From NCBI GenBank assembly GCA_030141605.1, contig JAQGDQ010000135.1, positions 466,620 through 530,619 of the forward strand: a stretch of DNA of 64,000 bases, in the 5' to 3' direction. The DNA is from Tubiluchus corallicola. Its lineage: Eukaryota; Priapulida; Priapulimorpha; Priapulimorphida; Tubiluchidae. Below the pieces are notes generated by a model. That model made no database searches and had not been told where the DNA came from. It saw only the letters and a list, made by a program, of their open reading frames with translations. Position 1 is the stretch's first letter. Each line of letters begins with the position of its first letter. Below are positions 1 to 64,000 of the stretch, piece by piece. Both the position numbers and the translations under genes were made by a program.

Positions 1-935
1 CTATGCTTCCTAGTTTGTTGCCTTTCAAATTTAGACATAAGCCTGTACAGATATTACTAGGGTCACTGTAATCTGATTTACCATATTAAAAAAAAAAACA
101 CAACTTTCGCATTTTTCCAAGGCCACTGGCTGCATTCTAAACATATGTTAACAAGATTAAAAAGGACTGCCTTTGCCCAGAAACCTATATGTAGGAGAAT
201 GCAAGCAACGTGAAAACGAAACATGTGGTACCCTTCTGTTTTGTGAGAAAAAAATAACATATTACTTATTTATTTAGGGACCGTTAGATGTCTTCGAAAA
301 TCAGTAAAGCAACTGTTAAAGCACAAGAAAACCCTTCATAAACATAAAGCTTGAAAAATTCGTTTTGAAATTTTATATCACTTACGTACTGCCTTTTTGC
401 ATGCAGGACTTCAATCGGCAGTCACGCTTTATAAAACATGTAAATTTAAACTACCGTGATGACCGTTAGACGCAACCATTTTCACGAGCTCATTTGAAAC
501 AAATTAAATAACATTTTGTAAAGTTTGAAAAAATATTCAAAGCATTCGTAGCGCACACGTCATTAACTGTTAAATTACCGTTTCTTGTCAATAAGATTAA
601 AAATACGTTTTTTGGATAGTGAGTGGTGCACCCTAGAGGGTGAGTCAGTGACATTTTACCAATTGGTGAAAACATTTTAAATAATTAATAATTTCCTTTT
701 CTAGTTACATAAATCTTTCTAGCAGGTAAGCGAAAATCTAAGTAATATAGTCTTAGAGTCTTTTGAGATATAATTTAGCATTGCCTTTTCTTCCCTTGAT
801 TTACGTTTGGCACATGACGTCAGGTAATGGCGACTTCGGAACAGTATTGCGGGAGATTTAAAATGAAAACAAACTAAAATTCCTTTCAGTGCGAGTAAGA
901 TATATGCATAAAATTGGATCGAGTTGTCAAATTTC
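1..935. other. No gene recognised
   Basis: AT-rich sequence with only short open frames that have no recognisable motif. It borders the LINE relic that begins at about 936. Nothing else is supported. Confidence 0.5.
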
Positions 936-1340
936 TTAATATTTCACGCCAGCATAATAATTGCATCTTGCCAGAAGGGGTTCCCAAGCATTCCACTCTA
1001 CTAGGAAAGTTTTTTCCATTTTCCAAAATGGGATTCTACCCAGTTTTTCAAAGAACATTTTTGCTACTTTTTGCCAATCTGTTGGCATTAGCCCGTGAAT
1101 CAACCTAGATTTCAGGGATTTGGCAAACGATTCCAAATCTACCATATTTACTCCACCTGAAATTTCGGACATAAGTGTTTTTCGTTTAACTGTATCTGGT
1201 TTGCCACCCCAGACAAACTTATTTGCTAATTTCTCAATGGGTTTCAATTTTTCATAATTCACAACGAGGAGCAGTGGCAACAAATGGACTATTTTTGATA
1301 ATATTAAGGATTTAAAAACAGTTGTCCGTGCAAAAATCAT
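936..1340 (-). mobile_element. L1/Tx1-type LINE reverse transcriptase fragment
   Basis: A 134-codon open frame on the minus strand reads like the region just downstream of the reverse transcriptase core of L1/Tx1-type non-LTR retrotransposons: a hydrophobic stretch, then KFVWGGKPDTVKRKTL, then a GGVNMVDLESFAKSLK block. In that family the block follows the catalytic palm and thumb and contains the conserved F-W-x-G/K and G-G-(L/V)-x-(M/L)-x-D/N elements. No endonuclease or YxDD motif is present, so this is a truncated piece. It is a different lineage from the CR1/Jockey-like fragment just upstream on the same strand (1441-3300). Family assignment comes from motif memory only. Confidence 0.7.
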
Positions 1341-1440
1341 AAGCGATCGCCAGGACCAAACATTTATAGTATACCTTATCCAAGAATATCTTATCCAAAA
1401 AAATAAGGACCTAGATGGTAACTATCTATAAACGGTCCTC

Positions 1441-3300
1441 TCTCATATACCTTTTAAAACTGTCAATAGATGAAGCACTGATGATTGATGATGAGAGATG
1501 ATTCCGTGGTTGAGCTACACAATGCCCAAAGACGTGTGATCTGATGTTGGTTCTAGTTGGTTGCACAAATAACTTAGACTTAGAGGCCTGGAAAAAAAGT
1601 ATTTCCGCTAATTATTTTGAAGCAGTTCACAAGGTCTACAGTCTTACGCCTTTGCTGAAGAGTAGAAATTGAAGCAGGATCCAAATCAATTGCAAGATGA
1701 GTACATCTATCCTGAGTTCTTTCGAGAGCATTCTTCAGAGTAGCATACTGGGGTGACCATACAACCGACGCATATTCCAGAATGTGTCAAACAACAGCTT
1801 TGTAGAGAGGAATAATTACTGCTGCATTTCTCGATATCACACACTGTTTAATCATGCCAATAGTATGGTTTGCTTTTGCAATGATATGATTCTCATGGGA
1901 ATTCCATTTGAGGTCATTAGAAATCATTACTCCCAAGTCTCTGATACAACTTCTTTTTCAGCTATTTGAGCATTATTTAGAAACTAAGGTGTAATAGATG
2001 TATTGCGTATTCTAAGTAAAGTACATTTATTGGGTCTAAGTGTCATCAACCATTTACTGCACCAGTCTAAAATTTCATCAAAGTCATGTTGTAAAATATA
2101 ACGATCAAGATGGTCCCAAATTGGACGGAAGAGCTTTAAATCATCAACAAAAAATGGAATGTTAGTACCTCAGGAAATACAATCGGTAATATCATTTATG
2201 AAAATAAGGAAGCAGTATGGGCCCTCTCAAGGTTCATTTAGGGATACCACTTATGACGGGGCACCATTCAGTGGTTATACCGTTAAGAACAACACGTTGG
2301 AAACGATGAATAAGAAAGTAACTAAACCACTTAAGAAGTTTACCTCTTATACCAGAATATTCCATCTTAAGTAAGAAACGTTGGTAGGACAGAATCAAAT
2401 GCCTTTTTGAAATCAAGATAAAGTTCATCAATACCAGGCAAAGTATGATCGAAGAAGCAAGTCCACTGATTTAAACACGACAATAGATTAGAGACCACTG
2501 AACGTAGAGGAAGAGAACCATGGTGGGAGTTACACATTCGTTCAGTTTGAATAAGAAAGGTTAGAATCTCGTCCCACAATACGGATTGAAAGCATTTGAC
2601 AACAACTGATGACAAAGATATGGGGCGAAGATCATCACATTAAGGACATTTGACTGTTTAGGGATGGGGTTAACATTACAGTTAAGCCAGCATTGGGGGA
2701 GGACTCCAGAATGAAGAAATTTATGGAACAAAAGGAAAAGAGGGAGAGCAAGCTGAAGAGCACAGGATTTCAAAATAAAGCCATGTACTTCATTGGGCCT
2801 TTTATCCTTAAATGGTGTTGAGTTAATAACCTTGGCATATACATTGTTAATACTGAAATTAATGTCATTCAGAGAATCAGCATTCCAGCCAGAAGAAGGA
2901 ATAGGCAGGACATCGTCATCAGGCTCACAGGTGAAAAAAGAAGAAAAAGCATCATTTGTTGTAGAAGCGACCTTTTTAGGACAAGTAAAACATCATTGTT
3001 ACAATTTTTAATGCAACTAATACGGTTAGAAGGCTTCAAGAAGTATTTACTATACCTGAAGAATTCCTTGTCATTTTTGCTCAGAGCTCAACTTATTTGC
3101 AAGTCTATTTTCGTACCTCATCCTTGTGTGGCAAATAGACAATCTTAACTGCTGGCTGTGTCTGGTACACTTAACTAGAACACTACACAGATTAGTACGG
3201 TTCCACAACCTCCAAAGTTTAAGCTTCTTAGATTTAGCTTGACGGATACATTTATCATTTTCCCAGGCTGCACATAACTTTTTACACTCAGACTCTTAAA
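1441..3300 (-). mobile_element. CR1/Jockey-like LINE relic, frameshifted
   Basis: Reading the minus strand from about 3300 down, successive frames give the expected order of a CR1/Jockey-type polymerase. First comes a basic linker region (3300-3000). Then LALPLFLLFHKFLHSGVLPQ and NVNPIPK appear (about 2750-2650). LYLDFKKAFDSV, the palm A motif, lies near 2410. A degenerate SGIPK lies near 2240. FVDDLKLF, in the place of the catalytic F/Y-x-D-D, lies near 2145. Finally ILEYASVVWSPQYA and a TQDRC segment lie around 1770-1720. Several frame changes and stops separate these blocks, so it is a dead copy. No endonuclease domain was seen upstream, as expected for a 5'-truncated insertion. Confidence 0.8.
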
Positions 3301-4616
3301 GGGATAAAATTATCAACTGCGTAGTTGTAGGAGAGGAGGAAAAATTATAACATTACAATTAGTAGAGCAAAATTCTGCCTATCTTGTATTTTGTCATTTG
3401 TGTACATACATTGTATTAGAATCGAAAAGTAGGCATCGGCTAATGTTATTGTTTGTGAGAAAAGGTGACAATAAATAGAATTTTTACTACTGCTATTACT
3501 AGTAGTGGTAACACGGGAACTATAGGCCTACATTTTCTGCTGCACACCTAGGTAGGCCTTCTGTTAATTTGTTTATGTTCTTCCTAGCGTGTTCATCAGA
3601 TTCGGTATAGAAAACGTATAAATTTATTAAAATAATGATAAATTTTAAAATGCAGCAGAAAAACAGGATGTTTCAGCACTTGCTGGTGTCATCATTTTCT
3701 TTTCTTTTTGATTTTCTAAGCAATATTTGACTTTAGAGCGTTATTGTTTTACTGACCGAATATCAGTATCGGTCAGTAAATCGGCAGTCGTCAAAATCGA
3801 ATTGAATGAGTAAACAGATCGTGCAGAATTCCCATAGCAGACATAAGACGGATTCGTTGCTGAAATTGGATTTCAAACATTTTCAACTTTTAACATCAAA
3901 CCCGAAGTGGCGGAGCGGAAACAGTGCGACACACAGGGCACAGGCACAGAGTGTTGATCCAGCTCTCAGAGCATTCCAGTTTGGCACGGGACAAGGCGTA
4001 TTTTAGGTCTGTTTTATTATCTTTGGTGTTTTGGATCGACTAGAGCAAAAGTTAAATAGCATAGACATAGAACATTTATTTTCTCCAATTTCTTTGACAT
4101 AAAAAGTTTTTTAAATATTACGTAATTATAATCGTGGAGCAGGGAAGGACCATAGGGTCATCTAGTCTCCTGCCCTGTCTTATAATTAGATTAGTATATT
4201 AAAAATAAATGGTGAGGCTGCAGATAACAAAAACAAATAAGAAAAAATAATAAAAAAACAGTATAAATGATACAAATTATCAAAAAAGAAGTGAAAACAA
4301 AAAATAAGGTTAGATACCTAAATCTAAACAAAACAATACAATTAATCAGTAATTATGATTATTATATATAGTATTTTCAAATAGGGGTCTTATTAACAGG
4401 GGAATTTGACCAAGGTTAGTGAGTAAAGTTAAAAAACTGAGAGTATGGAAAGATAAAATAAGTATCAAAAAAGTGTAATATAGAAAAATTTAAGAGAAAA
4501 AGTAAGTACGAGAAAGAGCAACAATTACTTAGGAGATAAGGAGAAAAAAGAAAAAAAACTTGCTAGCTTGCTTATTAGTTTTACAAGTTATGTACTACAG
4601 GTATATTCATACGTGG
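3301..4616. other. Intergenic, repeat-like, no gene
   Basis: No coding gene is recognised. A 12-base inverted pair (TTTTCTGCTGCA near 3533 and its complement near 3651) brackets about 120 bases and could be the ends of a very short element. The segment near 4011-4080 resembles the one near 4828-4890, both starting TAGGTCTGTTTT. Confidence 0.4.
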
Positions 4617-5726
4617 TTTATGTCGGTAGGGTATTCGTAATACTTAATGGATTTATTAAATTTTGTTGTCTGAGCTTTGTAATTTGTGAACTTTCGAATT
4701 AAAGACTGACGTTGCAAAATTGTACGCGTTTTTAGTTTATCTACTCGTACTGTTAACCACCAATCCAGTCCACCAACCATTTGTTAGGTAAGACAACGGC
4801 AAGAGGGCTCAGAGGCCGAGGTGTGTTCTAGGTCTGTTTTTATCTTGATGTTTTTGATCATCTAAAAGAAAGGTTCCAAGGCATAGCTTTTGTCTGTGGG
4901 GTATCCATAATAATTCATAATACTTAACCAACCTATTTATCATCGGTAGCTGGAACTGACACATTTTAAAACAAAATTACAAGCAATTTGGGTTGTTTCT
5001 GTATCATTTGAGGCTAATACTATAGTAATTTTAGTTTGACATCATCAAATAAGTAGGTAAAGTGTGGATATATAGCGTCAATTTCCGTATAAAGGGTGTT
5101 TCTTAGTTGTTCATATCTACTACAGTGCAAGAGCATATGTGTTTCGTCTTCTGTTTCTTGTTTGTTTGTGCCTCTTTGTGTACAGTATCTTTCATTGGCT
5201 GGTATTTTGTTAGGTTTATGATGCCTACCGGTTTCTATTGCAAGTGAGTGTGAGCTAATATGTAGTTTTGTGGAAGCAATTTTTGGCATTGCAGGTTACA
5301 GTATTAATTTGTAAGTAACTTTCTAATTAGTAGCATTCTTTAACTTTGCAGTAGGTTCTTAATTTGTTTCCATCGTTGTTATTAGTGCTGTGTAACACTG
5401 TATAGTAAGCGTTTGTTGTTTACAGTTCCTTGGTTTTCCCGTACATGATCGAAACCTGTTAAGCTTAATACATCTTTCACAAATTTTGCTCACCTGAATA
5501 AGCAAATTTTTTTATTATAGATATTTTGTTGCCTATATTACATAAACTATAAAAGTTAAACGTAATTTTGCTCAAGTAAATTCAAACCTGTGTTTTGTTT
5601 GTGTGGAGTGTGCATAATAATTCATAATACTTAACCAACCTATTTGTCAATTGTATCTAGAAGTAAGAATTTGTAAACTTTTGTATTTAAGGCTGATATT
5701 GCAAAAGGTATACGCATTTTCGGCAG
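4617..5726 (+). repeat. Diverged block present three times
   Basis: A block with the core ATTCATAATACTTAACCAAC occurs near 4896-4966 and 5602-5726, and in diverged form near 4617-4730 (GTATTCGTAATACTTAATGG). The first and third copies also share the trailing part (TTGTAAACTTT, GACTG/GCTGATATTGCAAAA, ACGC-TTTT). The LINE fragment at 5020-5289 lies between copies two and three. The copies are probably remnants of one transposon family; no target duplication was found. Confidence 0.5.
5020..5289 (-). mobile_element. C-terminal fragment of a LINE polyprotein
   Basis: An 89-codon minus-strand frame reads KLHISSHSLAIETGRHH, then IPANERYC, then ETEDETHMLLHCSRYEQLRN. This is the characteristic tail of endonuclease-reverse transcriptases common in aquatic invertebrate genomes: R/K-I-S-x-H-x-L-x-I-E-x-G-R-(Y/H), P-x-x-E-R-x-C, then E-D-E-x-H-x-L-x-x-C-x-x-Y. 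The single CTQRGTNK segment stands where the family has a C-x-x-C-like knuckle. No polymerase core is nearby, so this is an isolated fragment. Confidence 0.7.
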
Positions 5727-6542
5727 GAATTTATAATCCGAAACCGAAATTTCAACAGAAACTTATATAGTTATAAGAAGTCTGAAAAGGCTATTTTTGA
5801 GAGATGGAGAACCTGAAAAATGCTACATTAATCAAGCAGTAAAGTTCTACATATCATTTTTGTAAACTTTATTATGTCCATTTTTAGTAGGATGTTGAAG
5901 TATAGTATAGTTTAAGTACAACAAATGAAGGTGTGATAACATTTATTATGACAGAAGTTAATACTTAAACATCTTATACAACAATGTTTATGTTATTGCT
6001 CAAGAGGATGATTTCTTACAAGCATTTGGCTCAACATACATCTTGCTGGGCTCAAAATTCCTTCGAATATGCGGTACCTGAAAAAAAGTATTTATTCTCA
6101 CTAAAATCATTTTATCATCATAAGTGGATCATGGCATATGCTTGGCAGCTGAAGTCAGAAAATGCTATCCCTAGTTAGCAAATGGATAGGTGATCATTGC
6201 GAAGTCGTTTTTGAGTGGTTTCGTCTGCCATTGAGGAAGAATGCATGCTTCTAGACATAGTTGCTGATTTAGTATAATTTCATTATAGTGGGTTAGGTTA
6301 ACCTTGATAATGAGGTTTTGATTTCATCATATCAGTTCAAGATTAGCAATGGACATTGCCAGTGAGCACAGAATTGTAAATTTTAAGAAATATGGTGGTT
6401 AATACTAACCTTGGCCTAGGCTTTAATAAGCTGCAAGTTATAAAGAATTGGTTTTCAAGAACTCTGCAGCTATTTAATTTCAGAATCAAGTTTTACATGG
6501 AATAGTGTTAGTAAATTGATGTTGTGCTAACTAGCTGAAACT
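5727..6542. other. No gene recognised
   Basis: The short open frame at 5984-6178 has no motif and no splice context. I see nothing else supportable before the LINE fragment at 6543. Confidence 0.4.
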
Positions 6543-7325
6543 GTGGTTCGCGCCTTTATAACATTCCAGATTGACTACCGTAATAGCCTTCTTTATAATA
6601 TTCCAATGTATCACTTAATAGCTAAACTTCGGCGAATACCAAACTCTGCTGCTAGATTAATAACACTTCTACCCAGAAATGATCACATCACGTCTGTCTT
6701 AGTTCAATTGCTCTGGCTCTCCAATCCCCATAGAGTTTCACATTGGGTTTAAAATTGTACTTATTGTCTTTTAGAGATTTACAAGCATTGCTGGATTATC
6801 ATATGGGCTAGTATAGGCTGCAGCCTAGGGCCCCTCAAGCTTGGGGGGCCCATAGCCCGAGCAGTCCTGTTAAAAGATTTTCAAATATGATTTTCTTTTT
6901 GAAAAATAAGTATAATATCTTAGTAATTTGCATTGCTGAATTCATTTAACTTAAAATAAATTTAAACTTTAAAACAGAAAACCCCGAAGCCTCAAAACCC
7001 AATTTTGAAAAAGTGGCCTCTGTTGATGGGCCCTATAAGGCCCCATTATTTCATTAGCCTAAGGGCCCCTAAAGGTCGTAATCCGGGACTGTCTACAAGT
7101 CTTAGCACCAGTATACATATGTAACTTTGTTTAAAACAGGTAGATGTTCGAGGTATTGTCTTAGATCTATTTAATTACAATAAAACAATTATAAAACTTG
7201 TTTCCCTCTAACTAAATGTTCCACTTTTGATGACAGATCCATTGCTGTGTTTCGTCCACTGTAGATTCTATCGATACTTTTAAACATTGTTTGAAAGCAC
7301 ACCTTTTCAAACAATTTTTAGCCTA
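6543..7325 (+). mobile_element. CR1/L2-type LINE 3' end, interrupted by a nested element
   Basis: The plus strand reads FITFQIDYRNSLLYNIP, then KLRRIPNSAARLITLLPR, NDHITSVLVQL and LWLSNPHRV. These match the conserved C-terminal domain of CR1/L2/Jockey reverse transcriptases (consensus type FITSKLDYCNSLLYGLP, QNAAARL, HWLPV). The frame then reaches FRDLQ at 6785, is broken by a 306-bp hAT element (6786-7091), and resumes as VLAPVYICNFV. The segment ends with a degenerate DTFKHCLKAHLFKQF near 7275-7315. The polymerase core is absent. Confidence 0.8.
6786..7091. mobile_element. Non-autonomous hAT element nested in a LINE
   Basis: The 306-bp insertion is flanked by TTTACAAG (6778-6785) and TCTACAAG (7092-7099), an 8-bp target duplication matching at 7 of 8 positions, as hAT transposases make. 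Its right end, read on the minus strand, starts CAGTCCCGGATTACGACC and goes on through GGGGCCC and GGCTAATGAAATAATGGGGCC. That is the same sequence family as the start of the larger element at 34036-34545, in opposite orientation. The left end (GCTGGATTAT, then AAGCTTGGGGGG) matches the other end of that larger element. Removing the insert rejoins the LINE reading frame, which confirms the boundaries independently. Confidence 0.85.
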
Positions 7326-7483
7326 AATTACGTTCATTTGCATTTTTATCTATAACTGATGTTAATTTTGCTATCTGTCATTGTTTAGATTATTCCAGCA
7401 ATAATTAGTGCTCTATACATATTTTATTTAATGAAATGTAATGTAATATCAGTAGTGCTCTTTTAGCTAAATGCAAACTTTGG
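7092..7483. other. LINE tail and 3' flank of the monooxygenase gene
   Basis: It holds the end of the LINE relic up to about 7325. On the minus strand it also holds the presumed 3' untranslated region of the DBH/MOXD-like gene, with an AATAAA at 7428-7423. Confidence 0.5.
7423..7428 (-). promoter_or_regulatory. Candidate polyadenylation signal of the DBH/MOXD-like gene
   Basis: TTTATT on the plus strand reads AATAAA on the minus strand, 56 bases beyond the TAG stop at 7484-7486. Spacing and sequence fit a canonical signal, but AATAAA is frequent in DNA this AT-rich. Confidence 0.4.
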
Positions 7484-10400
7484 CTATAAGTTCATCATCC
7501 ATTTTACCATATTTTCCGTAAATATTCCACTTCCACTCTCCATACAGTATTCGTAATATGTGTGTGCTTCCTCCACCATAGATTTGTATTCGTTTATGGC
7601 ATCAGTATTCCAATCTTCATAGTGTTTCCTGTTAAAACAATTTCTTGTTTTAGAGCCAAATGTATGTTAACAATTTTTATACATACAGATAATATTTTCT
7701 TGTGTTACTGTTAACTGCAGTAATTATGAAATTCTACAATTTGTATATTGACTTTTAGCTTGCCCAAATAAAAGCCGTTTGAACATTTTTCAATATTTCT
7801 TAGTTATCGGACAAGTATGGTAACTGTTTAGCAAGTGGCTTCAATTTTCAAATGTTGGTGTTACAGGCAAAGTGTGAATCCAGACATTCATTAGTGAATA
7901 CCTGGGCACTTTATGGAGTGCTAAAACAAACTATCCTGTATAAGATAATTTCTTCTACATCTTTGTTAGACATTATGGGGTAAAGTTGGGGAAAATGTGC
8001 CACCAGGGGAAAGCAAGCCAGAATTGGGGGAAAACGGGCTCCTGTAGCAAATACTATCTACTACGTTGTAAAAATGTACTTAAGATTAAGATTAAGGTTA
8101 AGATCATTTATCTCATAAAAGATGCATACAATCCATCTATACTTTAAGAAACACTAAAAATTTAGTATTATGTGACGACTGTAGATGACTCCAAGTGAGG
8201 TGCTAATGTCAAATGAGGGTTTAGGACTTCAGGCAAAATGGCAAAGTACTATTAACATTTCTTTTTCTAGAATGAAAAAAACTAAGAAATTTGCATCTGT
8301 GCCCTCAACACATTCTGATAGTGAAGAAAGGAAAAATGCAGAAAAGGTTTACGAAAGTAATTGGGTTGTCGGGTACAAAAATATTCAGATTGCTTGTCAA
8401 CAAGGCTCAAAACACATAAAAAAATATGCAGGATGGAACACCAATGACACACCTTGTCGTAATAAATTCAAATTTCTGTATAAAATGGATGAATAAGATG
8501 TTGAGGAGATGATGTCATCTGATATTGTTCAGAAGGTTAAGGAACCAGTCATATGAAGCCATGGCATCTAATTTAAAGAAACTGGAATTGCACAAATTTA
8601 AAACTTATAGCATGTATTACCGTTACAAACTGTTCGAGTTAAGGTGTGTGACTATATAAATGTTATAAAATAATCATCGAGCTTTTGAACTTGGTAAATA
8701 TCAAATAAGTACTTCTAAAATTTGTGGTGTCTTACTTTCTTTTTCAAGTTTTTCTTTTGATACCATTTTACCGTAGAAACGTGTTAAATGGGCTTGTAAT
8801 AGTGAGATAATGGTTGGCCCGTTTTACTCCAAAACTGGGGTAAAGTGGGCCACTCAGACACCCAAAAAAACTTATGTTGCCATATTGCCATAAAAAGTTA
8901 AGTTGTTGGTGCAGAAATAAAAAATTGTGGTGACCTAAATTTAATAGAGCAGCCTTCATATGTATAGATCATCTATGGAAAGTTCATCTGCAGAGTTTCT
9001 ATGATGCAGGCTTTAGAACTTTTTAAAAAAAACAGCCCACCTTCCTCAGCTTTACCCTATATAATGCTAAAGTTTGTGTAAACAAAGTTTATAATTTTTA
9101 GATGTTGTGTCTACTTTTTTTATGTATTTTATAGAAATTTTAGTTAATGTAAAAATGGAACAAATTTTCAATTGTTTTGAAATGGTCTTCCTATGCATTT
9201 TATATAACGCCAATTTTATCTTGGGAATGCGTGAACTAAAGTCATGTTTCAACATACTTGCAAATTTGTAAGGCAGATGTGGTAGCATACATAATGTGGA
9301 AATTGGCACCTCAGAGGAGTGGCGGTGTTGCACCCATTGCCAATAAAACGACTAGCTCTCCAGCTCACTCAAACTTCTTGCTTAATTTAATACATGCATT
9401 GACTAAGTTGTTTTACACATTGATGCCTGGGTATTTTATCAAATATTTGGGAAAGATTAGATTCAACACAAATTATGTTCGTGTTACCCTTTCCCAAAGG
9501 CACTTTACGCATTTTATATAGATCCTAGCTATTACACAAAATGTCTCAGCAGAATGTGATAGTGTGCAGCAAAAACGTGAAATTTCACTCTACTGAAGTA
9601 CATAGGTATTTCATGAAATGCCTAGGAATTTTATAAATTGTCTAAATTTTGCGCATTGCCTATAACATTTTTTACACCTTGTAATAAACATGTAATTTAA
9701 CAAAGATGTCTGTGAGGATTAATTTGATTTGAGTTACCCTGTAATTCAATTTGTCAGTTACATTACCTGCAGCATTCATGCTAACTCTTGCATGAAAAAA
9801 GCATCAACAGAGTTAGATTCAGTTTCTAAATTGGAAAGATGTTTAATTGAGGACCGATAATGAAGTCACAGGAAAAGAGTCACAAGAACAATTTTTAGCT
9901 ACGAAAAAATACACAATTAATTTTGGCTAGGGTTAGGGTTATTTTTTCCTGTGATTTTTATCCTGTGACTTTTTCCATGACATTTTTACTTGTCACTTTT
10001 TTTACCTGCATTCGTTTAAACATCTCTCATTATTTTCTTTTAGACTTACATTTTTCTAGCTGCAACCGTTCTTAGTATATCTGTGTAATAAATGGAGCTG
10101 AAGCATTTTGTTAAGTTCAGTGCTGGGTAGTGTGATACATAACTGAGGCACATTTCATCAGCGGTTGTGATTCCACTCTAGAGAAAGAAGAATAAACACT
10201 TGCTTTTCTCCTGAAAATTTCGTTTCATTTGCATAAATACATTAATATACCTATATCTGAATTTTACAACATTACAACACAATAACAATTTGCAAGGGCT
10301 GATGAAGCTTGTTAGTCTCATGTGCTTCTCGGTGTCTTTCATGGTTAGAATTATTAACTACCTGCCTTTCTATTCTGCAGCTGATTATGCAACAGCATGT

Positions 10401-13400
10401 ATTTCATTAGTAAGCCTTGGTTCTAAGGTACAGCTCTGCAGGTTGCATGTGTTGTCCAAAAATCTGATAATAATTAGATATTGTTTTATTAAACAGAGCA
10501 AAATAAGGTGCACCATTTCGTCAAAGCTCTGTGCCTAAATTGTACAAAATTTGTTTCCAAGTTTTGTGCGCAGACTGCAATATGTGAATATTTTTGATTT
10601 TTGGCTGTTGCTAATCGGTGTTCATTGTCATTCATTTATTTGCTGTGAAATTTTTAATTGCATCAGAGAGAAACAATAAATTAACAAAAACTACAATACT
10701 TCAGAACTATACCTACGTATAGAGGACTTTGTCTTCCACTGGTGTTAAAGGTGCACTCCAGTATTAACGTATCTCCCTGAAATTTCCAAAATAGGACAAA
10801 ATACGAAGATATACAAAGTAATTCACTGGTCTATGCTACTAGCTAATGTTAATTTTGTTATAAACAGTATTACACACTATAATACTTAATATATCAGTGG
10901 GATCACTTAAATGATCAAAATTAATTAATAATTTGTTGCTTGCTTGCACTTACAGGTAAGAAGGTGACTTCTTTGTTCAATGCCATCTGTTGCTAAAAAA
11001 TAAAATAAAAGCTTTTATATATCTTTCATATACTTATGTCTAGTTCAATTCAGTTCATGTGGCATAGATGCATCAGCAAGAACGCAGTTCGTTAAAAAGG
11101 TGTAAAACTCGCATTCATTTTTTTGTAGCAAGATGATTTTCAAAGTAGATTTACCTGAAACTTAGATTAATTATTGCACCATTAAAAGTACACTAAACAT
11201 GTGTAGCTTGATAATTGTCGCATAATTTACTTGAAGAGTATGTAGCCACCAGCTTTCTGCAAGGTGGTAAAATTTCTTTCATAAAACTTACCTGATAATT
11301 AAAGTCGTAATGTTCATCCATTGCAAGAGGTGGAAGTTCAATGTCTTTTCTGTAATGCCTGATTCCTAATTTGACTGCACTGAGATGAGCATGAAGTAAG
11401 ACAGCGGTCAATTTAACACCTTCTTTTCTGGTGTACTACATGAGACAGGGTTAAATATCAGAAGTTTATTGCTTGCAAAATGTTTTCGTGTACATTTTCG
11501 GGTATTAGCAATCAGTAAGTTTAAAAGAAAACTGGACTCAATCTTAAACTATAGGTCAAAACAATCTGTTTCTACAAAATATTGAAAGTGAACATACTAT
11601 TTTGTCAAGAATGACCCAATTTCTCATTCGTGCGACTAGTTTTTTGCTGTTATATGCATTCCGCTATTCTTTAGCTAAATGGGCAGTAGTGCTTGCATTT
11701 TGGAATTGTGTTGCACAAAAACCAGGTGTTATACCTCTCAGTTCAGAGGTGTTCAGTTGTGATGTAGTGCACACATTCGAGAGTGCGTGCATGGGCACAG
11801 CAGTAAATGTGAAATTTTAATTTGAAACTTAAAATTTGCTGAGGTTTGTATATCACACTAAATCTTGTATAGTAGCACTGTACTTTAATTTTTGCTTTCG
11901 TAAACACGTGTAAAATGCTCATTAATGTTTATGCCATTGGAAATTATGTTCAGTTGTGATGTCTTCACTAGTTTGGCTTGCCTGCCATTAATTAAGTTTT
12001 TAATCTATTAATTATCAGAAATGCTTTGGCAGTACTATGGGTTTTAAAATGTATACTTTTACCAGACTTCAAAATGGGGTAGGATATGAAAAATCATCCT
12101 ATTTGAACGGATACTATGCAATGTGTCAAAGTCTTGTAATACAGTAGTTTTGTAAACAAAAATGAATTTCACTAGTACAACAATTCCTAATTTTTTATGT
12201 ATCAATTCTGAAATTTTTAAACAGTTGTATAGCTAGTTAAGTGTGCATGACTTTGTAAAATATTGAGATTTAGCTTTGAACTGCAAATAGCACAAACCTT
12301 ACTTGTGCAGCTTGAGGAGCATGTACTGCGAATGGTAAATTCAGTAACATTGGGAGGTATGATCATCGGTGGATAGTCAATGGGCTGGCCAATGAGCAGC
12401 GTGCCAGCATCGTGTTTGCGCAGCTGCCTGGTGTAGAATAATCTGAAGCCAGAGCTGTCTTGAATACCTATAAATCAAAACTAAAATGTTTAGAGTGATC
12501 CAGGTAGTCTTCCTATGACTCCATACAATTTAGGTAGCTTTTTATGAGCTTTTTTGGGTCATGGTTAAGTTCTTAATGAAATGGATACAAACACCATTTT
12601 AAGGTGTTCACTAGGTTTCTTTATTCTGAAACACAATAATTAAAATTCAATTTAATATGTAGCGACTATAAAAAGTAGACGAGAGTTCTTGGCAAATTAA
12701 TTAGTGATAACTTATGTTGTTAGAGTCTTTATCAGTTATTAGATCAGAATGACAACTCCAAATAGCCTTTATAAACAGCAATGCCACTCAGTAAATTCAT
12801 AAGAAATTTGCAGTCATAATTTCTAAGAAACAGAGTAATGGCAATGAGATCTAAAGACAGGAAAATGTCATGCAACTACAGCTAGCTCACGAAAGGGCAA
12901 AATGCTAATGTACTGAAGGATATTGAGGTGCTTCAATTTCAAAGAGTGACTACAGTAATAAGCTAAATACTAAATAAACAAACAGGTGGCACCGTGCCAT
13001 TAATTGAAAAATAAATCAAAACCAGAAAGGGCACCCACTATACACTTATAAAAATGACTCCTTTTTATGTCTAATTATTCATGGTTTTGTGCAAGGGGAT
13101 GCTACACTGTAGTAGTAATGCACAGTTCACCTTTTAATCAGGTTGTCTTACAAAAACATTGCCACTGTAGCTGGTGGTTTGGTCACTCTGTGTGGTAGCC
13201 AAATTGACTGCTCTCTTCCTTTATGTAACGCACCTTTGACTGCTACAGGCACACTTATATGAAATTGTCTTTGGACTAATATTTATTTTTAACGAAAATA
13301 TGAAAAATACTGATCAGCTAGGTGTTTAACCTTCTGGCTTTTCGAGTTACGAAGTCCTTTATGATCTCTTCAACATCAAGTGATTTAGTACACTGTTTCA

Positions 13401-16400
13401 GTACGAAGAATTGCTAAGTTAGTAATTCTATGATTGCTTCTATTTGAGCTAAGATAGGTCTTTATTGATTTCAGCTTAGAAAAACTCTGCTTGTATCTAC
13501 TGACCCTGACAGCTTTTGTCAGAGATGCTCTCAATAATATCATCAAATTTGGCACAATATTTGATAATAAACCTTAGGAGCTCCAGAGGCCCTTCTTTCC
13601 AGTTTTTCTCTTTAAAGAGTTTTCTCTCTGACAGCAAACTGAAACTGTGAACTGCTCTCCGACAGTTGCTGTAAGGTGATTTCCTGTGAGTTACTGTCTA
13701 GTGTGAATAACTCAGCGAATTACTCTCAACACTTGCAGCAGTGACTAGAGAAGAGAGTGTCAGTCCGTGTTATTGCTGGAGTTTAACTTGCGGAAAGTTT
13801 TGTTCTGTAGTCTGAACATGTTTGAGAGTTACTTGGCGAATTTTATTCAATATTTATGCAAGAATTGGCAAGATTTTAATCATTACATTTTTGTGCTGCA
13901 TCCCTTGTTATTTATTTTATTCACACACAGTAAACAGCACATATTCCCGCCTCATTTGGATGTTTTTCTACGTTACTTTATCACATCTTCATTTCTTATG
14001 TTTCATATGTATGATTATGTGATTCTGTAATATTTGTAAGATATGTGACCACATTATTGTCTTAAAAGGGAAAAAGTAAATGCCAGAGCTTTAGGGAACT
14101 AAATCTTAATTATTAATCAGTAAGTCTGTTTAAAATCGTTGAATGTTGAATAAAATCTTACTTACCATTGAGTCGACCAGGGTTATCGTAATGTGTTTCC
14201 AGGAAAAAATATTTGGGATACCCATATCCTGGATGTATTGGATAGCCTACATGTTCGGGATAACTGTATCCCTGCAAAAGAAGCAAAATAAAATAAATGA
14301 TTTTGAGATTTTTGTATTTTAAAGATGTCCATGTCTTACATGTGAGGATTTTTTACGGTTCGTATTCCTTATTACAAGGTTTCAGTATATGGACGTGCAT
14401 TTACAATTGACGGTGGTGAGGATTTGGTTTTGGCCTGCCAAACCTGCTAAGAAGTGTTTGCTAAAATATGCAAAGATGTATTGATTACAATTCTGCCAGT
14501 TCTTTGATATAGAAAATAATAACTTATAATGTGTGACTGCAATACCATAGTAACCACACATATAACTTTTCACAAAATGCGGCAGAGATAGACAGTCTTT
14601 GATATATAGATGATCTTAATATTAATTACAGACTAGTAATTAATGTGATTCTAACAGAATAAGTTCTTACAATATTTGCGATACACTATATTCCGTAGCA
14701 ACTTTCCAAATAGCATCTCGTGCATTTTCATATAATTATTTTTCTCAAAGTCTTAGACAGATTCAGCTGCAGAAGTTCTATTTTGATCTGCCCAAAATGA
14801 TCAAAGTGAAATTTTAACTTACAGACCTTTTTGTTTTTGTGTGCCCTTTGTGACTTGTTTAGCTATAAACAAATTCAACTACCACCGTCATTACTTAGCA
14901 ATAATCTTGTTTTGAACCTTGTTATTATGGAGGAGGTAACGTCAGTAGTGGAGAGAAAACTGAAGCCATAGTTGCCACACCTCTGCTTAATTTTTCATCG
15001 ACAAAAACAAAACACAACTAGAACTTTAAACTTGAGTAAAAAAACTTTATCGATCTAACCATGACTTCTTGTTATGCAATTTAGTATACCTTGCCTCCTA
15101 CTGCCCATCCGTGAACAACAATGTCGCAAGCAATAAGATCTCGAGGCATATCTCTCAGACCGTAACATGCACTACTCCATGTTGCAACTGCAGATGCGTT
15201 GAAGTTAGGCTGACAAGCGTATAGGAGCATGTGATGTACTATGCCTAACATATTCTCTTGGATTACAGGCTCCAGCTATAAACAGTAAAATTGCACTAGG
15301 AAGCTTCTTTTGTCACTTTGGTTTAATTAGAAAAGGTGTTACCCTGACTCGTCTACTCCTGCGTGTTTCATTCATGACACGGGTATGATATTGACATCGA
15401 TATGCAGAGGCAAAAAGCAAATATAGCCTTTATAAAAATAAAAAACTGCCAATGTGTCTAATAAGGACAAAATCTTTATTAGTGCTGCGCTTGATTTGAG
15501 AATATTTGCAGTTCAGCATAGATTAAAATTATTTTTCTACTAGTACTTGCACTTTTAGGACCATTGATAATGAAGTTGTTGTTGAGAAAGTTGTACTTAC
15601 TCTTATAATGTGATGCTTTTCTTCCATTTCTGGCAGTGCATATAATTCACACCAGTACAATGTTTGCTGCCTAGTCAGAGTTGTCTATAAGAATTAATTG
15701 ACAAAACAAGACATTTGCTTATATTAGCATGAAGACACTAATAAAAGTTTCTAGTCAAATTATCACTTTCAAATTGTTTTAGTGGTCAATGCATTTACCG
15801 ATATATTTACAGTGACATAGCATAGCAGAAATTTAAAACTATTGTAAAATAAATTATAAAATGTAGAGTGAAACGAATTCTTGATATATATTTATGGATT
15901 CATTTACAACAACACTGCAGGAATTAAAGTTATATGTGAAACAAACATATTAAGTGTCATGTATAAATATTGCATGTCATACATTTCTGTTCAATATGTC
16001 CAGGGCTTTGACGTCTTCTGACTCGTAATTTCCGTAGTGCTCATTTGTGGAACAGTCGAGCAGATTCGTGCTTTTCACACCTTTGGTGCTGCCATGATAT
16101 GGAATGTTTTCCTCATCTTTTGGGTCAGTATTACTGTATGCATATATTACTCTTGTGGTCTGCCCATACTGAAGTACAGAAAAGCAAGTATATGAGAATG
16201 AATACTGACACAGCATACAGATTTGCTTGCAAATATCAGTATTTTCATTACACGTTACCTAGATTCAGCCTCATGATGGCTTTGACTGTCAATTTATAGC
16301 TTTACATTTATAGCTGACTTACAATTTATAGCTTAAACGAATATTTACTCATTTTCGTAGCGGTTGTCATGCATTACAAACTGCAGTTTCCATTCGCCGT

Positions 16401-18052
16401 TTTGATTGCCACAAGCTGGAAATTTTCCATAAGGAAATGAGTAATTATTACTCCAGGGGTACCTTTATTGCATAATCCTTGGCTCTGTCACACGTTTGAA
16501 GTTTGCGCCTGAAGACAAGTCTGGTTTGATTTCCTGATTCGCTTCCTTCGATCAGTTCGTAATCCTGTTTAACGTCAGCATGTGGTTTTCCTTGTTTTTC
16601 TGCATATCTGTCCTAAAAATACTTTGTCTCCTGTTATTGCAGGAACAAGTCTTAAGTTTAAGAAAGTCTGTGGATGATAGAATGAACCCCTTATTTAATT
16701 TTTGACAGCAACTATAAAAGACTAAGAAATGTGAAAAAGTTGGGATGGAATCAGCATTTGAACCATCACATTCTGGAGTGCAAAGTCACAGTGGTTATAA
16801 GGTTCAGTGGCCTAACATTACCAGATGGTTTACCAATCTTTTATGGCAAATAGTTGTATGTAGTTCCAATTCGTGTTTTCATGGTAGTCTATAGAAAGTG
16901 TAATGATCCTTATGAACTTACCTTTAAGTACACTTTGCTGTTGGCAACCCATCCAATCACAATGTCTGCGCCAGCCATTCCTCCTGAAGGAGAGAAACCA
17001 ATTCCTACCCAACCAGATGTGTTCACAACCACCTTCATATTTAAAATCCGTGAGCAATATCAGCAAAACAAGCATTTATAATACCACTTAATGTTTTTGC
17101 TACATTATTACCATGACAAAGTTACCTCAGCCATATATAGTTGTTAGTTGACATTTTCACTAAATCATTTTTTGCAAAATTTATACCGTGAAAATAAAAT
17201 CATAAACACTGCCAGAAGCAGTGGGTGGACTTTTGATATTTTCTTGGTTTAACGCTTGACTACACAGGTAATTCGTCCATAATTGGGTGATCACTAATTA
17301 AAATTCAGAATGGCCACATACTCAATTTGTGTAGTTATTCAAGAATTTATGCAACCAAAGAACACTTCAAAATTATTAAAAAGAACATCACTGCTTGGTT
17401 ATAAAAGTGAGTTAATATGTACAAGATAAACTAATCCTTTGAAATTTATCAAAATAACTTTGTATGTCAGATTTCATTATATCTCTACAGCTCAGGCATG
17501 ATGTGAGCATCTGCAATCATATGACAGCACCTGTATTTTCAAGATCACTGGATTAAAAATTACATTAAGCTGTTATGTGTCTTTCAAGATACATTTCTTG
17601 CTCCTAAATAAGTTAAAATTTTCAACTGCTTGTATATTTTACAATATGCATTGAGTTTTTCAATATCCCAAATTGTAAATCAGGTGAATTTGTAAATTTT
17701 GACTTTAGTGTATATAAGTGTGTTTCCATAACAATTTGTTATTATTGTAGTACAGTACTTTATTATTACAGTGTTAATGTCACAATAACATACTCTGTTA
17801 TCAGTTTCTATAGCACTTTCTACTTAGCACAGTGAAATTGGTTTGATTTGACAGCAACTATTAATAAATAATTAATTATTTCTGTTGTCGTACTTTGAAA
17901 GTTATGCAAGTGTCGTTAAATGTCCATTGTAGCTGAAAGTTTGGGTCAAGCTGTTCTGTTCTGCTTGAACATCGATGACTAACATCGCTGCAGTCAACAT
18001 AATAAACAATAAAACACAATAACACAAATTTTGATGTCACGAATACTTTCAT
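7484..18052 (-). CDS. MOXD1-like: DBH-like monooxygenase (MOXD1-type), 13 exons, complete
   Basis: Secreted or luminal copper type II, ascorbate-dependent monooxygenase of the dopamine-beta-hydroxylase/PHM family. Exons on the minus strand: 18052-17894, 17032-16922, 16612-16463, 16168-15983, 15684-15601, 15275-15090, 14271-14166, 12467-12303, 11422-11292, 10992-10954, 10776-10717, 10177-10050, 7628-7484. All junctions are GT-AG and in phase, giving 549 residues. Residues 1-21 form a signal peptide. About 35-150 is a DOMON domain (GGMAGADIVIGWV). All six copper ligands are visible: H244 and H245 (IVHHMLLYAC) and H319 (ETHYDNP) for CuH; H393 and H395 (LLHAHL) and M468 (ADEMCLSY) for CuM. Exon 10 is only 39 bases. 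The tail is short, with no C-terminal membrane span or GPI signal. The substrate cannot be told from sequence; MOXD1, DBH and tyramine hydroxylase share these motifs. The weakest calls are exon 2's 5' end and exon 13. Confidence 0.9.
7976..9059. mobile_element. TA-flanked DNA transposon relic in the last MOXD intron
   Basis: The left end is TGGGGTAAAGTTGGGGAAAA at 7976; the right end, read in reverse complement from 9059, is TAGGGTAAAGCTGAGGAAGG. About 20 of the outer 25 positions match. A TA dinucleotide flanks each side (7974-7975 and 9060-9061), as in Tc1/mariner/pogo-type insertions. GGGGTAAA-type motifs recur inside (GGGGGAAAACGGGC near 8028 and a palindromic pair at 8815-8856), which suggests subterminal binding sites or two adjacent copies. 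A 103-codon frame at 8185-8496, rich in Lys and Ser, lies inside but has no motif I recognise as a transposase. Confidence 0.65.
13290..13620 (-). pseudogene. hAT transposase C-terminal (dimerisation) fragment
   Basis: The minus strand reads PLELLRFIIKYCAKFDDII (about 13582-13526), then YKQSFSKLKSIKTYLSS, NHRITNLAIL, and after a frameshift KSLDVEEIIKDFVTRKARRL (about 13388-13329). This is the hAT dimerisation domain pattern: (A/E)-R-x-F-S-x-L-K-x-I-K-x-x-L-R-S, R-(L/I)-x-x-L-A-x-L, then an acidic segment ending D-x-F-x-x-x-K-x-R-R. Frame breaks show it is dead. It lies in the intron between exons 7 and 8 of the DBH/MOXD-like gene, on the same strand. It shows that full-length hAT elements once existed in this genome, matching the non-autonomous copies elsewhere in the window. 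Confidence 0.8.
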
Positions 18053-19824
18053 CCTATTTGCTGATGTAGTTACAAAAAACTCTTTTTTAACTTCGCATCC
18101 AAACAGTGAGTTACAGTTATAACGTATAGACAGTCTAAATCAGAAGACTGTTAAAATTTTCAACTGCATACAGTGTATTTTTAAACTTCCTGTTTCCAGG
18201 AAAACATCAGCTACATCCGGTAAAGTTTTCATGATCAAAATGTTAAACAGTTGGTTGTGAAGTTATTCTTTGCAATTCATATTTGATATTGCATTTATTT
18301 ACAAACAATACTTCGTGTTCAGTGTTTCTTCGTACATTTTGCATTTAAATTTGTCTATAAGCAAAGCTTCAAGTTTTCTTCTTTCTAATTGAATTTTATT
18401 ATTGTCCTAAGTTAGTAATACAAGAATTTTTATGAATTTTTCTTGCACATGTATATTTTTGTTTTGCTAATGCCAAGTCAGCTGATTCCCAGCCTGTTTT
18501 GTATTAATGTTGTAATATAAAGGTGGTCAGGAAATGACAGCCCCCTGTGCTTAAAAATTATCACAAGTAGATACAAATGTGTTTTTAGTACTTTAGTCAC
18601 TGTAGTAATACATATCTAATCTGTTTTTTAAGATTCTTATTGCCAGAATTCAAAAATCAACAGAAATGGGTCATTACATCATTTGCATTTTAAAACCTGA
18701 ATGAGTTATACGTTTATGGCCCGTAGAGCTGTGAATATCGACACTACTAGATATTAAAATAAGTATTGTTTTACTAAAATTAAGTACTATTTTTCCTACA
18801 CATGTCAGTTTTTATCTAGGTCTTTCGGTTTCTTCTGTACAAAAGGAAGCAATCATTTCTTGACAGTGTCAGATTTAGACTTGTTGAGGCCCTAAGCTAG
18901 ATAAAGCCCTGAATCCCTCTTTTTTTAAAAAAGATTACGCTAACTGGTCCCAGTTTATGACTAAAATATTACTTAATTATAAAAATGAGTATAAAACTAT
19001 ATGAAACCCAATCTGGAATCTTCATGAGGCCCGGCATGCTGATTGTGAGGCCCTGAGCTGTAACTTACTTAGCTTATACCTAAAACTGTTTCTTGATGCC
19101 CCATAGACACACCTCATATCAGAGATCATTTCCTTATCTTGTATGTCAACAGATGATATTTTCCTGTTCTATTACTAGTTGCAGAGATTTGGGTTTAGTT
19201 TGTTTAAGCTCCACACAAAAGTATGTTATAAGCGAAATAAAACTTGACTTCTGATAGAACATCATATTCGACTATGAGCAAAGTTCATGCTGTACTCAGT
19301 TGACTTGTAAGCTTAAGTGGAGAGCTGTAGCTAATCCTTTCCAAGGTTGCTATTCTTCTTTATTAGATTGCTGACATTTGATTGGCGAGATCCTGAAGTG
19401 TTTTACTGAGTAGCAGAGATGAAGTGAGGCAGAGAGTGAAATGCATGTACTTTTACATATATATATACTATCTGTACCAGAATTTGTATCTAGTATTATA
19501 ATAATAATATATATGTGCAATTATATGTACTATTATAGTATTGGGTACAAGATACAAATTTTAATAAATTTTTACCAATTATGTAAGCAGAGAGTTTTTT
19601 GCATTGAACCATATTGGTTCTTGCACTATATAAAAAAGTAGCATTATAACTAATAGTTAGAGATATTATTAATCAGTTTTCAACGTGTTAAAACAGACGA
19701 GCAGTTTTTCGATGCAAATTACACAATACATGTATTTTTATATAAAACTATATATGTGTAATATATATACATTTTTGCAATTACAATTACAATACATTCA
19801 CATTATTATTTATTAACATTTCAG
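18053..19824. promoter_or_regulatory. Divergent intergenic region between MOXD-like and SLC3A1-like genes
   Basis: About 1.8 kb separate the two head-to-head start codons (18052 minus and 19866 plus). Both promoters must lie here, or in any upstream noncoding exons. I see no convincing TATA or initiator pair. A patch at about 18890-19065 carries GAGGCCCT-type motifs like the hAT elements of this window, so part of the region is probably an old insertion. Confidence 0.45.
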
Positions 19825-19865
19825 GTTGAAAACTGTACATTAGAAGTTAAATAGAAGACTTCATA

Positions 19866-32331
<12,466 letters not shown>

Positions 32332-32647
32332 CTTCCTATAGCAGAAACATTCTTTTCTGTTTTTTTATTCTTTTCAAACCAAAATGGGTGAAACTGGTAG
32401 ACATTCATAATTGTTAAAAACACATTTAATTTTTAGTCAAAATTAGCATTCTATATTTTCTGATTTGTTGGAACGTAATGTTTGGTAAGAACCAATTTTT
32501 AGTTTTTATGACATGCCAGTAGGAATATAATTGTCATCTTTTTTTAAAGAAAATGTGTCTATATGTAGAAATAGACTGCATATTTTTATAAACTAACTTG
32601 CCTTGTAATCTTAAAATTTTTATTTTGTTTTCGTACTTCATTTGCGT

Positions 32648-32653
32648 AATAAA
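32648..32653 (+). promoter_or_regulatory. Candidate polyadenylation signal of the SLC3A1-like gene
   Basis: AATAAA lies about 320 bases beyond the TGA stop at 32329-32331. Another occurs near 32857. Either could serve; AATAAA is common by chance here. Confidence 0.35.
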
Positions 32654-34035
32654 TTTAAAAAACTCTACCTTGCTATTATTTGCTTTATAATAGTAATGTT
32701 ATGGCAGTGAAAGTTAGTTTTTTTGTCTTAAATTGTTGTAACTATTGCCCATTGTTTATTATGCGAATTCTTTCGAAATTTAGCATCTCACATCATATTC
32801 GAAAGTAGAATACTCTGAAATTAAATCATCATAGTTTCAGTCAAAGTGAGTTTCAAATAAAATTAAAATTTATAATGTCAACATTTGACACAGTAGAGGT
32901 CACTATCAAAATAAGCTGTCCGTGAAAATATGCTTATTCCTATCAGTTCACTGCAAGCAAAAACAACAATTAAATAAAAATAACCAAAAAGTAGCAAATG
33001 GTTTGATTGTACGCTGTGGCTGTATAAAAACGCATAAACAGAATGTTTACAGATAAAGTACAACTTTAATAATCTGATAACGTACACTAAATAAGTTAAA
33101 TGCACATGTAAAAATGCTTTAAACAATCTAAAATACTGTAAAAAAACAAACTTCATTAGGTGGTCACACAAACGTATTTAAAAAAGACATTGAAATAGAA
33201 AATAATAATAAAATTGTGCAAACTTCAAAAGACAATATAATAATTTAAGTGTATAATTTGAAATATTTATCACACGATTAAGCCTCTAATAATACTATTT
33301 TGGCTGAAAAACAAAATATCAAAAAATTGCATACATATTAAACAATAAATACATGTTTGACATATAAGCTAGTGAAAAACTTAATTTTAAGATATAAAAA
33401 TGATCATACCTTAAACACTTGGAAGCAAATTACAATTGACGTTTAAGCACGATGTCTTTGAACATGTTAACAACGTTTATTGGTCAAGAAAGTGTTATTT
33501 TATATACCTAGATATTGAATTATACCTTTATAATCTGAAATAATAGCTAATAATTTATTAAGGGTGACTAGATTCTTTAACTATTATGCTATTAAATCAT
33601 GCAACAGAAGCAAATTTTTGTTTCATAAAGAAATGCACAACATTTTTGTACATTCATTATAAAAATGTGCATAAAATTTGCATTATTAAAAGTGAAGTAA
33701 TTATAGATGTTTGCTACAATAAAAACAATAGTTAGATTGCAAATTTGCAATGGGAGTTCTGTATTTCATTCATACACAGAACCAACTCACATTTGTGCTT
33801 TCTTTCTCATCAAGAGTTTTGGCCTTCCATGTACAATCTGAACCAACTTCAACATTTAGGCTACGCAATTACATAAATAAAAACCACAACTGTAATTTGT
33901 TAACACAGTGGAATATAAACAACACATTAAGTGCTGGAACATAGTCAATATGTTGATTACAAAATTGATTTTTCTAACATTAAGTGCTGGAAAAATCAAT
34001 TCTCACAACTAAAACCAATAAAAAAAAACAATATG
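32654..34035. other. No gene recognised
   Basis: Very AT-rich, probably 3' untranslated or intergenic sequence. The longest open frames (32878-33171 minus, 33750-33944 plus) have no family features. Confidence 0.45.
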
Positions 34036-34545
34036 CAGGGCTGTATTATGACCCTTTGGGCCCCTAACCTAATGAAATTATAGGGCCTCCTCAGATACGA
34101 AGCCACCATCTAATTCGCCTGCATAATTTTTCTTGAATTATTTTTACTCTGGTATATTTTAGCGACATTTACATTGTTTGAAGTAAACTTGTTGCACCCG
34201 TCTTGAATAATTTTTACCCTGATACATTTTAGCGACATTTACATTGTTTGAAGTAAACTTGTTGCACCCGTCTTGAATAATTTTTACCCTGATATATTTT
34301 AGCGACATTTACATTGTTTGAAGTAAACTTGTTGCAAACTCTTTAAATAAATTAGTATAGCTATTTTTTATTTGTCAATAAAAATATTCTATAAGAAATA
34401 CAATTTTACTATTTATTGTAAACCAAATTAGCACGTATTTCAACATAACTGCAGTGAAAATACAGATTTTTCTGCAAGTTACCAAAGCACGAGGCCCCCA
34501 AGCTTAAGGCAAGCGCCTAATAGCCTACAGGATAATCCGGCCCTG
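34036..34545. mobile_element. Non-autonomous hAT element with internal 70-bp tandem repeat
   Basis: The element starts CAGGGCTGTATTATGACC and ends with the inverse of CAGGGCCGGATTATCCTG. Flanks ACAATATG and CTGATATG share five of eight bases, a decayed target duplication. It belongs to the same family as the 306-bp insert at 6786-7091: shared GGGCCCCT, CTAATGAAAT and AAGCTTGGGGG words appear in the same order once one is inverted. The extra length comes from a threefold tandem repeat at 34131-34337. Confidence 0.8.
34131..34337. repeat. Three tandem copies of a 70-bp unit
   Basis: Units start at 34131, 34201 and 34271, each beginning TCTTGAATTA or TCTTGAATAA and containing TTTTAGCGACATTTACATTG. 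They differ at only a few positions, so the amplification is younger than the host element's decay. Confidence 0.95.
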
Positions 34546-36255
34546 CTGATATGCATGACTGAAGCCATTCTCAGACTTCCCTTTACCACACCATTCATGT
34601 GTTTTGTGACATTCATGACATTACAGTTATGAGATCATGTTTTCCATATGACTGAATCAAAACCCATTAATACATGCATAAATAAATAATACCTCGAAAG
34701 CTAGTTTAAAGACAGTCATCTCACACCCTACAAGAATAATTATGAGACATTTCACTACATAAGTGGAATTAAAATGTCAAGAAAATCAATTGCTTCGTCG
34801 TTTTAAAGAACTACTAAATGGAGAATTTATTTAACCGTACACATACGTGACTAAGATGATACAATCAGAAACAGCTAGTCTCGGGCATGAGCTTTCAAAC
34901 AGCAGTAAGATTTAGGAATTTTTCTCAATACTTGACATATTTTTTCGAAAGCATAAAATACGTTCGCTAACACTATTCTATAACAAATACACACAAATTT
35001 ATAAACAATTAATTGAGCAAAAAATTTAACATGGCAATAAAAACTTTTGTCAACCATGCCAAGTGAAAAGAAATGAAAAAAACTACCAGTATACTTTTAT
35101 CAATTACTGACCAATTGTTTTCACTATAAATTTTTAACATGGAAAATCAATTGTAACAGCAGCATTACCACAGCTCATATTGGCAATAAAACTATATCAG
35201 AAGCAGGAAAGATTATTACATTCATATAATATTATCAACATAGTCAATCGTACAAAATACAAACACTGGTACAAAATTACTATAGTGATATGTAAACTTA
35301 CAATTACTGTACTAGTACCAGAAGGTATTAATAACCCAAATTACTATAATAAGACTAAGCAGATACAAGTAATGTAAAAGTTGATATAATTTGCTATGCT
35401 AGCAAACAATACTATATGTAAACTACAGAGTAATGATGGCTGTGTGTATTGCGTAAGTTTAGTAAAAATCCAGGACATTTTTAAGAAGTTACGTATTTGA
35501 CAGAATGTAGATTCTAGCTGATTACAACACAGTTTTTTTAAAAACACCAGACACATTTACCATTGGCTCACATTTTTAGTTTCCTTCTGTATTCGCGTAT
35601 CTAATGATTCTAGACAAATATTTTCTTGAATTATCAGTACCCATATTACCTCACAGTTGAGACCAGAAGATCGAGTGATACTATGAATGCACTTTTGAAC
35701 ATGCTTAACAGTTTGACATCTTCTTGCCATTGTTTGCAGCAAACAAAACTAAAATAGAGACGGGAATATTGTCTTATCATTTGTCACGAGACAAAGTTCA
35801 AAAATTTCAATTATATTAAATTTTACAATTAGAAAAACAATACTCTTAAATTTATACATGCAAGAAGCACGTCAAATTAAACACAGTGGAGGTATCACTA
35901 TAGCACAATCACAGGCATTTCTTAGGTTTTTTATATACTTATCTATCTCGTCTTACGAAATAAGAGAGTAGTGTAAGCTCAAAATGTGAGCACACTCACT
36001 TCTAAAGGGCATGTAGCGAAGCGAGAGTTTCAGCTACATAGGTTTGTATGAAGGACAATTACCAGTATGTACATAAACCAAAGTTCATTACGTGTATGTG
36101 CACAAATAGTGCACGCATCAAAGTTCAAAGAAACAGAATGTAAAAATTACAGTTATTACAATAAGAAAACTAGATCCTTTCTTCAATTTTTGTAAAAGCG
36201 TCTTTAATAAAGAGAACAATATTGAGGAAAAACTGTTATTCTAAGTGAAAAAGCA
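34546..36255. other. No gene recognised
   Basis: AT-rich region upstream of the galactosyltransferase-like gene. A 58-codon minus-strand frame begins ATGGCAAGAAGATG near 35730; it has no motif I can place and no clear splice partner. The cytoplasmic-tail exons of the Turtle-like gene could in principle lie here, but I could not identify any. Confidence 0.4.
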
Positions 36256-37236
36256 ATGCGGGGAATGAAACAATGGGTTGTGCTAATGACATTGGTGGTT
36301 GCAGTTTACTTGGCACTCAGACATATTGTGGAAAAGAAGGTTGTGCTAAAAACAATACTGATTAGGAATTACAAATTTCCAAAATATATGATACCTTGTG
36401 GTGATTCGTTTGACTGCATGAGTACAATTTCGTCAATGTGTACCGGGAAGGTTGAGTTAATGGCATTTGTGCTGTCGAAATCATCAGACAAACAGGATAG
36501 AAAATGCATTCGAAACACGTGGGGTTCAGTTATAAAGCAACAGCCAAAGCTGAATCTGGTTTTTCTCATTGGAAAAAGTGAAAATAGCACCATGCAAGCT
36601 TCAATAGTGAAAGAAAACAAGGTACACAGGGACATCATACAGATAGACGTTGAAGATCACTATGATAATTTGGTGCATAAATCAGTAGGGATGCTGTCCG
36701 TTGCACGCCAGTTTTGCCAGCAGGCTCGGTTTGTGGCTAAAGTCGATAGCGATGTATTTTTAAATGTTTATAATATTACAGAAAATTTGCATCGTGTGCA
36801 TGACAATATTATCATTGGCCGATTGCTAAAAAACAAAGTGCCAATTCGTGATCCTGGAGACAAATGGTACATATCAGAAATGGAGTACAGTAAATCTGTT
36901 TTCCCTGACTACGTTTCTGGGCCGGCTTATTTTATCGGCCAAAAGGCTTTAACACACTTATATAGAGCAGCACTAACAGTGCAACTATTTAGAATGGAAG
37001 ACATTTACATTACGGGATTACTAGCAGAATATGCAGGTGTCATTCGTAAAAACATGCTGCATTTCTATGCAACAGACAAGCAGATAGACAGATATGATGG
37101 CTTGAAGCATCCAGAAGATGCAATGGTTTTGCATCCTTTATCAAATGAAAAGCTCAGGTTAGCTTGGAAAACTTACTTGGCAAACACCAACAAATTAAAA
37201 CAAACACACAGTAAACTGTCTACAAAGAATATATAA
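36256..37236 (+). CDS. Beta-1,3-galactosyltransferase-like protein (GT31), single exon
   Basis: Type II Golgi glycosyltransferase of family GT31, 326 residues, one uninterrupted frame. Residues 7-22 form a signal anchor (WVVLMTLVVAVYLAL) with a short stem. The GT31 motifs appear in order: RKCIRNTWG (82-90), LVFLIG (101-106), a DIIQIDVEDHYDNLVHK segment (126-142), KVDSDVFLN (162-170) with the metal-binding D-x-D at 164-166, FPDYVSGPAYFIG (216-228) and MEDIYITG (247-254) carrying the ED pair thought to include the catalytic base. Enzymes of this family transfer galactose or GlcNAc from a UDP-sugar in beta-1,3 linkage; the acceptor cannot be predicted. Many animal beta-1,3-GalT genes have an intronless coding region, so this need not be a retrocopy. 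The D-S-D replaces the more usual D-D-D, which still fits the D-x-D rule. Confidence 0.9.
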   Translation: MRGMKQWVVLMTLVVAVYLALRHIVEKKVVLKTILIRNYKFPKYMIPCGDSFDCMSTISSMCTGKVELMAFVLSKSSDKQDRKCIRNTWGSVIKQQPKLNLVFLIGKSENSTMQASIVKENKVHRDIIQIDVEDHYDNLVHKSVGMLSVARQFCQQARFVAKVDSDVFLNVYNITENLHRVHDNIIIGRLLKNKVPIRDPGDKWYISEMEYSKSVFPDYVSGPAYFIGQKALTHLYRAALTVQLFRMEDIYITGLLAEYAGVIRKNMLHFYATDKQIDRYDGLKHPEDAMVLHPLSNEKLRLAWKTYLANTNKLKQTHSKLSTKNI

Positions 37237-37689
37237 AAAACCGTGCCTGTAGTTTTTTCTAAACTCCTCGAATTGCTCAGTAGCGCACGTACTTACGGAA
37301 GGCGTAGTGATTGAGTGGTATAGTCGAATGATCTATTGATTACTTGCCTAGCAGTCGATCGGTACATCTGCTACTAAATTGATGCACCTCATGTACAGGT
37401 ACAGCCAAATCTGCACTCATGATTGATAATATTTGTGCTTCTACCATGTGCTTTTTTCAGGGCATTCATCGTTTTTGTTCACAGAGAAAGTTAATTCGTC
37501 AAACTTTTCTTGGATACATGTAAAACAGCAGAAAATTAGATAGTCATTGTACTTGTAATGATAGTAAGTCATGTAGCAAAGCTGCATTAATTTCATCGAG
37601 ACTGCAGTTAATAGATCAAGTACCTACTTTTCTCAGCACCTCGTAACCGTTACCGTTATTGTCGAAGGATAGAGGTTAAGCACAAATAG

Positions 37690-38930
37690 TTTATGGACCT
37701 CTCCACTCTTCCTTGTTTACTTTATTAACATAAAAAATGAACATAATCGGTGGCCATACATGCTACTATCATGAAGTGTAGCACAAGGTTACCTGTTGCC
37801 ATTGTGGCAACCTGAGGTCTATATATATTTCTGAATTGCATTTCCAGTGTCTATCAAGACGAAGCTTAAACTGGGCAGGGTTGGCGGCTTGAACTACAGT
37901 GTCAGGCAGCATGTTCCACTCATCAATTACTCGCCTTGCAAATGTGAACCTCTTTCTACTCTACCTTTGGGGAACTGTTCTCTTCTTGATTTTGTAGGAG
38001 TGACCTCTGGTACCATGGTATGTCTTGTCGATGGAAAAATATTCGCTGTTGATGGTTTCTATACCTTTAAGGATACGAAATGTTTGAATTAAATCTTGTC
38101 TTTTGCATCTATACTTCAGAGTTGTAAGGCGCAGACTCTTGCAACATATGGTAAATGAGAAACAGCAGGTCGAGTCTCGCCGTTGTATACTTTCAAATTT
38201 CCTTATCATGTCTTGAAGATTTGGGCTCCATATCACATCACCATAATCCAATATAGGGTGAATCATTGATTTATATAGCTTGGTCATCATAGATCCATCA
38301 AGAAAAGAAAAACTATGTTTGATTAAGGTCAGTTTTCCATGTGCTTTATTAACAACGTTGTTTACATGTGTTTGAAAATTAAGCACACTGGCGATGGTGA
38401 TACCCAGATCTTTTACTTCTGTGACGCTTATAATTTCTCTAGAACTCTCATGTGCCATTTTATATGTACGATCTGCAATATCATGCCTTCCAATAGTCAG
38501 GAGTTAACATTTTTCAGTGTTAAATTCCATTTGCCATTGGCGACACCATTGGTCAGCACAGTTAATATTATTCTGCATGACCTCAGGCAGCATGCTTTTC
38601 CATATATTTTAGTGTCGTCTGCAAACAGGCTTTTACTGCAGTTGAAAACTTCAGGAAGATCATTTATGCAAATAGTAAATAAAATAGGTCCAAGCACACT
38701 TCCCTGAGGTATACCGCTGGTCACATTTGCCCATTCTATAATTCTTGCCCGTTGACTACTACACATTGCTTTCTCCGACAAAGAAAACTATTAATCTATG
38801 TTAGCAGGTGACCAGAAATTCCGTATGTCTCAAGTTTTTGAAGCAGTCCAGACGGGGGACTCAATCAAACACTTTTAAAAAATCGTAATAGATAACATCA
38901 ACTTCGCCTTTATTATCAAGTAAATCCATC
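37690..38930 (-). mobile_element. CR1-like LINE relic, reverse transcriptase C-terminal half
   Basis: Minus-strand frames give, in order, EVDVIYYDFLKVFD (palm A, about 38920-38870), SGIPQGSVLGPILFTICIND (38727-38668), FADDTKIYG with the catalytic F-A-D-D (about 38640-38610), and WNLTLKNVN. These are followed by a 165-codon frame with EVKDLGITI, LYKSMIHPILDYGDVIWSP and KFESIQRR, ending near 37961. Order and spacing match CR1/Jockey-clade polymerases. A stop in the first block and frame changes show it is inactive. It lies between the GT31 gene and the membrane-span exon of the Turtle-like gene. Confidence 0.88.
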
Positions 38931-38958
38931 CATTAATTAATTATTAACAATTACTTAC

Positions 38959-39924
38959 CGTATCTTTTATCACTGTACTTTTTCCGTTTGTCCTTCTTTG
39001 CATATTTACTGCAGAAACGCACCGCTATGAGTGCTAAAACACCGGTAACAGCCAGGAAAGTCAGACCACCAATGAGTCCCGCTTTTCCCGCCCTTCCTAA
39101 CTGGAATGGTTTTCCTGAAAGAAAACATCTCCCTGATTTAATGATGAAGACATATATTGCAGTCTAAATAGCCAGCATAACTTCAATTAGAGACGTGTTA
39201 AACGAAAATACACATTATTTAGCCATTTTGGGATTATTTTGTTGTTATCACTTTTAACTATAAATATAACAAAACTGTATATACAGTGTGAGGTAAATTT
39301 ACACTATTGCAGTATAAAAATTTTCAGGTGCAAAGGGAATTGCCACTCATTTGAAAATTATGAAATTATGCAAACTCACTAAATAAGCATGTCCAAGCAT
39401 GAGGTTATCAAGACTTTAATGTGATTTTACTAATTGTAACAAGTTGCTTATCCCACTTGTTGTTGAATCTTGCTAAATTTTTTTTGCAAATTTCTAATAT
39501 ACCTAACTTCCAGGGAGCTTATCTATAACAAAAATAACTAAGACAGTAATAACTAAAACAATAATATAAAACTATGTAATAATATTGTACAGCACAAAAA
39601 ACAAAGCATACATACTTGGTATGTCTAAAAATTTTTCTGCGCTTGGTTCACTAAATGATGTTAAAGTGAATGCGAAGACACGGAACCGATATCTCACCCC
39701 AAACTGCAAATTTGTAGCAAAATATTCGGTTTGAGTGCGAAGCAACCGCGGACTGAGCTGCCTCCAGTGAGCATTCTAGAAAAACAAAACATAAAAATGT
39801 TATATTAATACTTTAGTACATTTCATGTATTTACATTATTTGTAATTATTAGCAAAGTAGTCTTTAAGATTCTGTCACGAAAAATCATGTAATCAAAAGC
39901 TGCACATAATTTCATTTTTTATTA

Positions 39925-39955
<31 letters not shown>

Positions 39956-42900
39956 TCTGTTAGGCAACTAATAATGAAACTGTTTTGGTGGATATTACAC
40001 TCTAATGTTGATTTTTAAAAATGATGTATAGAAGTAAACTATTATCTTTTACCATTTTATCTTCCTTATATTCAACAATATAGTAAACAATGGGCACAGT
40101 TTTATCATTTGGTTCTTTCCACACAATTTTAACACCAGAAGTGCCGTCTGGAGCCGTTGCCACTGTTGCCGTGACGTCAAGTGGTCGACCCGGCTGTGGA
40201 CCTGAAAGACGTTTGCAAGAAATGTGTGATAATTATAGTAACCTGTGCTTAGAGAGAAATGTTTGATGATTATGGTAGTCAAATAGGAAAGTTTATGGCA
40301 TTATTAATGTCGCTTCTGTGTTATAATAAATAACAAAACACGATAAATAAAGATTAAAATTTTGGCTTTTCGAAAAAATCAGACTACTGTTAGGAAAATA
40401 GCATCAAGGAGGCTACATTTTTCCAGAGAATGTGTTACGACAATACCAAACATGAATCATTGGTCTTTGCTGGTGTGCTGACTTGATACACATTTGTGTA
40501 AACTTAATTTATCCCACACAGGACAAGGTGAATAGCCGAGTAGTTATGTCAAGTAATCAAAGCTAAGGCAAGGACACTAAGCAACGCTAAGGCTGGCTAG
40601 TGAATAGACGGGAAAATCGGTGGCCACTTTTATTACTTGCTCTAGGTATCTGCGAGAGGGTTTTCCAAACTCAAGACAAGATGAAGTGAGCTGAGAAGTA
40701 TTTCTCACAAAAATTGAGTCGAGACGAAAAATCATCAGAAAAATGAAACTATAGTGCCAAAGTAATTAAATTTCAATTAAAACACAATTTTTTATTCACG
40801 TAAACAAAGGTGTCCGTCCTATGTACTCAAAATGGCACAAAATATTTATCAAAATCAGCAACAAAAACAGAATAAGTAATTAAACTGTGTTAGTACGGCA
40901 ATTTAGGATGATATTCAGTTAGGTAAATAAAGAAAAACTTTTGAAAACCAAGAACTTTTGCTATTGTGTGTCATTTCTCAACCAATATATTCTTGCCTAT
41001 TGAGACTAGATGAAATCGAGTACTCACAGGCTCCAAAGTCACTCTCAATAGTTTCAGTCACCATGATGATTCTGTCACTTTACCTCAGAAAAGAAGGATA
41101 TACGTATAATTGATAGTATTGCATATCTCTACCTGTTAAGTGGGTCATCTTAGAGAAGCTTAGCCTTTGGTGCTTAGTACTTACAATAAACATGCAACTA
41201 TCGGAAACTTGATTTTTAATTTTTAATTTCATTTTAATTTTACCTGCTGGCTCAAGGATCGGTGGAATAAAAGTCGAGCCATGGGCATCAGTTGGCAACT
41301 CAGTTCCTAGACTTTCATAACCTAAAACAGAATCATGCCCATTTTAAATTTTATTTTGCACGTCGGTTTGCAAGTAAACTGCTACAGTTTTTTTTAGAAA
41401 AACTTCAAGGGAAAATTAAGAACACATTCAAGGTAAAGTTCACTCTACAGCTTTAAAACAACTAAACTGCATATTTTCTTGATTGCAAAATGGTTTAATC
41501 AGCAACTCATAAACGTAAGCGCTGCGCATTTCTTCTTATAAACAGAACTAGACTATAGATTTCACCTGATTCACTTACAATTTCAATTGACAACAAAATC
41601 TAGAACCAGGCCAATATTTCTCCCGCAAACTAATGAAAAGTTGAGCATTTTCCACAACACTATTAGATGCAGCTGTAGCTAAATGTCCCCTGCTGCAGGG
41701 GTGTGTGAAATAACTTGCCTGCTGATTGGGCAATCAATGAAAATGATTGACATTATGTTAGATGTCAATTGTTACAGTGAATTAATTACTGCTTACTTTT
41801 ACTTCTCGACACGACAACAGGTGAGAACATTCCGAATCCAAGCTCATTGTTAGCTCTGATCGTATACTCATAATCAGTGTTTGGCAGTAGATTGTAAACT
41901 GTGAAAGATGTGGCATTGTGTGGCTTCACTTGTATGGTCTTCCAGTCCTTGTCTTCACTGTATGTTGGCTTGTACCTGCAAAATGCGTTTTTTTTAAATT
42001 ATTCTGCATGCTGAAACAGCCATCACCATGCAAAGTGTCCTCTTCTTTTCTCTACCTGTATCTTTTAAATAATGGCAGCAACACCACATAAACAAATGCT
42101 GCAGCGTGATAGTTCAGTGCCATCTATCACAAGTTTTAATAATTAATTAGTAATTAGAGTATTAGGAACTTTTTGAATCAACTTACATAAAACCACTGTA
42201 CTGTCATGGAATAAGGAATTGTTATACAGCAAGCGTAAGGGCATTGAACAACATCCTTTTTCAATTTCCAATTGGTAAGACTCCATCACTAGTTTCTAAA
42301 CACTACCACATTACTAGGGATACTAAGTTATTGAACTATGATGATCTTATTATTGTTGTTACACTTAAAACTTATACCTACACTTACATTCTTAAAAAGC
42401 CTAAATCAAAGGAAACAATACTAAAAAGAAGTAGAATGACCACCATCCCCTAACGGAGTGTAAAGAAAGGTGGTTTTGGCATCTAAGGAATCTCAGCTCA
42501 CACAGAAGACAAGCAGATGACCCATCACTTGGACAATCATTCTTCCGCTAGCAGACAAACGAAGCCAGGGATGTGCAAATTGCGGCCCGCCGAGAAAATT
42601 AGCGTGGCCCGCAAGGAGATTTTGTCAACCTAATGAAAGTGCGGCCCAGGCGATTAATTGAGTGTATCCAGCTGAAGTCCGTACCACGATCCCAAAGATA
42701 GTGTGGGTAGTTTTTTTCTACTAGATCGGATGCCATTAACCCTTACAAGACGGTTGTAACTAAATATCACTGTACTATACAGACTGTGTGATACACATTA
42801 CTAATATGCATTGTAATGAAATTACCACTATCTGTCCTGAAAGTAGAAATATATAGTTTGTAATATAAATTTTAATAACTTCTAAAATACTTTCTTGAGT

Positions 42901-45900
42901 GTAGTAGTAATGATGTAAGCAGGTCGGATGCAAAAATAACGTTATTAGGCCTTTCTGCACTTGGGTCCTTGATCAAACTGCCTGTGGCCCGCAGGAATTG
43001 CGGGAAAGTTTAATGTGGCCTGGCTAGTCAGATAATTTGCACACCCCTGAACTAAGCACTTTAGTTAGTAGGAAGGAGACTACAAAGTTCTGCTCGAGTA
43101 TCAAATGGCTTGATAGACCAAGACACAAGTAGGATTCGAACACAGAATCTCTAGATCGACAGCCAAGTGCCTTAACCACTCAGTCACTCTGTGCTTTCTT
43201 AGCTGGGACTTTTCCAAAAATCAATAATTTCCTTAGGAGAAGAAAAAAACAGTACTAGCACTTTTATCATTCACTTCACAGTTGTCTAAATATCAATGGT
43301 CTGAAGCTTGATCAGATTCACTGCTGCAAGAAAAATCCGGAACATTAAAAGCACCTTATATAGTAATAAACACAATTGCATTTGGTAGAAGTATAAACTT
43401 TGTGTTTGAAATAGTCTTTTGGGCGAGTGTGTGGTGTTCACTGCATCACATCACTGGCTCTGAATGTTTTTGGTAAGCTGAAGAAAGTGGCATCAGCTAT
43501 AGAGTATAGACTCAAATTTTAAACAGTCTTATAAAAGAGCATGTACGAAGTAAATGTACCACAATTCGTAGGTCTGCAAATGTCGTCCACGTAGTCCATC
43601 AAAGGCCGGATCCCACAACACAGTGGCAGAGAAAACAGCAGAGGCAACTCTAACATTTGTGGGAGCATGTGGTGTAGTTTCTGCAAAAACAAAACTAACT
43701 TTAATATAAGATAGCTTAGTAAATGCGCATTGCAAATGTAAAGAACAGCCTATTTAAATAATGGCAGACAACGAAGACGACCACAACATGATTGCATTAT
43801 CACCGCAAAAAATGTGTAAAAAATTCATAGACAAATGTTCTTAATTTTCTACCAAACTTTTCTTTTTGTAATGATTAACGTAAAAGATTAACTACTTTTA
43901 ATAATTTTTCAATGTTTGTCCTAGACATATATCACAAAGAAGAGGAAAGTATCTTAGCAGAAACAAAAGGATAATTAGATAAACAGAAACAATAATATGG
44001 CTATAGGCCTACTACTAATATTGTGTTCATCAGTCACAATAAACTAAAATAATGAAAGAATAAAAATGTCCAGTTCTGGAGACATCTCTATATCTAGTAG
44101 GGTGTTCTAAGATGGATGTATAAAAAAGTTCTGTCAAGAATGTCAGCATAATTTGGCCTATTAATTACATAAAAGTCGGTTTCATGGTCGCAATAAGTTT
44201 AACTAGCAATTATGAGCATTTAACTATCACTAATTTCCACTAGATAGTGACATTTATACAAAAAGGTTTACCTTAAGAATCTACTTTGTTCTTGTTAGAA
44301 AAACCACCAGAGAAACTGCTATAATTATTATGGTAATTAAGTAAGCCTTTCTTCCTGCTTTCCTGGTATTATCAGTAGTAAAAAGTGAGCATAAAGAAGT
44401 GTGACGTAAATGTTATCAACTGTGGACATGCACATAATGTACTTTGCACTGTCGTCACAAAACACTTGAGCACTTAAAATAAACGTAACGAAGAATACAA
44501 GCTAGTATACTTTATACTTTATGCTCTAGACATATAAGTTTAGTGTGGAGTGTAACAACTCACTTACTTGCCGTATTAGTTTATTATGCACTGTGAAGTG
44601 TAACTGCTAGTGTGTTTGCCTAATGATGTTTTTCGTATATAAGAGCATCAGAAAAACTTTAAATAGCATATAAGAGTAAACAGTTTATTTGTACTTTTAT
44701 ATATGATTATCTCTGGTTTGTTTGAACAACATACAAAGATGTATATTTTTCTGCTATGTCAGACTTATGGACATCACTTTACGTGAACTCATTGTCTTTT
44801 TGCAACCTACGACATTTCATACTCTGAACAATAACACCAAAAAGGTATTATAAGAGACACATGTCAGATTATGACGAGTGTGCATACACGGGCTGTTATT
44901 CAGTCCTAGCATGTTGTTTGTGCGTTGGTATATTCGTCATTACCCCAGCTATTACATCATTAGCACTTGGCATAAAATTCAATGAAAGCGATTTCAGACC
45001 AGCAATTCCGATGATAGTACTGGGGTCAATGTTCACAGGATTTGGATTGCTAGCGCTTCTGCTTCCATTTTGTTATATTCAAGAAATAAAGGAGGAATAT
45101 CACCTCTGTCCAAGGTAAATGGTTTAACATGATGATGTTTTGAACACTTGTCAAAATGTTGTCAAGACATGATGTTTAATTTACAAATGATTTCATCCAA
45201 AGATTAAATGAACTACATGTAGATTTAAACGAATTAACTTGGTCTCAATCAGATTTGGATGTTGCTTAGCATAGGTGAGCATGTAAATACAAAACGGTTG
45301 GCTCTGAAACCCTTTAGGTTATTATTCATTATTCATACCATTAACATTATTCATGGTAACCCAATACTGAATTTTGTCTTCACTACTACAGGAGCTTTAG
45401 AGGAGGTAGATTGGAAAAGAGAAAAGTAACCAAATATTTAATGCGCAGCTAGAGCTCAGATCCCACTTGCTGTGAAAGAGTTGTTGGAATCAAGTCGGTT
45501 GTCTTGGAGATATAGCATGGAAATACAGACGACTGAGAATAGGAGTTGACCAAGGGTGTTCAGGATCAAGATCGTCACGAAACCGTCCTGAACCTCGGAC
45601 TACCTAGGGTTTAACTGAGCTGAGTGAGCCATCAAAACAGTGTGGTTTCTTATCTGGAAGTGTTTTAGTAAATTACTAATTTAATAAGCAATATTTGGTA
45701 GATAGAGCTAAGAATCTCCATGCCTCTCCAAAAACATTCGTCAATCAAATGTTTCTTTATCTAGGATAGAAGTAAACACATCTCGGAAGAAGTTTGCAGA
45801 AGGAGTGGGCTGTTGCTTCGCCTCAGCTGTCTTTTTTATTGGAGGGATTGCTTACTTCATAGTCTGCATCCAAAATCAAGACGGAGCAATCTCTGCCATT

Positions 45901-48900
45901 GCTGCCGTGCTCCTTGTGCTTCTGGGAATTCTTACCACAATGTTTGCTTGCCCTTTACTTAGGGATGCTACAGAAGTGCAATTTTTAAGAAGGTAAGGAA
46001 AGCAAACAATGTTTCTGACACTGAGAATGACTTTCGTTTGTTTATAAGGTGTTTGAAAGGCGTTTTTGTTTATATAATTACAGTATGTTAACTTACACAA
46101 AACAACCTACAGACTGCTCCAAGCTTTTAGTTTAATAATTGTAACAATTCTAGTTTGTGACGCTCATAGGCTTCTATTAATATTCATGGATTCCTGACAG
46201 AGAGCTGAATATAAGCAGAGGCAATGCAGCTATTAAGCAGCCATAAACAATTTCCTTCAAAAAAGTAGGATTTTATTTAACAACGAACAGCCTGATGACG
46301 CTACGACAAGGGCAAGTCACAGATTTAGATGCACTAAGCCAAAGTTAAGTGTCTGGCTGCTCAACGTATATAATTCAAATTGCATTTGCGATATATTCAA
46401 CACCTTCGCATTTTCGATTTTGAATTCAATTTCAATTTCAATTGTTATTTTAAGCATTATGCAGTTCAGAGATACGGGGTCAAATACTGGAAGTCAGACA
46501 AATTCAAGCATACTGCATACAATATGATATTAAAAAGCTGCTGACTCAAGAAACACAGAACTACGCAGGTTTCATGCAGGTGTGAATATCTCTATCAATT
46601 ATTTATTGCAATCAAATTTGATTGAACGGAATACGTACTACCACTGATGCTATCAGCTTCTGTTTCTATCATTGCAATTCTACCTAGATTAAAGCTTCTA
46701 AGTACTGAAACCAATCAAATTCCTTTAAAGAAAATTACACACATTTGTTATTTCCTTGCAGGGAAAGATATCCATTGACACGAAGAACACAAGAAAGGCA
46801 ACCACAGTCACAAAATGTGTCAGATAATCCAGCATTTAACGGTGATACACCTGAACTGTCAACGCCGAGTACAGAACCCCCGTCGGGATTCCAAGCATTT
46901 CCCAGGCCAACTAGGCCTACAGCACCTGGGGCATTAAGCCAAGAAAGGTCTCAAGACTCCAGACAACCGTCTGCGCCACCGTCACGTGACCATCACATAG
47001 ATATGTTACCTACGTATGCTGATCTGCAGCATCCTGATGAGGAACTACCAAGTTATGAAGAAGCAATCAAGCTTTAATTTTGGTGTAACACTGTAACCGT
47101 GTGATGATTCATCATAGGTGGTACATGCATTATTGAAAACTGACATGACCTGGTCCACCAGAACTAGTGTTTTTGATGTCTCGCAAAAAATAAAAGTAGA
47201 GAATGATCATTTCAGGAGAAATCTAGAATAGTTGAACTTGTATAAAATAAACCTCAATTTTCCTATCACGTTAGTGAAATATAGTGTCTTCTGGTCTTTT
47301 AACTTTTCAACTGAACATTTTTAGCTAAATTCAAGCAACGTCATTCATAAAAATAGTATGCACCTGTTTTTAATGCCTGCTCAAGAGAATCTTTGTGAAC
47401 TGTAAATGCAAATGTGTATCAGTACTTTTGTAAATAAGCAATATGAGTGCACTGTATTAACCCGTTCATACCCGTTGTATCCCGTGGGATACGAGAATAT
47501 TTTCTGCCTTTAAAATTAATAAAATTTTAAAACTGACAGTTGTTTGATCTGTTAATAGTTTTTTGATTTAAGCCAATAACATTAGACTAAAAATGGTGAT
47601 AAAATGGCAAAGTAGAAAATCTACATAGCATAAAAAACTGCGCAAGGTACAGTACTTTAGAGACGACTTTGTACATATCAGCATACCATGCACACTAAAT
47701 GTCTTAAATACTTTAAAAAAATTATCAGCAGTTGCAAAATGAAGCACATTTTATGCTTCAATTGAATCCCAATGTATCTTGTGGGATACAGGCTATATTT
47801 AGCACACGGGTAAAGGTAGAAAAAAGAAAATTATTATGTGTAAACAAGATGGACATACTGAACAAAAGTACAAAGCCAAAAAAAATTTCTTATTAAAAAA
47901 TAATTTGGGCATGAAAGGGTTAATGTTGCCTGGTAAACAGTGTTGGTAAACGATGCAACTGCAGGAAAACAAATGCTACTGTAGCATTTGTCTTGTGCAG
48001 TTTAAAAGAAAATTCGACTCAGACAAAAGCAGAAACCACAGAAAATGTAAACGATGGGTAAACAAATATTTTTGCTCCCTCGGGTGCCCTAAAATATTTT
48101 AGACTTTCATTCTTCAGCCAAATTCTGTTGCATGATAATAAGAGGGGAGAGAAGAATAGAAACAATAATAAATATTTATTTTACATAATTTAAGAGTGAA
48201 CAAGTGTTGGTAGAGGGAAAAGTTGTGAGAGGGAAAAATAGCAAGGAGAGGATGCTAAACAGGAATAAAAAAGAAAAAATGGACTGAGAAAAAGACAGGG
48301 AGAGTGCATGAGAGAGAGAACACAAGATCAAAAAGACGAAGAGAGTTAGAAATGAAAAGGCGATGTAATTATGTAATTTATGAAATGAACTTTGAACAAA
48401 AACAGAGCAGCTAACATTTTATACCTGTACTGTGTGGTCGAGATAAGACAGGTGCATTATTTTACCTTTGACATTAAATAAAGAGAAATATCAGCATCAT
48501 TACATCAAGGGAAATGGAAAAATGGCAAATTTACGGTTACATGTGGGAGACAGGTTAACATCTGGTTTTTTTGTTCTTTTTTTAAATTATTATTTGGATG
48601 CGCTTACAGTGGTGCAAGCACATAACAAGTGATACTGCTCATAGAACACTTTAGCAACTTGCCATATAATGTAGTTTTTGCATTTTTGGGTTTCGCATAA
48701 TTACTTTTTTTCTTGTGTTTAGTCAATTTTTTTGGATTTATTTAAACCAATCACAACTTTCTGTTAATAAAACTGACATGTTTTAGCCTGGAACAGATCA
48801 GTATGCGTGTGTGTGTGTGTCTGTGAGTGAGTGAGAGAGAGAGAGAGAGAGAGAAGGCCCGAAAGGAGCCAGAGAAAAAGTAGAAAAACCTAAGAAAAAG

Positions 48901-51900
48901 AAACAAGAGCATAGACGTACGGGGTCCCTAAATTTTTGGGGGAGCAGAGGATTCTTTACCCGAATTGTTAGAATTTTACCAGATTTTTTAGGCCCCCGTT
49001 TCAACAAATACAACCATACTAAGTTCCAGATAGTGAATACAAGAAGGCGTCATTTCTGATGACATAAGACTGAACTCATGAAGCTGATCAACATTATTTA
49101 GTAGCCATATTGAAATGTGATGCACAAGACATGACATGACCTATATGGCCAGATATCTTGATAAGCTGTGCTTGTTTGATTATGCACAAGCACCTGGATC
49201 ATTAACTTTCTAAGATTGTCATTGATCATGGTATAAACAGTGTCCTAAGAACCAGAAGTGCAGCAATAACTTCCAGAACAGAAGAGTTTACTTCCAGTGA
49301 ACATTCAATGACTGAGATGACAGAGCAATGGACCAGTAAAGAGGAATTATCCATATTTCATGACTGATATACGAATCGGTTACATGATCTGTCAAATCAG
49401 CAATCACCACACAAGATGCAAGAATTAAGAATGCAGCTATGCACAGACAATTGCCACTTTTTCACGTCGGTCAGATTAACTCAGAAAAAAAATTTATCAA
49501 AGGACCAGAAATCTTAAAGCACAAAGTCGGGATTTTGTAAATAATATGAAATAATGGGGAATTTGTATTTGATAATCAATGCGCTCGTACCGAAGACAGG
49601 AAGCGATAAGAGTTTTGTAAACAATCGGAAACCAGCAGAGAACCCAACGACTAGTATATTTTCAATTTTGCGAATGCTAATTGTTTCCAGACCACTCTCA
49701 CTGCCGGCCGGCACCAGGAGTCAGTGTGGACCATGCCTCCTGTGAGATCAAGATTCGGGCATCCAGGTGCATGGCATAAATGTTACTCTCTCAAGATTTG
49801 GGCCATATTTGAATCCCAGGAAAAAATAAGGTGATGACGATTGAAATCTGAAAAAATATCAATTTCGAAGTTAAAAAACTATTTTCTGAAAATATAAAGG
49901 ACAGCTCTGCCCGGATTTTGGCATCAATATTGCCCGAATTTTTTGAAACCCGAACATGGGGTGGGGGCAGTCTGCCCTCCCCCTGCCCCGTATGCCAATG
50001 AACAAGAAAGAGAGGAAAAAACAGGGCATGAAAAAGTGCATAACACAGACAGGGAGAGAAAAAGACAGTGCATGAGAAAGTGAGAGTAAGAATGAGCAAG
50101 AGATAGTGTGAGTGACAGAGAAGGAAAAAGGAGTTAGAATTAGTAAGACAACATAATTCATGGAGTGAACTTTGAACAAAAATAGAGCAGCTAGCACTTC
50201 GCTCTTTTACGATGTATGCTCTAGATAAGACAGAAACATTATTTTACCTTTGGCATTAAATAAAGTGGAAAATGAATTAGTGTCATCACGTCAGTACAAA
50301 TAGCAAATTGTCAAATTCATGGCTGCATGTGAGAGACAAGTTCAATTTTTGAATCACATAGAAAAGAATACTTTTTTACCTTGTTACTACATGACACACA
50401 AAGAGAGAATTTTGCTTGTAGCTGATTTTCAAGTTTAGAAATGGATAAAGCGAATTAACCTATGACTGAGAAGAAGTATGCCATTTTACAGTAAGAAAAG
50501 TTTTATATGTTAGAGTTGCTTAATGATAAAATGCTTCTTACATTTATAAATAGTTCATTATGTGTAAGTACCCAAGTTTGATTGTAATCAAGAACACTTG
50601 ACCCACCAAGTCTCCAGAAACATAAAGAAAAGCAGTGTAAATGTACATTGTATACATTTTTGTAAATTTACATTAAGCCCAAATATTTTATTTGCTTATC
50701 AGTGCTGGCGTAGTTCCTTTACTAACCTGCTAAAAGAACTTGTCACAGTTACAGTAACAATTCTAAAAATGAAGCTGCCAAAAAAATAACTAACTGCAGC
50801 TATTTACAACGCACTCTTAATAAATATTAGGTTTGGTTTTGTGTCACTAATTTCAAGACATATGTAACAGTGAATGTAACTGTTATTTCTGTCATAACTT
50901 ATACCAAAAAAAGAACTGGTTACAGTTATTTCGAAAAATTTGTAACTTGTTGCAGTTACTTGTTGCTCCCATCATTGGTCATTTACAGAAATTTGATTTG
51001 TTCATCACATAACAAAAAGTACAAGGTTGCACATTGTAAAACAAACTAATTACAGATTGCAAAACATCCTGGTTTTTTTGTTCTTTTTTTTACATTATTA
51101 TTTGGATGCGCTTACAGTGGTGCAAGCACCTAACAGATTTTTTGCTTCAGGTCTTACTATCAGTGACATATGCTATCACTCCTTCATTTGTTAAAGATGT
51201 TTTAAATGATTTAATCAGAAGTGACTTTTCCTTTTTAGGCAATCTGCAATATAATGATATTCTACAATATTTATGTTGTGAATAATTTGTGATTCTGTAA
51301 TTTAAAACCGAACTCAGTATCGCATAAGTATGTTAGTTAATAGCACATTTTGTTTGTGTAAAGATATGAGTTTTTTAACTACTAACCGACATTGTTTATT
51401 TTATTTATTTATTTACGCAACTAACTCAATGAATGTATTGTATTTACAATAATCCAAAATGAATCACATATATATATATATTGCATATTGTAATATATTG
51501 CAATTGCATATATATTGGCAATCATATCATAATCATTAATATTAACTGTATGTTCTTTTTCGTAGTTTCCACAGATTGTATAACTGTATTTCCAATTAAA
51601 TAAATTACTACTAAAAATGAATTTCAACACTAATTGAAGGTAATCTTATTGTAGGTGACTAAAACAATGCCTACTCGCAGACGCAGACACGCACAGGAAG
51701 AAGTGTCCGACGAATGTAATGGAATAGGACTGTTATGTTTTGGTTCAGCATGTTTCATAGCAGGAATTGTGATAATCGGAATTTCAGTGAAGAGAGGATG
51801 GGGAGTGGGTGGAGGTTTGGGAGGAGCAGCTTTGATCGTTTTGGCTCTTCTCAACTGTTTTTGTGGTTGGTGTTTCATTTACCAAGCTACGGGGTGCAAC

Positions 51901-54900
51901 ATTCAATGTCCTCGGTAATTATAATATTACAATGAAGGCATGTTTTGACGTTTGTCATTATGGGTAGCAATATTATGGATGCCAAAGATTTGTGAGCACT
52001 AAGACTTTGCGCACTGAAAATGTCCAAGCATGTCAAATGCACCTTCATCCAAGTAACACAACAATATTTGTGTCATTGCAAATCAAAACCGCCTATGAGT
52101 CGGCATACTTAAAACTACGTTATGAGGCTTCAATGTAGAATGCACAAAAATTTGTTCAAATGTCAGTTTTTTGTTTTCACAAAAACAAATGCTAATCATA
52201 TTGGATTGTTATATTCTAGCATCAAATTATCAAGAAAATGTAAAAAAAATCCAAAAAACTAATTTTATAACCCCGTACCACTTTTTTGGTTAGAAACTAG
52301 TAAAAAAACTTTTACTAGAAAAAGTATTTTCAAACTCTCATAGTAACTCGTGGTAGCAGTCATTTTGCTTACGATTGTTTCTGTTGCTAAGCGCTGTTGA
52401 TCTTCCATCAGTAAGGGTTATCTACTTAAACATTAGTTCAATGTGTTCTTGCACAATCTGTAACAACGACATTTGTGTCGTTGCTAAGTGTTTTGTAGAA
52501 ATACAACAGAAAACAATGGCTAACTTTAACAGCGATTTTCTCAAGGTTACGTTTTCAGTGCATACGTGCATAACAATTTCAACGTGGATTATCTCAGCTT
52601 AGAAATAACATAAAGCAGTGAGCTAGGTATCAAAATGATTCTCATGAAATGGAGATTTCACAGAAAAGCTTAATTGCCAACTTGTGGACGATTTTGCTAT
52701 GCAGGCACACATTTAATGTTGCATAATAAAGATAACAACTGCGGCAATTTTTTTAACACTTTTCAATCTTATTAACAGGAATGTTTGTGTAGCTTGTGTA
52801 TTTTTAGACAGCTGCAATTAGTCTGATAAGTTTCAATACACATTAAGATCTATACGAACCCTGCAGTTTCGAAACTTTACACTGCTTAATCTACCATTTA
52901 AAGACACTGTGTAATATAAACAGTGGCTTCTTTTAAAATTTGAAAATACGGCCACCGCGGGCATTGATTGCAGACTTTTAAAACAGGGTCTCCATCCATC
53001 TGGTGTGCACAGTTAGTCTTCATATTTCTGCAATTTCTTTAAAAAAAATCAGTATAGGAGCTCTATTCCAAGAACTAGCTAAGAATAAATCAGGATTTCA
53101 CGATTTTGAAAATTAATTGTCTATTAATGAACTTTCATTCATTAAGGCCAATTATCTCTTCTTACGAACAAAAAATGACAAAAACTGCTCAGTAAATCGA
53201 TAGGAACACTGGCTATGAATAGCTTCAGTTTTAATCTTTTGCAAATTAAATAACTAATTAACTAAGAAAGAAGCCGAAAATCGACGATTTTTTTGTAGGA
53301 AGTTCTCTAGTATCTTGATGAATCATTCGTCTGAGTTTCATGATGATAATATTTTTTCGATGCAAACTTATGAGAAAAACATTAATTGCAACTGTGGACA
53401 CCAGACAGACAAGGATCCCCTTTTAACGGGATTCTGTTAGTACTCAGGTATTAGCTAGTACTATCAAGCTATTTGATGCACAATGTAATTTTGGGGTTTT
53501 TGCTTATATTAACAAGATTTTTTATCTACAAACTAATCTTTAAACAAATTAACCAATACATAGAACAAGAGAATGGGTTTAAGAGACTAATGAGAATAAG
53601 AAAAAAAGAAAAAAAGTTTTTATTTATATAACTGATGTGATACGTATTTGTTTCAGCCTGGAGCAGATCATTGTGGGCAGGCAGCAATCCTTTCGCCGTT
53701 CTTCGCCCGAACACAATGCTGCTTGTGAAAGGGAGACACCAGAATGTGCAGAAAACTCTAGGCAAAATGTGCAGTCTGACTCAGTTGCTGCGCCTGATTA
53801 TGTTAGAACATCTAACAATAGTGAAGGGATACCGACTTCACAACAAAATAGTGCTCTTCCACATTACGATGAAGTCCAGCCACAAATTTCTCAGGACAGT
53901 CAACCACCAAGCTATGCAGAAGTAATGATTTGCCAAGACAGTATAACTTTTGAAACTCTCAATGCAGCTGGTCTGTTATCTCAGCCAAAATGACAGTTCG
54001 TCTTGATTATAAACAGTTCATTAGTAAAAACAACAATAACAATGACATTTAAGGTGCTACAGAAGAGGAAATTTTTCAAAAGAGGTGGCTCACTAACCAC
54101 TACAGACTACTAGCTTAGTATTTTTACTCGATGCAAGATGTATGAATCATATAGTGAAAAACTTCGGTGTCAAAAGTACAACTAAACATGTAACCAAATT
54201 TGCTGATCAGAATTACGACAATAAAACACTCATATTCTATCAATCAATTTATGCTCACAAACTATGCAGACTACTTTCAGAAAACTACTACGTTACTAAC
54301 GAAATCGAAGAAACTCTGATTTTGTGTGACTTGAGCCTAAGAAATAATCTGAGAAATGATCTCAAAGTTCCTGGTAAACTACAAGGATTGATGAAAAAAG
54401 AGAGTGCTCTTCTGAGAGTTGCCATGGTGACAACAGTAAAAGATGTGAGAATGCTCTTTCAAGTATCAAAAAGTTCTTTATTTTTCTTCAAAATCTTTCA
54501 TCCGTACAGATTTTGTCAGCTGAAATCAACTTGATATAGCCTACATCTTGCAAGACCTATAGTTCAGCCATATTATTGATAGACCATATTACAAATTGCT
54601 CAAGATGGACACTTTCCAAATTTTGCAGAAATTACACTTAGAGTAAAGGCTTTGAAACTTTCATAGAAGACAATCTAAGTCAAGAAACTATGTCTCATAT
54701 TCATTGTCAAGCATTTTTGTGAGCCTGTTTGTGTATGTAGGACTAAACATAACATGTAGAATAACTTTAGTATGTAAATATTATGCAATATGTAAATTAA
54801 TTCTATGCAATATGTAATAGCTGCATGTTTTAAGAATTCACTATTTTGAAAGCTGCAAAAGGGATCAAAATACATTAAAAGCAATTCCTGTAAATATGAA

Positions 54901-55290
54901 AATTGAATGCAATGTATCAGTGACCATTAGTTTTGAAATAACATCCATTAATTGATCAGCTTGTCGCATAGTTTCCAAATGGTAGCTTATCTATCCTTTA
55001 TCAGTGCTTATCTATTATAATAAATACACTAAGCATATAAGAGACAGAATACACTTTTACTTCTGAAGTAAAATTTAATATACCAAAAACTTTATGAAAA
55101 TAGTGCTATTCATACTACTTTGAAGAAACAATGAAGGAACTACTATTTTTATGGAGTCACTGGCATATTAAATTAAGCCTTTGAAGTAAAAAGACATTTT
55201 CTCTCCTATGTGGTTAGTGTGTCTACAGGGTCATCCTGAAAAAACATTACAAGCAAATTTTCTTTAATGAAACAAAATATACAAGTCAAA

Positions 55291-55321
<31 letters not shown>

Positions 55322-58300
55322 GTATATGTTTATTACTAGTTTGTTAATTATTGTTATATATATTATATTATATATATTGTTATATTACAAACTAACAATA
55401 TATACACATGCATGCACGCACACATGCACGCACGCGCGCGCACGCATGCACACACACACACACACACCTAGATTTTTACACACTAGGACAAATTTAGCCT
55501 TAAGTTTTACATTTCATTCCTGATGTGGTATAAAATTGTATTTTCCACAACAAAGACAAAGAAATTTTTCAAAAATTAATTTTGTTGTTTTAAATAAAAA
55601 AGACACACAGCTTTTCATATTTCTTTATGCGAATTAATTAGAAAACTGTCCTGACTTAGATCCTCCAGATTTTATTACATCGGAGAACTAATCTGAGCGT
55701 ATCGTGCAAGAAAAATCAAAGATGGAACTGAACTGAAAAATTTGGTTCAAGAATGACTAAATTTCTGTAAAATGAGATTAATTTAGTTATTGACTAATTC
55801 TGACCTGATTAACAACGTGATCGAAATGGAACGAAAGTACTATTTTCTACTCTTAAGTAGTTAAAAAATATCAAAGCTGAGTTTTTTCATTTAAAACAGT
55901 AAATTTTTGAGACACTGTTTTCTTTGCTGCGAAAATACAATTTTAAAATCGTGTTTTTAAGAAGTTGAGCAGAAATGAAACATAGAACTTATGACTAAAC
56001 CTTTTGTTGTGTGTAGAATATACAAACATATATATATATATTCATATTCATTGTTATTCTGTTAATTTTTTATACATTTTTGTGATTTTTGCTTTATTAA
56101 AGAATTCATAGAAAATGTTCTTTGGACCACAGCTATTGACAAAGAACAGACGAGCCACATCTGGGAACACATCTAGTCGATCAATTAATGGACATTATTT
56201 AAACTAATACACTGATATCATTGACGCGTTAACATTCGATTCATTAAAAATAGAAGGAATATTAATGCAAGCTACACTTACGCAACACCAGAAGAGATGT
56301 ACTGGCAACAATGGTTGCAACGTCATTCGAAGCAATGCAGTTATATTCACCGTGATCATCTTTTATGATGTTTGATATCTTTAGCGATTCATTGGTGGCA
56401 GCCGATCGGTTGAATGGCAACTGTTTCCCATTAGTCTGAAAAAGTTTCACACCCTACTTTACTATTACTTATCAAATAAAACATCACAACTATTTGATCA
56501 TGCTTAGAGTGGAAACTAAGTACCACACAGATTTGAATTTAACAGATCCAAACTGGATGAAGACGCACATTGCTTTTTAAATTAATTGGATTTCTAACTA
56601 CTGATGCATTGAAACTGTATTATTCTTTGGCTCACATGCCAACTATCGCCAAAGGTCAAAACTCCTCTGGTTTCTGGACTTCAGTGGAGTCATCTGGATC
56701 TGTTCAAAAAATACACATGTTTAATAAATGATGGCTAGTTTTACAAATAAATTGATATACATTCGAAATTTAATTTGTTGAGAATATCCGGCTTTAAAGG
56801 ACTTAATCCACTAACTGCCAAACCTCCACCAAATGCGTAAACTAAACTCTTCAGACTTGGGAAGCACTTTAGCTTACCAACAGAGCCAGGGACACTGCTC
56901 CCGCTGTACAAATAAAAACACCGCATTTGAGATTTTTGAGAATTTTATTTGGACAAAGTACCGCATCAGTTCCAAACCATTTTTGTGTTATACTTAAAGG
57001 TCAGCTAAAAGTACTTAAAATGTTTTGCTAAATGTAACAACGCAATAAACACAAGAATATTTTTTACAAAACATCACTTATGGAAACCTGAAAGAAGTGC
57101 AACTTCTTTTGTATTCGCAACGAAGGAAAGCAGGATGATTTTCATATCCTGCTCTATTTTTTGTCTTAATTAAAGTTATAATAATGATGATGATGACGAT
57201 GATGATGAAGACGATGGTGATGATAATAATAATGATAATAATAATAATCTGTTTTGAAATACGGTAAAAAGTAAGTGTTTTAACACCTATAATAATGCCA
57301 AAGTGTTTCTGATAATTAAATAATATGTTAAAAAACTAATTAAGGTGAGTGCAGGGCAGCAACACCCGCAATAAACAAAACACGCCCATCAATATAGTTT
57401 CATACCTGGCTTGTCGCAGTTCATTATGGTGTTACAGCCTTAGTTTTGTTAGTCAGTGTCGGGTTACAACTTACCCTCTTCCACAGAACTGATGTAACAT
57501 TCTCCCCGGTTGCCACACAAGGCATTTTTACTGCTTCTCCTTTTAGGCGCTGGTAAATCAGTTCCGGCCTTTTCAAAAACACAGGCGGATCTAGAATTAC
57601 AAGTACCTACTAAAATACTAATAGATCCAAATTCATTGCCTGCTGTAAGAAATCAACACAGTCAAGTAAAGAAAACCACATGACTATGGTAAAGAACTGA
57701 CGCATATAGCAAGATAATTTTATTAAAATCATGTTTCTTTTTTACTTTACACTGAAAAGTAGGGAGCATGAAGACAGCTTTCTAGTCGTTAAATAATTAC
57801 GTTACATCAGTGCACGAATGCATTTCAAATGTCTTCAATTCTAGAAATAAATTACGAGAAAGTATTGTTAACCAAAAATGTTTTGATGTACCCACACAGC
57901 TGCAGGAGAGTGAATTTACCTTTAACATCAACATGAATTTCGGCCGACGTTCCTATTGTGCCAATGACATTGTACGGTGTACAAGTGTATACTCCTTCAT
58001 GACGCTTTTTAACCTGTAATAAGTTTTGTTGTAATACTTATTTTCCACCAGACAAAGTGAATAACAAAGATAAACTATTTTTGTACGAATGTATTTGCAT
58101 GCCAATTATTCATACAGTATGCGCTAGTTAAGAAAATTAGGTTACTAATGTAGCTATATTTAAAGTAAACCAACACTTAAGCATTATTAGTTAAATAACA
58201 CTTGCATGAAAAGTTTGTACCTAAAAACCAAAACCCTTCTTAAGTCGGCATAGTTAAAACTACGTTAAGGTGCTTCAAAGGTAGAATGCACCAAAAATTT

Positions 58301-61300
58301 GGTCAAATGTTAATATTTTGCTTTTTTATAAAAACAAACGCTAAATATATTGGAGTTCTATATTCTCATACCAAATTATCAAGAAAATGCTGAAGAAATA
58401 CTTAAATTTAATTTTATAACCCTGTACCCAAGGCTAGAAACTAGTACTGCAATTGTAAAAAACTTCTATATTCAAACTCTGACAGTAGCCCGTGGAAGCA
58501 GTCATTTTGCTTCAGGTTTTTTCTCCTGAAAAGCTCAGATCTTCTACTGGATTTAAACATAACTTCAATGTGTTTTTGCAAAGTCCATAGCAACCAACAT
58601 TAGAAACGTGACAAGAAAACAAGCTGTAACACCGACTTTCTCAAGGTTAAGTTTTCCAGAGTGTAGCATGCACCTCAACTTCAATGTGGATTATCTCAGC
58701 TTAGTTCTAACGTAGAGCAATGAGCTTGGTATTAAAATGATCCTCATGAAAGATTAAGGACATGTGAATGACTAGAAAAGCTTAATTGCCAACTTGATAA
58801 GAGACACTTTTCACTCAGAATTTTATGCTAGAAACTGATAAAGAACTGAAGCAATAATATCGAACCTTGGCTATCATGAGAGAGCCATTCTTGAGCAAAC
58901 TGTAACCATCAACTTCTCCGAAATGAATGAGTTTATCATTCTTGGTCCAAGTCACCAAGTTCACTTGAGGATTTGCTTCGATGAAGCACTCGACGATACC
59001 AACCATGCCCTTTGGAAGACTTTGCGATGAGTCGGTGTGTGAAACCCTGGCTTTGACTAGCAAATAACAACAACCACAGTATGTTACCAGTACCATTATG
59101 TATGAACATTAATGAAATAATTTATGAGTTAAAAAAGAGTAAGTCATATTATTTTTTATACATTCAAATGTATAAACATCCTCTCAGTATGAGGTAAACA
59201 ACCCAAATCAGCACGGCGAGAGAAACTGCATAGAGTGAAAATTAAAGCAGTTTATATATCCGCTCAATGATCAACCTCGGTGCCACTGCAACCACTGAAC
59301 CTCGCCCTAAATAATCTAAACAACTAAAATTACTTACATCTAATGTCTAAGTAGCAATCCGCTGCTACAGAACCTTGCAATCCATTAGATAACACACAAG
59401 TATAGGTAGCTGAATCTTCCTCTAATGTGGGATAAATAATCAATGAACCACCTTCAGTCACCTGAAAAAAAATAATAACACCCGAATTTTTTCAGCTGGC
59501 TAAATAAAACCTGGTACTAATATTAAATAATTTGATGTATAATAATTTAAAGTAAGAAAAAAAGCTCTACAAGTTAATAAGAAAATGCAGAAAACAGCTT
59601 CAATTTGTATCTATTGACTCTTCAATTTAAGAGTCAAACTTAAAATACTCTTAACATTTTGAGAGACTATTAAATCATGAACAACTCATGACTTGTAACA
59701 ACAGCAATAGTAAAAAAAATCCTATAAAGGTGACGTCATGTCGTAAACTGTTTTTCAAGAATAATCACATCACATGTTTTAGCCACGTAAATTTAAATTA
59801 TCAGAATCTACCATACCAGGAGTTACAATACCTTTGCACGTGACCTTAAGCTGGCAATGTCGACTATTTTCACATCATTTTTATACCAGGTGTAAGTGAT
59901 GTTGTTAGGATTGCCACTCGCTTTGCACTCCAGTACAACTTTCTCTCCTTTTGTTACAGTTTTGTTTAGAGGATACGTGACAAAATGAGCTCCGTCTGCA
60001 AGCAACAAATCTTGTTATACATGAGTGATAGAATCGGCATGGACAGGTAATAATTAATTAAATGAATAGGACAGGTAATAACTAATTTAAAGAATAAATA
60101 ACACACATCCAACAGGGAACAGTTCCTTGAAATAGAACAAACTGGTTCACTGCAACAATAATTTACATTAGTTCAACTCATATCCTAATGTCTGCCAAAC
60201 GTTACTTTTCCCATAAGTTAGACCTGTGACAAGATTGTCACTAACAAGAAAGCATAAAAAACTGGCAGTTAGTAAAACTCAGCAACCAGAAAGACAGCTT
60301 GCAGACATCTTAGTATCTGATCAACAGCCCTTTCTCTCACATTTTGTGGTACCTTAATTAAGGGACTGCTACCACTACCAGCTCTCAAGCCTTGTGGGAA
60401 ATCTAGACACTTGACACAATACCTACTTCATGCGCTGGATACTCATATAAGTTTTGATAAGAAACTCCTCCACATTTGCTGAATTTAGAAAACTGCTTGG
60501 TAATAGTTGGCCTCCAACTAGATTGGACTTTAATCATGCACACCTCAAAGCAAAAGGATGCGGCAAATTTTAAAGGACACTTAACGTTTATAAATACTGG
60601 CTACACTGAATACAGTTTTTATGAGTGAACAGAGAACATATGTTTATGTTGCAAAAAATTAATGTGAATTCGTGTAGTGAAATAAATAAAAATAGGATGC
60701 AATCAAAGGAAAACATTCTTAGCCCTAGTAGTACTTATTCAATGTCTACAAACTAACCTATTCATTACAATAGTGCTCTTTTTGGACAAGTTTAAAAAAC
60801 AGATTTTATCAGCTCAACATGAATTACATAAATTTGACCTACTACATAAATCACACACATGCATCGGATGGATACAGGAATAAAAATGAATATAAAACAA
60901 ATAATACTTACGAGCAATTTCTATATTAACAGTGTGATTCACCTGGCCTTCTTCGCTCTTTGCTACACACTGATAAGTTCCCTTTGTTGACGCATCTAAT
61001 TTATGTATCACTAACACATTGCCAGTTACCCGTACTGTTGTAGTATTCTTCACAATATCATTATCCTGCAAAATAGAGACACTAAAACATTAGGAAATTG
61101 AAATACACATGACAGGGGTATGTAGCTCAATAGTAGCGTGATTGCTTCCCAAAACCAAGTCATACCAAACACTTAAAAAGGGTCCATGAGGGTCTTTCGA
61201 AGCAACATGCGGATCATAATAATTGGGACCAAGTTAGAAATAAGTAATGAGTTACTTACGGTATTATCACTGCACTATGTCCTAAACGAAATTATATATA

Positions 61301-62752
61301 TTATTATAGAGGGTGTAAGAGTAGAAATAAGTAAATAACCATTTTTTCCTAATGCATTTAACACAGTATCTTCACCTTACATCATTCCAGATGTAAAAAA
61401 GTTGTCAAGCTTTTAAGATGAACAGGTTTATGATAGTTTTATATTACACTCATACGAGCAGAAAAGCATATAGCTAGTAACATAATACACTATATGCAAG
61501 ATTCTGTGAGAGAAAATATAGAAAAACTTGAAATCCCAGTAAAAGTTTGACAAATCCAGAATCTTTATTAAATCACAGGAGCCTTTTATCATTAAAGGAA
61601 ATGAACAGTTACCATTTCATCAAAACCAGAGACACATTTTTACAGGCTACAGGATATGAACAGGACATTTACAAGATGTGTACCTCAGTACATATGGAAG
61701 ACACATAAGACAACTACACTCATTCACACCCGTTCATAACTACTTTATTTTCAGTTGAGTGACTGTACTAATGACATCGTTAATTTAGTGAGTTTTGTGA
61801 AACCCACCACTAGTTGTCTCTTATTTAGACACTCAAAAATGTTGTTGTTTACATACTGAGTTAGATATTAAACTAACAAAACTATTAAGGCAAGTTCACA
61901 TTCTGATTAACACTATATTCTGAAGAACTGAAAAACAAATATTTACCTGTATCCAGTAGATGTCTGGGGAAGGATTTCCCGTAGCATTACAGTAAAGAAT
62001 AACCGTAGTCCTTGGAAGATAATATTGCACTAATGGTGGAGTATACACAAAAGTTGGTGGAGCTGAAAAAAACTTAAATGGTAATAATATCCAGTAATAA
62101 CATCAAATGGAAATAATGGCAATAATAATATGAAACCATGAACTAATTCATAGAGCTGTCCATCAATTTAGTCGTCTAAGGTATCATGTCAATTGAGACA
62201 CTGCTTATGGTAAAGTAAAATTCTCTGAATGAATTCAAAGGCCATATTTTTATCTCTGAATGCGGTGTAAACTTCTATAATAACATAATTAGCATACCTT
62301 GTATGACTAGACTTATCCATGTTCCATTATCTGTTGGACGATCTGGCCGGTTCAGCCAAATTATCCTACATTCATAAAATCCCTAAAAAAACAAAATGTA
62401 TGACGTGATTAATGTTAACTAACTAATCAAAATATGTACGTTACCAGCCAATGAATCACGCAAATCTTCCATGCCAAGGGAATAATAGGAATAACTCCTA
62501 TGACTGATCAGATTGTATAGTGTAATAGATAATGCATCTGTTTTCTGCTTGCGAAGGTCGTGCGTTCAATACCGTGGCCAAAGGCTAAAAATGGTACCTG
62601 CTGTTGCCCTGCCGGTATACAGTATTTACAGCAAAAATGAGGTACTAATAATCCCTGTTAGGTAGATGTAGTTTGTTATTCACAGTCAGCATTAAAAGCC
62701 TCATGCATTGCATTATCTGTTGAATTTAAAGTCAACTTTAAATCAAGGTTAT

Positions 62753-62785
<33 letters not shown>

Positions 62786-63512
62786 TAATTATTATTATTA
62801 TTACTGTTTCATTTTTCATCAGGGAATTATAATAATTTCACAGTGCACATCTCGTTACAAGTGCATTAGTTTTATTAAGTATAAAAGAAAATATAGTGAT
62901 GTTGTCAGAATTATTACACAATCAAGTTAGTCCACTGAAACTCGAAATTAGGCATTATCATTTACGAATTCATGATTTATTTAAATATTAAATGCTTTTA
63001 TGTTGATATCCGGCTCCACACAATAGTGAGGATGACTTCGCGCCATTCATAATTAAGATGTGTACTGTCTTATTTATGCTATTCTTAATTTTGCATAAAG
63101 CATTTTAGAGGCACAAATTATAGCAGAAGTACATTCTTTAATTATAACTTCTCTAAGCATGGTGCTTTATTTTTTTATAATTTCTTTCATGGTTGAAAGA
63201 TAACCGATCATAGTCTGCTTTCCCAATTTGTGTTTTAATAGTGATAATACTTTACACAACTTACCGTATCATTTTTCGTGACATTAATGATATGTAGCGA
63301 TGCATTATTGACTAGTGACAACCTTCCAGCATAGTCATCATGCACATGCGGTGGATAGGGATCTAGGCTAAGGTACACTGATTTAAGATAACCCTCTCTC
63401 TTCCATTCTACAGCGTAATCAGCAGGACGGTCATCGGGATAATTTACCACACATGGAAGTACGACAGTTGACCCAACGGTGGATATGATATTTGCAGACA
63501 GCAGATTGTTAT
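38959..63512 (-). CDS. IGSF9-like: Turtle/IGSF9-like Ig-FN3 adhesion receptor, 16 exons, both ends missing
   Basis: Type I neuronal-type adhesion receptor. Exons on the minus strand: 63512-63265, 62382-62298, 62062-61947, 61065-60912, 59995-59832, 59461-59338, 59056-58866, 58013-57920, 57590-57475, 56435-56282, 43680-43560, 41975-41797, 41321-41244, 40201-40053, 39775-39616, 39114-38959, about 763 codons. Domains in order: five Ig domains (two exons each), FN3-1 (HAPTNVRV, then NNELGFGMFSPVVV), a linker exon, FN3-2, and one membrane span (GLIGGLTFLAVTGVLALIAV) followed by a basic stop-transfer tail. Diagnostic Turtle/IGSF9 features are DYAVEWKREG with YPPHVHDDYAGR in Ig1, ARVSHTD with NLVTWTKND in Ig4, and TYTCTPYNVIGTIG after it. 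The model starts in phase 1, so the signal-peptide exon lies upstream, probably past 64000. It ends in phase 1, so cytoplasmic exons follow; I could not find them. Confidence 0.92.
39922..39947. repeat. TA dinucleotide run
   Basis: A short (TA)n microsatellite followed by a T run, in the intron between exons 14 and 15 of the Turtle-like gene. Confidence 0.9.
42566..43049. mobile_element. hAT MITE with 8-bp target duplication
   Basis: The 484-bp element starts CAGGGATGTGCAAATT and ends AATTTGCACACCCCTG, inverted termini matching at 15 of 16 positions. Flanks are AACGAAGC (42558-42565) and AACTAAGC (43050-43057), 7 of 8 matching. CAGGGGTGTGCAAA ends and internal GCGGCCCGC/GTGGCCCGC motifs are typical of hAT elements. 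It carries no coding capacity and lies in the large intron between FN3-1 exons 11 and 12 of the Turtle-like gene. Confidence 0.9.
43122..43194 (-). repeat. tRNA-derived SINE head or tRNA pseudogene
   Basis: On the minus strand the sequence reads GCACAGAGTGACTGAGTGGT, continues TTAAGGC and, after an anticodon-arm-like stretch, GTTCGAATCC. These are good internal polymerase III A and B boxes with tRNA-like spacing. The acceptor ends (CACAG and CTTGTG) pair, but the T stem does not, so it is a SINE head or decayed copy, not a working tRNA gene. Confidence 0.6.
44861..47077 (+). CDS. Four-span membrane protein with LPxY tail, 3 exons, family not recognised
   Basis: Exons 44861-45114, 45765-45992 and 46762-47077 join in phase 2 at both introns, giving 265 residues. 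Hydrophobic segments lie at about 12-37, 46-73, 95-120 and 125-148. The tail (162-265) is polar, rich in Pro, Ser and Gln, and ends LPTYADL (243-249) and LPSYEEAIKL (256-265). L/P-P-x-Y motifs bind WW domains of NEDD4-type ubiquitin ligases, so the tail is probably cytoplasmic and may control turnover or sorting (inference). The first loop has a likely glycosylation site (NESD). The gene lies on the strand opposite to the Turtle-like gene, wholly inside its 12.6 kb Ig5/FN3 intron. A shorter relative follows at 51667-53993. I do not recognise the family; it looks superficially like small metazoan PY-tail tetraspan proteins. Confidence 0.8.
47246..47251 (+). promoter_or_regulatory. Candidate polyadenylation signal of the four-span gene
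   Basis: AATAAA lies 169 bases beyond the TAA stop and before the piggyBac-like MITE at 47457. Confidence 0.45.
47457..47923. mobile_element. piggyBac-like MITE with TTAA ends
   Basis: TTAACCCGTTCATACCC at the left and the inverse of TTAACCCTTTCATGCCC at the right match at 15 of 17 positions and each include TTAA, the exact target of piggyBac-superfamily transposases. Just inside are TGTATCCCGTGGGATAC near 47477 and TGTATCTTGTGGGATACA near 47773, themselves small palindromes. The interior has no coding capacity. It lies just downstream of the four-span gene. Confidence 0.85.
48280..51140 (+). repeat. Duplicated repeat: 48280-48635 against 50030-50345 plus 51066-51137
   Basis: The two regions share GAACTTTGAACAAAAA-AGAGCAGCTA, TTATTTTACCTTTG-CATTAAATAAAG and CATGTG-GAGACA in the same order. 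The end of the first copy (GGTTTTTTTGTTCTTTTTTT, then GGATGCGCTTACAGTGGTGC at about 48600) is found again at about 51070-51123, about 700 bases further on. The second copy is therefore interrupted by extra sequence (about 50350-51065). Both carry GA-rich low-complexity flanks. Probably two insertions of one transposon family, the second with a later insert. Confidence 0.75.
48804..48856 (+). repeat. (GT)n then (GA)n microsatellite
   Basis: A GT run (about 48805-48820) is followed by GTGA units and a GA run to about 48854. Confidence 0.95.
51667..53993 (+). CDS. Two-span membrane protein with PPxY tail, 2 exons, relative of the 44861 gene
   Basis: Exons 51667-51914 and 53657-53993 join in phase 2, giving 194 residues. 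A basic N-terminus (MPTRRRRHAQEE) precedes spans at about 19-41 and 50-72. The first exon ends ...CPR across the phase-2 intron exactly as in the four-span gene (LCPR there, QCPR here), and the last exon is again a polar tail with LPHYDEV (150-156) and PPSYAEV (166-172). It therefore looks like a paralog lacking the middle two-span exon. I found no candidate middle exon between 51915 and 53656, though the intron holds a dispersed repeat. PPSY is a canonical WW-domain ligand. It lies on the opposite strand inside the same intron of the Turtle-like gene. The ATG at 51667 is chosen as the first in frame; the function is unknown. Confidence 0.75.
52085..52690 (+). repeat. Dispersed repeat, copy 1 of about 600 bp
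   Basis: It aligns along its whole length with 58230-58795. Shared words are AAGTCGGCATA/GAGTCGGCATA, AAAACTACGTTA, CAAATTATCAAGAAAATG, TTTTATAACCC-GTACC, GCAGTCATTTTGCTT and GAAAAGCTTAATTGCCAACTTG, in one order and orientation. It lies within the intron of the two-span gene. No terminal repeats were identified. Confidence 0.85.
54142..54534 (+). CDS. Unverified 130-codon open frame
   Basis: An uninterrupted frame starts about 150 bases downstream of the two-span gene, probably in its 3' untranslated region. It is Lys-, Asn- and Leu-rich, with no domain, signal or splice evidence I can recognise. At this AT content a frame this long may be chance. It is listed so that it can be tested, not as a gene I support. 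Confidence 0.15.
   Translation: MNHIVKNFGVKSTTKHVTKFADQNYDNKTLIFYQSIYAHKLCRLLSENYYVTNEIEETLILCDLSLRNNLRNDLKVPGKLQGLMKKESALLRVAMVTTVKDVRMLFQVSKSSLFFFKIFHPYRFCQLKST
55290..55316. repeat. (AT)n microsatellite
   Basis: A pure AT dinucleotide run of about 27 bases, about 80 bases before the alternating CA/CG tract. Confidence 0.95.
55398..55467. repeat. 70-bp perfect purine-pyrimidine alternation (CA/CG/AT)
   Basis: Every base from 55398 to 55467 alternates purine and pyrimidine, including a CGCGCGCGC core near 55432-55441 and a terminal (CA)n. Such tracts are the classical Z-DNA-forming sequence. It lies in the large Turtle-like intron. Confidence 0.9.
57182..57248 (+). repeat. (GAT/AAT)n trinucleotide microsatellite
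   Basis: Imperfect GAT/GAC units pass into AAT units, in the intron between Ig5 exons. Confidence 0.9.
58230..58795 (+). repeat. Dispersed repeat, copy 2
   Basis: Partner of 52085-52690, in the same orientation. It lies in the Turtle-like intron between exons 7 and 8, ending about 70 bases from exon 7 (58866). Confidence 0.85.
62511..62580 (+). repeat. tRNA-like sequence, probable SINE head
   Basis: GATTGTATAGTGTAATAGAT, then AATGCATCTG, and after an anticodon-like arm CGTGCGTTCAATACC. The A-box and B-box spacing is tRNA-Arg-like, but the stems are degenerate. Intronic in the Turtle-like gene. Confidence 0.4.
62752..62803. repeat. (AAT)n-(ATT)n inverted microsatellite
   Basis: About nine AAT units run directly into ATT units, forming a long AT-only palindrome that could extrude as a hairpin. 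Confidence 0.9.
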
Positions 63513-64000
63513 CTAAAAATAAAAATTTTCTTTGTAATTATTTTAAACAAAACCCACAAGTTATAATTCCAGCCAGAAAAAAACCGATTCTGTCTTACCT
63601 CATGAGCTCAAAAGATGTCAGTAGGAAGGGAGGAAAAATTTTAAGCCTTTGTGAATGTTTCGAGCCGAATCATGGAATATTTAAAATCAGCTGAAATCAA
63701 AGTTTGTTCATTTCCCACTGGTTAGCAGTAATGTTTCAAATCTTTCAGTGCACATTTTTCATGCTTTGTTTTTTAGTTTTTTATTTCACATTACTATTTT
63801 ATATTAAACCCATCAATTATCTTTTTTGCATCATGAACATATGTTCTGATAATTATGGTATAAGCGGCAACACTGTCAGCCATTAATACACTTATCTGCT
63901 GGAAAATTCGATACTTTTCACCTGCAATACGAGGAATATCATACAAAACGGCAACCCTGGCCAAGAGTTAGTCAGAGAAAAACATGGCTGCATCCCCATC
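63513..64000. other. Upstream intron of the Turtle-like gene
   Basis: Intron 5' of the first recognised Ig exon. A donor-like CAG-GTGAAAAG occurs on the minus strand near 63922-63912, preceded by a short frame, but no start codon or convincing signal peptide fits, so I do not call an exon. Confidence 0.4.

Follow-up and report, generated by a model that had tools for sequence, protein, structure and literature searches.

Two neighbouring small genes, here called A and B, were recognized in a 64,000-nucleotide stretch of Tubiluchus corallicola DNA (the window), and their products are, after comparison with known systems, most likely membrane proteins that recruit NEDD4-family ligases, like Commissureless, NDFIP and LAPTM. 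As to the more specific reading that A and B are old paralogues acting as NEDD4-family adaptors, which sort a partner in the way of Commissureless and NDFIP, we are evenly balanced. NEDD4-family ligases depend on scattered membrane adaptors with little in common beyond their PY motifs; the conservation of Comm outside the motifs is described as remarkably low even within insects (PMC5578492). The A/B pair, with a shared membrane hairpin and PY tail and a difference of one whole two-span exon, would illustrate the building of adaptors via gain or loss of exons.

Gene A (44861-47077, plus strand) consists of three exons with an open spliced frame of 265 aa. Exon 1 (44861-45114) carries the start and spans 1 and 2 in an open frame and ends in C-P-R at a phase 2 GT donor; exon 2 (45765-45992), symmetric in phase (2-2), carries spans 3 and 4 and is the probable counterpart of the gene B hairpin; and exon 3 (46762-47077) encodes a polar tail with LPTY (aa 243), LPSYEEA (aa 256) and the stop. 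Gene B (51667-53993, plus strand) consists of two exons with an open spliced frame of 194 aa, exon 1 (51667-51914) running from the ATG at 51667 through spans 1 and 2 to a C-P-R end and a phase 2 donor, and exon 2 (53657-53993) encoding a polar tail with LPHY (aa 150), PPSY (aa 166) and the stop. The first-pass annotation had proposed the junctions 45114/45765, 45992/46762 and 51914/53657, the shared C-P-R end, the two (L/P)PxY motifs in each tail and the number of spans, and all of these hold: each junction is GT-AG and in phase 2 and joins open frames on reading of the sequence, the R codon at the end of exon 1 is cut by the intron in both genes, and hydropathy gives four spans for A and two for B. 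Candidate polyadenylation signals on the plus strand, AATAAA, a frequent word in AT-rich DNA, are located at 47246-47251 for gene A and at 54220-54225 for gene B; alternative AATAAA candidates for gene A are at 47189 and 47518.

Five hydropathy windows pass in A and three in B, with one overlapping pair in each. Exon 1 of either gene is modelled by AlphaFold2 as a two-helix hairpin of low confidence (mean pLDDT 68.4 for A and 67.3 for B). The K+R counts on the would-be cytosolic segments of A are 0, 5 and 7 versus 2 and 0 on the remaining ones, and those of B are 4 and 4 versus 2; these counts lean towards the predicted topology, with both ends of A and B, and hence the tails, cytosolic. Among three sequons of A, only N41 lies in a predicted luminal loop. 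The sequons N89 and N179 of A, as well as N136 of B, lie on the predicted cytosolic side and count against the predicted topology.

The earlier description of A and B as a related pair, probably formed by local duplication, is supported by sequence similarity, by the shared intron phase and by the common logic of the PY tails, and A and B are probably paralogues on statistical comparison of their sequences. In a single BLASTP comparison, A and B are 23% identical (43 of 188 columns, E 0.004), and the whole-protein score of 81 was reached by none of 1000 shuffles made within hydropathy classes from either sequence, while reversed controls scored 46 and the score with PY motifs masked was 68. 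Exons 2-3 of A are collinear with nearly all of B, and an intron of identical phase is found at positions within one codon of each other (A R161 and B R83). On separate comparison of the parts, the match of A exon 2 to the B hairpin was equalled in 7 and 3 of 1000 shuffles, that between the two first exons in 108 and 108 of 1000 (score 37, below the reversed control of 46), and the two tails alone gave a weak similarity (26 and 42 of 1000), only the last PY motifs being aligned with each other and the first ones not. The earlier proposal that the middle two-span exon had been lost or gained is thus rejected as stated, because the B hairpin, encoded by exon 1, aligns with exon 2 of A and not with exon 1; on this alignment the extra hairpin would be the first one of A, or one lost in B. 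A faint sign of pairing between the two first exons is D-E-C before the first span together with the C-P-R end, which are found, among the three membrane exons, only in the first exons of A and B. A duplication within A, from exon 1 to exon 2, was also considered and gave no signal, since 553 and 542 of 1000 shuffles did equally well.

The PY motifs are separated by 13 residues in A and by 16 in B, and at least two motifs appeared in 76 of 20,000 shuffled A tails and 6 of 20,000 shuffled B tails, counts to be read with the fact that the tails were chosen for these motifs. Each tail carries one lysine (A K264, and B K194 as the last residue), so that the pooled tails contain 2 K and 15 R versus 83 K and 47 R in 1241 residues of other window genes (Fisher p about 1e-4). 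A sushi-type tail exon of the same genome, with 2 K and 9 R, is also poor in lysine, and thus low lysine may merely accompany such polar tails. YxxPhi, a lysosomal sorting motif, coincides with the PY motifs at YADL 246 of A and at YDEV 153 and YAEV 169 of B. In A, LPSYEEAI together with LPTY follows the extended motif of Commissureless and PRRG4, that is, LPSY followed by an acidic residue, A and a hydrophobic residue, and PPSYAEV with LPHY in B is a looser fit. The extended motifs are given as GLPSYDEAL for Commissureless and GLPSYEQAV for PRRG4 (PMC5578492). Comm with every cytoplasmic lysine replaced stays functional in one of two cited studies (PMC12101832).

Commissureless and PRRG4 have a single span each, unlike A and B; NDFIP1/2 carry the PY motifs ahead of the spans; and LAPTM4 and LAPTM5 are lysosomal proteins with a multi-span membrane part. 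Commissureless and PRRG4 are, like A and B, small membrane proteins with paired PY motifs, the likeness to Commissureless covering, as compared, the PY motifs only. LAPTM4 and LAPTM5 share with A and B the C-terminal L/PPxY motifs, of which both A and B have two in a tail of predicted cytosolic side, and LPSYEEA in the LAPTM5 tail is identical to that of A (PMC3214061, PMC3411835); they differ in belonging to Pfam Mtp, which gives no match in A or B, and B has only two predicted spans. The two PY motifs of LAPTM4b have their second prolines at P205 and P221, 16 residues apart (PMC3214061), and a C. elegans relative was called four-span and LAPTM4-like (PMC5578492). NDFIP1/2 are multi-span PY adaptors and activators of NEDD4-family ligases, but with three spans (PMC8811627) versus four and two by hydropathy in A and B. 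ENTREP/FAM189A2, which activates ITCH, is a membrane protein that bears a pair of PY motifs in its cytosolic C-terminal tail, but differs by a CD20-like region, a single span in the tested transcript and a distance of 42 aa between motifs (PMC8811627). SUSD4 carries LPxY and PPxY in its cytosolic tail, and its binding to NEDD4 via such sites was demonstrated (PMC7972451), but it has a sushi-domain ectodomain, whereas A and B are virtually without ectodomain.

Neither A nor B gave a Pfam match at the cut-off; Mtp (LAPTM family) was absent among the matches up to E 10 of both, and no NDFIP, Commissureless or ENTREP/FAM189A2 family was among the Pfam matches, HMMER filters being able to conceal very weak ones. 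A genome-wide search for Mtp gave no matches, but the control searches were equally silent, so that this result is no sign that the family is missing. NCBIfam gave a single chance match only, PDB nothing for A or B, and the A+B profile two chance-level matches against PDB. The searches of viral sequences (IMG/VR) for A and B and of GTDB for A were empty, as expected of an animal gene. The collections searched for relatives contain no eukaryotic proteomes; they provide no name for the exact family of A and B, which may be a plausible but ordinary kind of sorting protein. Searching the genome with whole A, whole B and A exon 2 recovered only their own loci, at a first look that passed 4, 4 and 1 candidates and that distant copies could escape; an additional match of B, to C748 at E 6.7, was taken as chance.

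In the genome, 26 WW-domain matches were found on 18 contigs, four of them forming one array; the 7 kb of sequence inspected about this array showed no HECT domain. The DNA pattern for (L/F)PxYEEA occurs at five places, and the reversed pattern at none: gene A, the tail exon of a membrane protein assigned by eye to the sushi-domain type, and three short frames, identical to one another, that contain LPGYEEA.

Under the adaptor reading, A and B would be small proteins that cross the membrane several times, both of their ends being cytosolic, and the last exon would supply a polar tail, cytosolic and almost devoid of lysine, in which the two (L/P)PxY motifs lie. The tails would dock on a HECT ligase of the NEDD4 family, through its WW domains, at endosomal or plasma membranes, the hairpins would gather a partner membrane protein, and the ligase would mark this partner for endolysosomal sorting. 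This reading is based on the open frames, the collinear similarity of A and B, the paired PY motifs, the extended motif of A, the K+R counts, the lysine-poor tails (with the activity of lysine-free Comm), the sushi-type tail exon with its parallel in SUSD4, and the WW domains in the genome. Codon usage, the unaligned first PY motifs, the weak similarity of the tails, the possibility that low lysine goes with polar tails in general, the positions of the sequons and the lack of a HECT domain near the WW array stand against it.

Codon usage gives no coding support for the five exons, for which scores of -0.04 to 0.19 bits per codon were obtained, together with a mean of -0.19 for 29 control ORFs, three of which reach 0.04 to 0.08, and with -0.02 for a certain galactosyltransferase that had been excluded from the training; in four of the five exons, B exon 2 being the exception, the coding frame is outscored by another frame. 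In addition, 14 frames that run from stop to stop over 110 aa or more are present in the window, and the one tested next to gene B (54097-54534) showed no Pfam family. These results would agree with erroneous gene models or decaying genes, in which the frames are chance or remnants, but we consider this very unlikely, since five phase-consistent exons with GT-AG sites are all without frame break, each membrane exon encodes a hydrophobic hairpin, the tails carry PY motifs, and the homology spans the junction. It is also unlikely, to a lesser degree, that A and B are unrelated small membrane genes which each gained a PY tail and are neighbours by chance: the sequences are short and hydrophobic or of polar low complexity, the first exons compare at chance level and the tails alone weakly, but the whole-protein score, even with PY masked, the same-phase intron within one codon, and the adjacency in the same orientation all argue for common origin.

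Less probably, A and B may instead be LAPTM-like endolysosomal cargo that sorts itself, in which the PY motifs would recruit NEDD4 and bring A and B themselves to lysosomes, where the hairpins would serve otherwise (transport, lipid or scaffolding). The four predicted spans of A with an LPSYEEA tail like LAPTM5, the PY spacing of LAPTM4b, equal to that of B, and the YxxPhi sites at the PY motifs of both proteins are in favour, while the lack of Mtp among the Pfam matches and the near absence of lysine from the tails are against; the sorting of LAPTM5 is, by the title of Pak 2006, reportedly independent of its own ubiquitination, which softens the lysine argument. PY motifs lack specificity for ligases of the NEDD4 type, and with WW matches spread over 18 contigs the tails might bind other WW proteins, for instance of YAP or dystrophin type, or act by tyrosine phosphorylation; this appears improbable to us, since the acidic residues following the motif (LPSYEEA, LPHYDEV) resemble those of Comm, a Nedd4 ligand.

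A and B lie antisense to a host gene, both within a single intron of 12,601 nt (43681-56281, minus strand), read from the sequence as extending from the end of Ig5 to the start of FN3-1, with predicted donor C/GTAAGT and acceptor TGCAG/AA. By Pfam, the host carries five Ig and two FN3 domains: Ig pieces 2, 3 and 5 exceed the curated cut-off, pieces 1 (E 0.0008) and 4 (E 2e-6) are below it, and fn3 is above the cut-off in two pieces (E 9.6e-9 for the second domain). A candidate span at 38954-39163 (minus strand) was read by eye and is without Pfam family. IGSF9 has five Ig domains, two FN3 domains and a span, and the domain layout of the host agrees with its earlier description as IGSF9-like and with the IGSF9/Turtle type. 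The position of the pair within an Ig/FN3 adhesion gene allows co-regulation to be tested but does not in itself speak for a shared role. It is highly improbable that A and B are lineage-specific two-span and four-span, nearly lysine-free PY adaptors controlling their own host Ig/FN3 receptor; if true, the nested pair would remove the protein of its host from the cell surface, as Commissureless controls Robo. Duplication of the two genes at the DNA level was rejected, as the repeats between A and B (48286-48491 versus 50056-50273, plus a 60-nt element) stop short of the exons. Copies of the 60-nt element are scattered through the genome, whereas for the 183-nt part preceding it the 40 scored matches include a single second copy, which is the local one.

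The two small membrane-protein genes on the plus strand, here called A and B, were each read as a spliced unit: gene A as three exons (A1 to A3; 44861-45114, 45765-45992 and 46762-47077) forming a single open frame of 265 aa, and gene B as two exons (B1 and B2; 51667-51914 and 53657-53993) encoding 194 aa. At the junctions named in the first-pass annotation, the frames are open throughout and all three introns (650, 769 and 1742 nt) have GT-AG boundaries and lie in phase 2, the B stretch used in this test beginning one codon upstream of 51667. On the same strand, AATAAA follows gene A at 47189, 47246 and 47518, and gene B at 54220. A possible acceptor, TTATTGTAG/G, was read 12 nt before the start of B, and an upstream 5′ exon of B is therefore possible. 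B as a mere further exon of A was rejected, because the phase 2 donors of A would there run into a stop. Directly 3′ of B, an open frame of 145 aa (54097-54534, +) carries no Pfam match; a control ORF of this length scored -0.116 bits per codon, within the control range of the following test.

Codon usage, trained on 1241 codons from other genes of the window, gave no support for coding when the five A and B exons (coding-frame scores of -0.04, -0.03, 0.19, 0.05 and 0.07 bits per codon) were compared with 29 control ORFs of at least 60 aa (mean -0.19, three of them at 0.04 to 0.08). The coding frame was outscored by another frame in A1, A2, A3 and B1, and scored best only in B2. This measure hardly discriminates in this window, even for a certain gene, since the galactosyltransferase excluded from the training scored -0.02. 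The case for genuine genes rests on the phase-consistent splicing, one hydrophobic hairpin per membrane exon (A1, A2 and B1), the PY motifs, (L/P)PxY, of the tail exons A3 and B2, and homology across the exon junction.

The relatedness of A and B, suggested at first reading, was supported by BLASTP, which aligned residues 90-263 of A and 3-173 of B with 43 identities in 188 columns (E 0.004 in a single-pair comparison), and by a local alignment score of 81, reached by none of 1000 hydropathy-class shuffles of either protein (means 35 and 37), against 46 for reversed sequences and 68 with the PY motifs masked. Taken by module, A2-B1 scored 51 (as good in 7 and 3 per 1000 shuffles; reversed 25), tail against tail 47 (26 and 42), A1-B1 37 (108 and 108; reversed 46) and A1-A2 29 (553 and 542), so that it is chiefly the collinear whole that speaks for relatedness. 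The introns after A R161 and B R83 share their phase and stand one codon apart in the alignment (A160 pairs with B83), an offset that falls inside the slack of gap placement. Only the last PY motifs pair (A LPSY with B PPSY), and A LPTY stands opposite B QPQI. From these comparisons we conclude that B is the counterpart of A exons 2-3, A exon 1 being an extra, or lost, hairpin. The first-pass annotation, sound as an observation, had thus misassigned one exon: C-P-R is indeed common to A1 and B1, as is D-E-C, but loss or gain of the middle exon fits less well, as B1 matches A2 and not A1.

Hydropathy predicts four spans in A (approximate ends, set by hand, 14-34, 50-72, 98-120 and 126-148) and two in B (19-40 and 50-72). 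AlphaFold2 models of single exons gave long helices at 3-39 and 48-82 for A1 (mean pLDDT 68.4, pTM 0.41) and, from an alignment with A2, at 5-42 and 47-74 for B1 (67.3, 0.40); the certainty of these models is insufficient for fold comparison. If both ends are assumed to be cytosolic, K+R counts are 0, 5 and 7 in cytosolic and 2 and 0 in luminal segments of A, and 4 and 4 against 2 in B. Of the sequons, N41 of A falls in the first luminal loop, N89 and N179 of A on the predicted cytosolic side, and N136, the only one of B, in its tail. Overall, this is consistent with the inferred placement of both tails in the cytosol.

The C-terminal end of A is MLPTYADLQHPDEELPSYEEAIKL, with LPTY at 243 and LPSY at 256, and the B tail carries SALPHYDEV and QPPSYAEV (LPHY at 150, PPSY at 166). 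Two or more PY motifs arose in 76 of 20000 shuffles of the A tail and 6 of 20000 of the B tail, figures that flatter the tails because these were noticed for the motifs. Each tail has one lysine, the penultimate residue in A and the last in B; the two tails combined have 2 K to 15 R over 215 residues, compared with 83 K to 47 R over the 1241 residues of the reference (Fisher p about 1e-4). The only comparator tail, a sushi-type exon of the same genome, is likewise lysine-poor (2 K and 9 R in 150), so that scarcity of lysine may be general to tails of this type rather than reflect a special design. Sushi-domain exons with an LPTYEEA tail exon lie near 523172 of contig C4; by eye this protein is SUSD-like, another PY-tail protein of this genome. 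Identical short LPGYEEA frames on three contigs are probably a repeat.

Searches of the 343.5-Mb genome, the only eukaryotic collection compared, returned for whole proteins A and B their own two loci and one match at E 6.7, and for A exon 2 only itself; since they score few candidates, from single sequences and not alignments, distant copies may escape. Pfam gave no family at cut-off (best DUF308, E 0.042, for A; Kinocilin, E 0.15, for B), PDB no match to either and chance matches only for the A+B profile, NCBIfam a single chance-level match for A, GTDB none for A and IMG/VR none for A and B. Within the collections searched, A and B look like a pair of real, related orphans whose functional kind is already known.

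WW domains of NEDD4-family ligases bind PY motifs, and the tails of A and B would recruit such a ligase. Across the genome, 26 WW matches reach E ≤0.001, spread over 18 contigs. Four of them form an array on contig C1033 whose repeats look NEDD4-type by eye, and the 7 kb read around this array showed no HECT domain. By working principle A and B would belong with the PY-tailed membrane adaptors. Among small membrane proteins with tails of this kind, Comm is reported to bring ligase to Robo1 (PMC12101832), ENTREP to bring it to CXCR4 (PMC8811627) and SUSD4 to bind NEDD4 along with a receptor (PMC7972451). A and B might instead serve their own sorting, as LAPTM4 is reported to be sorted to lysosomes itself (PMC3214061). 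LPSYEEA of A is identical to that of LAPTM5, whose report was the only one returned by a literature word search for this heptapeptide (PMC3411835), but convergence can produce so short a motif. By membership, A and B stand outside the families considered: neither LAPTM nor NDFIP nor another profile was matched, and span numbers differ. We favour, with middling confidence, a ligase-recruiting role over a less likely LAPTM-like self-sorting, the sequence being compatible with either.

Both genes lie antisense to a minus-strand gene (38954-63537) that encodes five Ig domains, two FN3 domains and a hydrophobic span assigned by eye (38954-39163, -), presumably an IGSF9/Turtle-type arrangement. Ig is matched by five exon pieces or joined exon pairs, of which three exceed a curated cut-off and two fall below it, and fn3 exceeds its cut-off in two pieces; the first Ig exon lies near 63238-63537 (-), and Ig2 to Ig5 are each apparently split across two exons. 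As read from the sequence, the last exon base of Ig5 is 56282 (-; donor C/GTAAGT) and FN3-1 opens with exon base 43680 (-; acceptor TGCAG/AA); the two would join in frame as LLVL-Q-TTPHAP across an intron of 12,601 nt. Neither inspection by eye nor two simple patterns turned up an Ig- or FN3-like frame inside it, which places A and B together in a single intron. Such nesting is ordinary, ~6% of Drosophila genes being reported as intronic (PMC3786989). Upstream of A on the plus strand lie the galactosyltransferase, in a single open frame (36226-37236), and an SLC3A2-like gene (23260-30979), its first exon matched by Pfam and the later ones assigned by eye. Between A and B, 48286-48556 and 50056-50342 form a local tandem duplication, 76% alike over a tested 183-nt part that has no further copy among 40 scored genome matches. 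Frames at 936-1421 and 37961-38503 (-) resemble, by eye, reverse-transcriptase retroelement remnants, and a 60-nt element at 48566-48627 and 51074-51135 has dispersed copies (81-92% identity; at least 64 candidates), with 37 of 40 scored matches on other contigs.
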